From: Allorhodopirellula heiligendammensis
GTDB lineage: Bacteria > Planctomycetota > Planctomycetia > Pirellulales > Pirellulaceae
NCBI RefSeq assembly: GCF_007860105.1
Contig: NZ_SJPU01000001.1
Span: 2,625,700-2,689,699 of the forward strand
Direction: 5' to 3'
DNA length: 64,000 nt
Positions 1-64,000 of this stretch are shown here, in pieces. How positions within the stretch are numbered: the stretch's first letter is position 1; each line of letters opens with the position of its first letter. The notes beneath the pieces are model-generated. The model saw only the letters and a list, made by a program, of their open reading frames with translations. It searched no databases and was not told the origin of the DNA. Both the position numbers and the translations under genes were made by a program.

Positions 1-96
1 TGGAAGCAGCAAGCCCACGAGCACGCCGATGATCGCAATGACAACCAGTAGCTCGACAAGTGTAAAACCTTGTCTATTTGACTTCAAAAATCTCAT
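1..96 (-). CDS. DUF1559 / type IV pilin-like protein (5' end only)
   Basis: Only the first 32 codons are inside the window; the gene runs off the left edge. The visible N-terminus has a short basic leader ending in Gly, then Phe-Thr-Leu-Val-Glu-Leu-Leu-Val-Val-Ile-Ala-Ile-Ile, the classic prepilin peptidase / N-methylation motif with Glu at +5. In Planctomycetes this N-terminus is overwhelmingly found on DUF1559 proteins, exported pseudopilin-like proteins present in dozens of copies per genome; that family assignment is inference because the DUF1559 body is not visible. The ATG at 96 is preceded by a GGAG at a sensible distance. It lies 70 bases downstream of the small lipoprotein gene on the same strand, a pairing common for this family. 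Confidence 0.8.
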   Translation of the reverse strand, partial: MRFLKSNRQGFTLVELLVVIAIIGVLVGLLLP

Positions 97-166
97 TTCA
101 ATCTCCAAATAAGAGCATCTAAAACAACACGGTAAACAAGCAACAAAAGTAGTTGCTAAGGATCTA

Positions 167-337
167 CTAAACTTCTGATGCGGGGACGTTGACGGGTTTG
201 ATTTCCTCTTCTTCCGTTCCCATCTGCTCATTCGGATCGATCGCACCTAAGTCCGTCGTCGCGGTGCTGCTCCCACAACCAGAGATTGAATTGCAGGCGA
301 TCAATAGCCCAAAAACTAATAGGTAGAAATGACGCAT
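167..337 (-). CDS. Small predicted lipoprotein
   Basis: A 56-residue protein: Met-Arg-His, a hydrophobic stretch, then a lipobox-like Leu-Ile-Ala-Cys at about residues 12-15, followed by a Ser/Gly/Thr-rich and acidic tail (Glu run near residue 43). A second Cys after Ser-Gly could be the lipidated residue instead. I start it at the ATG at 337, which has an AAGGA upstream, rather than at the in-frame ATG at 364. No enzymatic domain is visible. Small lipoproteins of this type are frequently encoded just upstream of DUF1559 genes in Planctomycetes, as here; function unknown. Confidence 0.6.
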   Translation of the reverse strand: MRHFYLLVFGLLIACNSISGCGSSTATTDLGAIDPNEQMGTEEEEIKPVNVPASEV

Positions 338-792
338 TGTTGTGATTCCTTGGAGAATAATCATGAAGCTCTTAAGCCCGATCGCCGACTGAAAAACTCA
401 TTCGCCCTTCCTTGCCAACTGTGTTGGCAGGTCGCCAAATGATGAAAATACGGCGCAGATCGGGCACCTGGCAGATTTGTCGCAACGAAAGATTCGGCCC
501 CGTAGCGACGGGGTGTAGGGGTGTTACGCCCTCTAACGGTCTAAACGTATGACAGACGAGGCATCTTACTTACCAAAAACCAGAAAACGAGAAATTTCTG
601 AACTTTTTAGTATTCTCACACTAAACGGTTGTTTAATTTGTGATTTCTGGAACTCTCCGGAAAACACTAGGTAAGTTCGGTGGCGAGGCTACGTATTCCT
701 TTTACCAGCCCCATCCCCAGTCCCTCCAAGAATCACGCGCATCAAGCCGCGTTCCCGCCCTCGATCAGCCGCCTCTGTTATTAGGCCTCACC
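338..792. other. Intergenic region between divergent genes
   Basis: About 455 bases separate the lipoprotein gene (leftward) from the sigma factor gene (rightward). It should hold the promoters of both, but no convincing -35/-10 pair stands out. A short hairpin, TGCCAAC/GTTGGCA with a 3-base loop, lies at 413-429. The sigma-factor reading frame stays open upstream to 640, but that extension is Pro/Ser/Gln-rich and lacks sigma-factor character. Confidence 0.5.
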
Positions 793-1347
793 ATGATCCG
801 ACCAAGTCATGACACTTGCGACGACGCTCAACGCTATGAGCGTTTCCTTGATTTATTCACCGCTGATCGCGACGGTATCTACGGTTATATTTTTTCTTTG
901 TTGCCCAATCATGCCGATGCCGAAGACGTCTTCCAGAAGTGCTGTATCGTGCTCTGGCGTAAACTCGATCTCTACGTCGAGGGAAGTTCATTCTTGGGAT
1001 GGGCGTGTACGGTGGCGCATTACGAAGTTCTCAATTTCCGTCGAACCGTCAAACACGATCGGCTTTGTTTCAGCCAAGAGTTGATTGAGCAACTGTCACA
1101 TCAGCAGCAGGTATTGCAGGGCGGCAAGAGCCCGCGAAGTGAGGCCCTGCGGTCCTGTCTGCAGAAGCTCACGACGATGGATCGAGAATTATTAGACACA
1201 CTCTACGGCCCCGATCAGAGCCTCGCTGAGCATGCCAAGGCAACGGGCAAGGCGTTGCAATCACTGTACAATCGCGCAGGGATGCTACGCCGCAAACTCG
1301 GTCAGTGTGTCCAGCAGTCGTTGCAGTTGTCAGGAGTTGACTCGTGA
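793..1347 (+). CDS. RNA polymerase sigma-70-like (ECF-type) factor, planctomycete family
   Basis: A 184-residue sigma factor that would direct RNA polymerase to a specific promoter set. Residues about 15-90 match sigma region 2: the Asp-Ala-Glu-Asp-Val-Phe-Gln stretch near 42-48 corresponds to the core-binding DAEDVxQ motif, and Phe-Leu-Gly-Trp-Ala near 67-71 to the following conserved block. Residues about 115-172 resemble region 4 (helix-turn-helix), with Leu-Tyr-Asn-Arg near 158-161. Length fits the short sigma factors of the Rhodopirellula/Verrucomicrobium type. I prefer the ATG at 793 over 640 because the upstream extension is not sigma-like. It overlaps the FecR-like gene by 4 bases, implying translational coupling and a sigma/FecR regulatory pair. 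Confidence 0.85.
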   Translation: MIRPSHDTCDDAQRYERFLDLFTADRDGIYGYIFSLLPNHADAEDVFQKCCIVLWRKLDLYVEGSSFLGWACTVAHYEVLNFRRTVKHDRLCFSQELIEQLSHQQQVLQGGKSPRSEALRSCLQKLTTMDRELLDTLYGPDQSLAEHAKATGKALQSLYNRAGMLRRKLGQCVQQSLQLSGVDS

Positions 1348-3074
1348 TTAATCGATTGGAGGAGGGGCGATTTGACCAGTTGCTCAACGCCTTGATTGAC
1401 CGGCGAATCACTGCTGTGCAGTTTGAGGAGCTGGGGTTTTTGCTGCTGGATGACCCCATCCGGCAGCGACGTTACCTCGATGAGATCGCGATTCATCTTG
1501 AGCTCGCTCAACTTCTACGATGTGATCGATACACTCCAGGAATTCCCGTCGAGATCGAGTCGGCGGCCAAGCGTTCTCGGTTGAGCCACTATCGAATGGG
1601 GCTGCTCGCATTGGCGATGACGATTCTGATCGTTGCGACATCAGCGGGCTTGCTAATCAAAGCAGGTCTCGGTGGGAGAGTTTCCGAATCGATGCCGCGA
1701 GGTGCAGACTTGATTCGTTCGCATGCTGCTGGCGAGGAGCTGTCAGCTCAGGTTGCGGTTGTATTGGCGCAGAATTCGAGTGCTGAGTTTTTTGGGACGA
1801 TGCCGCCAGCCGTGGGTGCCACAATGGAGATGAATCGCCAGTACATCATGACGTATGGCTCGATCGAGTTGGCGTTCCCGAAAGGAGCGACAGCATTGTT
1901 GGAGGCGCCGGCAATTTTTTTGGTCGCCTCCACCGAACGATTGTATCTCGAGTCCGGCCAGTGTTCGGTGCACGCACCCGACGGAGCCGAAGGTTTTCAA
2001 TTGGAGACACCCTTAGCAAATGTGATTGACCTGGGCACGCGATTCGGTGTCAGTGTTGATATCTCCGGGGAGACCAACGTGCAGGTGATCGAAGGAGCAG
2101 CGGAAGTTATTGAGAAGGATTTGCACGGTGCTCACCGAGCAGTGCCTGCTCTATTGAAGGCAAATGATGTTGGCGTCTATCCGGCGGATGTCGATCGCAT
2201 TGAGAGCTCCCTTGAGTTCGACCCGTCGGCCTACCGATACGGTTTGCGAGATCGGATCCTCCAGTACAAGGCATCCATGTCTGAAAGTCCCGATGCACGC
2301 GGTGTCGAGGATCTGCTGTCGATCTCAGTGCAGCGAGGAGGTCGTCCGTATGACTATCGCATCGAACAGATGATTCCCTCTGAGATCACATCCTTCCGCT
2401 CTACACAGCCGCAAGAAGTCCAACCGGTCGCGTACCGGTTTGGCGACGAACGTCCGATCAGCGAGCTGCTGCGGTCTGATAATTCGCTCGATACGGGGAT
2501 ATTGAACCCAGGAGCGTCGAAGGTCCCGTTGACGACCAGCCCTGATGAGAACACCGTCGGAATGGCCCTCCGGTTCGCCCAACCTGTCGTCAATTCGGCG
2601 GGTCCGGACATTGTCTTATTTGAACTCCAAGGCTATGGCAACCCGAAGCAGGGGGATGCATTCCATGTCAGTCCACTTCAATTCCGCGAGGGCTTGCATT
2701 CGCACACCATTGGTGAGTTTGACATTCCAATGACGTCGCCGGAGGCACTGGAAGTAGCGGGATTTGGGCTGCTGCGATTCGAACATTCCATTGATTCGCT
2801 ATCGGATTTGGATTCGGGACGATATTCCCGGCGCTATCGGCATTTCAACTTCCGCGCTTTGGCCGTAGGCATCGACCTGTCGGATTTGGGATATGCTGAA
2901 GGCGATGTGGTGACGGGAATGTTTCTGCAAGACGCCGACGATGATGATGATACGCACAATGGTGGATCGATGGTGGATCCGGTTTACGTGGGTGGGTTCC
3001 CCCCGATCTTGAGCGATCGGCAAGATGTACCGTCCGAACTGCCCGCTCGCAATGGAAAGATTTTTACTGAATGA
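1344..3074 (+). CDS. FecR-domain membrane protein
   Basis: A 576-residue protein with a cytoplasmic N-terminal segment (about 1-83), one transmembrane helix (about 85-106) and a large periplasmic part. Residues about 218-256 carry the planctomycete FecR signature: Leu-Glu-Thr-Pro, Val-Ile-Asp-Leu-Gly-Thr-Arg-Phe-Gly-Val, then Val-Gln-Val-Ile-Glu-Gly. FecR proteins sense a periplasmic signal and control a partner sigma factor, here very probably the one encoded just upstream. The region after about 320 is not recognisable and may be a planctomycete-specific sensing or lectin-like domain. The start is a GTG whose last two bases plus the next A form the sigma gene's TGA; the gene's own TGA overlaps the next ATG. 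Confidence 0.8.
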   Translation: MINRLEEGRFDQLLNALIDRRITAVQFEELGFLLLDDPIRQRRYLDEIAIHLELAQLLRCDRYTPGIPVEIESAAKRSRLSHYRMGLLALAMTILIVATSAGLLIKAGLGGRVSESMPRGADLIRSHAAGEELSAQVAVVLAQNSSAEFFGTMPPAVGATMEMNRQYIMTYGSIELAFPKGATALLEAPAIFLVASTERLYLESGQCSVHAPDGAEGFQLETPLANVIDLGTRFGVSVDISGETNVQVIEGAAEVIEKDLHGAHRAVPALLKANDVGVYPADVDRIESSLEFDPSAYRYGLRDRILQYKASMSESPDARGVEDLLSISVQRGGRPYDYRIEQMIPSEITSFRSTQPQEVQPVAYRFGDERPISELLRSDNSLDTGILNPGASKVPLTTSPDENTVGMALRFAQPVVNSAGPDIVLFELQGYGNPKQGDAFHVSPLQFREGLHSHTIGEFDIPMTSPEALEVAGFGLLRFEHSIDSLSDLDSGRYSRRYRHFNFRALAVGIDLSDLGYAEGDVVTGMFLQDADDDDDTHNGGSMVDPVYVGGFPPILSDRQDVPSELPARNGKIFTE

Positions 3075-6000
3075 ATATTATGTCAGTCTATCGGTTTGCC
3101 GTACTCATCGTTGTGGTGACACTGGTCAACGTCGATCAAGTTCGTTCTCGCTGTAACGCCCACACGGTCGCGCATTGGGAATTCGGTAGTGAAGCGGCCA
3201 TGCCGTTGGAATTGCACGGTGACGTCTACCGGGATCAAGAGGGGCCGCGGCCGCCTGAGTTCCCAGACTTCTCGAGCGACAACACAGCCCTGAGATTTGA
3301 CGGGCGGGGATTTCTGACGCTCGACGATCCCGGGCCTAACAGCGACTTTGACTTCACCTCAGGCGATGAGATCACCTTGGAAGCGTGGGTCCGCATGGAT
3401 GATCAGGGCAGTGGAGCGCCGATGTACATCATCGGTAAGGGCCGCAGTGGTGGCAAATCCGTGACGCGGGACAATCAAAATTGGGCGCTGCGTGTCGTCT
3501 CCGGCAATGAATTGATCAAAGGCAGCTTCCTATTTGCAACGCCCCGTTCACCGGAGGCCACAGGAGCCAGCGATCACTGGCATCGTTGGACAACCAATGC
3601 GGGTTTCGCGGTTGGATCCGGTTGGCATCATGTCGCTGTTTCCTACCGTTTCGGTGAGCCCGATTCGATCCGCGGCTGGATCGATGGGCAGCCGACCGAC
3701 GGAACGTGGGATATGGGCGGCGCGACCTTCAAGAGTCCAGTGGTCGACAACGACGCGGTTTGGATTGGCTCGGCCAGTGGCGGCAATTTCGGCAACAGCT
3801 TTCGTGGCTGGTTGGATGGGGTTGCCGTGCACCGCGTTGCTCTGGATGACAAGGCGATGGCTTCGCGTTTCAATCGGCTCGGAGGCGCGCGAGTGATCGG
3901 GCCACAACCTGAAACGCAGCCGGGCCTCGGGGAAATTCCGCCTGGACAGGTTTTGATTAGCGTTGCCGAAGGGTTCGCTAGCAACACGCGGTGGCTCAAT
4001 GAGAATGAGACTTGGCCTGCCGAGAGTGTGCGATACTACACGGATTCGTTTTTGCTGTCGCGCCTTCCGCTGCGATTTGATGAATGGGGCATTCGTAGCC
4101 GATGGGCGGACCCGCTCTTGGTCCGCATCGCCGGCGACGTCGAGTTGCCCGTGGGCAAGCATCCGTTTCTGGTGCGAACTCGCTCGCTGAGTCGTTTGTG
4201 GATTGATGGTGAGCTGGCCAACCGCACGCCCACGGTGAAGCGTCGGGGTGGCAACCTACAACCAATCGTTCCGATCCCCGATCCCTTAGTCCCCGGAGCC
4301 CGGCTTCTCCCCTTTCCGCAACAGGAGGTGTTCTTCGAGCATCAGATTGCGCCAGCAGACAGCGCCGCTGATCCTACCGATAGACAGCTCGGCCGACGCC
4401 GCGTTCGCGTCGTGCTGGAGTTCATCGTTGGTGGCGGTGGTCAGCGGATCGAGTCCGGTGAAGTGTGTGTCGCCATCCAGCCGAGAGGCGTCGGTCCTCT
4501 GCTCGTACTAACACCGGATTCAGCCTCACCACTCCAGCTCACCGACGAGGCAATTGAGCCGAAGCTAAGCCGTCTCGAAACGCAGTTGCGAGCGATCGAT
4601 GATTTCAATCGAAAGCAGGCTGCAGATTCCCAGGCTGAATTCTGGCAGATGCGACATGATTTTGCCCGCGCCTGGGCACAGCAGGAGCTCGGTGATCCTG
4701 TTGAGAGATTCCTGCACGCCGAAAACAACCAAAATGTCGAGATCAATGTCGATGGTCGGAAGCATGTCATCGATCAGTTTGTAGAGCAGAAGATTTTGGC
4801 CGCGGGCGGTCGGGCGACCGAGTCCGATGGCACAGTTTCGACGCATTTTCACGAACAGGTGTTGCCCATTTTGCGTGACCAGTGCTTCCGCTGTCACAGC
4901 ACGAAGATGCAGGGAGAGCTGCGATTGGACTCGCTCAGTCACGCCCTGACTGGCGGTGAATCCGGAGAGCCTGCGATCGTTCCTGGTGACCCAGATGCCA
5001 GCGAGTTGATTCTTCGGGTGCGCGACGGTGACATGCCGCCAACCGATGAGGGACTCAGCGCGGAACAAATCGCTGTGCTGGAAAAATGGGTTGCAGATGG
5101 CGCTCAATGGCCTGCAGTCGCCTCAACTGTCGCGAGCGGCAACGAGGTACCCCTGGTTGAGGACGCAGCTTTTCTGCGGCGCGCTTATTTGGACACAGTA
5201 GGCGTAGGGCCGACGCCAGATGAAGTTCGCGCTTTCCTCGCTGAGGACACACCACGCAAGCGAGAGGCAATCGTCGAGAAGTTGCTCAGCGATGATCGGT
5301 ACGCTGATCATTGGGTCAGTTTTTGGATGGATCTGCTCGCCGAGAATCCTGGTCTGTTGAATGCTTCCCTCAACAGCACGGGCCCGTTTCGCTGGTTCCT
5401 GTATGATTCGCTACGGGACCGCAAGCCGCTCGACCGGATGGTAACGGAGCTGATTATGATGCGTGGAAGTGCATCGGATGGAGGCAGTGCCGGATTTGCA
5501 CTCGCCGGTGAGAACGATTCACCCATGGCCGCGAAAGCGCACATCCTCTCGTCTGCGTTTCTTGGAATCGAGTTGCAATGTGCTCGCTGCCATGATTCTC
5601 CGTTTCATAGCACCACTCAAGAAGATCTGTTTTCCATTGCCGCGATGTTAAATCGCAAATCGTTATCGCCACCGAAGACGAGCCGCGTGCCTGCCGCATT
5701 CTTTGATGGCATCGGTCGCGAGTCGCTGATAAAGGTAACGTTAAAACCGGGGGCTCAGGTACAGCCTCAGTGGCCGTTCACCGCAGTAACAGGGACCGAA
5801 GACTCCGACGCGCTAAGTGCTTTGATGCACCAGCCCACGGACAGCCGCGAACGCTTAGCGGCGCTGATCACCGGTCCCCAGAACCAACGATTTGCGAAGG
5901 TTGTCGTCAACCATCTATGGAACCGTCTGATCGGTGCTGGTATCGTCCAGCCGCTCAATGATTGGGAAGGGCACACCGCGAGCCATCCAGAACTGCTCGA

Positions 6001-6871
6001 TTGGCTGGCCTATGAATTGTTGACTCATGACTACGATCTCTGTCACGTTCAGCAGTTAATCATGACATCGGAGCTCTATGGGCGGCAGGCTCTCGGGACG
6101 AATCGCGATGCGAGCGCGGAGCAACGTTTCTTCCACGCCCCCGATCCACGGCGGTTGACGGCGGAATCGATTGTGGATTCACTGTTCGAGTCAAGTGGCC
6201 AACGCATGGATAGCGAAGAACTGACGTTTGTCCATGACGGTTCCGCCACGACGAGAACGCGGATGACGCTTGGCAAACCGCATCGTGGCTGGATGCTAGC
6301 GGGATTGAATAATGAACGCGACCGACCGAGTCTGTCGATGCCCCGTGCGCAAGCCGTGGTGGATGTCTTGCAGGCATTCGGATGGATTGCCGAACGCCAG
6401 CAACCGATCGCCCAACGCAACCAAGACGCCAATGTGCTGCAGCCCGGCATTCTGGCAAACGGCAATCTCACCATGTCTCTCACGCGTGCTAGCGCTCGCA
6501 GCCAGCTGGCCGATCTGGCGGTGCAAAGTGAAACGCCAGAGCAGCTTCTCGAAGAGCTGTTCCTGCGATTTTTGGCCCGCTACCCTAATCCCTCTGAGCG
6601 TGACACGTTCGTCAGTGCACTTGCAGTTGGGTTCGACGAACGCTTGCTGCCAAGCGATGAGATTGTGCCAGTCAGCCTCGCTGCACCGCTGCCACAATCG
6701 ACGTGGACCAATCATTTGGTACCCGAAGCAAATCAGATCCAGCTGGAGTGGCAAGAGCGGGTAAGAAGAGGTCCCGACGCCGATCCGCGTTTGGAGGCCG
6801 TGTGGCGGCAACGCTACGAAGATGTGATTTGGAGTCTCGTCAACGCCCCCGAATTCGTTTGGATACCATGA
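3071..6871 (+). CDS. LamG + planctomycete cytochrome c + DUF1549/DUF1553 secreted protein
   Basis: A 1,266-residue exported protein. After an N-terminal hydrophobic segment (about 8-22) comes a concanavalin/LamG-like domain (about 70-270), a beta-rich region (about 290-475), then a PSCyt1 cytochrome with heme motif Cys605-Phe-Arg-Cys608-His609 and the usual Met-Pro-Pro later (about 655-657). Residues about 695-910 fit DUF1549 (Asp-Arg-Tyr-Ala-Asp-His-Trp) and the C-terminal third fits DUF1553. A second Cys-Ala-Arg-Cys-His motif lies inside DUF1549. These proteins are characteristic of Planctomycetes and nearly always paired with DUF1501 proteins, as here; a role in periplasmic redox or polysaccharide use is suspected but unproven. 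It overlaps both neighbours by 4 bases (ATGA). Confidence 0.9.
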
Positions 6872-8187
6872 AGCCCATTCGCAATCCCCCAAGGTCATCA
6901 ATGTCTCAGTCAACACGCCGTCAGTTCCTGCAGACGAGCGCCGCAACGGCGGGTGCAATGTCGCTTCCTGCGTCTGCGATCTGCGGAGCCGCCGCACCGC
7001 TTGTTAAAGGCGACGCGGAGCATGTCATCTCCATCTGGCTCGGAGGTGGCATGGGGCAGATGGATACTTTCGATCCGAAACGGAAAGGCGATCCGAAGGC
7101 GAAGGTAGCGGGTTCGTACTACGATGCCATTGATACGTCAGTCCCCGGTGTTCAAGTCTGCGAGCATCTGTCGGGTGTCGCAAAAGTAATGGAACATGTC
7201 ACTGCGGTGCGATCGGTTCATCACGAGGTGATTGACGAGCACGCGGCGGCAACGAATCGGCTTCACACTGGCCGCTCGATCAGCGGGACGGTGACCTATC
7301 CCTCGCTCGGATCGATGATTTCGCACGAACGAGGCAGCGCTGGTGACGGAGCGCCACCCTACGTCTTGATCGGTTACCCTAACGTCACCCGTGGTCCTGG
7401 ATTCCTCGGTGCAAAGCATGGATATCTTTATTTAACTGACACGAGCCAGGGACCGGCCGGCCTGTCACCTCCGGCCGGGATCAGCCAGTCCCGCCAAGAC
7501 CGTCGCCAAGCCTATCTGGCGGAACTGCGACGTACAACAGGAATGAGTGAAATGAGGGCGTTGGCTGAGTATGACGCTGTGATCCAGGAAAGTTTAAAGC
7601 TCAGTGGGCCGCAGTTTGGCTCGGTATTTAATCTCGACGAAGAGCCCGGTCACCTACGGAATCAATATGGCGGCGAGTTTGGCCAGCGATGTCTACTCAG
7701 TAGGCGTCTGGTTGAACGCGGCGTGCGTTTCGTAGAGGTCAGCCACAACTTGAACTTTCTCAATGGATCCGGTTGGGATGTGCACAACAACGGGATCGTC
7801 AACCAATACAAATTAATCGCGGAGCTGGACCAATCCCTGGCAACTCTGATCGCGGATTTGCGTAGCAAACAACTCCTCGACAAAACTCTGATTATGGTTA
7901 CGACGGAGTTTGGACGCCCTGCGGATTTCGACAGCGGCGGTGGTCGTGGGCACCAGGGGACCGCGTTCAGCTGCGTGCTTGCCGGTGGGGGCCTCACTCA
8001 CCGTGGCGCCTATGGCGAAACCGATGAGATTGCTAAACGTATCGTTGCGAATCCGGTGTCCATACCTGATCTCTTCGCGACCGTTTGCGCCGCCGTGGGC
8101 GTTGACCATCAAAAGAACTTGTACGATGGCGATCGCCCGATCCCAATCACCGACCAGGGCACACCGATTAGTGCGTTGTTTACTTAG
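6868..8187 (+). CDS. DUF1501 domain protein, Tat-exported
   Basis: A 439-residue protein starting with a twin-arginine signal: Ser-Thr-Arg-Arg-Gln-Phe-Leu-Gln (about 15-22) followed by an Ala/Gly-rich hydrophobic run. The body shows DUF1501 landmarks: [13 protein letters not shown] near 60-71 and the C-terminal Asp-Leu-Phe-Ala-Thr-Val block. DUF1501 belongs to the alkaline-phosphatase/sulfatase-like superfamily, but the substrate is unknown. I use the ATG at 6868, which overlaps the upstream TGA; an ATG at 6901 right before the Arg-Arg motif is an alternative. It is the last gene of the four-gene operon, and export folded through Tat suggests it works with the cytochrome protein in the periplasm. 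Confidence 0.9.
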
Positions 8188-8765
8188 CTGCCTCTTGATT
8201 TACCAGCCCGACGCGCCAGCGATGCAGTTCAGCTTTTGCCCTGCCTACGCTGGGGGGAGTGTTGTGCATTTGCACCGTGAAAGCAACTGTCGAAACAGTC
8301 GATCTAGGCGACCACGGTCGACCGTCCTGATCAGCGGTCGCCGACGCGTCGCCTGTCGGTGATGAACACGAGCGATTCGAAAGCAGTCGGGCTGCGCTCT
8401 GGTCTGGACGCAATGCAGAAATCACAATCACCATCGTCGTCGGGCATCGCCGGGACGTCTCCAGCTTCATCTGGTATGAAATCGGGCCCCTCGGCGTTGC
8501 TGTTTTGACTATGAGCTCGATCGAGAGAGAGCTACGCGGAAGACATGGATCGCCGATCTTCCCGCAGCGACATCGCGCACGGTCGCTCTTCGTGCTATGC
8601 TAGCGGGCTGATCGCTGCCCCACAGTGCCACAGCGTTGGTAGATAGTTTCCCGTTACGCTGTAGGAGTGTCCAAGACGGGATGCGTGCAAAAGTACTGAG
8701 GCAGGGGTAACGCTGCCAAGTCGCCAGAGTCCCCGGTTCCATTTTTTGATTTGTGCGAGAGTCTG
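8188..8765. other. Intergenic region, no gene seen
   Basis: About 580 bases after the DUF1501 gene. Open frames here are short and lack protein-like composition. The stretch near 8210-8224 (AGCCCGACGCGCCAGCG) is reminiscent of short dispersed repeats of planctomycete genomes, but no second copy was found in this window. No convincing promoter for the next gene was recognised. Confidence 0.4.
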
Positions 8766-11700
8766 ATGCTATTTCTGTTGTTCGTTTTTGTCGCTGTGGC
8801 GGCATCCGTGTCGGCTGCCGATGAGTTCGCCCTCCACTCTTTCAAACGCCACCAGCTCTCGGACACGTACTTCTCCGAAGGTGCTGCGGTGGGTGACCTG
8901 AATGCGGATGGTATCCCGGATCTGGTTTACGGCCCGTATTGGTTCGAGGGACCGGACTTCCGCGAACAGCACGAGATCTACAAACCGGTTCCCCAAGACA
9001 TGAACCGCTATGCCGATAACTTCTTTACATGGGTCGAGGATTTTAACGCGGACGGGTTTGCCGATGTTTTGGTAGTGGGATTGCCGGGCACGCCCGCATT
9101 CATCTTCGAGAACCCCCAAGACGGTTCCGCCAACGCTCATTGGCAGCGACACCGCGTGATGGAGGGCATTGGGAACGAGTCTCCGGAGTTCATTGACGTT
9201 GATGGTGACGGCCGTCGCGACTTAGTTTGCGCCCACGATGGGTTCTTTGGTGTCGCAACCTATGACCCCCAGAACGCATTCGAGCCGTGGGACTTCCATG
9301 CGATTTCTGAACCGAACGCTGCCAAAAGAACGCCCCATGGACTCGGAATCGGCGACATCAATAGCGACGGGCGCATGGACCTGATTCACGCTCACGGGTG
9401 GTATGAGCAACCAGAGTCGAATGCACTGACGACTCGATGGCGATCGTACAATGCGCCCCTAACCAGCGCCTACGGTGGGGCAGAGATGTATGCCTATGAC
9501 GTGGACGGAGATGGCGACAACGACATCATCACCAGCAACGCTGCGCACGACTTTGGCTTGGGATGGTACGAGCAAGTACGCACGGGAGACGACATCACGT
9601 TCAAATATCACCGCATCATGGGGGCCAAACGCTCCGAGAATCAATACGGTGCTTTGTTCAGCGAACTGCATTCCGTTCATCTGGCTGATATCGATGGCGA
9701 CGGACTGCAGGATATTGTGACTGGGAAAACCTATTGGTCACATCATCGGCAAAGCCCGATGTGGGACGCGGGCGCGGTTGTCTATTGGTTCAAGCTGGTG
9801 CGAGATGAGAACAGCATTCGCTGGGTCCCTCACTTGATCGACGCTGAATCGGGGATCGGTAGACAAATCGTCGTCGAGGACGTCAATGCAGATGGACTGC
9901 TCGACGTCGTGGTGGGCGGTATGAAGGGAGGCCATGTCCTGCTGCATCAGAAGGAAACTGTTGCGGAAGCAGACTGGAACGCGGCCCAGCCGAAGGTGTT
10001 TGCTGACTTCCAGCCCGAATCCACACCACAGCTTCGTAAAGCAAATGTTTCTAGCGTGAAGATGAGTCCGCGGACCGGCCGTGTGGCTGGTGCCATCGAA
10101 GCCGAAACGCTGACCTACTATGTCAGCGGCGGGAACGCGCGACCTCAGGATATGCGAGGATTCTCTTTAGATCGTTGGAGCGGACAGTCGCAACTGTGGT
10201 GGACGGGGGCGCAGCCGGGCGACTCTTTGACCATGGAGTTGCCAGAGTTCTCTGGGACGGTAGATATCGAGATCGTGCTGACGGGTGCGAAAGACTATGG
10301 CATCGTGCAGTTGTATCTCGATGATCAGCCGCTCGGTACTCCCATCGATCTCTACCAACGCGATGTCAAAACAACGGGGGTACTCAAGTTCTCTCAAAGG
10401 AAGGTTGACGGCAATCAGCACACATTGGGTGTGAAGATTACCGGATCCAATCCTTCAGCCGTAAAGTCGTTCATGTTCGCGATCGACTATGTGCGCGTCA
10501 AACAGGCTGATGGCAACTTCGTTCAGGGGATCAATCCGGAGGATGGTGTACTCCCGAAAACGGCTGACGGTCGCACGCTAGGTCTCGATTTCGAGAGCGG
10601 AACGTTAGCGGATTGGACGGCCACCGGGGACGCATTCCGAGACCAGCCTGTCCAAGGCGATACCGTATCGGCGCGACGGAATGATATGCAGAGTGATCAC
10701 GAGGGTGAGTATTGGATCGGTGGTTACGAGCGGCATGGTGACGAGGCGACTGGCACGCTCACATCAAGTCCGTTCGTCGTGTCGGAGCCTTTCGCGACGT
10801 TCTTGGCCGCCGGTGGCAAGCACGACGAAACGCGGGTCGAGCTTGTGGAACATCAATCCGGTGATGTCTTCTTCGCGTATTCCGGTTCCAACAGCGAGAC
10901 GCTGCAACAGGTGGTCGTGGATGTCAAAGCATTGCTTGGTAAGGAAGCCGTGATCCGTTTGATCGACGAGCATCAAGGAGGATGGGGACACATTAATTTT
11001 GATCATTTTCGCTTGCACAAAACGCGTCCCGCCAAACTGACCCCACCCAAGATTGTCCTCGAAGCGGACGAGTATCCGCATGCGGGTCTGCCCGCCGCTG
11101 AGGCTGCTGAAGCGATGAAGGTCCCCGCTGGATTTCAGGTCACTGTGGGGGCGGCGGAGCCCGACGTGCAGCAACCCGTCGCGATGGCGATCGACGACCG
11201 AGGGCGGGTCTGGATCGCGGAAGCGTTCGAGTATCCCGTGCGCGCGAAAGGTGATCAGGGCCGAGACCGCATCTTAATTTTTGAGGATACCGATGGTAAC
11301 GGCTCCCTCGATAAGCGCACCGTGTTCGCGGAAGGCCTGAATCTCATCAGTGGGCTGGAGGTTGGCTTTGGGGGCGTCTGGGTCGGGGCGGCACCGTACC
11401 TGATGTTCATCCCTGATCGAAATGGTGACGACATCCCCGACAGTGCACCTCAGATTTTGCTCGATGGCTGGGGCTATCAGGACACCCACGAAACGCTCAA
11501 TGCATTCATCTGGGGCCCCGATGGTTGGCTGTATGGTTGCCATGGTGTGTTCACTCACTCTCGCGTAGGCAAGCCGGGAACGCCCGACGAGGAACGCGTA
11601 CCTGTGAATGCTGCGGTCTGGCGATATCACCCCACACGCCATCAGTTCGATATCTTTGCCCATGGCACCAGTAATCCGTGGGGCGTTGATTTCAACGACC

Positions 11701-14552
11701 GCGGTCAAGCTTTCATCACCGCATGTGTGATCCCGCACCTCTATCACGTCATTGAAGGTGCGCGGTACCAGCGTCAAGGCGGCCAGCATTTCAATCCGTA
11801 CACCTACCGCGATATCACGACCATTGCTGACCATTTGCACTATCTCGGTGCGAATCCACACGGCGGGAATAATCGCTCGGATTCAGCGGGAGGAGGCCAT
11901 GCTCACGCGGGGGCCATGATCTACTTAGGCGATGCCTGGCCTGAGGCCTACCGAGGCGAGCTATTCATGAACAACATTCATGGACAGCGGCTGAATGTTG
12001 ATAGGCTGCAACCGCGTGGGTCCGGATATGTCGGCACGCACGGTCCGGATTTTTTACTGACCGGTGACCAAGCGTCTCAAATTCTAAACCTGCGATACGG
12101 ACCTGACGGCAATGCGTGGATGATCGACTGGTATGACATGCAGGCTTGCCACCGCCGCGAAGTGAATATGCACGATCGTAGTAATGGCCGCATTTATAAA
12201 ATCAGTTACAGCGAAACAGCAGGAGATTTGCCCGCAGCCCAGCCTGCCGCGGATCCGTTTGCATCGCGTGGCATCTCCCACTCGCTTGCGGAAATGTCCG
12301 ACCGGGAGCTCGCCGAACTCGTGCTTCAGAGGAACGATTGGTTTGTGCGTCACGCTCGCCGGTTGCTTCAAGAGCGAGCCCTGCGCAGCGAAATCGATTT
12401 GGGTGCCCGGTCAAGGTTGCGTGAAATTGCCGTGACTCATGCAGATGATACCCGGCGTCTCCGCGCTGTCTGGGCACTACACGCCGTCTCCGGCTTGGAC
12501 GAGGCATTCTTGCAAGCACTACTGAATGACCCAAGTCCGTACGTCCGTGGCTGGACCGTTCAACTCGCCATGGAGGTCTCGCAGAATGCCCCTTCGAACG
12601 CCATGTTGGAAAGGTTCATCGAACTTGCGCAGCAGGATCCATCTCCGGTGGTGCGTCTATACCTCGCATCGGCGGCGCAGAATCTCGACTTGAATCAACG
12701 CTGGGGATTGATTGAGTCACTGTGCACTCATGCGAGCGACGCCAACGACCATAATCTACCGTTGATGTACTGGTATGCAGCCGAACCGTTGGCGGACGTT
12801 GACGCCTCCCGAGCGCTGGCTCTGGCAATGCAGGCTGGCGTGGCCATTCCACTGGTGCAAGAGTTCATGCTGCGGCGGATCGGTAGCGCTGACGATGCGG
12901 GACGGTCGCTTGAGGTCCTGGTACAGGGTCTGGGTGAGGCCAAATCCAGGACGATCCAAATCGCCTTTTTGAAAGCAATTCGGTTGGCATTACGCGGTCA
13001 GCGGCGAGTGTCGCCGCCGAGGCAGTGGGGGGAAGTGTCGGCGCGGCTGATCCAAAGTGATGATGAGGAGGTGAGCACACAAGCCATCGCTCTGGGCGTA
13101 ACCTTTGGTGATCCCGCTGCAACGGCCAAGATGCGTGAGCAGATCACAGATGGGAGTTTAAGTACTGAGCATCGGCTCATTGCGATCGAATCGTTGCTTG
13201 GTGCCAATGACCCTGAGTTGGTTCCATCCTTGATCACGCTGCTGGATGAGGACGAGGCCCTGCGTGAGGCTGCTATTCGTGGCATGGCTCAGTATGATTC
13301 TGGCGATGCGACGAACTCACTGTTGGCTCGCTACGACGACTTCACACCCGAACAACGGCGACTCGTTCTCGGTACGCTCTGTTCCCGGGCGTCTAGCGGA
13401 CTAGCCCTGCTGCGTACCATTGAAGCCAAACAGATACCCAGCAGTGATTTAACCGCTGATTTGGTGCGTCAGCTTCAGCTCCTGCAGAATCAGGAGATTG
13501 GAGATCTGCTGACGAGTGTCTGGGGATCCGTTCGCGAATCCGATTCAGACAAGCTGGCGATGATTGCCCGTTACAAGGAACTGGTTGAGTCCGATACGGA
13601 ACCGCCCGTTAACCTCGCCCTGGGACGGGCCGTTTTCGCCAAGACGTGTATGAAATGCCACGTGCTCTACGGGGTGGGATTCAAGATCGGCCCAGACTTA
13701 ACGGGATCGAACCGCTCGAACCTCGACTACCTGCTCAGCAACATTGTCGACCCGAGCGGGGTGATGGCCAAAGAGTACCTCCCCACCATTCTATTGACCG
13801 ACGATGGACGCGTTGTCAGCGGCCTGGTGAAAGCCGAAGACAATCGCTCGATCACGATTCAGTCCACCGACGCGGTGGTGATTGTGCCCAAGAATGAGAT
13901 CGAAGAGCGTATTCTGAGTGAGAAGTCGATGATGCCAGAGGATCAACTGAAGCAGTTTAGTGATCACGAAGTCCGATCGCTCATCACTTACTTGCGGGGT
14001 AAGGAGCAGACGCCGATGTTGGCTTCGGACGAGGACCTCGCCCGGTTCTTCAATGGAACCGATCTGACAGGCTGGAGTGGTCGCGATGATCTATGGTCGG
14101 TTGAGAACGGTGAACTCGTGGGCCGCACGGACGGACTTGCGCAGAACGAGTGGATTGTTAGTGACTTGGCCGTGGGCGACTTCACACTGACGTTAGATGT
14201 CAAGTTGGTTGGCAATCGAGGAAACAGTGGCATTCAGTTTCGCAGTCATGCCCATGACGGCGAAGTTGCGGGCTATCAAGCAGACATCGGGGTTGATTGG
14301 TGGGGCAAGCTCTATGAAGAACACGGCCGTGGCTTGCTATGGGACCAACCGGCCGATGCGAAGGTGAATGTAGGCGATTGGAATCGCTATAAGATTGTCG
14401 TGAGCGGCCACCACATTCGCACCTATCTCAACGACGAACTCTGCGTCGATCTAGAAGACCCTGACGGCGCGGAATCGGGGATTATTGCATTCCAGCTCCA
14501 CAGTGGCGGGAAGACCGAAGTGCGTTTTCGGAATATTCAACTAACACGTTAA
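8766..14552 (+). CDS. Giant secreted PVC-type heme-binding protein with VCBS, HEAT, cytochrome c and DUF1080 domains
   Basis: A 1,928-residue exported protein beginning with a hydrophobic signal peptide ending near Ser-Ala-Ala-Asp. Residues about 20-390 hold several FG-GAP/VCBS-like repeats with calcium-type loops such as Asp-Val-Asp-Gly-Asp-Gly-Asp. Two beta-sandwich segments follow (about 435-755). About 780-1145 is the beta-propeller of PVC-type membrane-bound dehydrogenases, about 1150-1590 is alpha-helical and HEAT-like, a c-type heme site Cys-Met-Lys-Cys-His lies at about 1628-1632, and the last about 165 residues match DUF1080 (3-keto-disaccharide hydrolase / LamG-like). An electron-accepting sugar-oxidising or sugar-binding machine is a reasonable inference. 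ATG 8766 follows a GAGAG; TTG 8751 is an alternative start. It stands alone, not in an operon. Confidence 0.88.
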   Translation: MLFLLFVFVAVAASVSAADEFALHSFKRHQLSDTYFSEGAAVGDLNADGIPDLVYGPYWFEGPDFREQHEIYKPVPQDMNRYADNFFTWVEDFNADGFADVLVVGLPGTPAFIFENPQDGSANAHWQRHRVMEGIGNESPEFIDVDGDGRRDLVCAHDGFFGVATYDPQNAFEPWDFHAISEPNAAKRTPHGLGIGDINSDGRMDLIHAHGWYEQPESNALTTRWRSYNAPLTSAYGGAEMYAYDVDGDGDNDIITSNAAHDFGLGWYEQVRTGDDITFKYHRIMGAKRSENQYGALFSELHSVHLADIDGDGLQDIVTGKTYWSHHRQSPMWDAGAVVYWFKLVRDENSIRWVPHLIDAESGIGRQIVVEDVNADGLLDVVVGGMKGGHVLLHQKETVAEADWNAAQPKVFADFQPESTPQLRKANVSSVKMSPRTGRVAGAIEAETLTYYVSGGNARPQDMRGFSLDRWSGQSQLWWTGAQPGDSLTMELPEFSGTVDIEIVLTGAKDYGIVQLYLDDQPLGTPIDLYQRDVKTTGVLKFSQRKVDGNQHTLGVKITGSNPSAVKSFMFAIDYVRVKQADGNFVQGINPEDGVLPKTADGRTLGLDFESGTLADWTATGDAFRDQPVQGDTVSARRNDMQSDHEGEYWIGGYERHGDEATGTLTSSPFVVSEPFATFLAAGGKHDETRVELVEHQSGDVFFAYSGSNSETLQQVVVDVKALLGKEAVIRLIDEHQGGWGHINFDHFRLHKTRPAKLTPPKIVLEADEYPHAGLPAAEAAEAMKVPAGFQVTVGAAEPDVQQPVAMAIDDRGRVWIAEAFEYPVRAKGDQGRDRILIFEDTDGNGSLDKRTVFAEGLNLISGLEVGFGGVWVGAAPYLMFIPDRNGDDIPDSAPQILLDGWGYQDTHETLNAFIWGPDGWLYGCHGVFTHSRVGKPGTPDEERVPVNAAVWRYHPTRHQFDIFAHGTSNPWGVDFNDRGQAFITACVIPHLYHVIEGARYQRQGGQHFNPYTYRDITTIADHLHYLGANPHGGNNRSDSAGGGHAHAGAMIYLGDAWPEAYRGELFMNNIHGQRLNVDRLQPRGSGYVGTHGPDFLLTGDQASQILNLRYGPDGNAWMIDWYDMQACHRREVNMHDRSNGRIYKISYSETAGDLPAAQPAADPFASRGISHSLAEMSDRELAELVLQRNDWFVRHARRLLQERALRSEIDLGARSRLREIAVTHADDTRRLRAVWALHAVSGLDEAFLQALLNDPSPYVRGWTVQLAMEVSQNAPSNAMLERFIELAQQDPSPVVRLYLASAAQNLDLNQRWGLIESLCTHASDANDHNLPLMYWYAAEPLADVDASRALALAMQAGVAIPLVQEFMLRRIGSADDAGRSLEVLVQGLGEAKSRTIQIAFLKAIRLALRGQRRVSPPRQWGEVSARLIQSDDEEVSTQAIALGVTFGDPAATAKMREQITDGSLSTEHRLIAIESLLGANDPELVPSLITLLDEDEALREAAIRGMAQYDSGDATNSLLARYDDFTPEQRRLVLGTLCSRASSGLALLRTIEAKQIPSSDLTADLVRQLQLLQNQEIGDLLTSVWGSVRESDSDKLAMIARYKELVESDTEPPVNLALGRAVFAKTCMKCHVLYGVGFKIGPDLTGSNRSNLDYLLSNIVDPSGVMAKEYLPTILLTDDGRVVSGLVKAEDNRSITIQSTDAVVIVPKNEIEERILSEKSMMPEDQLKQFSDHEVRSLITYLRGKEQTPMLASDEDLARFFNGTDLTGWSGRDDLWSVENGELVGRTDGLAQNEWIVSDLAVGDFTLTLDVKLVGNRGNSGIQFRSHAHDGEVAGYQADIGVDWWGKLYEEHGRGLLWDQPADAKVNVGDWNRYKIVVSGHHIRTYLNDELCVDLEDPDGAESGIIAFQLHSGGKTEVRFRNIQLTR

Positions 14553-14637
14553 CGGTTCGAAACAAGAGCCTATCTCACTGAATAGTGGGCGCAACGTAAA
14601 CGCAGGACGATCCAGAGACCGGTTGTCGGGCATCGTT

Positions 14638-14654
14638 GTCGCGGTAAACGCGAC
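14638..14654. terminator. Hairpin between convergent genes
   Basis: GTCGCG and CGCGAC form a 6-bp GC-rich stem with a 5-base loop, 22 bases from the acylphosphatase stop and 85 bases after the large heme protein. No U-run follows on either strand, so factor-independent termination is only a possibility. Confidence 0.35.
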
Positions 14655-14675
14655 CTCGACTCCTTGGATGGGGGG

Positions 14676-14951
14676 TTAGTACCGGATTGTAAAGCCAGTG
14701 CGATCTGGTTGTGGATCACGGCAGTCGATCAGGGTCTCGTTGATTTTGTATTTCATCGAGTCAGCGACTCGCTTGGCAAGTTCTTTGATCGAGTCGGTCG
14801 GGCCCTGGACGTCCATGGTTACGTCACCGTCGGGTTCATTTCGGACAAATCCCGTGATCTCGAGTCCGCGAGCTTGTTGAATCGCATTGACGCGAAACCC
14901 GACGCCTTGAACGTCACCGCGATATCGAAATATTTTTCGTTCTATGTTCAT
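14676..14951 (-). CDS. acyP: Acylphosphatase-like protein
   Basis: A 91-residue protein matching the whole acylphosphatase fold, which hydrolyses acyl phosphates such as carbamoyl or 1,3-bisphosphoglyceryl phosphate in the cytoplasm. The phosphate-binding loop Gly-Asp-Val-Gln-Gly-Val-Gly-Phe-Arg is at about 12-20, with catalytic Arg20, and the catalytic Asn is in Gly-Phe-Val-Arg-Asn-Glu-Pro-Asp-Gly (Asn38). Length is normal for the family (about 90-100). The ATG at 14951 is preceded by GGGAAAG about 10 bases away. It is a single gene, divergent from nusB and convergent with the large heme protein. Confidence 0.9.
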   Translation of the reverse strand: MNIERKIFRYRGDVQGVGFRVNAIQQARGLEITGFVRNEPDGDVTMDVQGPTDSIKELAKRVADSMKYKINETLIDCRDPQPDRTGFTIRY

Positions 14952-15055
14952 GTTGGATTCTTTCCCGGAGTGGTTTCAACCGCAGTGAGCGAAGTGGCGT
15001 TTTCCGAATTGCTGCCCGTTGACATCCTACGGCTATTTCGGGCATGTTATCATGC

Positions 15056-15487
15056 ATGTCCACACGCCGACGCGCCCGCGAAATAGTCCTGCAACTTCTT
15101 TACGAAGCCGATCTCAACGATTGGCGCGACGCGGATGCTTCACGCCGCTTCATCCGCTCTCGATTGCAGGGACGCACACTGTTGACCAATTTCGCCAGTG
15201 AGTTGCTCGACGGCACCATTGCTCATCGCGACGCGATCGATCGTGAACTCAAGCGATTGTCGACCAATTGGGCGCTCAGTCGAATGCCCGTGACGGATCG
15301 CAACGTACTGCGACTGGGAGCTTACGAAATCTTGTTCTCCAAAACACCGGGCCAAGTCGCGATTTCTGAGGCGCTAACCTTGGCACGCCGTTACGGGGGC
15401 GAGAATAGCCCCCGGTTTATTAATGGTGTGCTCGATCGGCTGTTCAAAAAGTCCATTGCGGAAAAAACGACAGTCGCCTCGGAATAG
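15056..15487 (+). CDS. nusB: Transcription antitermination protein NusB
   Basis: A 143-residue protein with the all-helical NusB pattern: [13 protein letters not shown] at the N-terminus, the central [15 protein letters not shown] block, and the C-terminal Phe-Ile-Asn-Gly-Val-Leu-Asp motif. NusB binds boxA RNA with NusE (ribosomal protein S10) and takes part in rRNA antitermination. I start at ATG 15056, since Ser-Thr-Arg-Arg-Arg is the usual NusB beginning; ATG 15044 is 4 codons upstream in the same frame. The MATE gene begins 6 bases after the stop, so the two are probably cotranscribed. Confidence 0.93.
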
Positions 15488-15493
15488 CCCGCA

Positions 15494-16945
15494 ATGCGTT
15501 CTGCGTATACCGAAGTGCTGCGGGTCGCGGTACCACTGATGATTAGCACGGGCATGTTTTCGCTCGTGTTGTTTGCTGACCGTACACTGCTTTTCCAGCA
15601 TGAGCCCGCCGAGATGGGCGCTGCCATGGCGGCGGGAAACCTGTTCTGGGTTTCGATCTGCGTGTTCGTTGGTATTGCGTCCATGACCGGCGCCATCGCC
15701 AGTCAATACGTGGGTGCGGAGCAGCGTGATCGGATCGGCGGGATGCTATGGCAATCCGTTTGGTTTTCGCTGGCGACGATGCCGCTGTTTTTACTGGCGG
15801 GTTATTATGCCGAGCCACTGTTTCGCTGGACCGATCAAGCACCTTCATTGATTCCCGCAGAGACAATTTACTTTCAGATTCTGATGTGGGGAGGTGCCGG
15901 TGAAGTCCTGCAGACCGCTCTATCGGGATTTTTCAGTGGCACGCACCGCACTCGCACGATCGCGGTCGTCAGCATCATTTCGGGACTCGTCAATCTGGTC
16001 CTGGATTGCGTTCTGATCTTTGGGCTCGATCCGGCGTGGTGGGGCGGAGAGGGGCCTCGGGTATGGGAACTTGGGATCGCGGGGGCAGGGATCGCGAGCG
16101 TGATATCGTTTTGGTTCAAAGCGGTTTGCTATGGAGTGATCTTGCTAAGACCCCAATTTCGGTCGACTTACGGTATCGCGCGAGGATTGGGGCTGGATCG
16201 CCGCATGATGGCGAGGTTGATCTACTTTGGGTTTCCGGCGGGGCTGATGTACGCGACCGAGGCGGGGGCGTTCACAGTGATCGTGTTAATGATCGGTCGC
16301 CTTGGTGATGTGCCGCTGCAGGCGACGACCATGGCAATTAATTTTAATATGATCGCCTTCATTCCGTTGGTAGGTTTGTCGATCGCCGTTTCGGTATTGG
16401 TGGGTAATCACTTGGTTGGCAGTGGTCCGGCGCGGGCCGTCCGTTGTGTGTGGGCGGCGTTGACAATTGCCTGGGCCTATTCGGCTGCCTGGGCATTGAT
16501 CTACTGGTTTGGCGCTGAGACCATGATTTCGTTGTATTCGATCAATCCGGCTGCGACGACGATCCCTCACGACGCGAAGCTGGCTTTACAAACGGCCCAG
16601 GGGCTGCTGGGTTTTGTTGCCATTTACGTACTCCTCGATGCGACTCAGCTGATTCTCGCCGGCGCACTTCGGGGGGCCGGAGATACGTGGTTCGTGCTGC
16701 TCGCTGGACTGTGCGTTTCGGTGATCACCTTGACGATTGGGTTTGCATGGGAGCCGGCATGGCAACCCGCTTTGTGGGGCGAGAACGCCTCGACGGGGGC
16801 GGCCGAGTTTGGCTCGATGTCCGCGTCGGTATCGGCAGTGCTGTACTGGTGGTGGAAGGTCATCACCGCATTTGTCGTCCTGTTAGCCGCTGCCATGACG
16901 GCGAGATATCTGCAGGGCTCTTGGAAAAAGATGCGAATGGTTTGA
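15494..16945 (+). CDS. MATE-family multidrug/toxin efflux transporter
   Basis: A 483-residue integral membrane protein with about twelve hydrophobic segments in two similar halves, as in MATE exporters that use Na+ or H+ gradients to expel organic cations. The N-terminal Val-Pro-Leu-Met-Ile-Ser-Thr and the mid-protein Gly-Phe-Pro-Ala-Gly-Leu repeat the family's half-motifs, and Leu-Arg-Gly-Ala-Gly-Asp-Thr near residue 396-402 is very typical of the second half. Length is close to the family norm. It follows nusB by 6 bases with no room for its own promoter. Substrate cannot be told from sequence. Confidence 0.88.
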   Translation: MRSAYTEVLRVAVPLMISTGMFSLVLFADRTLLFQHEPAEMGAAMAAGNLFWVSICVFVGIASMTGAIASQYVGAEQRDRIGGMLWQSVWFSLATMPLFLLAGYYAEPLFRWTDQAPSLIPAETIYFQILMWGGAGEVLQTALSGFFSGTHRTRTIAVVSIISGLVNLVLDCVLIFGLDPAWWGGEGPRVWELGIAGAGIASVISFWFKAVCYGVILLRPQFRSTYGIARGLGLDRRMMARLIYFGFPAGLMYATEAGAFTVIVLMIGRLGDVPLQATTMAINFNMIAFIPLVGLSIAVSVLVGNHLVGSGPARAVRCVWAALTIAWAYSAAWALIYWFGAETMISLYSINPAATTIPHDAKLALQTAQGLLGFVAIYVLLDATQLILAGALRGAGDTWFVLLAGLCVSVITLTIGFAWEPAWQPALWGENASTGAAEFGSMSASVSAVLYWWWKVITAFVVLLAAAMTARYLQGSWKKMRMV

Positions 16946-16962
16946 GCGAGCTTGCTCAAACC
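16939..16962. terminator. Bidirectional terminator hairpin
   Basis: GGTTTGAGC and GCTCAAACC form a perfect 9-bp stem with a 6-base loop. It overlaps the stop codon of the MATE gene and lies 11 bases from the stop of the convergent AsmA-like gene, the right place to end both transcripts. There is no long U-run on either side. Confidence 0.6.
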
Positions 16963-16972
16963 TTGTCATGCC

Positions 16973-19900
16973 CTAACGCAGCGTTGAGGCTTCGGCCGTG
17001 GTGGAGCGAATCATGCTTGGGAACCAAGACTCCAGCGTTTGGCTGACTCCACTGAGGGTGCGGCGTTGAATCGTGGGTGCGGAGATCGGTCCGTCCACTT
17101 CGACCGTGAAAAATGTATAGCGGTTATCGCGGAGCGGACTGATGACTTTGCTGAACAAGTTAGTCGGACTGACCTTCGTATTGAATGTTAGGTCGAGATG
17201 TTCCAGTCGTGAAAGAGTTCCACTTCCATCCAAAGCGATCAGGTCTCCCCATACCGACAAGCGGTTGAAATTCACGTCCTCGCCAAAGATGGCGAATTCC
17301 GATTGGGCGTCGGTGAAGGCGACGTCTTCGGTGGGAGTGATGCGCAGGAGGTTGAAAAACTGCACCAGCATCGGTAGCTCGTAGATATTGGCACCGCTGA
17401 CCCGTGCGGTGCCGGCACCTTTGAGCAAGTCCGAATCACCGAGCCGCCCATCCAGACGCGAGTTGGAATCGAACCGACCAGTAATTCCCGAGCGTGTCTG
17501 ACCCATCTCGGAGAGAATCGTTGCGATCTGAGCATTTTCCATGGAAACCCCCACGTCGAAGTCGCCACTGGACAGTGCGACCGTGCCACTGACGTCGAGC
17601 TTTCCGTCAAACATACTTCCAGAAATGGGGGGGCGAGTGGACTGTGCAATCGCATCGGTGGCACCGCCACGTTGCAGTTGGCCGCTCGCGGTCAGCGGCA
17701 GCCCTGAGACAGGGTCAATGTCGCTGGCCAGCGTTCCCAGCCGCAGTTCATCACCCAGGATTGAAAATGGCCCTGTCAAGGAGGTGACCTGTAACCCATA
17801 CGCATGTAGCGAATCCACGGCGAGCTCGCCGCCGGCCCGCAGCAGCTCACCGTCTTTAATTCCACGAATCATGATCTCACCGCGTAGGGAGTGAACCGGC
17901 CCTACGTCGGCAATCCGATTTCCTTCGAGCTGCAGTGCGAGATCCCAATTGATGACAGGATCGTCGGACTCAGTTTGAGCCAGCAGAATGTTAGTGACCC
18001 CTCGCAATCCCAGTGGCCCACGGAGATCGAGCCCGCGCATGGCCCAACTCATCTGCTCCGGCAGCGCAGCGATCAGCTCATCATCGGGAATCAGTCGGCA
18101 GCCACTCTGCAAGTCCATCGTCAGTAACCATTGTCCCGATGGTTCAGCCTGGCATACACCGTCGGCGATTAAACGCGAGGCGTCGTGGCGACCTCGCAAA
18201 TCCACGATACGGACCACCCCATCGTGATAACCCACCCTCCCGCCGACGATATCAATTCGGTAGGGGATCGCTTTGGGGCGGATACTCAGCGGGTTCGGGT
18301 TTGCGCGAGCTTCCGTCTGATGGGAGGCATCGAGTGACAATTCAAGCGGGTTGCCGCCGGACTGATGTATCTGGACGTCGAGTTTGTCGAGCGTGCCTGC
18401 AGGAGACAGCGCATCCCAAACCGAACGAGACGATTCTGGTAGTGAGACGCGGAGGGAATGTTCCATCGCTAAATCGGCGACGCGGAACCGCAAACTCAAT
18501 TCCGATGGCGATTGCCGTGCCGGCATCTGATAGAGACCGTCACATGCAATTTTGGCTGCCCCCGCGTTATTAGCGGTAAACCCAATTAATCGCACGAGAT
18601 CGTCTTCGACTTGAATGCGACCAGCAACGTTATAAAGCGGATACGCGAAGTTCGTGTATCGGAGGGTGCCACCAATGACGCGCAGGTCAATTTGCCGGTG
18701 GGTGACCCCTGCGGCGTCCGTTCTGATAGAGGCGGACGCGAGTTCGATGGCCCCTCGCGGTTGGAGCGATCGAACAAACTGTTCAAGCTTGGATGACCCC
18801 GATCCAGGAGACGTTGTTTTCCCGCCTGAGAATTCCCGTTCAGTCAGGGCCGAGATCAATGCGTTGTCGATTGCGATTGCTCCGTCGGACTGAATCACGA
18901 TGGACTTTTCTGGTGAACTGGCGAGGACAGTGCCCTCCTTCATTGGGACATTGAAGACGCAGTGGATAGGCCGTCCACCTGCCACGCCGGTCAGCCGCCG
19001 GGTGTCGACCCTGCCATTGGCAATTCGGATCTCCCCACGTAGCTGCTGCACCGGGTAGGGAAACTTATCGAATCGAACATCCACACCCTTGCACTGCACG
19101 TGGGCCTGGAGCTCCCAAGGCTCGTCGTTCAAAGGGTTGCTGTGGAACTGTTCGGCCGTGAGGTCGATTCGACCAGCAGGCCGAAAACGATCAAATAGCT
19201 CGCAGCTTTTCGCGGGCAGCGAACGTCTGAGTCCTTCATTGAGCTGCAATTCTTTCGCGGAGATTCTAAATTTACAGTTCGTCAGCTTCGCGATCAGGCG
19301 CGAGTCGCCTAGCGGAAGTGACACGAAGTCAGACCGTTCCTGTAGTCGCTCTAAATAGCTTGAGGTCACCGAATCTGAATTTGCAATAGCGATATCGAGG
19401 TCACTCGACGCCTCAACATGACAGGTCGCATCTCCAAACCGTGCCTCGGTGGGGAGCAGTTCGAGCTTTTGCTCCGTCAGGTGCACGCGACCGCGAAGTT
19501 GTTCAAAGCGGTCTGGTAAACGCTTGTCCGCGTAACCGCCGTCCCGCACCACATAGTCGACATCGTACTGGAGCGAGTTCGGATTCGAGGGATGGTCACC
19601 ATCAGGCATCGTGCCCAGCTGAAACTGCACATTCAAATCGCCTGCGACGCTGAACTGAGCGTCTACGGGCAGGCGTTGCGGCAGCCATGTTTCAACGTGT
19701 GCTAACAGTCCATCGGTCAGACGCAGGTCTGAGATGCGTGACTTGAGGCGCGTCTGAATGAGCTCGCCGTGCTGCAACGTCTGCAAGATTTCTAAGTCGC
19801 AACGGCGATACAAGTCGCTATCGCCACGAATGGCAATTTTTCGGCTCCCATCGCAAATTCCAAGGATCTCATCGGTCGTGTCGATCGCCACTTCAGACCA

Positions 19901-20569
19901 ATGGAACGTGAGAGTCTGATCTTGGTCGTTCGAACGCGCATCAGCCGGGAGAGGCAAATTGATCGCACCTGGCATCGGGGCGTCCGCTTTGGGGGCCACA
20001 GATAGGTTCACCCGAACTTCCCTAAGCTCGATGCGCGGGCAAACTGGACCGAGTCGAGGTGGCGGCCACAAACCGGCCAGTGATAGCTTGCCATCGGACT
20101 GCAGTCGCACGTCGGCGGCGACACCCTCAATGACAATTCGACGCGTCTCCACTGGATTGCGCTGATCGAGCAGTTTCTGGACGTCTATTTCGGCGAACGC
20201 GGTAATCCGCTTGATCTCCACCGCGGGCCGGCTACTCCATTTTTTAATCAGGGACTCGCCGATTGCCGCAGCACGGCTCTTGCCGCTACGCGCTGCTTGG
20301 TCTGGTGAAACTCGTGGCGAAAGTCGGATGTCATCAAATTGCAATCCCACGCCGGGGCGATAGACACCACGGCCTACCGAGACGTCCCATTCCTGGTAAT
20401 GGTCGGCGAGCTGCTTTTCAAAAATACGTCGTGCTTGCTCCCCAATGGTTTGCGGCCCAAGAGTGCGGACGACAATCACGATCGTCAGGCATACCAATAC
20501 CAATACCAACAACGTTTGCAGACGTTTGCGGCCGGTGACTGGGCGTGCATGGGAGTCCTGTGTCGTCAA
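16973..20569 (-). CDS. AsmA-like large envelope protein
   Basis: A 1,198-residue protein with one N-terminal transmembrane helix (about 16-38, after a Lys/Arg-rich start) and a long beta-rich body. The last about 200 residues resemble the AsmA-like C-terminal region: Gly-Ser-Gly-Thr-Leu-Ser-Arg-Leu-Glu-His-Leu-Asp-Leu and the preceding Ala-Arg-Val-Ser-Gly-Ala-Asn-Ile-Tyr block. AsmA/TamB/YhdP-type proteins form bridge-like beta structures in the periplasm and affect outer-membrane lipid or protein assembly; the size here suits that group. The start appears to be a TTG at 20569, the only start-type codon before the basic-hydrophobic N-terminus in a frame with no upstream ATG. Convergent with the MATE gene. 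Precise role unknown. Confidence 0.72.
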   Translation of the reverse strand: MTTQDSHARPVTGRKRLQTLLVLVLVCLTIVIVVRTLGPQTIGEQARRIFEKQLADHYQEWDVSVGRGVYRPGVGLQFDDIRLSPRVSPDQAARSGKSRAAAIGESLIKKWSSRPAVEIKRITAFAEIDVQKLLDQRNPVETRRIVIEGVAADVRLQSDGKLSLAGLWPPPRLGPVCPRIELREVRVNLSVAPKADAPMPGAINLPLPADARSNDQDQTLTFHWSEVAIDTTDEILGICDGSRKIAIRGDSDLYRRCDLEILQTLQHGELIQTRLKSRISDLRLTDGLLAHVETWLPQRLPVDAQFSVAGDLNVQFQLGTMPDGDHPSNPNSLQYDVDYVVRDGGYADKRLPDRFEQLRGRVHLTEQKLELLPTEARFGDATCHVEASSDLDIAIANSDSVTSSYLERLQERSDFVSLPLGDSRLIAKLTNCKFRISAKELQLNEGLRRSLPAKSCELFDRFRPAGRIDLTAEQFHSNPLNDEPWELQAHVQCKGVDVRFDKFPYPVQQLRGEIRIANGRVDTRRLTGVAGGRPIHCVFNVPMKEGTVLASSPEKSIVIQSDGAIAIDNALISALTEREFSGGKTTSPGSGSSKLEQFVRSLQPRGAIELASASIRTDAAGVTHRQIDLRVIGGTLRYTNFAYPLYNVAGRIQVEDDLVRLIGFTANNAGAAKIACDGLYQMPARQSPSELSLRFRVADLAMEHSLRVSLPESSRSVWDALSPAGTLDKLDVQIHQSGGNPLELSLDASHQTEARANPNPLSIRPKAIPYRIDIVGGRVGYHDGVVRIVDLRGRHDASRLIADGVCQAEPSGQWLLTMDLQSGCRLIPDDELIAALPEQMSWAMRGLDLRGPLGLRGVTNILLAQTESDDPVINWDLALQLEGNRIADVGPVHSLRGEIMIRGIKDGELLRAGGELAVDSLHAYGLQVTSLTGPFSILGDELRLGTLASDIDPVSGLPLTASGQLQRGGATDAIAQSTRPPISGSMFDGKLDVSGTVALSSGDFDVGVSMENAQIATILSEMGQTRSGITGRFDSNSRLDGRLGDSDLLKGAGTARVSGANIYELPMLVQFFNLLRITPTEDVAFTDAQSEFAIFGEDVNFNRLSVWGDLIALDGSGTLSRLEHLDLTFNTKVSPTNLFSKVISPLRDNRYTFFTVEVDGPISAPTIQRRTLSGVSQTLESWFPSMIRSTTAEASTLR

Positions 20570-20659
20570 CGCAGGCGTCTCATCCGTGAGAGCAACTGTT
20601 TCAGATATCGACCGGATGAATGTCCTGCCGGGATGTAAGGAATACTAGCTGCCGGACTG

Positions 20660-22321
20660 CTAGCTTATCCAGTGCAAAAACGACGCAAACCGATACAGCC
20701 AGGGATTCTGCCAGGGCGAATCCAGGCTCGTTGCGACAGAAAAAATACTGGCTGCCATGAGTCCGACGATCAGCAGGCGGCCTCGTCCCGTTTCACCGCA
20801 CCGGTCGATTTTCGTGACGATTGCGTAGACCCATAGGGGGGTGAACCACAGCATCCAGCGAAAACAAACGCTAACTCCCCCGTAGTTACGGTCAATCTCG
20901 GGGCGGGCAACATAAAATGCAAAGCAAACCAGGCTGGACAGCAAGATCGCAGCTGCTAGATACCGTCGATCGCGTGGCCCGCTGGTGATTCGTTGCCAGA
21001 GTCCGGCCGGTACCAGCAGCCAAATTGGCGTCAACGAGAAGAGTCCGTAGTACCCCAGGCTTGCCTGGAACGCGTAAGCGACGCGGCTTGGCTCACCACG
21101 ATCCACGCCCGCACGCTGACCCGTTCGCCAGTAGCTCCCGGGGTAGTCGTACCAATCGTCCCATTCAACGAGCTCCCAGTTCCCCTTCGGCTCATTGGTC
21201 TCCCTGCGAACCTTCCACTGTCGCTGAACGGATTGCTTTTCACCATCAAACTCAGCGATCACTTCGAAACCGCCCTCGCCGTTGCTCTGACCTGCACCCA
21301 GACGACGCATTGATATTGACTCGGCGTCGGCGATTGAGTTCAGCTGGCGAAGTTCACGCTCCAAAGATGTGTTCGTTTCGTGTTGGCCGTCCCCAGGACT
21401 GGGGCCTGACCACGAAAACTGGTCGATCACCGCACCGTCGTTGCGGTGAGCGTACGGGGTCTTCCACGTATCGTGTGCCCAGTAATTCGTGCCAAAAATA
21501 CCGATGGCCACCACTGCGGCGCCTAGCGAGAATCCGACGATGCTGCGTCGTGCGAGGAGTCCGAAGAGCACCGCCCACAGGACGAACATCGAGAGTGCGG
21601 GTAGCTCACATGCGACCGCGAAGGCAGCCGATGCACCCGCGACGGCCCAGGGCAGGAATGTTGGTCGGTAGGTCAAACCCGCGAAAGAATCAAAAATTTT
21701 CTCAGTGGCACGAAGATATAGATAGAGCGTTAATGAGGTAGCCGCAGCAGCGAACAAGTGATTGTTCAGTGAGATCGCGAACGGCGTCAGCATGGTCGCG
21801 AAGCAACTGCAAATGACGGCGATGCGTTTTGCGAAATCAGCAGCGCTCGACAATTCAATGCTAAGCGTCATCGTGACAAGGAACAGGGCTAGCAGCGGCA
21901 AATTGATCAATAGCAGCAGTAGCCGTGTCATGTAAATCGGATGCTCGGTCAGCTTGAGCCCGGTGACCTTGTGCACCCCCCAATACACGCCGGCGACCAT
22001 CGTTGTGAGCAGCGTTGGCTTGCTACTGTAGTAGTGCAATCGGCCATCGGATCCGATATGACGCACCTTGTCGATCGTGTTCCACAAGTAATGACCTCGC
22101 GCGGTTCGAATCGAGATCAACTCATCAATTTCAAAAGTGTGCTTCTCCACTAACGCCGCAACGCTCACCCAGCGACTGCGGTCATTGGCACTCAAAAATG
22201 CAGCATCACCCTCCGGGTTGATCACAGTGGCAATCCGGCCAGCTACCAAAGTGAGCGCTATCACGATCAGAATTCCATGCATTTCCAATCGCTGGCTTCG
22301 CGGTTTCTCGTGTTTCTGCAT
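20660..22321 (-). CDS. Polytopic membrane protein of unknown function
   Basis: A 553-residue protein with about ten hydrophobic segments. The first helix is followed by a periplasm-sized loop containing Asn-Pro-Glu-Gly-Asp-Ala-Ala and Ala-Asn-Asp-Arg-Ser-Arg-Trp; another hydrophilic loop of about 120 residues lies at roughly 300-420. The general plan (many helices plus loop with acidic residues after helix 1) recalls GT-C type lipid-linked glycosyltransferases, but no defining motif is visible, so I leave the function open. Its ATG overlaps the stop of the upstream GT2 glycosyltransferase by one base (TAATG), so the two are probably translated together and may act on the same polyprenyl-linked sugar. 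Confidence 0.7.
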   Translation of the reverse strand: MQKHEKPRSQRLEMHGILIVIALTLVAGRIATVINPEGDAAFLSANDRSRWVSVAALVEKHTFEIDELISIRTARGHYLWNTIDKVRHIGSDGRLHYYSSKPTLLTTMVAGVYWGVHKVTGLKLTEHPIYMTRLLLLLINLPLLALFLVTMTLSIELSSAADFAKRIAVICSCFATMLTPFAISLNNHLFAAAATSLTLYLYLRATEKIFDSFAGLTYRPTFLPWAVAGASAAFAVACELPALSMFVLWAVLFGLLARRSIVGFSLGAAVVAIGIFGTNYWAHDTWKTPYAHRNDGAVIDQFSWSGPSPGDGQHETNTSLERELRQLNSIADAESISMRRLGAGQSNGEGGFEVIAEFDGEKQSVQRQWKVRRETNEPKGNWELVEWDDWYDYPGSYWRTGQRAGVDRGEPSRVAYAFQASLGYYGLFSLTPIWLLVPAGLWQRITSGPRDRRYLAAAILLSSLVCFAFYVARPEIDRNYGGVSVCFRWMLWFTPLWVYAIVTKIDRCGETGRGRLLIVGLMAASIFSVATSLDSPWQNPWLYRFASFLHWIS

Positions 22322-23520
22322 TAACGTGTGCCTGCGGTTGCATGGTCATCGCCAGAGGGCCCGTCGGCCGCGTCAAAGCCCGCCAGCTCTGACACGCTGT
22401 ACAGAACAGATGGTCGCGAAAAACTCGCCGTCGGCGTATCGACGCCCGCAGGCAACCGCCCGCCTTGCATTGATTGCAATGAACGATCACGGGCCGCCGA
22501 AACGGACACGATCAGCTCTGCGATCAATCCCGCCAAGACACACTGTGCCCCCAGCAGTACCGCCAGAATGCAGTAGTAAAATACTGCCGTGGCATGCAGA
22601 TGCAACGCCTCACCGTCACCGAGACGAGTCAGCACCCACATAATGCTCAAGTAGATCATGCCAATGGACCCGGCGGCAAAACACAGCAGTCCCGCCGATC
22701 CAATCAAGTGCAGGGGACGCCGTGCATAGCCGGTCAGTAGATAGATGCTCATCAGATCGAGAAAGCCTTTCCCCAGCCGGGACAAACCATACTTGGATTG
22801 ACCGTGCACGCGGGGATGGTGCAGCACTTCGATCTCACCCACCCTCCACCCCCGCGCCGCGGCGAGGACGGGAATGAACCGGTGCCGCTCTCCATACAAA
22901 TCGACTTCGCCAAGCACGTCATGCCGGTACGCTTTGAAGCCGCAGTTATGGTCGTGCAATCGAACTCCGGTCAGCCCGCTAACCATGGCGTTGAATACCC
23001 GACTGGGAAACACCTTGTGCCAGGGATCATGGCGAACGCGTTTCCAACCGCTTACGACGTCCAGGGAATTTTCATCGAGCGACTGTAGAAAGCGAGGGAT
23101 TTCCTCCGGATCATCTTGCAAGTCCGCGTCCATCGTGACCACGACATTGCCGCGCGCGATCGAGAATCCTGCGCTCAGGGCAGCCGCCTTGCCAAAATTT
23201 CTTCGCAACCGAATCGCTTTCGTTCCCGCGTGTTGGGCCGCGAGAGACTGCATCCGCAGCCATGTGGAATCGGTTGAGCCGTCGTCAATAAAAATGATCT
23301 CGACACGCTGCTTGGCCCGTTTGCAGACGTCGAGCAATCGCTCGTGCAACGTGCCTAGCGATTCCTCTTCATTCATGGCGGGAATGACGATCGACAGGTC
23401 CGGAACCCACGCAGGTAGCTGGCTCGGATAGCTCTGCGATTTTGGCTCGGCCGGATGGCTTTTCATCACAACGGCATCCTGTGCCACCCATGGCTGATCG
23501 GTTTGTGTGTTCATCGACAT
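22321..23520 (-). CDS. GT2 glycosyltransferase, polyprenyl-phosphate type
   Basis: A 399-residue enzyme with a cytoplasmic GT-A domain (about 40-270) and two C-terminal transmembrane helices. Landmarks are Ser-Ile-Val-Ile-Pro-Ala-Met-Asn-Glu-Glu, Ile-Asp-Asp-Gly-Ser-Thr-Asp and the metal-binding Asp-Ala-Asp-Leu-Gln-Asp-Asp-Pro. This is the pattern of DPM1/ArnC/GtrB-like enzymes that move a sugar from a nucleotide to polyprenyl phosphate. I start at ATG 23520 (Met-Ser-Met-Asn-Thr), preceded by CCAGAGA, not at the frame's earlier Arg-rich beginning at 23577; ATG 23514 is also possible. The stop overlaps the downstream membrane-protein start. A trailing Ser/Pro-rich tail of about 80 residues is unusual. 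Confidence 0.87.
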   Translation of the reverse strand: MSMNTQTDQPWVAQDAVVMKSHPAEPKSQSYPSQLPAWVPDLSIVIPAMNEEESLGTLHERLLDVCKRAKQRVEIIFIDDGSTDSTWLRMQSLAAQHAGTKAIRLRRNFGKAAALSAGFSIARGNVVVTMDADLQDDPEEIPRFLQSLDENSLDVVSGWKRVRHDPWHKVFPSRVFNAMVSGLTGVRLHDHNCGFKAYRHDVLGEVDLYGERHRFIPVLAAARGWRVGEIEVLHHPRVHGQSKYGLSRLGKGFLDLMSIYLLTGYARRPLHLIGSAGLLCFAAGSIGMIYLSIMWVLTRLGDGEALHLHATAVFYYCILAVLLGAQCVLAGLIAELIVSVSAARDRSLQSMQGGRLPAGVDTPTASFSRPSVLYSVSELAGFDAADGPSGDDHATAGTR

Positions 23521-23660
23521 TCTCTGGATAGATGGCAGGAGAGGACTCACTCTTTCCGGCCTGCGGACGCGTGGCACTCGGAAAGGTCCGAACGTTCAGC
23601 CCTCGTTTCGTTAACGCTCAGTCAGTACACGTACTCAACGCCGCTCGAGTGCCCTCTACT

Positions 23661-24521
23661 TTAGCTCCAGTGCAACTGCTCTGCATCAAAGATTGGGCCA
23701 TCGACGCATGTTCGTTTATAGTCCCACTGGCCGTCCGCTTGGATTACCTTAGCCACGCAGGAAAAACAGATGCCGATTCCGCATGCCATGGGGGTCTCCA
23801 TCGATACCTGAACGTCCACATCGCGAGCAGCGCCGACCTCCGCCACTTTTTGCATCATGATCTCGGGGCCACAGGTTAGCACGCGGATCTTGATACCAGG
23901 CGATTGTTGCTGCAAGTCGTCGAGCCGCTGGGCCAAAACATCCGGGACCAGGGCTCGTTGCCCCTCGGATCCGTCGTCAGTGCAGGTCGTCACGTCAAAA
24001 CCGGCGCTGCGGAAATCATCGACTCCCGCCAGAAGGGAGGCTCGCCGAGCACCATAGATGATCTCCGCGTGACGTGCCCAGCCGGTGGTCAACGCATCGC
24101 GGCCTACCATCAGCATCGGTGTTTGGCCGATCCCACCCACCGCCATGATCAACCGCTCGCAAGGGTCGTTGCGGAATGCATTGCCGAGGGGCCCCCACAG
24201 GGAAACCTTGGTACCCACAGGGGCGTCGGACAACGGTCTCGTCAACGCACCTTTGCGAAGATAGATCAGATCGATGGATCCCGCATCGTTACTGCCCGGA
24301 GCCGGATGCACGTCGTAGATAGCAAACGCGCGCCCAATCAGCGGCGCATCCAAACCCGCCAGACGGATCATCACGAATTGACCGGGCTTCGCCGTTGCCG
24401 CGATTGCCGGTGCATGCACACGCAGTAAAAAAGTGTTCTCAGCAACTTGTTGATTGACCAGCAGCGAGCACTCTACGTGCTCGATCGCATCGGCGTAGTG
24501 TTTTGCATGCAGAGTAGCCAT
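23661..24521 (-). CDS. pyrK: Dihydroorotate dehydrogenase electron transfer subunit (PyrK-type)
   Basis: A 286-residue flavo-iron-sulfur protein of the ferredoxin-reductase superfamily. Residues about 45-105 form the FAD domain with Pro-Gly-Gln-Phe-Val-Met-Ile-Arg and Arg-Ala-Phe-Ala-Ile-Tyr; Val-Gly-Gly-Ile-Gly-Gln-Thr-Pro near 128-135 belongs to the NAD-binding part. The C-terminal [2Fe-2S] ligands are Cys247-x4-Cys252-x2-Cys255-x16-Cys272, the PyrK pattern. PyrK passes electrons between dihydroorotate dehydrogenase B and NAD+ in pyrimidine synthesis. pyrD is not nearby, so a related reductase role is possible. It starts 6 bases after the pseudouridine synthase stop, so they share a transcript. 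Confidence 0.85.
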   Translation of the reverse strand: MATLHAKHYADAIEHVECSLLVNQQVAENTFLLRVHAPAIAATAKPGQFVMIRLAGLDAPLIGRAFAIYDVHPAPGSNDAGSIDLIYLRKGALTRPLSDAPVGTKVSLWGPLGNAFRNDPCERLIMAVGGIGQTPMLMVGRDALTTGWARHAEIIYGARRASLLAGVDDFRSAGFDVTTCTDDGSEGQRALVPDVLAQRLDDLQQQSPGIKIRVLTCGPEIMMQKVAEVGAARDVDVQVSMETPMACGIGICFSCVAKVIQADGQWDYKRTCVDGPIFDAEQLHWS

Positions 24522-24527
24522 CGTGGA

Positions 24528-25739
24528 TTATCGCTTTCCTTTGCGTTTGCCAGTTGATTTGCTCGTTTTCTCGGCTTTGCCAAAGCCACGTCCCGTGCGT
24601 TGCCTGGAGCCTTTCACGTTCGCCGAACGCTGCTTCGTCTTGCTCTTTGGTTTTTCTTGCGGCACTTCGGCAATCACCTCGTCACCGACAATGATCGTGC
24701 CAATTCGATTCTTATCGCGTTGGGGTAGCTTGGTGGGGCGTCGGGTCGATTTCACCGGCCGTCGATTCTCGGTTCGAGTGTCCGCTGCACCTCCGGTCTT
24801 CTTCGCCGAGCGTGTACTTGCCTTGCCAGCCTTCTTGCCTGCCGGTTTCAGGTCTCGAGGTTTACCGACACCCGGGCCGCGTCCGTCCGTGCCGCCACGC
24901 CCAGCGGCCTGTTCGGCGGTTGGTTTTTCTGGTGGAGCAGCAGCGGCCTGGGCCGCAATCGCGTGCAGCTTGTCAATTTCGGCGCGAGTCAAATTGCGGT
25001 ATGCCCCGGCAGGCATATCGCCCAACCGTAGCGGACCGATCGCGATTCGTCGCAACGTTTGCACCTTGTGACCGAATTTTGCCAATATTCGGCGAATCTC
25101 GCGGTTCTTGCCCTCTCGCAATCGGATCTCCATATCCGTCGCCTTCTTCTTCGCTTTGATAATCTTCGCGCCATCGACGCGAACCAGCCCTTCGGCGATG
25201 TAAATCCCCTCACGCATCTTCCGCATCGTTTCAGGACGGACTTCGCCAGCCACGGTCACTCGATATATTTTCTGAACACCGAACTTCGGATGAGCCAACG
25301 ACTGAGCAAGGTCGCCGTCATTCGTCAGCAGGATCAGCCCGTCGCTAGTGCGGTCGAGCCGACCCACTGGATAAACCCGTTGGGTGGGCGGTACCAGATC
25401 AACTACTCGCGGTCGGCCTTGCGGGTCCGAATTGGTGGATACGACTCCGTTGGGCTTGTGCACCGCATAATAAACGAGCTTTTGCGGCTTCAGCGGCACG
25501 CCATCGACGCGCACCTTCTGCAATGTTGGGTCTACTGTGACGCCGAGCTGAGTCACGATCTGACCATCGATGTCGACGCGTCCCTCGCGAATCAAATCTT
25601 CGCAGTGACGACGACTGCCCAACCCTGCCGAGGCGAGCAGCTGATTCAGTCGCTTGGCCGCATCGGTCGCCTGGGGACGCGGGGACGCCGACTTCGCGCG
25701 TCGGGTTGACTGCTTGCGAGGAGCGGGTTGACGAGGCAT
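24528..25739 (-). CDS. rluB: Pseudouridine synthase, RluB/RsuA type
   Basis: A 403-residue RNA-modifying enzyme. An S4 RNA-binding domain (about 28-85) carries Lys-Arg-Leu-Asn-Gln-Leu-Leu-Ala-Ser-Ala-Gly; the catalytic domain contains Val-Gly-Arg-Leu-Asp129-Arg-Thr-Ser-Asp-Gly-Leu, where Asp129 is the expected catalytic aspartate. The block Glu-Gly-Lys-Asn-Arg-Glu-Ile-Arg-Arg-Ile completes the RsuA/RluB signature. Family members turn uridine to pseudouridine in rRNA; the exact site cannot be read from sequence, so the symbol is by best family resemblance. Both ends have Lys/Arg/Pro-rich low-complexity tails; the C-terminal one, about 130 residues, is long. ATG 25739 is chosen because the frame upstream (to 25829) is not conserved-looking. 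Confidence 0.85.
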   Translation of the reverse strand: MPRQPAPRKQSTRRAKSASPRPQATDAAKRLNQLLASAGLGSRRHCEDLIREGRVDIDGQIVTQLGVTVDPTLQKVRVDGVPLKPQKLVYYAVHKPNGVVSTNSDPQGRPRVVDLVPPTQRVYPVGRLDRTSDGLILLTNDGDLAQSLAHPKFGVQKIYRVTVAGEVRPETMRKMREGIYIAEGLVRVDGAKIIKAKKKATDMEIRLREGKNREIRRILAKFGHKVQTLRRIAIGPLRLGDMPAGAYRNLTRAEIDKLHAIAAQAAAAPPEKPTAEQAAGRGGTDGRGPGVGKPRDLKPAGKKAGKASTRSAKKTGGAADTRTENRRPVKSTRRPTKLPQRDKNRIGTIIVGDEVIAEVPQEKPKSKTKQRSANVKGSRQRTGRGFGKAEKTSKSTGKRKGKR

Positions 25740-25986
25740 AGCAGCAAACTTCAGGGGCGAGCGAGTGACGAGCGGTGGAAGGAAGCAGCGGGGAGGACAT
25801 GGCGTGCGGTTTTCTCCGCTAATCGCCAACGACGAGGTGAATGAACCGTCTACCCAGCTGGTTTTTCACATTAGTTTAGCAGCCCATACCCATTTGTCGC
25901 AGTGGGCGCGTCTTACCGATCGCAATGCTCCCGCGCCGGATGCCACCCCCGAGGCGCCCGCAATCAATCTTGCCCAAACACATGTC

Positions 25987-26015
25987 TTGACGACAGTTGT
26001 TGAAACGTGTATCAA
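25987..26015 (+). promoter_or_regulatory. Candidate promoter of the MarR gene
   Basis: TTGACG (25987-25992) and TATCAA (26010-26015) are separated by exactly 17 bases, matching the sigma-70 consensus at 5/6 and 4/6 positions. Only 6 bases separate the -10 box from the ATG at 26022, so a transcript from here would be leaderless. An inverted pair TCTTGA/TCAAGA flanks the promoter (about 25985-26017) and could serve autoregulation, which is inference. Confidence 0.45.
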
Positions 26016-26021
26016 GATGGG

Positions 26022-26624
26022 ATGAGCAAGCTATCCCCAGTGGCCAAGCCCAGCCAACCTGTGGCCAAGTCCAGCCGACCAGCGGCCCCGCCTAGCCGAC
26101 CAACGGCCCCGCCCAGCCGAAGCGGGGTCGCGCCCGGACGACGTGGGGGCACGTCCAGCCAACGCTTTGACTCCCTGGAGCAGGAGACGTACCTGAACCT
26201 ATGGCAGACCTACGACCGCCTGAAGTTGCTCGAGGACGAGGTGTTCGGGACCGTGGGGCTATCCGCCCAGCAGTACAATACATTGCGACTTCTGCGATCT
26301 GTTCATCCCGATGCCATGCCGACGCTGACTTTGGGTGGTCGCCTCATCTCGCGAGCGCCGGACATGACTCGCTTACTTGATCGCCTCGAGAAGCGAGGTT
26401 TGCTTAGTCGGGAGCGGCGACCTGAGAATCGCCGCGTGGTTGCAGTACGCATCACATCGGCGGGGACAAATCTTCTCGAAGAGATTCACCGATCCGTACA
26501 AGAGTGCCATCAACGGCAGTTGGGGCACATGAGCAAGACACAGTTGCGGGAGTTAACCGAGCTACTCAAGCAGGCCCGTCAGCCGCATGAAAGTGCGTCC
26601 AGCCCATCTTTCGTCGATGAGTAA
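26022..26624 (+). CDS. MarR-family transcriptional regulator with repeat-rich N-terminal tail
   Basis: A 200-residue DNA-binding protein. Residues about 1-45 are a Pro/Ser/Ala/Lys low-complexity tail made of a seven-residue repeat (Val-Ala-Lys-Pro-Ser-Gln-Pro and variants). From about 50 on it is a standard MarR winged-helix domain: Leu-Ser-Ala-Gln-Gln-Tyr-Asn-Thr-Leu-Arg (helix 2), recognition segment near Ser-Arg-Ala-Pro-Asp-Met-Thr-Arg-Leu-Leu-Asp-Arg-Leu-Glu-Lys-Arg-Gly-Leu, and the wing with Asn-Arg-Arg-Val-Val-Ala-Val. MarR proteins usually repress neighbouring export or oxidative-stress genes until a small ligand binds. The halogenase-like gene begins 46 bases downstream in the same direction and is its likely target. 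ATG 26022 preferred over GTG 26007. Confidence 0.88.
   Translation: MSKLSPVAKPSQPVAKSSRPAAPPSRPTAPPSRSGVAPGRRGGTSSQRFDSLEQETYLNLWQTYDRLKLLEDEVFGTVGLSAQQYNTLRLLRSVHPDAMPTLTLGGRLISRAPDMTRLLDRLEKRGLLSRERRPENRRVVAVRITSAGTNLLEEIHRSVQECHQRQLGHMSKTQLRELTELLKQARQPHESASSPSFVDE
26040..26123 (+). repeat. Four in-frame 21-bp tandem repeats
   Basis: Four degenerate 21-base units sit back to back inside the MarR gene, encoding seven-residue units of the form Val/Ala-Ala-Lys/Pro-Pro/Ser-Ser-Gln/Arg-Pro. The last two units are nearly identical to each other, as are the first two, suggesting stepwise duplication. Because the unit is a multiple of three, copy-number change would keep the reading frame. Confidence 0.75.
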
Positions 26625-26670
26625 CCGCGATCGCGTTTCGCACCATCCCAGTACCCACAGGAAACTGAAC

Positions 26671-27906
26671 ATGAACGTTGATGAATCTCCAGATGTGGTC
26701 GTCATTGGCGGCGGGCCGTCCGGCGCGACCGTTTCGACGCTGATCGCCCAGCAAGGCTATCGGGTCACGCTATTGGAGCGAGAGCATTTTCCGCGGTACC
26801 ACATTGGCGAGTCGCTGATCCCAGAGACCTATTGGGTTTTAAAGCGATTGGGCATGCTCGATCGGATGAAGTCGAGTAGCTTTATCAAAAAGTACAGCGT
26901 GCAGTTCGTCAGTCCGTCGGGCAAGCATTCGGCGCCCTTTTATTTTCATGACAACAAGCCGCACGAATGTTCCCAGACCTGGCAAATTCAGCGAAGCGAA
27001 TTTGACGTGATGATGCTCGACAATGCCCGAGAGCAAGGCGTCGTCGTCCACGAGGGCGCGCGTGTTCTCGACGTGATGTTTGAAGGTGATCGTGCAGTTG
27101 GCGTGCAGGTGAAAGACGAGTCCGGGAATTCACAAGAACTGCGTGCGAAAGTCGTCGTTGATGCCAGCGGACAAAGCGCTCTGCTCGGTAACAAGTTTAA
27201 ATTAAAAATCTCTGACCCCGCGTTGAATAAAGGCGCCCTCTGGACCTATTTCAAAGGCGCCTATCGAGATGAAGGCAAGGATGAAGGCGCCACAATTGTC
27301 TTGAGCTTGCGAGATAAGAAGGGCTGGTTCTGGTACATACCCATGCAAGATGACATCGTCAGCGTGGGAGTCGTTGCCGATTTTGACTATCTCTTTAAGG
27401 GCCGGTCCACTCACGATGCAACTTATGCGGAAGAGATGGATAATTGCCCAGCGGTGAAAGAACGGATTGCCTCTGCCGAACAGATGTCTCCGGTGAAGGC
27501 AACGAAGGACTACACCTATCGTGCCAGTCAAGCGGCGGGCGACGGATGGGTGTTGGTGGGCGACGCCTTCGGATTCCTCGACCCGCTCTACTCCTCCGGC
27601 GTGCTACTGGCGTTGAAGTCAGGCGAACTCGCCGCCGATGCAATCATCGAAGGCCTGCAATCCGGCGACACGTCACGCGCACAGTTGGGCAAATGGGAGG
27701 CGGGTTATGTCGAAGGCATGAATCGCATGCGGAGGCTGGTCTGTGAATACTACGACGGTTTCAATTTCGGCGAGTTCATCCGCCGATTTCCACATCACCG
27801 GGGCAGCGTCACGGACCTCCTCATCGGTGATCTTTTCAAAACAGAACTCGATTCGGTCTTCGATGATATCGACACCATGAAGCCCAAATCGTCTGCGGCA
27901 AGCTAG
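26671..27906 (+). CDS. Flavin-dependent halogenase-like FAD oxidoreductase
   Basis: A 411-residue FAD enzyme. The dinucleotide-binding Gly-Gly-Gly-Pro-Ser-Gly is at about 13-18; His-Ile-Gly-Glu-Ser-Leu near 49-54 and the C-terminal Gly-Asp-Ala-Phe-Gly-Phe-Leu-Asp-Pro near 292-300 are typical of the tryptophan-halogenase / geranylgeranyl-reductase superfamily. Importantly Trp219-Phe-Trp221-Tyr-Ile223-Pro224 matches the WxWxIP signature associated with flavin-dependent halogenases. The catalytic lysine near His-Ile-Gly-Glu is not obvious in my reading (Ile-Lys-Lys at about 71-74 is a candidate), so a monooxygenase or reductase role is the alternative. ATG 26671 follows AGGA. Immediately downstream of the MarR gene and within the FeeM/PKS neighbourhood. 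Confidence 0.75.
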   Translation: MNVDESPDVVVIGGGPSGATVSTLIAQQGYRVTLLEREHFPRYHIGESLIPETYWVLKRLGMLDRMKSSSFIKKYSVQFVSPSGKHSAPFYFHDNKPHECSQTWQIQRSEFDVMMLDNAREQGVVVHEGARVLDVMFEGDRAVGVQVKDESGNSQELRAKVVVDASGQSALLGNKFKLKISDPALNKGALWTYFKGAYRDEGKDEGATIVLSLRDKKGWFWYIPMQDDIVSVGVVADFDYLFKGRSTHDATYAEEMDNCPAVKERIASAEQMSPVKATKDYTYRASQAAGDGWVLVGDAFGFLDPLYSSGVLLALKSGELAADAIIEGLQSGDTSRAQLGKWEAGYVEGMNRMRRLVCEYYDGFNFGEFIRRFPHHRGSVTDLLIGDLFKTELDSVFDDIDTMKPKSSAAS

Positions 27907-27929
27907 TCGCGTCAGCCGCCGAGACGTTT

Positions 27930-27963
27930 GAGGTTTTTCCGCACGGCACAAACCTCGCCGTGC
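27930..27963. terminator. Overlapping hairpins after the halogenase-like gene
   Basis: GCACGGC (27941-27947) can pair with GCCGTGC (27957-27963), while GAGGTTT (27930-27936) can pair with AAACCTC (27950-27956). The second half of one stem lies in the loop of the other, so they cannot both form simply. Their place between convergent genes suggests termination. Confidence 0.4.
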
Positions 27964-28077
27964 CCTGCGGATCTAATCGACTTCGGAATATTAACCATTG
28001 AGCCGAGTGCCGTCAGGCACCGGGCGACACCGCCAGCCCCGGCCGCTCACGCGTTTCGGCTCCCCAGATACCAGTCC

Positions 28078-29427
28078 TTATCGAACCCCGCCCCCGCTCG
28101 CTTCATCAGCCATCTTCTGCTGTTGCTTGCCGAGACGCCAGGCAATCACTGTCCAAAGTATCGTCACGGGGATCGCGATCAGGTTCAGCGATGTCAGGCT
28201 GACACCAAACGCTCGCAGGCCGCCAAATGCTTGCCCGGATACTGCGTCACCGCCGCGCAGGACTACGGTGTCGATAAAGTTTTTCGACTTGTACTTGTCT
28301 TCACGGCTGACGACGGTGAACAGCACTTCTCGCGTCGGCACGGTCACCCCATAGCCGATGGCGCGGGTCGCAATCATCACAATAACCAGCACACCAAGTG
28401 ATTGGCTGATCGCCAGTGACGCGAAGCCACCTAGATAGACAATGGGTAAGATCGCCAAGGCGATACTGACTCCCCACCTGCGCAAAATCGCACTGGCACA
28501 AAATACCTGGATCGATAGCGTCAGAATTTGTGTCGACAGATCAATGTAGGCGAATAGCTGAGTTCGCTCCTGTTTGGATTCAAACGCAGCAGAAACAATT
28601 TCAGCTTGCTGGAAATACAGCTGAGTACCGCACGTTTGCACCAGCACCAAGAACGCGCAGATAAGTAATAAGTATGGTGACCGGCCAACATGAGTGATGC
28701 CGGCCAGTAGACCACCTGCGGTGTCGGGGCGATCGGGCGGCGCGATGCGCGCATCGTCGACGGACCGTTGGTGGTCACGCAGGCGTGTCGACTGTCTTTC
28801 TAACCGCCAGGCGCAGTACAAACCGCATTCGATCATGAGGATGGGTAGCAGCAACAACGAGCTCGTCGACAACTGCGTTGCCAATTGACTGGTAATCAAC
28901 GAACCGGTGATTGCGCCGGCTGTACCACCGGCAGCGATGATCCCAAAAAGCCGCTTGCCCTGGCTGCTGGTAAATAAGTCCGCCAACACGCTCCAGAACA
29001 CACTGGTAGCAAACAGGGCGAAGACGTTGACCCAGAGGAAAAACGCTCGCGCTGTCCAGACCTGCAGTGCCGCAGAGGGCGATCGCATCAGAATGAAAAA
29101 AATAAGCAACGCAGCGGCAAAAACATGATAGACCACGCGGACGAGCCACCGCCTCGGCAACCGGGATACTAAGTAGGAGTAAGCAGGCACCGCCGCCAGC
29201 ATGATGGCAAATGTCGCCAACATCAGCCACTGCAGAGTCGTCGTTGACCCCACACTGCCCATCGTCTCGCGCACCGGGCGGACGATCAGATATCCGAGTA
29301 AAATGAAGAAAAACCAGGCCGTGGCCCACGCCACCGCCCATTGCTCCTCGTCCCTGATTCGCGACCACCAGCGTTCAGATGCATTGCCGTCATGTGGTGG
29401 CAATGACTCGGAGCGAACAGCTGGCAT
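28078..29427 (-). CDS. ATP/ADP-translocase-like (NTT) or MFS membrane transporter
   Basis: A 449-residue protein with about twelve transmembrane helices. The N-terminal Gly-Tyr-Leu-Ile-Val-Arg-Pro-Val-Arg-Glu-Thr-Met-Gly and Phe-Trp-Ser-Val-Leu-Ala-Asp-Leu-Phe blocks resemble the Npt1/TlcA nucleotide transporter family better than typical MFS, though the two folds are related and short family members like this one in free-living bacteria have no known substrate. The interhelical Gly-Lys-Arg-Leu-Phe-Gly-Ile-Ile-Ala-Ala-Gly-Gly-Thr-Ala-Gly matches that family. ATG 29427 is preferred over 29469 because a promoter-like sequence ends right before it. Convergent with the halogenase-like gene; could export a product of the neighbourhood, which is speculation. 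Confidence 0.65.
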   Translation of the reverse strand: MPAVRSESLPPHDGNASERWWSRIRDEEQWAVAWATAWFFFILLGYLIVRPVRETMGSVGSTTTLQWLMLATFAIMLAAVPAYSYLVSRLPRRWLVRVVYHVFAAALLIFFILMRSPSAALQVWTARAFFLWVNVFALFATSVFWSVLADLFTSSQGKRLFGIIAAGGTAGAITGSLITSQLATQLSTSSLLLLPILMIECGLYCAWRLERQSTRLRDHQRSVDDARIAPPDRPDTAGGLLAGITHVGRSPYLLLICAFLVLVQTCGTQLYFQQAEIVSAAFESKQERTQLFAYIDLSTQILTLSIQVFCASAILRRWGVSIALAILPIVYLGGFASLAISQSLGVLVIVMIATRAIGYGVTVPTREVLFTVVSREDKYKSKNFIDTVVLRGGDAVSGQAFGGLRAFGVSLTSLNLIAIPVTILWTVIAWRLGKQQQKMADEASGGGVR

Positions 29428-29433
29428 GGTTTT

Positions 29434-29463
29434 ATTACTCGTCCCAAAGGTAGCGGATGTCAA
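29434..29463 (-). promoter_or_regulatory. Candidate promoter of the NTT-like transporter gene
   Basis: A perfect TTGACA (29463-29458) is followed after 18 bases by AGTAAT (29439-29434, 4/6 to consensus), and only 6 bases then precede the ATG at 29427. If used, the mRNA would start at or very near the ATG. Confidence 0.4.
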
Positions 29464-30116
29464 CAACACCTTCGATCATCCGGTGCCACGATACCGAAAG
29501 TCAGCCAGACATTCGACTACCTGCCCACGCTGACGAAGCCCGTGACACGCCGCTGACCGAATCGACCTGGGTGACGCAAGAGTAAGCTGAATACCATGAG
29601 GCACCGGTCAACGTCGCGGGCCAGTTCGCTCACGCGTCACGGCGCACTCAACCAACAGCCCCTTGGTCAGTTCCACTACATGCATATCGGTTGCCGCCGC
29701 AGACACGAAAGCAACAGGGCTACAAAAGCAATAATTTTGTACAACTTTGATTTTTTCTTGTGGGTGGTAGTGGCGCAGTTCCGATTGGGGGTTGACCGTT
29801 GGGAAGTGACAGTAGTCGAACTCAACTCCTGCAGGACAACTAAGTCAGTAAATTGGCGCATAAGCGTACAGTAAAGGGACACTATTTCACGCTGGCTATC
29901 GACAACTCAGTTGCTAGCGAGTATTTTGGCTGCGACCGATGTGACGAATACGCCTAACTGGTTCTTATCTTGCCGTTTTCTACGCTCCGTTCGTCTTGGC
30001 CGCTTCCCTCTAAGTGAGCGGCATGATGGGTGAGAGTTGGCCGGCGCTGTCCCGCAATACGGTATCTTGTATGTCGCACGACGGTCCACTTTTCATTCAC
30101 ACTCGGGAATTTGGTT
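29464..30116. other. Intergenic region upstream of the FeeM-like gene
   Basis: About 650 bases with no credible gene between divergent genes. There is a local AT-rich patch (about 29728-29762, including the palindrome TTGTACAA) in otherwise GC-rich DNA, the kind of site that often carries regulatory sequence. A TTGACC near 29797 lacks a matching -10 box. No repeat or RNA gene recognised. Confidence 0.4.
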
Positions 30117-30971
30117 ATGCAGAACCTGGAAGACAGGACTCTTGTTCGCGGCGTCGCCACTAAACTTAGGGCATTCATCAGGAGTGCGGACGGAAAAAAG
30201 GGCAGGACGCCGGCTGATTTAGGCGTCCGGCGTCTTCCCTCAACTGAATCAAATGCGTCGCGACGCATTGACGATCCTGAGATCGAGTATCGCCTCGCAT
30301 GCTCACGCTCCGACTTTCTCGGCGCGTTCGAGCTTCTCCAAACACGGTATCTGGAAGCGGGTCTCGCTGACTGCACCGCGGGAGCATGTCGCATTCGGAT
30401 GATGCCCTATCACCGCTGGGAGCAATCCCAGGTCTTTGTCGCCGAGGCTCAAGAACGCATTGTCGGAACTGTTACCCTCGTCCGCGACGGCAGGTATGAC
30501 CTGCCAATTTGCGATAATTATGAACGAGAAATATTAGCTGCCCGCGAAATTGGACGGGTTGGCGAAATCACTTCGCTGGCGGTTGACCCAGTGCATCCCA
30601 AGCCCGCAGAGGTCTTTGGGCAGTTGACCCGGATACTCACCTTCTATGCCCGATATCATGGGATGGATTTTCTTGCGGCCACGGTCCATCCTCGCCATGC
30701 AAAATTTTATCAGCATGCCATGGGCTTCCAGGTGATTGGCGACGAAGTGCAATGTCGCCAGGTATGTGGCAATCCCGGGGTGGCAGTCCTTGGCGCCGTG
30801 AACGATCGATCCAAGTATCGCCGGCGTTGGCAAGACTACTATTTCGACGGAGTATTTCCTCGCAGCGAAATGCACCCCCGCCCGATCACCGCAGACGAGC
30901 ATAGCTATTGCCATTCGCTCGTCGACCAAGCGAATTTGTATGCGAAATCAACAGCTGGCATGGGTGTATAG
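30117..30971 (+). CDS. FeeM-type N-acyl amino acid synthase (GNAT fold)
   Basis: A 284-residue protein of the FeeM/autoinducer-synthase-like acyltransferase group, which joins a fatty acyl chain carried on acyl carrier protein to an amino acid. Matches include Ile-Glu-Tyr-Arg-Leu-Ala near 60, Ile-Val-Gly-Thr-Val-Thr-Leu-Val-Arg-Asp near 118-127, Asp-Leu-Pro-Ile-Cys with a following Glu-Ile-Leu-Ala-Ala-Arg-Glu-Ile-Gly-Arg-Val-Gly-Glu-Ile-Thr-Ser-Leu-Ala-Val block (about 144-162), and a C-terminal half with His-Pro-Arg-His-Ala-Lys-Phe-Tyr. These are the conserved elements of the family. ATG 30117 follows GGGA; the frame opens earlier but without family character. A methyltransferase gene follows 84 bases later. 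Planctomycetes are known producers of N-acyl dehydrotyrosines (stieleriacines), so such a product is conceivable. Confidence 0.75.
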   Translation: MQNLEDRTLVRGVATKLRAFIRSADGKKGRTPADLGVRRLPSTESNASRRIDDPEIEYRLACSRSDFLGAFELLQTRYLEAGLADCTAGACRIRMMPYHRWEQSQVFVAEAQERIVGTVTLVRDGRYDLPICDNYEREILAAREIGRVGEITSLAVDPVHPKPAEVFGQLTRILTFYARYHGMDFLAATVHPRHAKFYQHAMGFQVIGDEVQCRQVCGNPGVAVLGAVNDRSKYRRRWQDYYFDGVFPRSEMHPRPITADEHSYCHSLVDQANLYAKSTAGMGV

Positions 30972-31055
30972 CAACCATTGCGACGAAAGGCATTCGCTGA
31001 CGCCGAGTTGCCATGACAAGCAGAAGATATTTGAATTCTCACACAGCATTTTAAG

Positions 31056-31766
31056 GTGGCACAATTGGCGACCGCACCAAACCGTCCTGAGGTCCCGAAC
31101 GCAACGTTTCCGGTGAGGTTCTGGAACGCGTACGCCAAGGTCTATGGATCTGTCGAAAACCTTGTCCCACATCAAAGTATGCTTCGGGACGTTCTTTCGC
31201 TTATACCCGACGATGCACGTAGCATTCTTGATGTAGGGTGCGGCAGCGGGGCGCTCCTTCAGTTGATTCACCAACATAATTCGGCGTGTGAATTACACGG
31301 CATCGACTTCAGTACAGAGATGCTCTCAAAAGCCCAGCACCGCGTGCCTGGATTGAAAACCCAGGTTGCGGATTTTAATCAGAGGCTGCCATTCGCAGAC
31401 AGGCAATTCGACTGCATCGTCAGTAGCAACGCCATGTACGCAGTTTCGTCGCCTCGACACTTTGTAGCGGAGTTGCGGAGACTGACGCGTAGCGAAGGTA
31501 CCATTGTGGTGGCATCTCCCAAACATACAGCTAGGGGCACTCGGATATTAGCCAGCCACCTCAGCCAAGTCTCAATAGGACGTGGAGTTCTCGATATGGT
31601 CCGATTCTCTGCCTGCATCGCACCTAACATCCTGATAGAACGGATGGCCAGAAAACAGAGTTATCATTTCTTTAATGCCGACGAAATACGAGAATTCATC
31701 GGGACTGGTAAAATATTCCCCGACACCTTTGCTGGCCAAAACTGGCTTTTCACTATTTCGCCGTAG
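31056..31766 (+). CDS. SAM-dependent methyltransferase, class I
   Basis: A 236-residue enzyme with a Rossmann-type methyltransferase domain. Motif I Ile-Leu-Asp-Val-Gly-Cys-Gly-Ser-Gly-Ala-Leu is at about 57-67, the acidic end of strand 2 is in His-Gly-Ile-Asp-Phe-Ser, and Leu-Pro-Phe-Ala-Asp-Arg-Gln-Phe-Asp-Cys-Ile-Val-Ser (about 112-124) is the motif II/III region typical of UbiE/Methyltransf_11 enzymes. The substrate is unknown; lying right after the FeeM-like gene it may methylate the acyl amino acid. The start is uncertain: GTG 31056 directly follows AAG, whereas TTG 31065 has AAGGTGG at normal spacing and may be the true start. Confidence 0.85.
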   Translation: MAQLATAPNRPEVPNATFPVRFWNAYAKVYGSVENLVPHQSMLRDVLSLIPDDARSILDVGCGSGALLQLIHQHNSACELHGIDFSTEMLSKAQHRVPGLKTQVADFNQRLPFADRQFDCIVSSNAMYAVSSPRHFVAELRRLTRSEGTIVVASPKHTARGTRILASHLSQVSIGRGVLDMVRFSACIAPNILIERMARKQSYHFFNADEIREFIGTGKIFPDTFAGQNWLFTISP

Positions 31767-31802
31767 TTGGAATGGATGCAAATGAGCGTCTACTCAAAGA
31801 AC

Positions 31803-31833
31803 CAGCCATGTCGGCAAACTACCGACATGGCTG
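31803..31833. terminator. Bidirectional terminator hairpin
   Basis: CAGCCATGTCGG and CCGACATGGCTG make a perfect 12-bp stem with a 7-base loop, midway between the convergent methyltransferase (stop 31766) and PEP-CTERM gene (stop 31883). No U-run follows, but stem strength and location make a terminator the natural reading. Confidence 0.65.
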
Positions 31834-31882
31834 CGATGTGACTCCTGCAGTGGGAATCTCAATGCGAGGTTAAGCGGTTAGC

Positions 31883-32761
31883 TTAGCTGCGTTTCCGTCG
31901 ACGGAACCCGATCCCACCAGCCACTACGATACCCGCGAATGCTAGCATTGTTCCCGGTTCTGGGACAGCCGCAACACTGGCCCGTGAAATTTGGCTGATT
32001 GTTATTTGATGATTTACATTCGCTTCCAAGAATACTGTGCCCGTGATCAGGTCATCGAGGTCCTGGCTAACACTGTCATTTCCCGAAAGTGCCACGTTCA
32101 ACAGGTTAGAGTCATTCAAAGAGATGCCACCACTATTAACTTGAATGGTTAAAGAAGTGCCTGCCGTAGCGATGCGGTTCGCCGGGAGCCCTAATGAGCT
32201 GACAGTTGCCTCAACGTTCGCATCAAAAATGATTCGGTAGTAACCACTTTGTGCCACAGTGAAATCAAACAGGGCGAAACCCGTAGACGAACCGATTGAG
32301 TTGCCAAGGCTAGAGTCAACAGCCTCAACTTCTGAAACAGAAGACAGGTTCAACCCTCCAGGACTAACTAGCGAACCAGTCGCATTGGTGTCGGACCTAG
32401 AGAACGCTGTTGCAAGTCCCGCGACGGGAGTCGTTGTAGCGAACGTATTCTCGCCTGGAGGTATTACGCCACCCGTTTGCAGGAATGCTTGTGCTGCATC
32501 TGGAGGCGACAATGGATCGTTAGAGGAGTCGGCAAGTTGAAGTTGGGAAAAACCTGTCAGATTGACGGTGTTGCGCAAACCCAGCGTAGTGGTCGTGATA
32601 TTCACGCCTGGGAGGCCGATATCAGTGAATGTACCGCCAGCGGTATCCGAACGCTGGACCCGCATATTCGACGTGGTAATCAGAGCACTTCCATAGACAC
32701 CTGCTTGTGCAGGAACCGCAAACATCGCTAGCGCAGCGACAAATAAAAACTTACGTAACAT
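31883..32761 (-). CDS. PEP-CTERM sorting-domain secreted protein
   Basis: A 292-residue secreted protein: Sec signal peptide (about 1-20, ending Ala-Gln-Ala), a Ser/Thr/Asn/Gly-rich beta-type body, and a C-terminal sorting signal starting Val-Pro-Glu-Pro-Gly-Thr at about 266, a hydrophobic helix, and Arg-Arg-Arg-Lys-Arg at the end. PEP-CTERM proteins are processed by an exosortase, whose gene is not in this window, and are usually linked to exopolysaccharide or biofilm production. The body has no recognised domain. AGGAAA precedes the ATG at 32761 by a normal distance. It lies 63 bases downstream of a small secreted-protein gene on the same strand. Confidence 0.9.
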   Translation of the reverse strand: MLRKFLFVAALAMFAVPAQAGVYGSALITTSNMRVQRSDTAGGTFTDIGLPGVNITTTTLGLRNTVNLTGFSQLQLADSSNDPLSPPDAAQAFLQTGGVIPPGENTFATTTPVAGLATAFSRSDTNATGSLVSPGGLNLSSVSEVEAVDSSLGNSIGSSTGFALFDFTVAQSGYYRIIFDANVEATVSSLGLPANRIATAGTSLTIQVNSGGISLNDSNLLNVALSGNDSVSQDLDDLITGTVFLEANVNHQITISQISRASVAAVPEPGTMLAFAGIVVAGGIGFRRRKRS

Positions 32762-32797
32762 GTGAAATTTCCTAAATTGAAAAACTGTGAGTGAAAA

Positions 32798-32817
32798 ACT
32801 TGGTCAATTGATCAAGT
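32798..32817 (-). terminator. Near-palindrome with T-run after small secreted-protein gene
   Basis: A 20-base palindrome with one mismatch (ACTTG...CAAGT) begins 7 bases after the stop at 32825. Read on the minus strand it is followed by five T residues, as in an intrinsic terminator or attenuator between this gene and the PEP-CTERM gene. It could equally be a protein-binding operator. Confidence 0.4.
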
Positions 32818-32824
32818 CCCTCAG

Positions 32825-33163
32825 CTACGCAGGTTTCAATTTGGATTCCAGAAAGGGGCACGTCGGTAGCGTCGAACTCCATACTCGTATCACTTCCGAT
32901 AGTGGAGCCTCGGCAGGCAGCATTGACGTCCAGTCGCTCATCGCAACACTGGATGCGCCGGAGTAGCTCGACGTGAGCGTCATCTCGCAAGCAAGATCGC
33001 CCTTCTCCAAAGCGGGTAGGGCAATCGGTGAGTCATCCTCCACCGGCATGCTCATGGAATTCACCGCCTGAGGCGTCTGCTCGGCACTGACCAAAACCCC
33101 TGCGGAGGCGCAGTGCGCTCCGAGAGCAGAGAGAATCACAGCGAGGAGGAGGCGAGTGAACAT
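32825..33163 (-). CDS. Small secreted protein of unknown function
   Basis: A 112-residue protein with a clear Sec signal peptide (Met-Phe-Thr-Arg, then a Leu/Val/Ile core and Ala-Ser-Ala near 19-21). The mature part has two more cysteines (in Leu-Ala-Cys-Glu-Met and Pro-Thr-Cys-Pro), Ser/Thr-rich and acidic stretches, and no recognised domain. A strong promoter ends 7 bases before the ATG at 33163, which favours this start over the frame's upstream extension to 33199. It may be cotranscribed with the downstream PEP-CTERM gene. Confidence 0.6.
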   Translation of the reverse strand: MFTRLLLAVILSALGAHCASAGVLVSAEQTPQAVNSMSMPVEDDSPIALPALEKGDLACEMTLTSSYSGASSVAMSDWTSMLPAEAPLSEVIRVWSSTLPTCPFLESKLKPA

Positions 33164-33170
33164 GCTAGTA

Positions 33171-33199
33171 TTTATAGACGACCATGTGAGGGGTGTCAA
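33171..33199 (-). promoter_or_regulatory. Near-consensus sigma-70 promoter, leaderless geometry
   Basis: TTGACA (33199-33194, 6/6) and TATAAA (33176-33171, 5/6) are 17 bases apart on the minus strand. The ATG of the small secreted protein starts 7 bases after the -10 box, so the first transcribed base would fall on or next to the ATG. This is the best promoter match I found in the window, and there is no Shine-Dalgarno upstream of that ATG. Confidence 0.7.
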
Positions 33200-33853
33200 T
33201 TGCCCCCCGTCGAAAATTTTCGAGGGAACAGTTAGTTGCGAGTGGATTTGGCGTTCGTGTGAACCTGTCTATCTTGGCGACGGTGAATGGTAGGATCGGT
33301 CGCCTAAAGAAGTCAATGGAAGAGGGCGATTTTACAGCAATTTGGCTGTTTCCCAGAGGATGTTATCGGTGCGACTAGGGACTTGGGATAAGCTTTGCCG
33401 TTGTAAACGCTGGACTTCGCCCGAAATAGCTAGTTCCGCCAGGGGCCATTGCTTGGATCGATTGTCCCGATCAACTCAGCTAAATATCTGGAAAAGAGAT
33501 GTTGAGACACAGAGCGGTCGATGTCTTTGAAGGCTTCACTGTGGCGATTGGATCTACGGGATGTGCATACCAGTACTGTCCGCTCGGTGTCCCGGTCACC
33601 GCGTCCGACCCACTCCCGTGCTCAGCAGCCAAATAAGGGCTCGACATCACTACCCGTCAAGAGCCCAGAGTTTCTGCCCGCAATGCGAGTTTCTGGTGTC
33701 CGCGGTGGACACTTAGGAGCGACTGGGATGGCGGTGCTGCTGGTACCCCGAAAGGCTACCGCCGAAAACCTCACTAGATTATCAGTAATGCTGACCGCGT
33801 CGACTTGATCTATACTCCAGCGACAAATTCTCACCTTAGGGGCTACCGAATCT
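33200..33853. other. Intergenic region downstream of the PKS gene
   Basis: About 650 bases with no credible gene; small open frames have poor composition. A perfect GTGTCC/GGACAC hairpin with 5-base loop at 33696-33712 lies about 140 bases past the polyketide synthase stop and could end its transcript. Confidence 0.45.
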
Positions 33854-36800
33854 TCACGGTCGATCGATATCCGAATCGCCCTGCGTGATCAGCCATTGAT
33901 GTGGTTCGAGCAACGTCTGGCGATCGATCGAGTTGTCGGTCGCGATGAGCAAATGCCGCGTCGATGGTCGTTTTAGAAATCCATACGATTCAAGCGCCTG
34001 TTCAATTCGATTGTTGATCACGTGCATCGTTACGGCGTCGACACCGACACCCTGACAATGCTCCACCGTTTTGTGGATGGCAGACTGCAGATCTCGAGGG
34101 TCCGTCGAAACCACCAGGTCGACAATGAAGGCGCGGCGATAGTGGTAGGGCGGCGCGGACTCAGCGATCGAGATGACTGCACAAGCAATAAGTTCATCGT
34201 CGATTAAAATTTCTAGTCGGGTGAACGACTGCCCCGGTTGATCGACATATTTCCAGTTCAAGAACGATGCGTCCCGGACGGTTGCACACCCATAGGATCC
34301 GGAAACCTTCTCCCACAACCTGTCATGACGGGCATCATAACGCGTGACTTGGCGAACCGTCGCGTGTACAGATGACGCAGGACTGAGCATTCGACGTGCC
34401 TTGCCGCGCAGGCGCATCCAAGCGGAGGCGGCAGGAATCGCGGCCGGGTGTAGTTTCCCTTTTAGAACCCGCCCTGGATTGATCGCCAGCAAATAGGTCT
34501 GCAGCGGCGCGACGCGTTTCCAGCCCAGATTTTCGAGGATCGCACGCATGTTTTCGGTTTGCCCCAACGAAAGGTTGAATGGCATATCCTCCAACGACTG
34601 AATCACCAGCCGGGTTCCGACCCCGCGGTCGCGGTGTGACTCCAGCACCATCGTTTCAATTAACCAAGCCGTGGTGGACTGTTTACCGCGGATCTCGAAT
34701 CGAACGAGTTGGGCGCCGTGATGTCCGACGATTTTGTCGCCGTCTTGGAACAACCATACTTGCGGATCCACACCTAATCGTTGGGCGGATTCGAGAAACA
34801 TCCATTTCCAACGCGGCATGACGAGGTCCCGAGGACGATCGGGGAATGCCTGGGTGAGGAAGTTGGATAACGCCGGTTCGACGGCCTCGCTGTAACCAAT
34901 AATCTCGGCTACAACCGCTGCGGGAATGCCCTGGACGAGATGCGCGGCTAGGGCACGCAGATGGAGGAAATCGAGCACGCGAGGCGATTGGTTGAGTTGC
35001 AGCCGATCTCGAATTCGATTGGCGAACTCTACGGCCCCTAGCGAATCGAGCCCCAGATCAACAAGCGGCTGGGTTGCCGATGGGTCATGAGTCGATTTCC
35101 GTCCCAGTGTGCGTGATAGATCTTTCGTAAGAAGCGCGACCAGCCTTTCAGTCCGATCTTCGTCGGTGCCCGCCAGTTGTGAGATCCAAGTGTCGGGGCC
35201 CTCTGCGCGGTTCGATGTCCCGGCTTGTACGTTTGAATCGGTATTTGAGGTATCACCAAACCGGATCGCAGCCATCAAGGTCGTGGCAATGGCTCGGATC
35301 GTTGGATTTGCCAGTAGATGCGTCGAGCTGCCGACTCCCGTTTGCTTGCGTAGCCCGATTACGAGCTCTGCCGACGTCAACGAATCCATGCCGAGATCGA
35401 ATAGCTGGCCATCGAGCGCGATCGACTGCGGATCCTTGATACGCAGCAAGCGTGCGACTTCTGTTTTCAGCAGGTCTGCTAGCCGCATGTGCCGCTCGTT
35501 TTCCGATAAACCCTGCAGCTGTTCAATCCAGGGATAACCGGAATCGGTCGATTCCTTTTTTATCTCGCCACGGGAGCTCGTTGCCTGGCACGAATCAGCC
35601 ACTTGCCCTAATTCAGCAAACAACGGTTGGGGACGACGTGACTCTAGAACAGGACGAAAACGAGCCCAGTCAATATCAGCGACGACGGCTTGAGTTTCAT
35701 GTTGCGCGAGTAGGTCGGCGACTTGCTGCAAGGCCACGTTTGCATCTAAACCATCGTTTCCGATTCGGGATAGTTCAGCAAGCGAGGCTCTGTCGGCCAT
35801 GCCCGCACCGTGCCATGGTCCGAAGTTAATGGACAGCGCGGGCTTGCCAATGCCGCGACGGTAGTGGGCGAATGCATCGAGAAACGAGTTGGCCGCGGCG
35901 TACAAACTACGTTCCGCTGAACCCCAGACCGCAGCGATCGAGGAAATGCAAACAAAGAATTGCAGCGGTTGCTGGTCAAAAGCATTGTGCAATCGCCATG
36001 TTCCGTTGACCTTTGCCGCCAGCAGGCTTTCGACATCGGCATAGCTGGTATCCGCGATTGGCTTCCGCAAGTCGACACCAGCGGCATGCACAATTCCAAT
36101 TAATGGCTGGCCGGAAGTCGCGATCCGGCAAGCATCGATCCCCGTGGATGTTGATATGTCGGCCGCAACAATCGATACCTGCACACCGCTTTGACGAAGT
36201 CGCGCGATGGCCGTTTGGGCTGCCGCTGAGGGGGTCTTCGATCGGCTGGACAGCAGTAAATGCCGGGCACCCTGCTCGGCCAGCCAATTGGCAACCTCAA
36301 GTCCGATACCGCCCAGGCCTCCCGTGATGAGCACACATCCTTGATCGAGCTGTAAGGCCGACGCGACGTCGCCATTGGGCAAGGTTGGTACGGCGTTGCG
36401 GGGACGGAGCCGAGGCACGAACCGGTGCTCGGCGCGCAAAACAATCTGGTCGTCGGCGCACGGGAATCGGATCTCATCGACCAATCGATTGATTTGCTCC
36501 TTCCACTCCAACGCATCCAGATCGACACTCCCGCCCCACCACGAGCTGTGCTCGAGGACGGCAACGCGCGCAAATCCCCATAGCGGCGAGGAACTGAGTC
36601 GGAGAGCCGATGCATCTGCGGCGTTGACGCAGATCGCATTTCGACTGGCCATCCAAACACAGCGTGGCGGGAGTTGGGTATTGCCGATGGCCGCGACGAC
36701 TTGCGAGAGTTGGAATACGGAGTTGGTGCTAAGTGAATATGGACTCGGCGTCTCGTCAGAGATGTCGGTCGGTGGCGAATCTGCATAAACGATTCTTTCC

Positions 36801-39800
36801 AAGGTGCCGCGATGTTCTTGGATCAACGCGGACAACGCTTGCTGCGACAAGCATACGACAAGTTCTGTGCTGGCGTTGACCTCAAGGCTGTCGAGGGGGC
36901 CAGCACCGAGGGGGCCAGGAACGGAGGAAACATCTTGGTGCGGGACTGCTACGACTGCCGGTATGCAGCGTAAATCACACGTCGTGAGCGCGGCGGCAAC
37001 CTCTAGGGCCGCTGCAGCATGATCCGCCAAGACCAACCACGTGCCTGTCTCTTTGTCGCTCGGTGTCAGCTTCCGCGGTAGTGCTTGCCAATCGAGCTGG
37101 TAGGTCAGACTCGTCGCATTTCGAGATGTACTCGTTTCACCTTGCGAAATTGGATCAGCGAAACACGCCGTTTGGTCACCATCGTGACGTGGTCCAGCTA
37201 GATTCCCGTTTTCGAGCTCTTCGAGCCACATTCGTTGTGGATCAAATTGGTAGCCCGGTGTTGCAACGCGGCGTCGCGAATAGGGCATATCCAAACCCGC
37301 CCAATCGACATCCAGGCCGTCGACGTACAATCGACCGAGGCTATCCAGTAAGGTCGACCAGTCGTCGGCGCCGCGCCGTGCACTCGGCATCCATCTCGCT
37401 TCAACGTCAGGCAAACACTCACGTCCCATGCCCAACATCACCGGGTGAGGTCCGAGTTCGACGTAATGGGTGACATTCTCGGCGTGGAGAGTATTCATCG
37501 CCTCGACAAATCGGACGGGGTTGCGTGCTTGGTGTAACCAATATTCCGGCTTCGACATTTCATCGGTTATGAGCTGGCCTGTCGCCGAGCTGACGATTGG
37601 CGTTCGCGGTGTCCCCAACGAGAGTCCACGCAGCACGTCTGCAAATTCATCTAGCATCGGTTCCATCAGGGCGGAATGAAATGCATGTGAAACCGACAAA
37701 GGCGTGGTTCTGACTCCGTTTGCGTTGAGTTCCTCGAGGGTTTGGTTGACCGCATCGACCGTGCCCGAGATTACGGTTTGCATAGGCCCATTCATCGCGG
37801 CAATCGAGATTCGTTCACCTTTCCCGGTGATCGCTTGCTGCGTGTGTTCGAAATCGAGACCGATCGACGCCATCGTGCCGCCAGCGGGCAAGGCCTGCAT
37901 GAGCCTGCCCCGAGCGACCACCAAGTGCAACGCGTCCTGCAGCGAGCAGCCACCGGCAACACAGTACGCTGCCACCTCACCGATGCTATGTCCCAGCATG
38001 ACATCGGCTTCGATGCCCCAGGACTTCCAGAGCCTCCACAGGGAATACTGGATTGCAAACAATGCAGGCTGAGTATTTCCGGTTTGATGAATGCAGTGCT
38101 CGCGATCTGCGGCATTACCCGAAAAGATGACCTCATGCAGCGGTTTGTTCAGATGCGAATCAAGACCGTTGGCGCATTCATCAAAGGCGGCACGAAACAC
38201 AGGACTCTGTTGATAGAGGTTGTGCATCATGGTCGGATATTGAGCGCCTTGCCCCGTAAATAGAAACGCGATTCGAGGATTGACAATCGTATCGGCGTCC
38301 GTGAGCTGCATGCCGTCGTGAACTTGCAACCCCTCGGTGATGCGTTGGAGTTGTTCTGCCGCATCATGCTCATTTGAAATAACGATCGCCGCTCGAACGG
38401 GATGATGTTTGCGACCGACGTTCGCGCTATAGCAGACGTCAGCAATCCTCTCTCTATCGAGCGTTGTCAGAGAATCAGTCCAGGCAGGTGCTTGCCGGCG
38501 CAACGCGGCAGTGGATGTTGCGGAGAGCGTCAGAAGGTGCGCAGACCGGTCGGCGTTAGCGTCCTCGCGTGCCGGTACCGAATCAGGCTCCTCCAAAATC
38601 ACATGAACGTTAGACCCACCGACGCCGAACGAGTTCACACCCGCCCGCCGCGGCAGGTCAATTTTCACTCCCGCGCGTGATGCTGAGATGGATTCCCACT
38701 GGCGAGACTGCCGCTGGATGTCGAAGGGCAGATCACCAAAGGGTATCTGCGGATTAGGGGCATCGGACGTCAAACTCGGCACCAACGTCCGGTGATGCAA
38801 CTGCAGAGCGGTTTTTATCAATCCCATCAAGCCAGCCCCGGCCTCAAGATGGCCGACGTTGGGCTTGATCGATCCGATCGTACACTGGTGACGGACCTGC
38901 AGTTCGGACTGCCAAAGCTGGGGGGCGCAATAGGCCATTTCCAGACCACGGACCTCGATCGGATCGCCCAACTCCGTGCCGGTCCCATGCGTTTCGATGT
39001 AACCGATGGTGCGCGGATCGACACCTGCAGCGACAATGGCTCGCCGCGTTGCGATCGCTTGGGCAGTCGGGTTGGGCGCGGTGAATCCGACTGAACCAGC
39101 TCCTGAGCTGATGCCGGTGCCCTTGATCACCGCATAAACTCGATCGCCGCGGCGCTGGGCCTCAGCGAGTGGCCGCAACACCACGGAAACGGCACCTTCC
39201 CCCATCACGGTTCCATCGGCATCGTCACCGAAGGGCACGCATCGACCCGAAGGCGACAAAATGCCGAGCCGGCCGAGCTGGACCAGCCGGTTCGGGTCGA
39301 CGATCAAATTCACGCCGCTGACCACGGCGGTCGAGCAATCGCCATCGGCGAGCGACCGGCACGCGTAGTGCAGCGCCGTCGCGGAGGAGGAACACGCCGT
39401 ATCGATTGATAGACTCGGCCCGTTGCATCCCAGAACCTGCGAAAGGCGGTTGGCCAAACTGAATCCTTCCCAACAGCGATAGAGGCTCCCCGTCTGGGTC
39501 GCGACGGCATTGGCAAACCGACCGTAGCTGGAATACATCACGCCGACGAAGACACCCGTTGCCACATCAAATTGATCGCCCAGGCCGCCTGCATCTTCCA
39601 ACGCATGCCAAGCGTTCTCCAGCACGATTCGCAACTGCGGATCCATATATTCAGCTTCACGTGGCGACACGCCGAAGAATTCCGCGTCAAAATTAGCGGC
39701 ACCTGCCACCAATCCCGCAAAATGATCTCTTTCATCCTGTAGCATGCCCACGGACGAATCACGCTGGACCGGTACGCGTACGACCGCACTGCGTCCCTCG

Positions 39801-42800
39801 GTCAGCATCGACCAGAGCTCCGTGGCGGTATCCGCACCAGCACACCGAACTCCGATCCCAACAATGGCGATGTCGCCGATCTCCGCAGCACTTGGGCGAG
39901 GTTCATTGATCGCGGGCCTGCCCGCGAGCTGGCGTGTGGCCTGACCGGACGCGACCTCGGTAATCGCGGCGATGATTTCGGAAACGCTGCGGTGCTCAAA
40001 TAACAGCGTTTTGGGTAGCCAAGGGTACTGTTTACTCAACGCGACCGTGATCTCCACAATCCGCAGCGAATCACAGCCGAGGGCCTCCAGTCGGTCGATG
40101 TGAGCGATCTCGCCAGTGGACCGCCGGAGAGCCTTGGCGAACGTGGTGGTGACCTGCTCGACAATCTCGTCGAGATTTGCGGGGGTGGCCTCAGCGGTGG
40201 TGAGCTCGCCACCGCAGGCGATCTCCAACTGTGCGTAGGTCGAAAGCGATTGGGCGATGCGTTCAATTTGACGCTCTCGATCCCGGGTCGAAAGTGTCGG
40301 CGATTGATTGGCGGTGGGTGACGCGTCCGGTTTGGGATCGGCCGTGGGGGTGTCTGCCTGTGCGGCTTGAAAGTGGAAACTGGAAAGCTCCTCCGCATCC
40401 GTGCCGCATTCCCAAACACCCCCGGCGTCCTCGGGCGGTTGCGCGTCGGCGACGAGCCCCAGAAAGGATCGAGCGGGTGTGTTTCGATCGGTTGGAACAT
40501 GCCGCCAGTTCACCAACGAGAGACCCCGGTCGCAGGCAATTTTGCCGAGGTTGGCTGCCATGTGGTGCTCGACGCCCCGCCCCAGCACACGGCAACTCAA
40601 CAGGAACGTGTCAACGAGCAGAGCATCATCCTGCGCGGCCCCGATCAAGAACCCGACCAACCCATAGTCGCCAAACCGATCGCGCACCCGCACCGTTTGA
40701 CAGACAACGTTCGGGTCGGCCATCAACGCCTTCAATTCGGCTTCACTGCGCCGCAGGGTGGTGAAGTTGAATTGATTGGTGCGCAGGGTGAGTTGCGAGG
40801 CGCGCGCCAGGTCCGCATCCGATAGCGTTTGAATATCGATGTTCAGATCGAGCGAATCGATGAACTCTTGGAAATTCCCCGCACTCTGCAACGAGTCCTG
40901 GCGAGAGAACTCCTCGCGGTATAACTGCGTCCGCCGTTTGTCTTCCGCGGTCGCGTCTCGGGCCTCCAGCTCCCAAAAATGATCCAGTAGCTTGGTGGCC
41001 GATGCGGCGTCCGTCGGCCACTGGATCGTCAGCACACTCGGACACCCGCTGCGCACCTCGGCGCACTCCACCGGGTTATCGTCGAGGAAGATAAAACTAT
41101 CCAAACCGAGATTCAAACGCTCAGCTAAGGCTTGAATGTTCTGACTCTTCGGCAACCAATTCACGGCGGCAGCCACAATTTGATCGCGTGGGATTCCAAA
41201 ATCGGAACGTTGGTCAAACACCGACCACACATCATGCTCTTCGTTCTTGCTGCATAAACACAACAGCATGCCACTCTCTGCCAATTGCAGGAGTCGCCGA
41301 TGCAATTGGTGATGCACTTCGTCAAATCGAACTCCCTCCGCGCCGACTTCGCCCACGACGCCGCCCCACAACGTATTATCGCAATCCAGCACGATGACTT
41401 TCTTGGTCGGTGCGTTCTGGCGATGGACGAAGCGAGCGATCAGTGCCGAGAGGAAGAAGTAGTAAGCATCCTGATAGGGAATGTGCGCGATCTCGTCGCG
41501 CAACTCGTCGAAAATATTTTGCGTGCCATCGATCTCAAAGAGGGCGTGACAATCACGCGTCTCGATCAAGGTCAGCCCCGGTATCTCACTCAGCGAATCT
41601 CGCAGCTGATGTTCGATTTCGTGCAGCAGCGACTCGAGCAGGTAGCCGCTAACGGTCCCTGGGCAGATCAGCAGCAACGTTGGACCGGCGGCGAAGGAGC
41701 GGTGTGTCTTGATGGCGTCGATGTACTCCTGGGCAGCCGCACGTAACCGGCGTTCCACGTCCCCAGCGTCCGCGTCATCCAAATTCCACTCGCGCAACCA
41801 ATCGCTGACGCGGATCAGGATCACGGCCCCGTCGGAGCTGCGCGACATGAGACTAGCTGGATCGAGGCACTGTTGGAGCACCTGCGCATAGGGCGCGAAC
41901 TCGATACCGAGGTGCAGATCCAATTCGGCCGACCAACGCTGCAAGCCATTGCCAATGGGATCGAGCGTGAACGTCGAGCAGAGCACGACGCGTCGGTCCG
42001 GTTCCGCTGTGACCTGCCGGATCGCCGGTTCGGTGAAGGGAAACGAATCGAGCACCTCCACAGGCGTGCGATCATCGGGACTCGCCACGGTGTTGATAAT
42101 GCGGGCCGCGGCGACCGCTGTGGGGATCGCCCCCATCGCACTGGTCGGCGTATCGTTCCAACTGGTGCGCAGTTTCGGGGGCCGAGCGATCAGGAAATGT
42201 ACCTTCGGATGCTCCCGAGCGGCCGTCTTGACGAGCCCTTCCACGGCCATCTTCACGCCGATGTAGTCAGCGAATCCCGCCGGACACTCATCCACAAACG
42301 AGGAAGAAATCGCCACAACCGCTCCTGAGACTTCGGCAATGCAGGACAAGAAACTCGCCAGCGGAATCTTCGACAGGGCGAGATTTTCGGCGATGTAAGA
42401 AAACGAGTCTGCTTCGGTACTACCTGCGACACCACCGAAGCGAGGTGCTGCGCAGGCGTTCAAAAACAGCAGATCAAGGCGACCGTCTGCGGCGAGAATC
42501 TCAGACTTGGTGCGCTCGCACCACTGGGCGTCGCCGACGTCGCCGGCGACGATCACGGCCGCGCCACCGGCAGCATCGATCTGCTCGACGAGTGCCCTCG
42601 TCGATTCATTGGGATGCCTGCAGGCGAGATAGACCTTGCACTTTGCCGCCCCCAGAGCCGCGGCCAATTCGGCCCCTAAACCACGGCTGGCGCCACACAC
42701 CAACGCCACTTTGCTCGCCAGTTCACGCGCCGGCAGTGTCAACTCACCGACATATCCGGCGGGGTCCGGCTCCGCCTGCGGAAACCGGACGTAACTCTGG

Positions 42801-43555
42801 ACCCGAGCCGTGGCAATCAACTCGCCGCTGGCCGAAGCGATCTCCAACTCCGTTTCGAGCAAACGGAAATGCGGTTCGTAGTCCCGGAACGTCAATCGAT
42901 ACGCCACTTCATCGCCACAATCCGCAGCCGCCGCCGCAAAATCAATGCTCAGACGCGTGAACAGCGAGGACAGCCCAGGGGCTTTCATGCCGACGATGAA
43001 ACTGCATAGCCCGAGTACTTTTTCCTGGGTTGTTGTCAGCGACGATTCGGCCGCGGCGTGGTGGCCAAATCGATGTCGACCGTAATGACACGCACCCGCC
43101 TCGAAATCGTAGGGCTGCCAGGCCACGGGAGCGTCGTCCCCAGAACTTGGATCGCCCGCTTGCATCGCCTCCTCCATCCAGGCAACCACTGCAGCAGTCG
43201 ACGGTACCGTGAGTCCATTCCTATACGTGGCCGTCACCGTCATTCGCGTCGCTTGCCCGTCGCTGACCGTCACGACCGTCGACGTCTCGTTTTCCGACGA
43301 GCTCTCGACCGGGTAGTTCCGATCTGGTCGGACCTCGCCGCGAAACTCGATATCAAGCCCCTCGATTTCGCGACCGCGAGCGAGTTCCGAAGGAAGGGAG
43401 CGGAGCGCCTCGATCGTCGTCAGCGCGCCGTGAGCGATCGTGCCCCCGAACGATGACTTCTTGGCCGCATCAGGATTAACGTGTATCGGATTGCGATCGC
43501 CTGACCACTGGGCAAATCGGTTGACATCATCTTGGGTGATGTGCATCGTATTCAT
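33854..43555 (-). CDS. Modular type I polyketide synthase with MaoC, SDR, FkbH and GNAT domains
   Basis: A 3,233-residue synthase. Domain order: MaoC-like hydratase (1-115; Asp20, His25) with a second hotdog-like segment (150-265); SDR (280-500; Gly-Ala-Ser-Arg-Gly-Leu-Gly 288-294, Tyr431-x3-Lys435); FkbH glyceryl-transferase/phosphatase (520-1040; Asp724-Cys-Asp726-Asn-Thr-Leu-Trp); ACP1 (Ser1163); KS (1227-1655; Cys1388, His1523, His1569); AT (1762-2060; Ser1857, His-Ala-Phe-His 1957-1960, malonyl type); KR (2110-2580; Ser2538/2539, Tyr2552, Asn2556, Trp2544 suggesting A-type); tandem ACPs (Ser2725, Ser2838); GNAT (2885-3030; Arg-Gly-Val-Gly 2977-2980) and a second GNAT-like half (3065-3210). 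All catalytic residues of KS/AT/KR are present. No DH-ER or thioesterase. Predicted: glyceryl starter plus one malonyl extension, ketoreduced, then acyl transfer. Confidence 0.9.
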   Translation of the reverse strand: MNTMHITQDDVNRFAQWSGDRNPIHVNPDAAKKSSFGGTIAHGALTTIEALRSLPSELARGREIEGLDIEFRGEVRPDRNYPVESSSENETSTVVTVSDGQATRMTVTATYRNGLTVPSTAAVVAWMEEAMQAGDPSSGDDAPVAWQPYDFEAGACHYGRHRFGHHAAAESSLTTTQEKVLGLCSFIVGMKAPGLSSLFTRLSIDFAAAAADCGDEVAYRLTFRDYEPHFRLLETELEIASASGELIATARVQSYVRFPQAEPDPAGYVGELTLPARELASKVALVCGASRGLGAELAAALGAAKCKVYLACRHPNESTRALVEQIDAAGGAAVIVAGDVGDAQWCERTKSEILAADGRLDLLFLNACAAPRFGGVAGSTEADSFSYIAENLALSKIPLASFLSCIAEVSGAVVAISSSFVDECPAGFADYIGVKMAVEGLVKTAAREHPKVHFLIARPPKLRTSWNDTPTSAMGAIPTAVAAARIINTVASPDDRTPVEVLDSFPFTEPAIRQVTAEPDRRVVLCSTFTLDPIGNGLQRWSAELDLHLGIEFAPYAQVLQQCLDPASLMSRSSDGAVILIRVSDWLREWNLDDADAGDVERRLRAAAQEYIDAIKTHRSFAAGPTLLLICPGTVSGYLLESLLHEIEHQLRDSLSEIPGLTLIETRDCHALFEIDGTQNIFDELRDEIAHIPYQDAYYFFLSALIARFVHRQNAPTKKVIVLDCDNTLWGGVVGEVGAEGVRFDEVHHQLHRRLLQLAESGMLLCLCSKNEEHDVWSVFDQRSDFGIPRDQIVAAAVNWLPKSQNIQALAERLNLGLDSFIFLDDNPVECAEVRSGCPSVLTIQWPTDAASATKLLDHFWELEARDATAEDKRRTQLYREEFSRQDSLQSAGNFQEFIDSLDLNIDIQTLSDADLARASQLTLRTNQFNFTTLRRSEAELKALMADPNVVCQTVRVRDRFGDYGLVGFLIGAAQDDALLVDTFLLSCRVLGRGVEHHMAANLGKIACDRGLSLVNWRHVPTDRNTPARSFLGLVADAQPPEDAGGVWECGTDAEELSSFHFQAAQADTPTADPKPDASPTANQSPTLSTRDRERQIERIAQSLSTYAQLEIACGGELTTAEATPANLDEIVEQVTTTFAKALRRSTGEIAHIDRLEALGCDSLRIVEITVALSKQYPWLPKTLLFEHRSVSEIIAAITEVASGQATRQLAGRPAINEPRPSAAEIGDIAIVGIGVRCAGADTATELWSMLTEGRSAVVRVPVQRDSSVGMLQDERDHFAGLVAGAANFDAEFFGVSPREAEYMDPQLRIVLENAWHALEDAGGLGDQFDVATGVFVGVMYSSYGRFANAVATQTGSLYRCWEGFSLANRLSQVLGCNGPSLSIDTACSSSATALHYACRSLADGDCSTAVVSGVNLIVDPNRLVQLGRLGILSPSGRCVPFGDDADGTVMGEGAVSVVLRPLAEAQRRGDRVYAVIKGTGISSGAGSVGFTAPNPTAQAIATRRAIVAAGVDPRTIGYIETHGTGTELGDPIEVRGLEMAYCAPQLWQSELQVRHQCTIGSIKPNVGHLEAGAGLMGLIKTALQLHHRTLVPSLTSDAPNPQIPFGDLPFDIQRQSRQWESISASRAGVKIDLPRRAGVNSFGVGGSNVHVILEEPDSVPAREDANADRSAHLLTLSATSTAALRRQAPAWTDSLTTLDRERIADVCYSANVGRKHHPVRAAIVISNEHDAAEQLQRITEGLQVHDGMQLTDADTIVNPRIAFLFTGQGAQYPTMMHNLYQQSPVFRAAFDECANGLDSHLNKPLHEVIFSGNAADREHCIHQTGNTQPALFAIQYSLWRLWKSWGIEADVMLGHSIGEVAAYCVAGGCSLQDALHLVVARGRLMQALPAGGTMASIGLDFEHTQQAITGKGERISIAAMNGPMQTVISGTVDAVNQTLEELNANGVRTTPLSVSHAFHSALMEPMLDEFADVLRGLSLGTPRTPIVSSATGQLITDEMSKPEYWLHQARNPVRFVEAMNTLHAENVTHYVELGPHPVMLGMGRECLPDVEARWMPSARRGADDWSTLLDSLGRLYVDGLDVDWAGLDMPYSRRRVATPGYQFDPQRMWLEELENGNLAGPRHDGDQTACFADPISQGETSTSRNATSLTYQLDWQALPRKLTPSDKETGTWLVLADHAAAALEVAAALTTCDLRCIPAVVAVPHQDVSSVPGPLGAGPLDSLEVNASTELVVCLSQQALSALIQEHRGTLERIVYADSPPTDISDETPSPYSLSTNSVFQLSQVVAAIGNTQLPPRCVWMASRNAICVNAADASALRLSSSPLWGFARVAVLEHSSWWGGSVDLDALEWKEQINRLVDEIRFPCADDQIVLRAEHRFVPRLRPRNAVPTLPNGDVASALQLDQGCVLITGGLGGIGLEVANWLAEQGARHLLLSSRSKTPSAAAQTAIARLRQSGVQVSIVAADISTSTGIDACRIATSGQPLIGIVHAAGVDLRKPIADTSYADVESLLAAKVNGTWRLHNAFDQQPLQFFVCISSIAAVWGSAERSLYAAANSFLDAFAHYRRGIGKPALSINFGPWHGAGMADRASLAELSRIGNDGLDANVALQQVADLLAQHETQAVVADIDWARFRPVLESRRPQPLFAELGQVADSCQATSSRGEIKKESTDSGYPWIEQLQGLSENERHMRLADLLKTEVARLLRIKDPQSIALDGQLFDLGMDSLTSAELVIGLRKQTGVGSSTHLLANPTIRAIATTLMAAIRFGDTSNTDSNVQAGTSNRAEGPDTWISQLAGTDEDRTERLVALLTKDLSRTLGRKSTHDPSATQPLVDLGLDSLGAVEFANRIRDRLQLNQSPRVLDFLHLRALAAHLVQGIPAAVVAEIIGYSEAVEPALSNFLTQAFPDRPRDLVMPRWKWMFLESAQRLGVDPQVWLFQDGDKIVGHHGAQLVRFEIRGKQSTTAWLIETMVLESHRDRGVGTRLVIQSLEDMPFNLSLGQTENMRAILENLGWKRVAPLQTYLLAINPGRVLKGKLHPAAIPAASAWMRLRGKARRMLSPASSVHATVRQVTRYDARHDRLWEKVSGSYGCATVRDASFLNWKYVDQPGQSFTRLEILIDDELIACAVISIAESAPPYHYRRAFIVDLVVSTDPRDLQSAIHKTVEHCQGVGVDAVTMHVINNRIEQALESYGFLKRPSTRHLLIATDNSIDRQTLLEPHQWLITQGDSDIDRP

Positions 43556-43631
43556 GGCTTGTCGATATCGGCTCGAAACGAAATGGATTGGTCTGACAGC
43601 GTGATAATCATACGCCCCGCAGCAAAAGTAG

Positions 43632-43651
43632 CTACCGTCGCTAGACGGTGG
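43632..43651 (-). promoter_or_regulatory. Hairpin upstream of the PKS gene
   Basis: CTACCGTC and GACGGTGG form an 8-bp stem (one G-T pair) with a 4-base loop, 77 bases before the PKS ATG and 100 bases after the pseudogene stop. It could be a leftover terminator of the dehydrogenase gene or part of the PKS leader; I cannot tell which. Confidence 0.3.
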
Positions 43652-43751
43652 AATCCATCCGCTCGCAAATCGAGGGACTCAGCCACCTTGTCCGTCTTGA
43701 AGGATTAGCTGCGTTTTTCTTCGCGAATTCGGAGAACGGCGAACCCCGAAC

Positions 43752-44610
43752 TCACGGCGTGGGAATTTTTTCTCGGTGCTGCTGAACGTATGCCGCTGCA
43801 TTGCGGGTATCGATCACGAGCGGTGCGCGCTTAGCAGTCGCGTCATAATCAAAATCAGTGTGGTCGGTGGCGATCAAGACCGCATCCTGCGGCGAGAAAA
43901 ACATCGCCCTCAGCTCTTGGCAGGCCATCGAAGTGCCGCATCGCCAATTGTTTCTGCATGTGAGGGGCGCTGTCGTTCAGCAGGTTCCCCTATTTAAGCA
44001 GTGATTCCATCAGTTCGAACGACAGACTCTCGTGCCGATGATCGACGTCCTTCTTGTACGGCACACCTGGTATGCAGGCTTTCATGTCGCGGATCGGCTC
44101 GCTGGCGTCCTCGAGAAATCACTCTCGCCCTCAACCCTGACTTCTTTAGGTTCGGTTTCATCGCATCCCGCGTCGCCGTCGGAAAGGACCTACTCTTGAG
44201 CACGATTAACTGTCCGGCGCGCAGGTGCCGCGAAATCTGCCTGCATGCACTGATCACATAGGTAAGTTCGGGATCGCGGGCATCGTCGAGTGGCGTCGAC
44301 ACGTAGATCGACAGCGCATCCGACTTCGCCAAACGAGAAATGTCCGCCCTCGCATCACACCGCCTCTGGTCGATCCAATCCGCCAGTTTACGGTCGCCGA
44401 TGTGCTAGTCGTAGCTCTACTTAGCCTGCAACGAGTCAACCTAGCTGTGGTCGACGTCAAACCCAATGCAGGAAAACCCTTGGTCACGAAGGCATCTGTC
44501 AGCGGCAAGCCCACATTCCCCAAACCAAGCATCCGACCCGCGAAGCTGCTTCGCCGATAGATTGGCAGATCCCTTCGGTGGTGATCATCGACATGCAAAT
44601 TCCAAGTTTC
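43752..44610 (-). pseudogene. Decayed nucleotide-sugar (UDP-GlcNAc-type) dehydrogenase
   Basis: Pieces of one gene lie in order in three reading frames. About 44540-44470: Leu-Gly-Leu-Gly-Asn-Val-Gly-Leu-Pro-Leu (NAD-binding motif), then a shift to Gly-Phe-Asp-Val-Asp-His-Ser with in-frame stops. About 44332-44130: Ser-Asp-Ala-Leu-Ser-Ile-Tyr-Val-Ser-Thr-Pro-Leu-Asp and the following Gly-Gln-Leu-Ile-Val-Leu. Then a jump to Gly-Val-Pro-Tyr-Lys-Lys-Asp-Val-Asp (about 44068) and finally Ala-Val-Leu-Ile-Ala-Thr-Asp-His and Leu-Val-Ile-Asp-Thr-Arg-Asn-Ala near the end. These are the landmarks of WbpA/UDP-glucose-6-dehydrogenase family enzymes, which make UDP-uronic acids for surface polysaccharide. 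The central part (with the catalytic Cys) is missing, so about 500 bases are deleted. The 5' end is approximate. Confidence 0.85.
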
Positions 44611-45041
44611 AGGGTGAAGAGTTTATCGGCGATGAGGTGCGAGGAAGCACTTTAACACGCAACTCCGTGGGACGCCGAATCGCTTTAGGAATCTCAATTA
44701 CCCAATACAAACGGCGGATCACATCATCCCGCCGAACTAACTTAAAGTTTATGGACGGGAATCGGTGGTATTGCAAGTTCTGGCTGTAAAGGGTAGTATT
44801 GCCCCACTATGTGTGCGTCTAGGGGTCCTGAGTGCGTTTTATGGTTGATCAATGAACGGATGGGAGTTTCCATCTTAGATTGGCCTGCCGTGCGCGTGGC
44901 CGAATGCCTCTGGCTGCTCGGCGCTTTGCTATGATTTTCGCGAGGCCTAGTCCCGCTCCACATTCAATATTCCGGCCTGCACTACGCCCGCTCATCTCCT
45001 CCTGGCATCAATTCTCCTCGCCTTCACAGACCCGACATCGC
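44611..45041. other. Intergenic region before the G8-domain gene
   Basis: About 430 bases between the pseudogene remnant and the next ATG. A short minus-strand open stretch (about 44640-44760) has protein-like composition but matches nothing I know. A TATGAT near 44929 lacks a good -35 partner. The G8 reading frame is open back to 44880 but that part is Arg/Pro-rich and not signal-like. Confidence 0.4.
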
Positions 45042-48000
45042 ATGAATTTACGAATACCACGATCCAACCGCCGACTGAGGCTCGAATCTCTTGAGTCCCG
45101 TCGTTTGCTCGCCAATGATCTCGCCGTGCCGGATTTTGGCACCCTGGCAATGCCGAGTTTCAGTCCAGCCATCGTCTCGGCGACGTCGACCAGCGAAATG
45201 GTGGAGGGCGAAATGACGATGCAGAGCATGGACATGGGACATAGCATGTTCGAGATCACGCCCGATGCGGTGGTCACGATGCATGACAACATTCCTCGCT
45301 TTGGTGCCAACCCCACATTCATTTCGATTCGCGACGGAAATTGGTCGGACCCGTCGATATGGCAGGGTGGTCAAGTCCCTGGTGCCAATGCGATCGTCTC
45401 GATCCCCGCCGGCCGGTTGGTAACCTATGACATCGATTCAACGATGCGGCTCGACGCCATCGAAGTGAGCGGCGAGCTGAAGTTTGCGACCGACTCCCAC
45501 ACGTCGGTGTGGCTGAACGAACTCATGGTAATGCCTGCTGGCACGCTGACGATCGGTACTGCCGTGGCCCCCGTCAACGCAAGCGTGACAGCCGAGGTCG
45601 TATTTACTGATACACCGCAAGCCGATGGACATCACTTCAAGACGGGAACGGTCGAGCATCCCGGGATCGATCCGTCGCAGTGGGGCAATGGCTTGATCGT
45701 ATTGGGCAAGGCCGAAATGCACGGTCATACTCTGCAGAACACGTTTGTTCGTGCCGCGGGCGACGTGCTGGCCGGCTCTACCACCATCGAAGCGCAAGGC
45801 TATGTGGGAGATTGGCAGGTGGGCGACAGGATTGTCATCCCTGATACGCGTCAAACTAATCCGGTTGACACACCCAACTACTACACATACGAGTCCCAGG
45901 AAGAGACCGCGACCATCGTGGCCGTAACGGCCAACTCCATTGTCGTGGATCACCCGCTCCAGTTTGATCATGTTGGGCCCCGCGATGCCGACGGCACGCC
46001 GACGCAAACAACCGCTGGCGTCACGCTTGCCCCGCATATCGCGAATTTCGGCCGTAATGTTGTCCTGCGAAGCGAGAATCCCGATGGCGTTCGCGGGCAC
46101 GTTGCCTTCGTGGGTGACGCCAGCAAAGACATTCGTTATGTGGCCTATCAGGATCTCGGCCGTACCGATGTCGGCCCAATCGACAACACGACGTACGATG
46201 TCAATGGCCAGGTCACGCACATCGGGACCAACCAGATCGCTCGGTACAGTGACCATAACCATCATCTCAGCGGACCGATGGGAGGTATTCCCCTCGACGC
46301 TGCCCACGCGGATACGAGTATTCGCTACCAATCCATCGGCATCGGCAACTCAATCGACGGAGCCCTGAAGTGGGGCACCACGATCCACGCCTCCCACTTT
46401 GGACTCACGGCTGACTCCGTGTATCACGACGTTAAAGGCGCAGCGGTCGCGACCGAAGACGGCAGCGAGTACGGCAACACCATCAGTGGCAATTTTGTCG
46501 TCGGCGTCCACGATGGCGAAACCGGTTTCAACGGCTTGGGTGAAAACCTCAGTGATCGCGGTGACCAAGGCGATGGCTTCTGGTTTGCCGGGCCGATGAA
46601 TTCGGTCACCGACAACGTTGTCGCCAACGCAGTGCGAAACGGATTCGTTGTGTTCCCGGATAACATCCCGAACACACGTAACAGCAGCAAGTACCGTGAG
46701 GTCCGCGTACCACTATTTGCCGGTGCAAACATGCACGATGAGTCGCAAACCCGCCTCATCAACGTGCTGGCCGAACCGTTCGACGATTTCAGCGGCAATG
46801 AAATCTACGGAGCGACGACCGCAGCCGTCCAGCTCTGGTCAGTGGGTAACCGCAGTCTCTACCCTGACGCGGCCGGACGAAACACTCTCATCGACACGAC
46901 CGTCTGGCACGTCACGGGTGTCGGTATCCGATTCTATTACGCCGATGATTACGTTGTCGATGGCTGGCTGCAACGGGGCGACCCCGCGATGATCAGCGCT
47001 CGTGCCAGCCTCGGTGGTCCATCCAACCCTGCTGTCGGCGCAGCAATTATTCATGCGGGTAGTCGCGCGGCGACATCAATCGTTCGTCATGCCGAAGTCC
47101 AGAACATGACGATTGGGTATTTCAATCGCGGACGCGGCTCGGCAGATGACATTCTCCTGGAAGACAGCCATTTTGACAATGATCAAAATATTCTTGTCAT
47201 CCCCTGGGGCCAGAACCCTGCCGATGGAGTGCGTGATTTCTTAATGAGCAATGTGACGTTTGGCAATAGCCTACGTCCGGGCTCCCAAAACGATATTACG
47301 CTGCGCTGGACTCCCGCGTACCTTGACAACGCTGTCCTACCCGAGTCAACGGTCTTCCGCGACTTCGACGGCGTCGACGGGCTTGACCTCTCAATCTACT
47401 ACCCCGAGCAGGCACCCGATACGATTCCGGAGTTTCAAGGCGAGCCGATTAGCCCTGGCGGCAATCTGACGAATGCAGAGAGTTTTGCGCAGTACGGTGT
47501 GGCGGCGAACGGTTTTGTCGCACCCAGTCGTGAGATTGATGGTGACAACGGGGAAACGGCTCTCACTCGCGGTCGAGCGATGGGAATCGATGGCTTGGTG
47601 TTTGAGCAAAACCCGCTGGAGCAGCCACTGCTCTTCATGAATGTCCGCGTGGAGTTTTCCAAGCCGGTACTCTACTACACCGTCGTCGGTAACCCTGCTG
47701 GCGTTACGGGAGTTGAAGTCAACGTGGACGGGCAAACCCTGAACCTGAACAAGCTAACTGGCAAAGCCGAACTCAGCTTTCTACCGAATCTGGGCGACTT
47801 CGAAATCCAAGGACAAATTATCACTACGACCGGATCAGGTGCCTCCAGTGAACTGCAACTCCAACTCCCGTTCCCGATCTTTGGCGTTGTGCCACCGAAC
47901 AATCGCCCCGTGCTCCAACCCGTTGCCGCACAAGCTCTCGTGGCGAACTCGGTTTTCCGACTCGACCTCGCAGCGACTGACGCGGACGGCGACATCGTTG

Positions 48001-48911
48001 AATATTCGTCTGACAATCTACCCACCGGTGCGACGCTCAATAAAGACACCGGCGAGTTTGTCTGGCAACCGTCGAACGATCAATCTGGCTCGCGGACGAT
48101 TAACTTCTTTGCCACCGACAGCCGCAACGGCCAAGCGTCGATGCGTGTTCGCTTCGACGTCGTCTTTGACGCGAGTCCGTCGCCACTGGTGGGCAACTGG
48201 GAATTCAACACTGGCTCGACAAACGTTTCGGATGGATCAACCTACGCGTTCGAAGCCACGATGATTGGCACCCCGAAGGCATCGCCGAATTATCTAGAGT
48301 TTCAAGGACGTTGGAGTGGCCAACGCTTGGAAATCGAGCCCACTGCAGCCCACCGACCGACCACCGCGATCACACTGCGAGCGGTTGTCCAGCCAACCAC
48401 CAGAAATAACAGCTTTGAACCGCTCATTCGATACGAATCGGGGAGTGTCGAAGCCTATTCATTGACCGTTAAGGACGGTGGGTCGATGAGTGACGAACGA
48501 GGGTCGCTGCAGGGCTACTGGTTTACAGTTCGCACTGAGGCGGGAACGCAGCGGGTGTCGGCCAGAATTACCGATTGGGACATCCGGGGATTCGACGAAG
48601 TCGTCGGCGTGTTCGATGGCTCTCGTGACGGCGGCCGGCTCGACCTCTACGTCAACGGCGCTCTTGCTGATTCAAAGACCAACGTGGGCGTGACCATCGT
48701 CTATCCAACATTCGGTGGGCAACGTGTCACCCTCGGTGGCAGCGGCGATATTGGACGGACGTTTGGAGGACGCATGGCGGAGGTTCAAATATCGACGGTT
48801 CCACAATCTCCGTCCGACCTCGCTTTGACTCCGTGGAAACGAAAAGACGATGCGTTGTTGGCATACCTGGCCACACAGGATTTGGCTGGGTTGGACACCT
48901 CGCTCAACTGA
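45042..48911 (+). CDS. Secreted G8-domain / cadherin-like / LamG protein
   Basis: A 1,289-residue surface or secreted protein. The N-terminus, Arg-rich followed by Leu-Glu-Ser-Leu-Glu-Ser-Arg-Arg-Leu-Leu-Ala, is the planctomycete-type export signal. A Met-rich stretch (about 53-80: seven or more Met, two His) precedes a G8 domain (about 98-190) starting Asp-Gly-Asn-Trp-Ser-Asp-Pro-Ser-Ile-Trp. About 200-800 is a parallel-beta-helix-like region, as in CEMIP/TMEM2-type hyaluronan-binding or -cleaving proteins. About 953-1045 is an Ig/cadherin-like putative domain, and about 1048-1240 a LamG/concanavalin-like domain. Binding or cleaving an extracellular polysaccharide is the likely job. ATG 45042 is chosen because it directly precedes the signal motif. 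Confidence 0.82.
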   Translation: MNLRIPRSNRRLRLESLESRRLLANDLAVPDFGTLAMPSFSPAIVSATSTSEMVEGEMTMQSMDMGHSMFEITPDAVVTMHDNIPRFGANPTFISIRDGNWSDPSIWQGGQVPGANAIVSIPAGRLVTYDIDSTMRLDAIEVSGELKFATDSHTSVWLNELMVMPAGTLTIGTAVAPVNASVTAEVVFTDTPQADGHHFKTGTVEHPGIDPSQWGNGLIVLGKAEMHGHTLQNTFVRAAGDVLAGSTTIEAQGYVGDWQVGDRIVIPDTRQTNPVDTPNYYTYESQEETATIVAVTANSIVVDHPLQFDHVGPRDADGTPTQTTAGVTLAPHIANFGRNVVLRSENPDGVRGHVAFVGDASKDIRYVAYQDLGRTDVGPIDNTTYDVNGQVTHIGTNQIARYSDHNHHLSGPMGGIPLDAAHADTSIRYQSIGIGNSIDGALKWGTTIHASHFGLTADSVYHDVKGAAVATEDGSEYGNTISGNFVVGVHDGETGFNGLGENLSDRGDQGDGFWFAGPMNSVTDNVVANAVRNGFVVFPDNIPNTRNSSKYREVRVPLFAGANMHDESQTRLINVLAEPFDDFSGNEIYGATTAAVQLWSVGNRSLYPDAAGRNTLIDTTVWHVTGVGIRFYYADDYVVDGWLQRGDPAMISARASLGGPSNPAVGAAIIHAGSRAATSIVRHAEVQNMTIGYFNRGRGSADDILLEDSHFDNDQNILVIPWGQNPADGVRDFLMSNVTFGNSLRPGSQNDITLRWTPAYLDNAVLPESTVFRDFDGVDGLDLSIYYPEQAPDTIPEFQGEPISPGGNLTNAESFAQYGVAANGFVAPSREIDGDNGETALTRGRAMGIDGLVFEQNPLEQPLLFMNVRVEFSKPVLYYTVVGNPAGVTGVEVNVDGQTLNLNKLTGKAELSFLPNLGDFEIQGQIITTTGSGASSELQLQLPFPIFGVVPPNNRPVLQPVAAQALVANSVFRLDLAATDADGDIVEYSSDNLPTGATLNKDTGEFVWQPSNDQSGSRTINFFATDSRNGQASMRVRFDVVFDASPSPLVGNWEFNTGSTNVSDGSTYAFEATMIGTPKASPNYLEFQGRWSGQRLEIEPTAAHRPTTAITLRAVVQPTTRNNSFEPLIRYESGSVEAYSLTVKDGGSMSDERGSLQGYWFTVRTEAGTQRVSARITDWDIRGFDEVVGVFDGSRDGGRLDLYVNGALADSKTNVGVTIVYPTFGGQRVTLGGSGDIGRTFGGRMAEVQISTVPQSPSDLALTPWKRKDDALLAYLATQDLAGLDTSLN

Positions 48912-49130
48912 GTGTCCCTAGAGCCTGCGTTCGTGAGAATAGGCGGTCAGATAACGTTTTCCAGCATGCAATGGAAGCGTCAGCCGCCGCATCGCGATAT
49001 TGAGGATGGATCGGCGGAGCGATCCACGACTAAGTGTTCGCATGCCCGCATGTGCCGCGAACCGTGCGACCGCCAAACCGACGAAATTCTAACATGCTAG
49101 ATCACTTCAAGCACGCAGTGACATTTCGCG

Positions 49131-51185
49131 TCAGTCCTTCGTTATGGCCTGGATCGTCACCCGCACTTTGAACTCGTCGCGATGCTCGGTTGGTGTGTAC
49201 CCGATGTTTTCCGTAACCCGTTTGTGACCACCGACCATGTTGTGCCAATCCAGCGGTAGCGTGTATCCGTCCTGCTGCCATTCTTGGCGAACGGTTGGCT
49301 CTAGCTTCGTGCCATCCAAGCCTTCGATACGGACTTGGATTTGGTCGGACTCATCCCCGAAGTCAAAGCCATTCTCGACAAGTTGTAGTTCGTGCGTCGT
49401 TGAGAAATGCCATCCGACGTAGACTTCAGGACCCGCTTGAATCGTATCGATGATCTGCATTTTCTTCTCACCCGGCGTGATCCGGTACTCGGCTACCGCG
49501 CGACCGACATCCCCTACAATTTCAGATTTGTTCTCACGGGTCATTAGATCGGTGTAGTCCCGCGACCAATTCCAAGTCCCATCGTGCTCAACAGGTCCAT
49601 CGGCACCGACCAAGAAAAAGGGATCTTTTAAAACCTGCTCAGCCGTTTTCGCTTGTGACGCAGACCAATAGGGATGATGGCTCGACAGAATCGGCCAGAA
49701 ACTGGGGTCGCCAACATGCGGATCCCCACTGGCCTCTCGTTTTGAGAGCTGTACACCGTTGGAGAGTGCATCGATCGAATACGTGCGATTGGCGTGTCCG
49801 TTGACCAAGCCGACCTGTCCACTGGCAAAAAACAAGCAGCGTTCGTCGGGAGAAATCCGGAAATTTTCGATGTCGCGATTCGTGATCCACATCCGGAACG
49901 TGGACTCCGGATCCGCGGGATTCTCAAGATAGTGCCAGCGCGAACCGACACGCTCGGCCCGCGACTCGGAGGTCGGAGCAACCGACTGAGGCGCCGGGCC
50001 GGCCAAGGCCTGGAATTCGAGGAAGTTAGCTCGCTCCGCCTGATCTTCGACAAAATATTGATACGCTCCACCAATCTCCGGCTCGTCCCGATACCACTTG
50101 GCGAAGATGCGCAGTGCTGCATTGGGGTTGGGATCCATTTCGGGGTCATGGACAAGCCCGTCTTGCTCAAAGAGCAAGCCGATGTGGCGGGTTCTCGTAT
50201 ACAAGTTTCTCTTGATGAGATTGAACTTGTAATCGGTAGCACTATCGACCGCTCCGAGCTGAAACACGGCACCCGATAGAAAGCTATCTTCATACCCTCC
50301 CAAACCCGTATGCCGTTCGCTCTGTCCATACTCTCGCCCACCACCACGGCGTGAAAGTAGTGAAAGCACGTTGGCAAATTCGAACGTCGAGTAAGCGGTC
50401 GGATTGACAGTATTTTCGGGACGACACATCTCCGCAATGAATTGCTCTGCCCATTGATGACTTGCGCCTTCTGGGTGAATCCCATATGCGGCCAAGGCGA
50501 GTAGCTGTTGTAAAAAATAGGCGGAATAGATGGGGTGCGTTGCATTCCAGTACCCGTCATCAGAAAACTTGCGGCCGCCTTGCTCAGTGAGCTCGAGTTC
50601 TTTCCCTAGCATCTGCGTGACTCGTAGAAATGCTCTCTCAAATTCCTCTGCATTTTGCCATTCAATCCAGTCCAATGCGAGGACCGCGGCCATCGATTTG
50701 GCGACTCGCGAATAACAGTAGATAGACGCCTGCCACGGATCGATCCAAAACTCAGCTCTCGCCTCCGCCATTAACTCTTCCGCCTGGGTCTCCTCTCCCA
50801 GCGCGGCCAAATAATGCGATGCCAGTGCGAGCTGCTGGGGCCCCTTTGGATTTTTAACGATTCGCTGCATGAGCGCGTCGTCGACGTTCTCGCCCGGTAG
50901 GATCTGAACGGGGAACCACAACCGTCGCACACAGATGCGCTCGTCCTGACGGTAGGGAGCACGCAAGGATTGAGTGAGTGTTTCGGCGTCGGGATGCTCA
51001 ATCCACCATTGATCCACCGGTGGAACGGGATGCCCAGCGGCACGCAACGCCGCCACATTGTTTTCAGCATCGCCCCGGTTTTTCTTGCCGTACTCTGCCG
51101 CTGTTGCCCGAGAAGAATCCTGACAGCCGACGTGCGCACTGACCGCGAACATGACAACGAGTACCGCAAAGAGACGATTTTTCAT
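49131..51185 (-). CDS. Exported protein of unknown function
   Basis: A 684-residue protein with a signal peptide ending near Val-Gly-Cys (about residue 21), which may be a lipoprotein signal, though the -3 position (His) is unusual. The N-terminal part is alpha-helical with repeated Trp/Tyr/His, e.g. Tyr-Trp-Asn-Ala-Thr-His-Pro-Ile-Tyr near 225 and Thr-Ala-Tyr-Ser-Thr-Phe-Glu-Phe near 268, and looks like an (alpha/alpha) barrel; the C-terminal 200 residues are beta-rich. That two-part plan recalls heparinase II/III or alginate-lyase-like polysaccharide lyases, but I see no defining motif and do not assign one. It lies beside the G8 protein on the opposite strand and before the polysaccharide cluster. 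Confidence 0.7.
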   Translation of the reverse strand: MKNRLFAVLVVMFAVSAHVGCQDSSRATAAEYGKKNRGDAENNVAALRAAGHPVPPVDQWWIEHPDAETLTQSLRAPYRQDERICVRRLWFPVQILPGENVDDALMQRIVKNPKGPQQLALASHYLAALGEETQAEELMAEARAEFWIDPWQASIYCYSRVAKSMAAVLALDWIEWQNAEEFERAFLRVTQMLGKELELTEQGGRKFSDDGYWNATHPIYSAYFLQQLLALAAYGIHPEGASHQWAEQFIAEMCRPENTVNPTAYSTFEFANVLSLLSRRGGGREYGQSERHTGLGGYEDSFLSGAVFQLGAVDSATDYKFNLIKRNLYTRTRHIGLLFEQDGLVHDPEMDPNPNAALRIFAKWYRDEPEIGGAYQYFVEDQAERANFLEFQALAGPAPQSVAPTSESRAERVGSRWHYLENPADPESTFRMWITNRDIENFRISPDERCLFFASGQVGLVNGHANRTYSIDALSNGVQLSKREASGDPHVGDPSFWPILSSHHPYWSASQAKTAEQVLKDPFFLVGADGPVEHDGTWNWSRDYTDLMTRENKSEIVGDVGRAVAEYRITPGEKKMQIIDTIQAGPEVYVGWHFSTTHELQLVENGFDFGDESDQIQVRIEGLDGTKLEPTVRQEWQQDGYTLPLDWHNMVGGHKRVTENIGYTPTEHRDEFKVRVTIQAITKD

Positions 51186-51681
51186 AATGGCACGCGGTGG
51201 GGAGAGTGGGAGAAGCGGAGCAAAAGGGAAGTGGGGGGCGACGAGATCACGCTGGCTCCCCTCGCCCCGCTGCGGGGAGAGGGGTCGGGGGGTGAGGGGC
51301 TTTTCACTCGCAATCTCTGCACCAGGGCTTCAATCTCTTCACGCACCCCATGCAAATCCTGCGTCACTCGAAATCCATGAATCCGCAATACCTCAAACCC
51401 GAGCGCTCCTAAATACGCATCGCGCTGTGCATCGCGAGCTCGCCCCCTCTGGCGTGAAATGATCTTTCCCATCAATTTCTAAATCGATTTTCAAATCAAC
51501 ACATACAAAGTCGAGCGTGTACGGTCCAACGGGATACTCGCGGCGGAATTTTTCACCGAGTAATCGCCAGAGCGCGAACGAGTTCCCACACGTCGCGTGA
51601 GAACTCGGTGGCGCTCTGACGCTGCTCGCGAGCGAACTGAATTCGTTCGGATTCGCGTACTCGGCTGCGTGGGATGGTCAT
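51182..51681 (-). pseudogene. Decayed DUF559 (very-short-patch-repair-like) endonuclease
   Basis: Three pieces in different frames read, from 51681 leftward: an N-terminal segment ending Val-Trp-Glu-Leu-Val-Arg at a premature TGA near 51555; Gly-Glu-Lys-Phe-Arg-Arg-Glu-Tyr-Pro-Val-Gly-Pro-Tyr-Thr-Leu-Asp-Phe-Val (the family's catalytic core) with Asp-Leu-Glu-Ile-Asp-Gly; and Arg-Asp-Ala-Gln-Arg-Asp-Ala-Tyr-Leu-Gly-Ala-Leu-Gly-Phe-Glu-Val-Leu-Arg-Ile. At least two frameshifts are needed. DUF559 proteins are predicted PD-(D/E)xK nucleases. The C-terminal frame runs on through a GC-rich palindrome, giving a Pro/Ser-rich tail that reaches the start of the neighbouring exported-protein gene. Confidence 0.75.
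51258..51284. repeat. GC-rich palindromic repeat element
   Basis: CCCCTCGCCCCG and CGGGGAGAGGGG form a 12-bp stem (one G-T pair) with a 3-base loop, in a G-rich setting. It lies in the 3' part of the DUF559 pseudogene and resembles the inverted repeat at 51730. Confidence 0.55.
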
Positions 51682-51729
51682 GGATGAAATTGCGATTTGA
51701 TGTTCAGTGTGTAGGCCCCTTACCGCCGC

Positions 51730-51762
51730 CCCCTCTCCCCCACGAAGCGCGGGGGAGAGGGG
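51730..51762. repeat. GC-rich palindromic repeat element
   Basis: CCCCTCTCCCCC and GGGGGAGAGGGG form a perfect 12-bp stem with a 9-base loop, between the DUF559 pseudogene start (51681) and the polysaccharide deacetylase stop (51788). It may also act as that gene's terminator. Confidence 0.6.
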
Positions 51763-51787
51763 AGACTGAATGTGGTTCGTGGAGATC

Positions 51788-52774
51788 TCAGTCTAGCATC
51801 TGATCGATCTCGACCGCGGCTTGGGTAAGCGTCACGCCCTCGGCCTGAAATTCGGTTCGTGCGAATCCGAGGCAGCTGTCCAATCGGCTGAGGAACCGCT
51901 CAAAATCCGCCTCGCTGGCACAGTACGGTGAACAGCCCGCGACCAACGAACTGCTGTGCAACATCAACACCAACGTTTGCAAACCGTCACGAACTCCCGC
52001 CGAGATCAACTGCTTCAAATCATCCGTCTGCGTCCCCTCCGGACTCAGTTTGACGCGTCTGGCGATCCCTAACCTGTCGGCGATCCCGGCCAATCGCAAC
52101 TTGCGCGGGATCGGTTGCCTTGTCTGTTGATAAATCCTGCGCCTTAACTCATAGCCAGGCCGTGTGAATCCCGTTGTCACGGGGATTTCAATCAGCGATC
52201 CGGGCTTCGACGAATCGACCAAGCGATGCGGAAGACGTGCATGCATACGGAAATCAGGACCACCATCCTCTGGGTACGCGAACAACGGCAGGTGACTCGA
52301 ATCGACTGTGTAGCCGAGCTGAATGAGGCACCGCGCCGTCACAAAACTGAAACCGTAGCGGCCGGCGCGAAACGAGGTGGGCCGGACCCCCATTCGATCC
52401 GCGATCGCATCGGTCAACCATGCCAGTTTCTCGTACTGCAGCTCACGCGGCAAATTGCTTAGATACGACTCCCTCGAAGAAACCTGCTCGGCGACAATCG
52501 GCGGGTTGCACCACGGGTGACAGTGGGCACCGACCTCGCACCGCGACTCCTGTTGCCACTTCGACATTTCGGCCACGGCCTGTTCGTCATCCAACACCGG
52601 CGCAGTGACGAGATAGGTCGGCGGCATCCCGTGCCGCTCGCACAATGCTTGAAATCGAGCGAGGCCGCGTAGGTTGGTTGTCGTGTTGTTGCGAACCGGA
52701 AATCCCACGTTCCACAACCCCTCCTCTTCGGTATCGACACTCACGACCAAGCGGATGGTTGATCGCGCGTTCAT
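51788..52774 (-). CDS. Polysaccharide deacetylase family protein
   Basis: A 328-residue NodB-type carbohydrate esterase that would remove acetyl groups from a polysaccharide during synthesis or export. The metal site starts at Val-Ser-Val-Asp-Thr-Glu-Glu-Glu-Gly near 10-18 and continues at Gly-Ala-His-Cys-His-Pro-Trp near 90-96; Ser-Phe-Arg-Ala-Gly-Arg-Tyr-Gly is the later conserved block. The second His motif is atypical (His-Cys-His rather than His-Ser/Thr-x-x-His), as in WalW-like members. ATG 52774 overlaps the TGA of the upstream GT2 gene by 4 bases (ATGA); the frame further upstream is antisense-like. Last gene of the one-strand polysaccharide cluster. Confidence 0.82.
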   Translation of the reverse strand: MNARSTIRLVVSVDTEEEGLWNVGFPVRNNTTTNLRGLARFQALCERHGMPPTYLVTAPVLDDEQAVAEMSKWQQESRCEVGAHCHPWCNPPIVAEQVSSRESYLSNLPRELQYEKLAWLTDAIADRMGVRPTSFRAGRYGFSFVTARCLIQLGYTVDSSHLPLFAYPEDGGPDFRMHARLPHRLVDSSKPGSLIEIPVTTGFTRPGYELRRRIYQQTRQPIPRKLRLAGIADRLGIARRVKLSPEGTQTDDLKQLISAGVRDGLQTLVLMLHSSSLVAGCSPYCASEADFERFLSRLDSCLGFARTEFQAEGVTLTQAAVEIDQMLD

Positions 52775-54024
52775 TGGCTGCGCTCCATCACTCGATCGGC
52801 CTTTTCCCATTGCGGCGGCTGCATGTGAAATATTCCTTTGATGAGTCCCACGCCGATCGCAACCTGGCTGAGGACGAGGTAGTGGACCACGCTGCCCAAG
52901 GCGCTGCGTTGGAGAACAGGTAGGAGTGAAACGGCGAGGGCCAGAACGGAAACCGCCGCGCCGAACACGGCTGCCCAGCGATACCCGGAGTGCTCCGTCG
53001 AACCTGAAAACACACCAAGACCGAACAACGCCAGCGCCGCGGAAATCAATAACACCGGCGACATCCACCGAATCAGCTTATGGGAAACAAACTCGAACCA
53101 TAGCCAAGGTTGACTGACCTTCGGTAGCCACCCACGACCGACGAGCTGTACGGCCCCCGCCGCAATCCGAACGCGCCGCCGAAACTCCTGTCTCGCCGAA
53201 ACGGTGCCGCATTCGGTAGCGTATGCTTGCTTACAGTAAACGATCCGCTGGCCCTGCCGCATCACCGCCATCGAAACGGTAAAATCGTCTAAAATCGTGT
53301 CGTGCGGGAGTGGTGGCACCGATTCACGACGAACGAGATACATGCCCCCGTCAACCCCCATGACGGACCCCATCAACGACTCCGCAACCTGGATGGATCG
53401 TTCGATTTGGTAGTATAGAATCTCGCCCTGTTGGAACGATTCGCCGCTATCGACCAGCACCACCGGCCCCGTTACCGCACCAACCTTCGGATCCTCTAAC
53501 TGCCCGGCGAGATGTTTCAGCGCCTGGCGATCCATGATTACATTCGCGTCCGTCAGCAGCCATAGATCATACCGCGCCTCACCGGCGAGTGAATTGACCG
53601 CACTCGCCTTACCTCGACGCTGCATCCCGCGAATCAATCGTATCGCGGGCTCGACTGTGACGCCGTCGTGAACTCCCGAGATCGCTTGCTCCGCGACCGC
53701 GACGGTGCGATCAGAACTACCATCATCGAAGATCAAAATCTCGATTCGATCGGCGGGATAGTCCAACCCCATCAAATTCTCAATTTTGCCCGCGATCACA
53801 TCCGCTTCATTGAATGCGGGAACCAAGACACTGATCGCCGGCCAGACACGGCCGTCTCCCGCATCCAGGGACGCCCCCGGCTGAGCAGTTATTCGCCGCC
53901 GCTGCCCGCGGCAAATCAAACGAGCCAGCATGGGATAGACCACATAGGAATGCAGCAAGACCAACATGCACGCCCAGAATCCAATGGCAAGAATTGTGAC
54001 GACGATGGGCGGAACTGCGAACAC
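52771..54024 (-). CDS. GT2 membrane glycosyltransferase (processive-synthase-like)
   Basis: A 417-residue inner-membrane enzyme: one N-terminal helix, cytoplasmic GT-A domain (about 45-275), and three or four C-terminal helices. Motifs: Val-Leu-Val-Pro-Ala-Phe-Asn-Glu, Ile-Phe-Asp-Asp-Gly-Ser-Ser-Asp, Gly-Lys-Ala-Ser-Ala-Val-Asn, Leu-Thr-Asp-Ala-Asn. It resembles BcsA/IcaA-like synthases but lacks a clear Gln-x-x-Arg-Trp, having Phe-Arg-Arg-Arg-Val-Arg-Ile at the corresponding place. Starts at GTG 54024, one base after the preceding gene's TAG, and ends overlapping the deacetylase start, so this trio is one transcription unit. Similar to the next upstream gene, suggesting tandem duplication. 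Confidence 0.83.
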   Translation of the reverse strand: MFAVPPIVVTILAIGFWACMLVLLHSYVVYPMLARLICRGQRRRITAQPGASLDAGDGRVWPAISVLVPAFNEADVIAGKIENLMGLDYPADRIEILIFDDGSSDRTVAVAEQAISGVHDGVTVEPAIRLIRGMQRRGKASAVNSLAGEARYDLWLLTDANVIMDRQALKHLAGQLEDPKVGAVTGPVVLVDSGESFQQGEILYYQIERSIQVAESLMGSVMGVDGGMYLVRRESVPPLPHDTILDDFTVSMAVMRQGQRIVYCKQAYATECGTVSARQEFRRRVRIAAGAVQLVGRGWLPKVSQPWLWFEFVSHKLIRWMSPVLLISAALALFGLGVFSGSTEHSGYRWAAVFGAAVSVLALAVSLLPVLQRSALGSVVHYLVLSQVAIGVGLIKGIFHMQPPQWEKADRVMERSQ

Positions 54025-54025
54025 G

Positions 54026-55198
54026 CTAACGCTCCGGTTTCCATTTGCCGATCACCTGCCCCCGCGCCAGCATCCAAATTCCTTGGGCAGAGGCTACATT
54101 AATCATCAAAAAATAATAGCAAACGTAGACGAGCCGTATCGCTTGGAAATACTTTACGCGGTGGAGTCCCGCCAGAGCGTAGGCCAGCAGTTGGCAGAGC
54201 AGTGCCGAACTGTAAATCCCCAGTGTTCCTTGCTGCCACTCCCACACTGATAAGACCGCCGATGTGGCCAGCAGAATGACCATGAACAGAGGGCAGAGCC
54301 ACCGCAGCAGCTTGTGGCAAACAACTTGCCAGGCGAACCATCCCACGCGAAACGGGTTGAGCACCGCCGGCACCTTCAACAGCGCGTATAAGCTGCGATT
54401 GACGATCCGTTTCTTGCGTCGAAACTCGCCCGCGAAATCTGGAGCGGCCTTTTCGAAGCAAACCGCGCGGTAATCGAACACACCGCGAAACCCCTTGGCA
54501 ATGACCTGCAATGGCAATAGGAAATCGTTGATATCCTCTGCCGCGAGCGGAGCAAAGTGCTCCTTTCGCAAGGCATAGATCGCTCCGTCAGCGCCGACCA
54601 CGCTACTGAGTCGACTCTCCCATTGCTTCATCAGCAACTCAAACGACCAATAGATGTTCTCCGAATCACAGGAAGCCGCATGCTCTGTATCAATGTACAG
54701 TTGGCGACCGACCGAGTAACCTACCTCGGGGGCATCAAAGTGACAGAGCAGGTGCGATAGCGCATCGGAATGGAACATCGAATTAGCATCCGTAAATACC
54801 AAGATGTCACCGGCTGCACTGGGACAAAACCGACTCAGACCTGCTGACTTGCCCGCCCTCTGCTCCATCCGACACCCCTGAACACGGTCAGAGTCAAACT
54901 CACGAATGATGTCGTCGGTGCCATCATCCGAGGCGTCTGAAATCACCATGATATCGAACCGATCGGCGGGATAATCCAACAGCAACGCATTGCGGATTTT
55001 CTCGCCAATGACCTCGCGTTCATTGTACGCGCTGATCACCAACGTCGCCGTCGGCAACGCCTTCCCAGGCCTACGCACCGGCTTCAACTGCGACAACAAC
55101 CACAGTGAGAGTGGGTACAATGCCAGCGGAGTTAAAAACGCGATCGCAGCAATCCAAAACGCGAACTGGATCACAACCAGCACGTGCACAACCAACAT
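54026..55198 (-). CDS. GT2 membrane glycosyltransferase (paralogue of next gene)
   Basis: A 390-residue inner-membrane GT2 enzyme with the same plan as its downstream neighbour: N-terminal helix, GT-A domain with Val-Ile-Ser-Ala-Tyr-Asn-Glu-Arg-Glu and Val-Ile-Ser-Asp-Ala-Ser-Asp-Asp-Gly, Phe-Thr-Asp-Ala-Asn-Ser, Phe-Arg-Arg-Lys-Lys-Arg-Ile, and C-terminal helices. The usual Asp-Asp-Gly-Ser of the first motif is Ser-Asp-Ala-Ser here, a small departure. I take ATG 55198 (GGGA upstream); GTG 55210 is an alternative 4 codons earlier. One base separates its TAG from the next gene's GTG. Confidence 0.82.
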   Translation of the reverse strand: MLVVHVLVVIQFAFWIAAIAFLTPLALYPLSLWLLSQLKPVRRPGKALPTATLVISAYNEREVIGEKIRNALLLDYPADRFDIMVISDASDDGTDDIIREFDSDRVQGCRMEQRAGKSAGLSRFCPSAAGDILVFTDANSMFHSDALSHLLCHFDAPEVGYSVGRQLYIDTEHAASCDSENIYWSFELLMKQWESRLSSVVGADGAIYALRKEHFAPLAAEDINDFLLPLQVIAKGFRGVFDYRAVCFEKAAPDFAGEFRRKKRIVNRSLYALLKVPAVLNPFRVGWFAWQVVCHKLLRWLCPLFMVILLATSAVLSVWEWQQGTLGIYSSALLCQLLAYALAGLHRVKYFQAIRLVYVCYYFLMINVASAQGIWMLARGQVIGKWKPER

Positions 55199-55342
55199 CG
55201 GATTTCCCACGCGAATCTAGCTGCCACCTTAACATCGTCGATCACGCCTGCGCTCTTTTCCAAAGAAGTTTGTTGACGCACAAATTGCTGTCTAGCACTC
55301 TGGAGTGTGTTCGAGCATCTGAAACGCTTACTTGAGTATGCC

Positions 55343-56734
55343 CTATGCACGAGACACGCTGACTCGCTGGTTATGAGCCATTTCCCACAGCGTGTAGAGA
55401 AACACGCAGGAAAGTCGCGGGCTAGTAGGTCTTAATCCCTTGAGAAATGTTTTCAAACTGCCTCCAATCGTACGAGAGCTATCGATCGATCGTTCGACTA
55501 AAAGTCTATTGCAAGTCAAAATCTCCGCCAGCGGAGCCTTGAAACCCACTTTTGGCTGTTGGTAGTCAATCCGCTTTGCTATCGCATTGCGCAACATCAA
55601 CTTGTTGACAGTAGGCCATTGAAACCGGTCTTGATCGTTGGTCGAAAGGAAGCGTTTTGCAATTCCAGGATCAGCCCACGGAAAGTAGACTCGCCCATCC
55701 GCCATTTCAGCAAGGGCGATCGACTTCCCCGAATAGGAGTAGTTGTCCAAAAAACGCCCGCGACTGAGTGCGCGGGATCGCTCAAAGCCATGTGATTTCC
55801 ATCCGCGGTCCAAATCAGTAAGTTTTTGAACCTTTCCATGAGTGCTCGCTGATATTAAGGATTCACTCAATCCGTTGTACAGTCCTTGGCACTCTGTAAA
55901 GCTGCGAAATGGGACACCACTGGACGGGTGATCTGAACTTCGCATGTCCCGCAATCGATTTCTCACACCCTCAGGAAAAATCTTTTCTACGCGGCTACAC
56001 AGACGCATTGCGTGGTACTGGTTTGCCGAAGGCAGGTGCCCCATGTAGAGATCATTGCCCATTCCATCGAGTAGCGTTTGTCCTTGAAATCGCTCCATCG
56101 GCAGTAGCAAAAAGGAGAGAAATGCTTGATCCGTCGTCGGCTCGAATACTGAGCCAAGTCGGTCGAGAGCATCCTCGGTAATCGCCATTTGTTGATACCT
56201 AAATACCGTCAATGGAAATCCAAGTTTCCTGGCAAGGAACTCAACATACTCTACATTGCTGTCGGCGTTAGCGAATGTGAAGCAGGGTACACGTCGACCT
56301 AACTGCGCAAGGGCGAGAGCGATTCCGGTGGAGTCCTTGCCTTCGCTCAACAGTAGCGTCGCATTGTCGACGTCTAGGTCACTCCGCTCAATCGATTCCG
56401 CGAGCAAATCAATGCAGTCAAAGACATCGTCTGATGCTCCCCCACCGTCAGCAAAAAGATTGGCGTCACTCTCATAATGGATTGAGTCTTGATCAATACG
56501 TAGGCGACCGCCCATGCCTATTGCAGTGTGATCCTGAAAGATTGTTTGCGGCGGGTAGATGGTGCCCGAATACAATAGGGTGGCCAACGCGTCTCGGTTG
56601 ACGCAAACATCTGAGAGCATATTTGGCTTGGATAACAAACGCCCGTCGCGCACCTGAGGTTTGCCGGTTGCGATCTCGGCCACATATCGTTGCTGATCAA
56701 ACGGTTCTAACTCCATTTCAATCATCTCATTCAC
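55343..56734 (-). CDS. Asparagine-synthase-like amidotransferase domain protein
   Basis: A 463-residue protein with the ATP-pyrophosphatase (asparagine synthase) domain from about 95 on: PP-loop Leu-Leu-Ser130-Glu-Gly-Lys-Asp134-Ser135 and the following Gly-Ile-Ala-Leu-Ala. It has only about 90 residues before this domain, no N-terminal Cys2, hence no glutaminase activity of the usual AsnB kind. Such truncated members occur in polysaccharide clusters and may amidate a sugar acid using ammonia or another donor. Located 145 bases upstream of the GT2 pair and 37 bases after the GT4 gene on the same strand. Confidence 0.78.
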   Translation of the reverse strand: MNEMIEMELEPFDQQRYVAEIATGKPQVRDGRLLSKPNMLSDVCVNRDALATLLYSGTIYPPQTIFQDHTAIGMGGRLRIDQDSIHYESDANLFADGGGASDDVFDCIDLLAESIERSDLDVDNATLLLSEGKDSTGIALALAQLGRRVPCFTFANADSNVEYVEFLARKLGFPLTVFRYQQMAITEDALDRLGSVFEPTTDQAFLSFLLLPMERFQGQTLLDGMGNDLYMGHLPSANQYHAMRLCSRVEKIFPEGVRNRLRDMRSSDHPSSGVPFRSFTECQGLYNGLSESLISASTHGKVQKLTDLDRGWKSHGFERSRALSRGRFLDNYSYSGKSIALAEMADGRVYFPWADPGIAKRFLSTNDQDRFQWPTVNKLMLRNAIAKRIDYQQPKVGFKAPLAEILTCNRLLVERSIDSSRTIGGSLKTFLKGLRPTSPRLSCVFLYTLWEMAHNQRVSVSRA

Positions 56735-56770
56735 CTTGGCTGGGCGACATTACTGTCGCTTGGTAAGTCC

Positions 56771-57934
56771 TCAACAGACAGTTCGAAAGTGCTGGAACAG
56801 GTCCAGCACATCGCTGGCATTTCGATTCCAAGTGCGTTCGTTCAGTACATCGCGTCTGGCGTTCTCGCCAATTTGCTTTCGCCTCTTTACATTGTCACAA
56901 AGGTTGATCAAAACCGAGACAAAGTCCGCTTGATCACGACGCTTGAAAATGCAGCCGGTTTCACCATCGCGAATAATTTCATGAATTGGGCCAAGATCAG
57001 GTCCGACGGCAACACATTCCATCGCCATGTACTCGAGAATCTTCATCGGCGAGCCAAACTCATTGGAATCGGGCATCACTCCAACATCCATGGCGGCAAT
57101 ATAGGAATAGACTTGATCGTGTGCCACGGGGCCCACCAGATTGACATGCTCTTCGAGTTTGGCGTCCTTGATCTTCGCCTTCAATGTGTCTTCATACTCT
57201 CCGGAACCCACGATGAGGAAGTACACATTCTTTGTTTGCGAGACAATTGCTGTCATGGCGTCGGCAAAGAAGTCGATGCCGTGCCATTTCCGCAATGATC
57301 CGACGAAACCAATCACGATTTTGTCTTCAACGTCAAGTTCAGCACGCATCGTGGTGCGAAGTCCATGGTGATCGAGTTTTTTGATCTGCGTTAAGTTGAT
57401 AGCATTGGGTGTGACGATGGTCGTCGCGTCATCTTTGCGAACATCCAGCACACACTCCTTGAGCGCCTCGGAAACCACCACGATGCCATCGGCATGCTGT
57501 AACACATAGGACTCAGCACGTTTGAGGAGCCCGCGATAGATAACGGGAAACCGTGCTCCAAAACGTCCAGCGTAGGTGACATTCACTTCCACGATGATCG
57601 GGATCTTCAAATGCTTCGCCGCCATCACGCCAGCGAAATCATAGGACGAATATCGTTCGTAGATGAAGTCCGGCTGGGCTTTCTTCACGGCCGCACGCAC
57701 GCGGAAGTAATCGACGACGTTGTAGAAAATTTCCGCAGTCTGTTTCAGAAATACCTTGAACCCGCTGGGCGGCCGACTGGGTTGCGACGCCGCCAGTCCC
57801 GACGCCTTCGTGGCACCGCGGGGTGCGGCAATCGACACCTCGTGGCGCAGTTCTCGAAACGCGCCGATCATTTCATTGATATGCACTCCCTCGGCACCGT
57901 CTCCGCGGGTTCGATGGTGATAAAGAATTTTCAT
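56771..57934 (-). CDS. GT4 glycosyltransferase (WbuB-like)
   Basis: A 387-residue GT-B enzyme. N-terminal domain: Gly-Asp-Gly-Ala-Glu-Gly-Val-His-Ile-Asn-Glu (about 12-22). C-terminal GT4 domain: Gly-Phe-Val-Gly-Ser-Leu-Arg-Lys-Trp-His-Gly-Ile-Asp near 213, Ala-Ala-Met-Asp-Val-Gly-Val-Met-Pro and the Glu-x7-Glu type block Gly-Ser-Pro-Met-Lys-Ile-Leu-Glu-Tyr-Met-Ala near 315. Transfers a nucleotide-activated sugar to a lipid-linked glycan in the cytoplasm. ATG at 57934 starts a typical Met-Lys-Ile-Leu-Tyr-His-His. Separated from the next upstream GT4 gene by a 119-base gap holding a 15-bp tandem repeat. Confidence 0.88.
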   Translation of the reverse strand: MKILYHHRTRGDGAEGVHINEMIGAFRELRHEVSIAAPRGATKASGLAASQPSRPPSGFKVFLKQTAEIFYNVVDYFRVRAAVKKAQPDFIYERYSSYDFAGVMAAKHLKIPIIVEVNVTYAGRFGARFPVIYRGLLKRAESYVLQHADGIVVVSEALKECVLDVRKDDATTIVTPNAINLTQIKKLDHHGLRTTMRAELDVEDKIVIGFVGSLRKWHGIDFFADAMTAIVSQTKNVYFLIVGSGEYEDTLKAKIKDAKLEEHVNLVGPVAHDQVYSYIAAMDVGVMPDSNEFGSPMKILEYMAMECVAVGPDLGPIHEIIRDGETGCIFKRRDQADFVSVLINLCDNVKRRKQIGENARRDVLNERTWNRNASDVLDLFQHFRTVC

Positions 57935-57992
57935 ACGAACAGGGGCTCAAGAGGTGGAATACGAAGAGAATTTGGATCCCGGGGTCAATGAG

Positions 57993-58037
57993 CTCGACCG
58001 CAGGGAACTCGACCGCAGGGAACTCGACCGCAGGCGA
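57993..58037. repeat. Three tandem copies of a 15-bp unit
   Basis: CTCGACCGCAGGGAA occurs three times in a row (third copy with changes in the last bases), in the gap between two GT4 genes. The unit is a multiple of three and contains no stop in the minus frame, where it would encode Phe-Pro-Ala-Val-Glu. Not part of a recognised gene. Confidence 0.85.
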
Positions 58038-58053
58038 TGTCGAGATCGTGCAG

Positions 58054-59211
58054 CTAGCGAATTCGCGAATCCATGAATTGCAGAACACGATCAGCTACGC
58101 CGGCCCAGGTGCGTCCGGTGAGACGACTGGAGATCTGCTCTGAATTCCAATCTCTCTCCAATGCGGTTTGGAGAGCTTCACCAAAGGCATCGGAATCTCC
58201 AACTGGAACTACGAACCCATCAATAGCATGGCGAATTTCCTGTGGATTGCTGCCCACCGCCGTCGCAACGACGGGCGTGCCCGTCGCCAGAGCTTCGAGG
58301 ACTGCATTGCAACAACCTTCCCGATGGCTTGCCAATGCAAAGACGTCTGCCGCTTGCAACCACTTGGCCACTTCATCAGGTGATCTGGAACCAATCTTAT
58401 TGACATAACCGCTTATTCCCAACGATTCTACAAGATGATCAATGTGTTGCACAACATTCGCATCGCTCGGAGCACCAATCAGAACGAGCCGGGACTCGAG
58501 TTTCCTCGGCAACTTGGCAAATGCTCTCATCAGAATCTCATGACCTTTCACGGCCTTGAAATTTGCCACGCAGACGACGAGAGGTCGATCCGTGGACTGC
58601 TGCAACTCCATTCTCGCAGTGTTGCGGTCGCCGACGCAGAATAAATCGCCATCAATTCCATTCGGGATCACGGTAATGTTCTCGTCAGGTACCCCGGCAT
58701 CGATGGCCGCATCGCGCAACGAGTCACTTACCGCAATGGTGCCAGTGCAGTGCGTAAGGGACTCCACCAACTGGGACTTGATATTTGGCACCTGAAAACG
58801 ATCTACCTCGAGTCCACGAATGGTGATAAAGCATGGCATCCCAAGTCGTTTGGCGAGCCGCGCACAGCCCACGCCCTCTGGGTACCCAAAATGCGCATCC
58901 AGTATCGCGCCGCGCGTTGCCTCCTCGCCGATTTCGCGAAACCAACGCAACACGCACCGATCCATCCAGAAACTATCAAGCCCCTTAGCATACTTGGGGA
59001 AATAGAACATTTTGCGGACGTCAACCGGGAGTGGATTGTCCGGTTTGGCATGCGCCGACTCCCACGGACGCACAACTGGAAACCATGGTTCAGGATTTAA
59101 CGCACGCAGATCCACTCGCTTAGCCATCTCGCTTAGGCGACGGGCGACGAACAAGCCTCGATGCGGGGCTTCGGCTGTTGGGAAATTCGTACAGACGCTG
59201 AGGATTTTCAT
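58054..59211 (-). CDS. GT4 glycosyltransferase
   Basis: A 385-residue GT-B glycosyltransferase. N-terminal Asn-Phe-Pro-Thr-Ala-Glu-Ala-Pro-His-Arg-Gly-Leu-Phe-Val (about 9-22) is the acceptor-side motif; Asp-Ala-His-Phe-Gly-Tyr-Pro-Glu-Gly near 108 and Ile-Pro-Asn-Gly-Ile-Asp near 187 are typical; Ala-Ser-His-Arg-Glu-Gly-Cys-Cys-Asn-Ala-Val-Leu-Glu-Ala near 298-311 is the GT4 donor-binding block. Acts in the cytoplasm on a lipid-linked polysaccharide intermediate. It follows the O-antigen-ligase-like gene by 157 bases, same strand. Confidence 0.9.
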   Translation of the reverse strand: MKILSVCTNFPTAEAPHRGLFVARRLSEMAKRVDLRALNPEPWFPVVRPWESAHAKPDNPLPVDVRKMFYFPKYAKGLDSFWMDRCVLRWFREIGEEATRGAILDAHFGYPEGVGCARLAKRLGMPCFITIRGLEVDRFQVPNIKSQLVESLTHCTGTIAVSDSLRDAAIDAGVPDENITVIPNGIDGDLFCVGDRNTARMELQQSTDRPLVVCVANFKAVKGHEILMRAFAKLPRKLESRLVLIGAPSDANVVQHIDHLVESLGISGYVNKIGSRSPDEVAKWLQAADVFALASHREGCCNAVLEALATGTPVVATAVGSNPQEIRHAIDGFVVPVGDSDAFGEALQTALERDWNSEQISSRLTGRTWAGVADRVLQFMDSRIR

Positions 59212-59368
59212 GGATTCTACAATAGCGCAGGGCGTTCAGCTATTGAGCACTCGTCGAACGCACTCCAGCTTTCCGACAACTGTGGCTGGTAGGCTTTGAA
59301 CATAATCGAATTTCGTCAGGCAATCGTGAGCCGAACGTCGACGCGCATCGGGGGAACGTCCCGGACGC

Positions 59369-60697
59369 TTAAGCGTCCCACGAATCGGATGTCGGCGAAT
59401 CGGTATCGAGTTGATAGCATGCGGCATACAGTAGTAGTAGCGTGGTGCACCAATAGAACCACTCGTTGTCGAGCGAACTGATGAACATCGCCACAATTAG
59501 TTGGCTGATCAAAATACCCAGCACGGTGGCTCCGACCAGGGTGCTGTCTAAGGCCTCTGGGCTGCCGTTAGGGTCGCGTCGGCTCTCGGCCAAGACCTTG
59601 TAGGCGTTCCATGCCGCACTGCCAATCGCCATCGCAAAAAGTAAAAAACCCTGCGCACCCCAACCGGTGGCGATGTCGAGATAGCCGTTGTGGACGGCGC
59701 GGTATTCATTACGAATGTCCGCGATGTATTTCACGCCAAGATCGGAAGCGAAGGCTGCTTCACCACCCGAGCCCAGTGGATGGTCAGCCAACATTCTCAA
59801 CGCTGCCTTCCAAAACTGCAGGCGCTCGTCCGCCGAGGCATCGCGTTCCTCCTCACCCGCAAAAGTAGTCGAAAAGCGTTCGAAAATTTTGGAATCCTGC
59901 GCCATCATAAGAATTCCGAATACCCCTAGCGCGCACACCGTCAGAATCCGCTTCCTGGCTGCACCACGTGTCCCCCAAATGAGCCAACCTGTCGATGCAA
60001 TCGCGGCCAAAAATGCGCCGCGTGAGTTGCAACGTAGCAGGACTTCGACGATCCACACGCTGCCGAGTACGGTGATCGTTTTTATAGGCCAAGTCGATTT
60101 ACCGGATACAAACAAATACGCACCAATCATCAACCCCATCGTCAGCAACCCGCTGACGCCGTTGGAATCACTGGCTCCCGGCAGATGGATGCCTTCCAAC
60201 CGGCCTCGCTCAATCGACCCCGCGTCGCGGACAACGACTTCAAATCCCACATAAACGCAACCGCAGAACAACGCAATCAAAAAGATCCGCAGGTCTTCTT
60301 TGCTTTGGACCGCGAAATAGGTCAACACGGCCAGCAGGGATTGCTTCCACGCTAAATCAAACTGCGTGTAGCTGAGCAACGGATTGCTGGCAAACAAAAA
60401 GTGCACGAGCCCGGCATTGATGGAGAACAAGACGAGCAGGAAATAGGTTCGTCGCGCTGTGGAAGTTAACTTTTGACGCGTCGGCCAATGCATGGCCACG
60501 GTCAAGGCTAACGCACACGCGGCGTACAGGTTCCAGCTCGTCGTCATACTGAGCATTCCCGATCGCCCCCACCACCAGAATTGCGGCGCGGCAAAATAGG
60601 TCATCAAATATGCGCACACTGACCAAATGGGGCGTGAAAACCCCTTCGCTGTCAGCGTCAGAAACAAGCCCAGCCAAATGATCGCGGTTAAGCTCAC
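59369..60697 (-). CDS. O-antigen ligase / Wzy-like polymerase
   Basis: A 442-residue polytopic membrane protein with about eleven helices and one larger periplasmic loop. The loop contains Asp-Glu-Arg-Leu-Gln-Phe-Trp-Lys-Ala-Ala-Leu-Arg-Met-Leu-Ala-Asp-His-Pro-Leu-Gly-Ser-Gly and later Ala-Val-His-Asn-Gly-Tyr-Leu, the signature of the Wzy_C / O-antigen ligase family. These enzymes polymerise or attach lipid-linked polysaccharide at the periplasmic face. The start is a GTG at 60697 overlapping the upstream GT4 gene's TGA by 4 bases (GTGA). It is the only polymerase/ligase candidate in the visible part of the cluster. Confidence 0.85.
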   Translation of the reverse strand: MSLTAIIWLGLFLTLTAKGFSRPIWSVCAYLMTYFAAPQFWWWGRSGMLSMTTSWNLYAACALALTVAMHWPTRQKLTSTARRTYFLLVLFSINAGLVHFLFASNPLLSYTQFDLAWKQSLLAVLTYFAVQSKEDLRIFLIALFCGCVYVGFEVVVRDAGSIERGRLEGIHLPGASDSNGVSGLLTMGLMIGAYLFVSGKSTWPIKTITVLGSVWIVEVLLRCNSRGAFLAAIASTGWLIWGTRGAARKRILTVCALGVFGILMMAQDSKIFERFSTTFAGEEERDASADERLQFWKAALRMLADHPLGSGGEAAFASDLGVKYIADIRNEYRAVHNGYLDIATGWGAQGFLLFAMAIGSAAWNAYKVLAESRRDPNGSPEALDSTLVGATVLGILISQLIVAMFISSLDNEWFYWCTTLLLLYAACYQLDTDSPTSDSWDA

Positions 60698-61944
60698 GCG
60701 GAGTGACCCCCAGGTGCAATCTGACGTTCCGGTACGGACAGCAATCGCATGTACAACTTGCGGTAGCCTTGGATCATGTGATCGAGCGTGTAGTGGTTTT
60801 CATAAACGCACTCGGACGATGCACCATGACGGTTTCGCAAGGGCGGGTCGCCTGCATACTGCGCCAGCGAACGAGCGAGGCACACCGGGTCCCCTGCAGG
60901 AACGACCATGCCACACTTAGCACGGGACTGGACCAGGATGCTGCTGTCGCCTACGTCGCTGGCGACGATTGGCAATCGGCAGCTCATCGCCTCGAGAATG
61001 GACATGCTCATCGCTTCGGTATGACTGCAATTGACATACACGTCCATCGCCGACATCCAGTCGCCCACATTGGCATGATAGCCAACCAAGTGAACCCGCT
61101 CGCCGAGCTCGCACTGCACGATCAATTGCTGCAGCGATTGCTGCTGGGGTCCGTCGCCCACGATCACGGTGTGAACATCAATGCCACTGTCCACTAATTC
61201 CTTCGTGGCTCGAATCAGAGTATCAAACCCCTTGAGTGCTTCCAGTCGCCCCACACTGCCGACCAAGATTGCTGAGTCCGCAATGCCGAGCGATTGACGA
61301 ACCTGAGAATCAACTCCAGACGCAGGCCGTTGAACGCCGTTGGGAATCGTGACGACGGAGGCTGCAGGGAACGCCCATTGTTCCTCAATCCCCTGGCGCA
61401 CCGTTTCCGCACAGGCCACCACAGCACCGCATTTCCGAAAGGCAAATCGCCGCAGCTTTGCTTGAGCTTCGCGACGAAGGCCTGCCGTTGCCGTGCCGAG
61501 CCGGTCCTGCTGACTGTGCTCAGCGTGCACATGCACCACACCGGCGAGTCGACACGCCAAGCTGGTTTCAACCAGTGTTCCCCAGTTGTGCGAATGCGCG
61601 ATCTGAATCTGATTGGCTTTCAACCACCTCGCCAAGCGGAAGACGAGACGCAGGTCGTTACCCGCTCGCTTGTTCATGGAAACAGGCATGATCTGCTCTC
61701 GCGTTACCCAATCGGGAGCACTGCCGAGATCACCAAACGAGACGATCTCCGGTGCAAACTGATCGGCCGGGAGGCGATTAACAAGATGCGCGACACAGCG
61801 TTCTAAACCTCCAGCGGCATAACGCGTCACCACAAACGCGATACGGATCGGCCGATGACGGACTGCTGCAGAAGACGCATCGTCGCTGGAAGGCCTAGCC
61901 ACCGGGCGCGTCCTGGGCAGCTGAATCGCCGATGTTGAAACCAC
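60694..61944 (-). CDS. GT4 glycosyltransferase
   Basis: A 416-residue GT-B enzyme. N-terminal Val-Thr-Arg-Tyr-Ala-Ala-Gly-Gly-Leu-Glu-Arg (about 38-48) is the usual GT4 opening; Ile-Pro-Asn-Gly-Val-Gln is the hinge segment; Val-Gly-Ser-Val-Gly-Arg-Leu-Glu-Ala-Leu-Lys-Gly-Phe and Ser-His-Thr-Glu-Ala-Met-Ser-Met-Ser-Ile-Leu-Glu-Ala-Met mark the donor-binding domain. A long charged tail of about 30 residues precedes the first strand, so the GTG start at 61944 is uncertain. Overlaps the O-antigen-ligase-like gene by 4 bases. Confidence 0.88.
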   Translation of the reverse strand: MVSTSAIQLPRTRPVARPSSDDASSAAVRHRPIRIAFVVTRYAAGGLERCVAHLVNRLPADQFAPEIVSFGDLGSAPDWVTREQIMPVSMNKRAGNDLRLVFRLARWLKANQIQIAHSHNWGTLVETSLACRLAGVVHVHAEHSQQDRLGTATAGLRREAQAKLRRFAFRKCGAVVACAETVRQGIEEQWAFPAASVVTIPNGVQRPASGVDSQVRQSLGIADSAILVGSVGRLEALKGFDTLIRATKELVDSGIDVHTVIVGDGPQQQSLQQLIVQCELGERVHLVGYHANVGDWMSAMDVYVNCSHTEAMSMSILEAMSCRLPIVASDVGDSSILVQSRAKCGMVVPAGDPVCLARSLAQYAGDPPLRNRHGASSECVYENHYTLDHMIQGYRKLYMRLLSVPERQIAPGGHSA

Positions 61945-62524
61945 GTCCCCTACTCATGTTTCGATCCCCAGTTACGAGAGCACCCTCCGGTCTCCCCTCA
62001 CGTACGCGTCGGGGGAGAGTGAGCGGCGACACGGGGACGCAGTTTTGTCTGGATATAATGGAATTTACCAATGGAAACGGATTGCAAAGACCGGTTTCGG
62101 CAACGGGGTCTCTACAACATGGACGGCCGCGAACGCATAAACCGTGTTGTTACGTGGGCCAAAACGTGGACCCTACTGCTTGGCGGCGGTGGCTACGTGG
62201 TCTCCACCGCCTGGCGACGGAGCGCGGGTTTGGGTTGTCTATTCCGCAAAACCCTACTAGCCGTTTCGGCGTTAGCCTGGGGCTACCGGGAAATCAGACT
62301 GGGCCTGCCGGGAAAAACGGGGCGAAACTCTGCAGGGGTGCGGGATTGGCAAGGCATGTCCCGTTCGATGATATCCTAATGCTATTTCCAGGCCCTGCGG
62401 AACATTCGTTTGGCGGAGAGGACTCGTGCGAAAACATTTTGGATACTCGATGGGGCTGAAGCATTATTGGCGTTGGAAAGATGGTGCACAACGAGCGTCC
62501 TCTTGAATGCTGGACAGCCTGCGT
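61945..62524. other. Intergenic region in the polysaccharide cluster
   Basis: About 580 bases without a credible gene although both neighbours are GT4 genes on the same strand. It holds an imperfect GC palindrome (61991-62018) related to those at 51258 and 51730, and TAGCC/GGCTA with a 3-base loop at 62273-62285, in a sequence resembling dispersed planctomycete repeats. Plus-strand open frames here do not look coding. Confidence 0.45.
61991..62018. repeat. Imperfect GC-rich inverted repeat
   Basis: TCTCCCC (61991-61997) can pair with GGGGAGA (62012-62018) across a 14-base loop that itself contains ACGTACGCGT. The pattern (C-run, short spacer with CGxxGCG, G-run) matches the 51730 element in style. 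Confidence 0.45.
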
Positions 62525-63868
62525 CTACCCACCTGCCTTAATTGATTCGTCGAGGACGGACGCCAGTAACTTTGTCAGTTCACGACCATTGTAACGCAAC
62601 CGCGCTGCCTGCCGCTGCGTCGTCAGCTCTGCGGAGCCACGCATCGCGACCGCCGACTGGAGTGCTTGAGCAATGCCGTCGATATCATTGCTCGCGGCGG
62701 TTGTCCCACCTGCCTGCCGTATAACTTCCTCAGTTGGCGCACTATCGCAGACGGCCACGATGGGCTGATCGAAGAGCAACATTTCGAACACCTTTCCAGG
62801 GATCTGGAAGGGGGCGTTGGGCTGGATCACAACCAGCAGATCAGCACGGGACAAACGACTCAGCGTCTCACCGTGCGAAAGTTCACCGAGCCACCGGACC
62901 GACGCCTCACAACCCACCTCGCCCGCGATCTTGACCGGATCGAATGCCGCGTCGTAGGAGCCGATATGGTGGAACTCGATATTCGTACCCGACTTCGCTA
63001 ATTGAGCGATGGCTTCGATCAGCGGTCGGGGATCACGCTGAACATAGAGCGAGCCGGCGTGAACCGCGGTGATCGGAGTAGCATCGCGACGGGCAACAAC
63101 GTGACCGGCGACCTCGATCTCTGGGTCAAACCCGTTCGTGATCGTCACAAACCTGCCAGACTTCGCCAAAGCCGGGTACGCCGCCACAAAACTAGCGAGC
63201 GATCCGGCGTTATTGGCGATCACCTTCGTAGCCGAACGGACCACCATCCGCTCCAGCCACGGCGTCAGCCGGCGGCCGATGGGATTGCGTTTACGAATCC
63301 AGCTATTCCTGGCCCACGGGTCGCGAAAATCAGCGACAAATGGGAGCCCCATTTTCTGGGCGACGTGCCGCACGGCCAAGTGGACTGAATGCGGGGGGCC
63401 CGTGGAGTAAACCACGTCCACGCCACCTTGGCGACAACGCTCAATCGCTGCACCGGCAGCCTTTCGACTCCATCCCCGCTCCAAATCAGGGGTCTGCTCG
63501 ATAAACTGCCAGATCGGCCGAAGCAGCGATTTCCCCATAGCGACAACTTTGCTTTCACGGGGTACCGATCGCGGTTGCGAATCGCTTGGGAGCTGCGACT
63601 CGGCTGCCAAACGGGGCGCTGCGCCTGGCGTATGGCCCTGCCTATCATCGTCAATCCGGATAATTTCGAGGTGCTCAAGCCCCGGAATCCGCATCTCGCC
63701 TGGTACGGAGAACTGCGTCTCGGCAGCGAGAGGCACCGTTTTGGTGATCACAATCACTTCCCAGCCAAAGTCACGCAGGTACCGAACAAACCGATCAGTG
63801 CGATGAGCTCCCGCCGCAGCGTTCGGTGGGAACAGTGGAGCGATCATTAAGACGGTTTTTTTCGACAT
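62525..63868 (-). CDS. GT4-type glycosyltransferase
   Basis: A 447-residue GT-B enzyme. Opening Ala-Pro-Leu-Phe-Pro-Pro-Asn-Ala-Ala-Ala-Gly-Ala-His-Arg-Thr is typical of WcaI-like / GT4 enzymes; Val-Val-Tyr-Ser-Thr-Gly-Pro-Pro-His-Ser-Val-His and Ala-Asp-Phe-Arg-Asp-Pro-Trp-Ala-Arg-Asn lie in the N-terminal domain; Ile-Thr-Asn-Gly-Phe-Asp and Pro-Gly-Lys-Val-Phe-Glu-Met-Leu mark the second domain. First visible gene of the one-strand cluster. A weak promoter-like pair lies just upstream. Confidence 0.86.
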   Translation of the reverse strand: MSKKTVLMIAPLFPPNAAAGAHRTDRFVRYLRDFGWEVIVITKTVPLAAETQFSVPGEMRIPGLEHLEIIRIDDDRQGHTPGAAPRLAAESQLPSDSQPRSVPRESKVVAMGKSLLRPIWQFIEQTPDLERGWSRKAAGAAIERCRQGGVDVVYSTGPPHSVHLAVRHVAQKMGLPFVADFRDPWARNSWIRKRNPIGRRLTPWLERMVVRSATKVIANNAGSLASFVAAYPALAKSGRFVTITNGFDPEIEVAGHVVARRDATPITAVHAGSLYVQRDPRPLIEAIAQLAKSGTNIEFHHIGSYDAAFDPVKIAGEVGCEASVRWLGELSHGETLSRLSRADLLVVIQPNAPFQIPGKVFEMLLFDQPIVAVCDSAPTEEVIRQAGGTTAASNDIDGIAQALQSAVAMRGSAELTTQRQAARLRYNGRELTKLLASVLDESIKAGG

Positions 63869-63898
63869 AGTCTCTTTAGTTTCGCTGATCTCGAAACA

Positions 63899-63927
63899 AT
63901 GCTAATGAATCTGTGCACCGGTCTCAA
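63899..63927 (-). promoter_or_regulatory. Weak promoter candidate upstream of the GT4 gene
   Basis: TTGAGA (63927-63922) and TAGCAT (63904-63899) are 17 bases apart on the minus strand, 5/6 and 4/6 to consensus. They would give a leader of about 25 bases before ATG 63868. Modest evidence only. Confidence 0.3.
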
Positions 63928-64000
63928 TGTGTTCAATACGGACAAACCGCGTTAACACCTGATACCTCGAAAGGTGCTCCTAGCACTGTGTCAAAGACCT

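Follow-up and report, generated by a model that had tools for sequence, protein, structure and literature searches.

The window, a stretch of 64,000 nucleotides of the Allorhodopirellula heiligendammensis genome (G000:C1:2625700-2689699; genome of 7.18 Mb), carries on its reverse strand one very large open reading frame, whose boundaries, ATG start and length are exactly those given in a preliminary description of this DNA (Table 1). Pfam and NCBIfam placed MaoC (residues 3-90), SDR (282-451), FkbH (716-1033), KS (1228-1595), AT (1764-2081), KR (2406-2582) and GNAT (2915-2991) domains on its product, together with three PP-binding stretches. This bears out the order MaoC-SDR-FkbH-ACP-KS-AT-KR-ACP-ACP-GNAT that had been read from the sequence. 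As had also been proposed, a GNAT stands in place of a thioesterase: none was present among the 17 Pfam families that matched the protein at E <= 0.01. The motifs DTACSS, HGTG, NVGH, GHSIG, HAFH, YAAAN and DCDNT and three GxDSL serines were found, including the active-site residues reported earlier for KS, AT, KR and ACP, and they are kept in relatives with domain identities to the window PKS of about 24 to 65%. With KS, AT and ACP on one chain and catalytic residues present, the protein is a type I cis-AT polyketide synthase (PKS), and its domains support the single module suggested previously. The FkbH domain is the only match to TIGR01686 in the whole genome; the KS N-terminal family matches at twelve places. 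NF045894 (PKS_plus_SDR) was considered as a family for the PKS and rejected, its score of 1288.8 bits being below the curated cut-off of 1740, which was exceeded in none of 297 class genomes.

Table 1. Features of the PKS and its surroundings (window positions unless a locus is named).
Feature	Position	Strand	Basis or remark
Whole PKS gene, 3,233 aa	33854..43555	-	ORF with ATG start; Pfam and NCBIfam domains
MaoC dehydratase domain, aa 1-130, GDRNPIH motif	43166..43555	-	PF01575, 6.7e-15
Stretch aa 131-277, possibly second half of a double hotdog	42725..43165	-	Conserved in 8 rows
SDR domain, aa 278-515, YxxxK at 431	42011..42724	-	PF00106
N-terminal extension of FkbH, aa 520-712	41420..41998	-	Assigned by position
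FkbH phosphatase/glyceryltransferase domain, aa 713-1040	40436..41419	-	TIGR01686
ACP1, loading carrier protein	39941..40204	-	PP-binding match
KS	38576..39880	-	PF00109/PF02801; KS tree
AT, GHSIG and HAFH	37301..38284	-	PF00698
KR	35636..37108	-	PF08659, 7.9e-62
KR, structural part	36356-37108	-	By position
KR, catalytic part	35636-36355	-	
ACP2	35261..35518	-	PF00550, aa 2695-2759
ACP3	34946..35203	-	PP-binding match
C-terminal tandem-GNAT domain (predicted N-acyltransferase), aa 2874-3233, ends DSDIDRP	33857..34936	-	Predicted fold
Polysaccharide-deacetylase-fold protein, proposed partner	51788..52774	-	Start taken at ATG 52774
Polysaccharide run	52774..63868	-	Glycosyltransferases at 52774, 54029, 56774, 58057, 60697, 62528
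Wzy_C ligase/polymerase	59372	-	Within polysaccharide run
G8/CEMIP beta-helix protein, 1343 aa	44880-48908	+	Upstream of PKS
FeeM-type N-acyl amino acid synthase	30030-30968	+	Downstream of PKS, adjoins methyltransferase
MFS exporter	28081-29469		
Fe-alcohol dehydrogenase/AMP-ligase/LuxE/LuxC/SDR set	L047 6507-12543		Pfam
Fe-alcohol dehydrogenase/AMP-ligase/LuxE/LuxC/SDR set	L048 4043-9975		BLAST

Conservation of the loading part was examined by aligning ten proteins of the family, each count being out of the rows that hold the region. The MaoC Asp and His are kept in 7/7 rows, leaving out two truncated rows and that of the Rhodopirellula baltica BR-MGV relative, whose MaoC part lies in two reading frames (L059 1836-2131). 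The SDR YxxxK and the FkbH DCDNT are each kept in 8/8 rows and the ACP1 serine in 9/9, and SCR[VT][LM]GRG is present in all ten proteins that reach that far, that of L055 included. We take the Asp of DxDNT and the Cys of SCR to be functional residues of FkbH. The FkbH domain scored 295.6 bits, above the TIGR01686 cut-off of 146.65, and its N-terminal extension was matched in 7/7 complete relatives; such extensions are described in passages of PMC12304814. The earlier label of MaoC/hotdog stands for the N-terminal part and not for residues 131-277, which had no PDB or Pfam match below E 0.1. A second hotdog in this stretch was not supported, hhalign against the MaoC half giving a probability of 0.2 per cent (E 0.33), and the stretch was left unassigned. 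One PDB match (E 1.3) and one Pfam match seen with one of eight members (E 0.15) were judged to be chance.

The loading part is not unique: MaoC-SDR-FkbH-ACP-KS also opens two other PKSs. A plasmid search with residues 1-1040 returned 125 records, four of them with at least 80% coverage. The two PKSs are those of Ensifer canadensis (WP_203528975.1, 15 kb gene) and Streptomyces anulatus (WP_326621725.1, 12 kb gene), for which the order comes from Pfam on the first 2,100 residues and FkbH was called by BLAST (46% and 47% identity to the window, respectively). The MaoC Asp/His are present in the E. canadensis protein too. The two PKSs differ from the window PKS in their longer genes and in having three KSs each in the KS tree, and they look trans-AT. 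No AT was found in the 2,100 residues scanned of either; the S. anulatus PKS is likely trans-AT because fabD and PfaD genes adjoin it, and we presume the same of the E. canadensis PKS. In the KS tree (32 rows), the ten family KSs formed one clade with support of 100/100. The next fork (98/93) added only the first KSs of these two PKSs, which are thus the nearest rows to the window KS, and their remaining KSs fell outside it; the fork joining the two first KSs to each other was weak (80/59). Because the tree groups the window family with these first KSs, we read the loader and first KS as probably inherited together. Related loading genes also occur in other arrangements. Streptomyces sp. NBC_01224 encodes MaoC-SDR, ACP and FkbH by separate genes, among which lies an MFS gene on the opposite strand. 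A plasmid gene of Aquisphaera giovannonii (L075 11950-14961), annotated HAD-IIIC, lies in an exosortase/polysaccharide locus. Its product has ACP and thioesterase domains and an FkbH part with 53.6% identity to that of the window, and it has no MaoC or SDR domain.

FkbH domains put a glyceryl unit from 1,3-bisphosphoglycerate onto an ACP. By analogy with this family chemistry, the window FkbH would dephosphorylate 1,3-bisphosphoglycerate and place D-glyceryl on ACP1. MaoC may then take off water and SDR reduce the resulting pyruvyl-type unit, giving lactyl-ACP1. Bryostatin serves as an analogy for a glyceryl-to-lactyl conversion, and the action of MaoC on a glyceryl thioester is proposed on that model. 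The preliminary description had started the chain from a glyceryl-type unit. Loading by FkbH is supported, and since MaoC and SDR accompany FkbH the starter itself is probably not glyceryl as such. We prefer a lactyl-type starter because MaoC and SDR occur together with FkbH, including where the genes are separate, and both keep their catalytic residues. A starter that stays glyceryl, with MaoC and SDR idle or acting elsewhere, would lead to a 3,4,5-trihydroxypentanoyl-type chain. This is, in our view, rather unlikely. Glyceryl-ACP as such is used in tetronate pathways, according to passages of PMC7489565 and PMC4979870, and the DH-MT-FkbH-ACP part of OocJ of oocydin is judged non-functional by its authors (PMC4552970). 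The Aquisphaera FkbH-ACP-thioesterase protein also fits a glyceryl starter. However, the MaoC Asp/His and SDR YxxxK are kept in rows from several phyla, and in Streptomyces MaoC-SDR accompanies FkbH and ACP even as separate genes. In addition, a pathway tool writes the product of FkbH loaders as D-lactate-ACP (PMC7901079), an assignment that would make sense if MaoC dehydrates the unit and SDR reduces it.

In the extension module, the KS Cys-His-His, the AT GHS and HAFH, the KR Y[AG]AAN and the DSL serine of ACP3 are each kept in 10/10 rows. ACP2 is missing from three of the ten, so that seven proteins carry a pair of terminal ACPs and the other three a single one. We take HAFH to mark a malonyl-type AT. 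Starting from the lactyl unit, KS would add one malonyl unit supplied by AT and KR would reduce the beta-keto group; assuming one round, the product would be approximately 3,4-dihydroxypentanoyl on ACP2/ACP3.

The last part of the protein had been described as a GNAT followed by a GNAT-like domain. The GNAT match was confirmed, and the final 360 residues are predicted to form one tandem-GNAT domain, not two enzymes. The predicted fold over the whole domain is that of N-myristoyltransferase and Eis, with only 10-12% identity, and the nearest solved folds include protein N-myristoyltransferases. At E <= 0.01 the C-terminal part matched generic GNAT families only, and not the N-myristoyltransferase Pfam family. 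The acyltransferase alignment has 47 invariant columns across 13 rows. In 10 of 12 proteins DSDIDRP is at most one residue away from the end; in the other two it lies 12 and 19 residues before it. N-myristoyltransferase and Eis use CoA donors and employ the C-terminal carboxylate as base; the same role was considered for this domain and is at most possible, given the two proteins with longer tails. The fold prediction favours the earlier view that the PKS ends by what looks like acyl transfer, not hydrolysis, and the domain may transfer the carrier-bound acyl group to an amine. The presence of protein N-myristoyltransferases among the closest folds, and the fact that a single KS-AT set can in principle work iteratively, would also suit an iterative PKS that puts a longer chain on a protein N-terminus or a lipid amine, which we regard as improbable. 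Least probable of all, to the point that we give it very little weight, is that the domain is a curacin-type loading decarboxylase, or inactive. GNAT domains of PKSs are described as loaders in PMC7901079, but the domain here is C-terminal, behind the last ACP, has the predicted tandem NMT/Eis-like fold and the invariant columns noted above, and also occurs as a stand-alone protein next to another set of acyl-activating genes.

A search with the C-terminal domain matched 4/60 relatives, the genome itself included, and none of 12 other genomes of the genus. Among 397 class genomes, 60 (again including its own) matched at E <= 0.001, and 28 matched the acyltransferase family profile at E <= 1e-15. 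The profile search showed a clear gap, with eight of the 397 at 485-520 bits and the next at 131.7. Six of the eight strong copies lie within PKS-sized frames and two are stand-alone. A scan of genome contigs gave seven loci, two of them identical in DNA to G201 and G325; the record titles name Pirellulaceae, Acidobacteria, Planctomycetaceae, Nitrospirales, Planctomycetota, Vicinamibacteraceae and Rhodopirellula baltica, the records being mostly metagenome-assembled genomes whose phylum labels are used as given. With each place counted once, there are 12 related loci besides the window. The preliminary description had called for a search for the same architecture elsewhere, and the full domain order was found on a single contig in seven of these loci (L040, L043, L045, L050, L056, L058 and L059; the terminal ACPs of L045 and L059 were recognised as alignment motifs, not via tblastn). 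In G201 the order is split between two contigs (L091 and L046, not joined), in L054 and L055 the PKS is cut off by contig ends, and L047 and L048 hold the acyltransferase without a PKS. When the N-terminal 520 residues served as the query for a genome search, ordinary SDRs dominated the matches and nothing was gained.

Upstream of the PKS, beyond a + strand gene, lie genes for polysaccharide synthesis. The deacetylase-fold protein among them is 8.2 kb from the PKS; its longest ORF would start at GTG 53068 and overlap the next gene by 295 bases. It had no match to PF01522 (CE4) at E <= 0.001, and its L043 relative scored 15.9 bits against a gathering score of 23.1. The deacetylase fold is supported by a predicted model with a mean pLDDT of 66.8, weak in places. 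A 684-aa protein between the PKS and the polysaccharide genes (49134-51185) had no Pfam or NCBIfam match at E <= 0.001. The arrangement is tighter elsewhere. The PKS of L043 is flanked by a deacetylase-like gene on one side and by a methyltransferase and glycosyltransferases on the other, and counterparts of the window glycosyltransferases at 52774, 54029 and 56774 lie beside it. There the deacetylase-like stop overlaps a PKS start codon (ATGA), with a further in-frame ATG upstream; in G201, 88 bases separate the end of the deacetylase-like frame from the PKS start. The acyltransferase is on the same contig in 10 of the 14 genomes with the closest deacetylases, on a second contig in two, and without a listed match in two; in G170 and G235 the deacetylase is on another contig. 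The deacetylase was not found in the stretches of 21, 12 and 21 kb around the PKSs of L056, L058 and L059. Distant acyltransferase relatives mostly lack it: of 20 weaker genomes, not all of which necessarily fall within the deacetylase search sample, just two, G120 and G272, belong to the 14 with the closest deacetylases.

Glycosyltransferases, the deacetylase and a UDP-GlcNAc 2-epimerase (L046, L048, L043) recur in the family loci, and the two strong stand-alone acyltransferases also lie in polysaccharide loci. Because the acyltransferase family and the deacetylase-fold protein co-occur in such loci, we narrowed the acceptor to, most likely, an amino sugar, whose amine would be freed by the deacetylase-fold protein in the way that NodB prepares an amine for NodA. 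With substrate, product and acceptor as we infer them, the chances are about even that the protein joins a single-module type I PKS to an N-acyltransferase of its own and provides a cell-surface polysaccharide with a short hydroxyacyl group. The surroundings of the window PKS also fit a small molecule. The GNAT end could release a diffusible amide such as an acyl amino acid or acyl amine, the polysaccharide genes being mere neighbours, and the adjoining + strand FeeM gene, methyltransferase and CmlS-like FAD enzyme, as well as the MFS exporter, speak for this. Yet no match (E 1e-6) to FeeM, the FAD enzyme or MFS was found in the stretches examined at the other family loci, and those to the methyltransferase were only weak, whereas it is the polysaccharide genes that recur, beside stand-alone copies as well. 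We therefore hold a diffusible amide to be a rather unlikely product and retain the polysaccharide reading.

Members of the acyltransferase family adjoin differing acyl-supply genes, which suggests an acyltransferase-deacetylase cassette with exchangeable acyl supply. In G041 (by Pfam), G260 and G272 (both by BLAST), an AMP-ligase and a lactate-racemase-like (PF09861) gene stand beside a distant acyltransferase and the same deacetylase; such gene pairs lie at L086 5304-8334, L088 4583-7396 and L089 14014-16820. These loci hint at sugars N-acylated with lactyl or another 2-hydroxyacyl group. The strong stand-alone copies adjoin genes for Fe-alcohol dehydrogenase, AMP-ligase, LuxE, LuxC and SDR. 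Taken jointly, a self-contained PKS that N-acylates polysaccharides, carrying a hydroxyacyl group built from a glycolytic intermediate to deacetylase-prepared amino sugars, and an interchangeable cassette fed by AMP-ligase and lactate-racemase-like proteins, by AMP-ligase and LuxE/LuxC or, in some genomes, by the PKS, form a tentative reading that we place somewhat below even chances.

Singly, the loader, the module and the acyltransferase fold are of known kinds. Their combination in one protein and the polysaccharide link were not found described in the open-licence PMC text searched, a search on bryostatin starters included, which agrees with the earlier statement that its author knew of no described system of this exact architecture. 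The lactate starters of the bryostatin/difficidin type and the glycerate starter of FR901464 are C3 units from 1,3-bisphosphoglycerate introduced by FkbH. The window PKS would share this three-carbon starter, whereas their products are macrolide-type or otherwise free. In rhizobia, NodB frees an amino-sugar nitrogen and NodA transfers an ACP-bound fatty acyl group to it, giving an oligosaccharide signal. The deacetylase-fold protein and the proposed N-acyltransferase form a comparable pair that is encoded together and would act on an amino sugar; NodB and NodA differ in the fatty acyl donor and the signal product, and NodA is not among the Pfam families matching the window PKS. NodA was also absent from the structural matches, which has no bearing on the comparison. 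In the O-antigen of Flavobacterium psychrophilum, a pathway with its own dedicated ACP has been proposed as the source of the 3,5-dihydroxyhexanoyl group on an amino sugar (PMC6519341). As in our proposal, an ACP, ketoacyl synthases and a reductase would make a dihydroxyacyl group that an acyltransferase passes to an amino sugar, but the genes are separate and type II-like, the acyltransferase is of PglD type, and no FkbH appears in the passages on this pathway.

If the proposal is correct, polyketide assembly here builds side groups of a structural polysaccharide and not a free metabolite, release is carried out by an NMT/Eis-like fold fused to a PKS, and polyketide and polysaccharide biosynthesis, usually kept separate, are joined. 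It would offer a route, open to testing, by which planctomycetes could make unusual N-acyl sugars, and a small one-module enzyme in which FkbH loading and the glyceryl-to-lactyl conversion proposed here could be studied. For annotation, the acyltransferase family would point to N-acylation of amino sugars, and the supply genes next to it would show which acyl group is used.

Three further observations concern the genes around the PKS. The best curated match of the FAD enzyme (26587-27903) is the chloramphenicol halogenase CmlS, at 226.2 bits against a cut-off of 900. A PEP-CTERM protein at 31886-32761 comes near the EDSAP-1 family, with 90.3 bits for a cut-off of 100. Finally, G201 encodes a 43% relative of the G8 protein next to the start of its PKS (L091 4522-9129).
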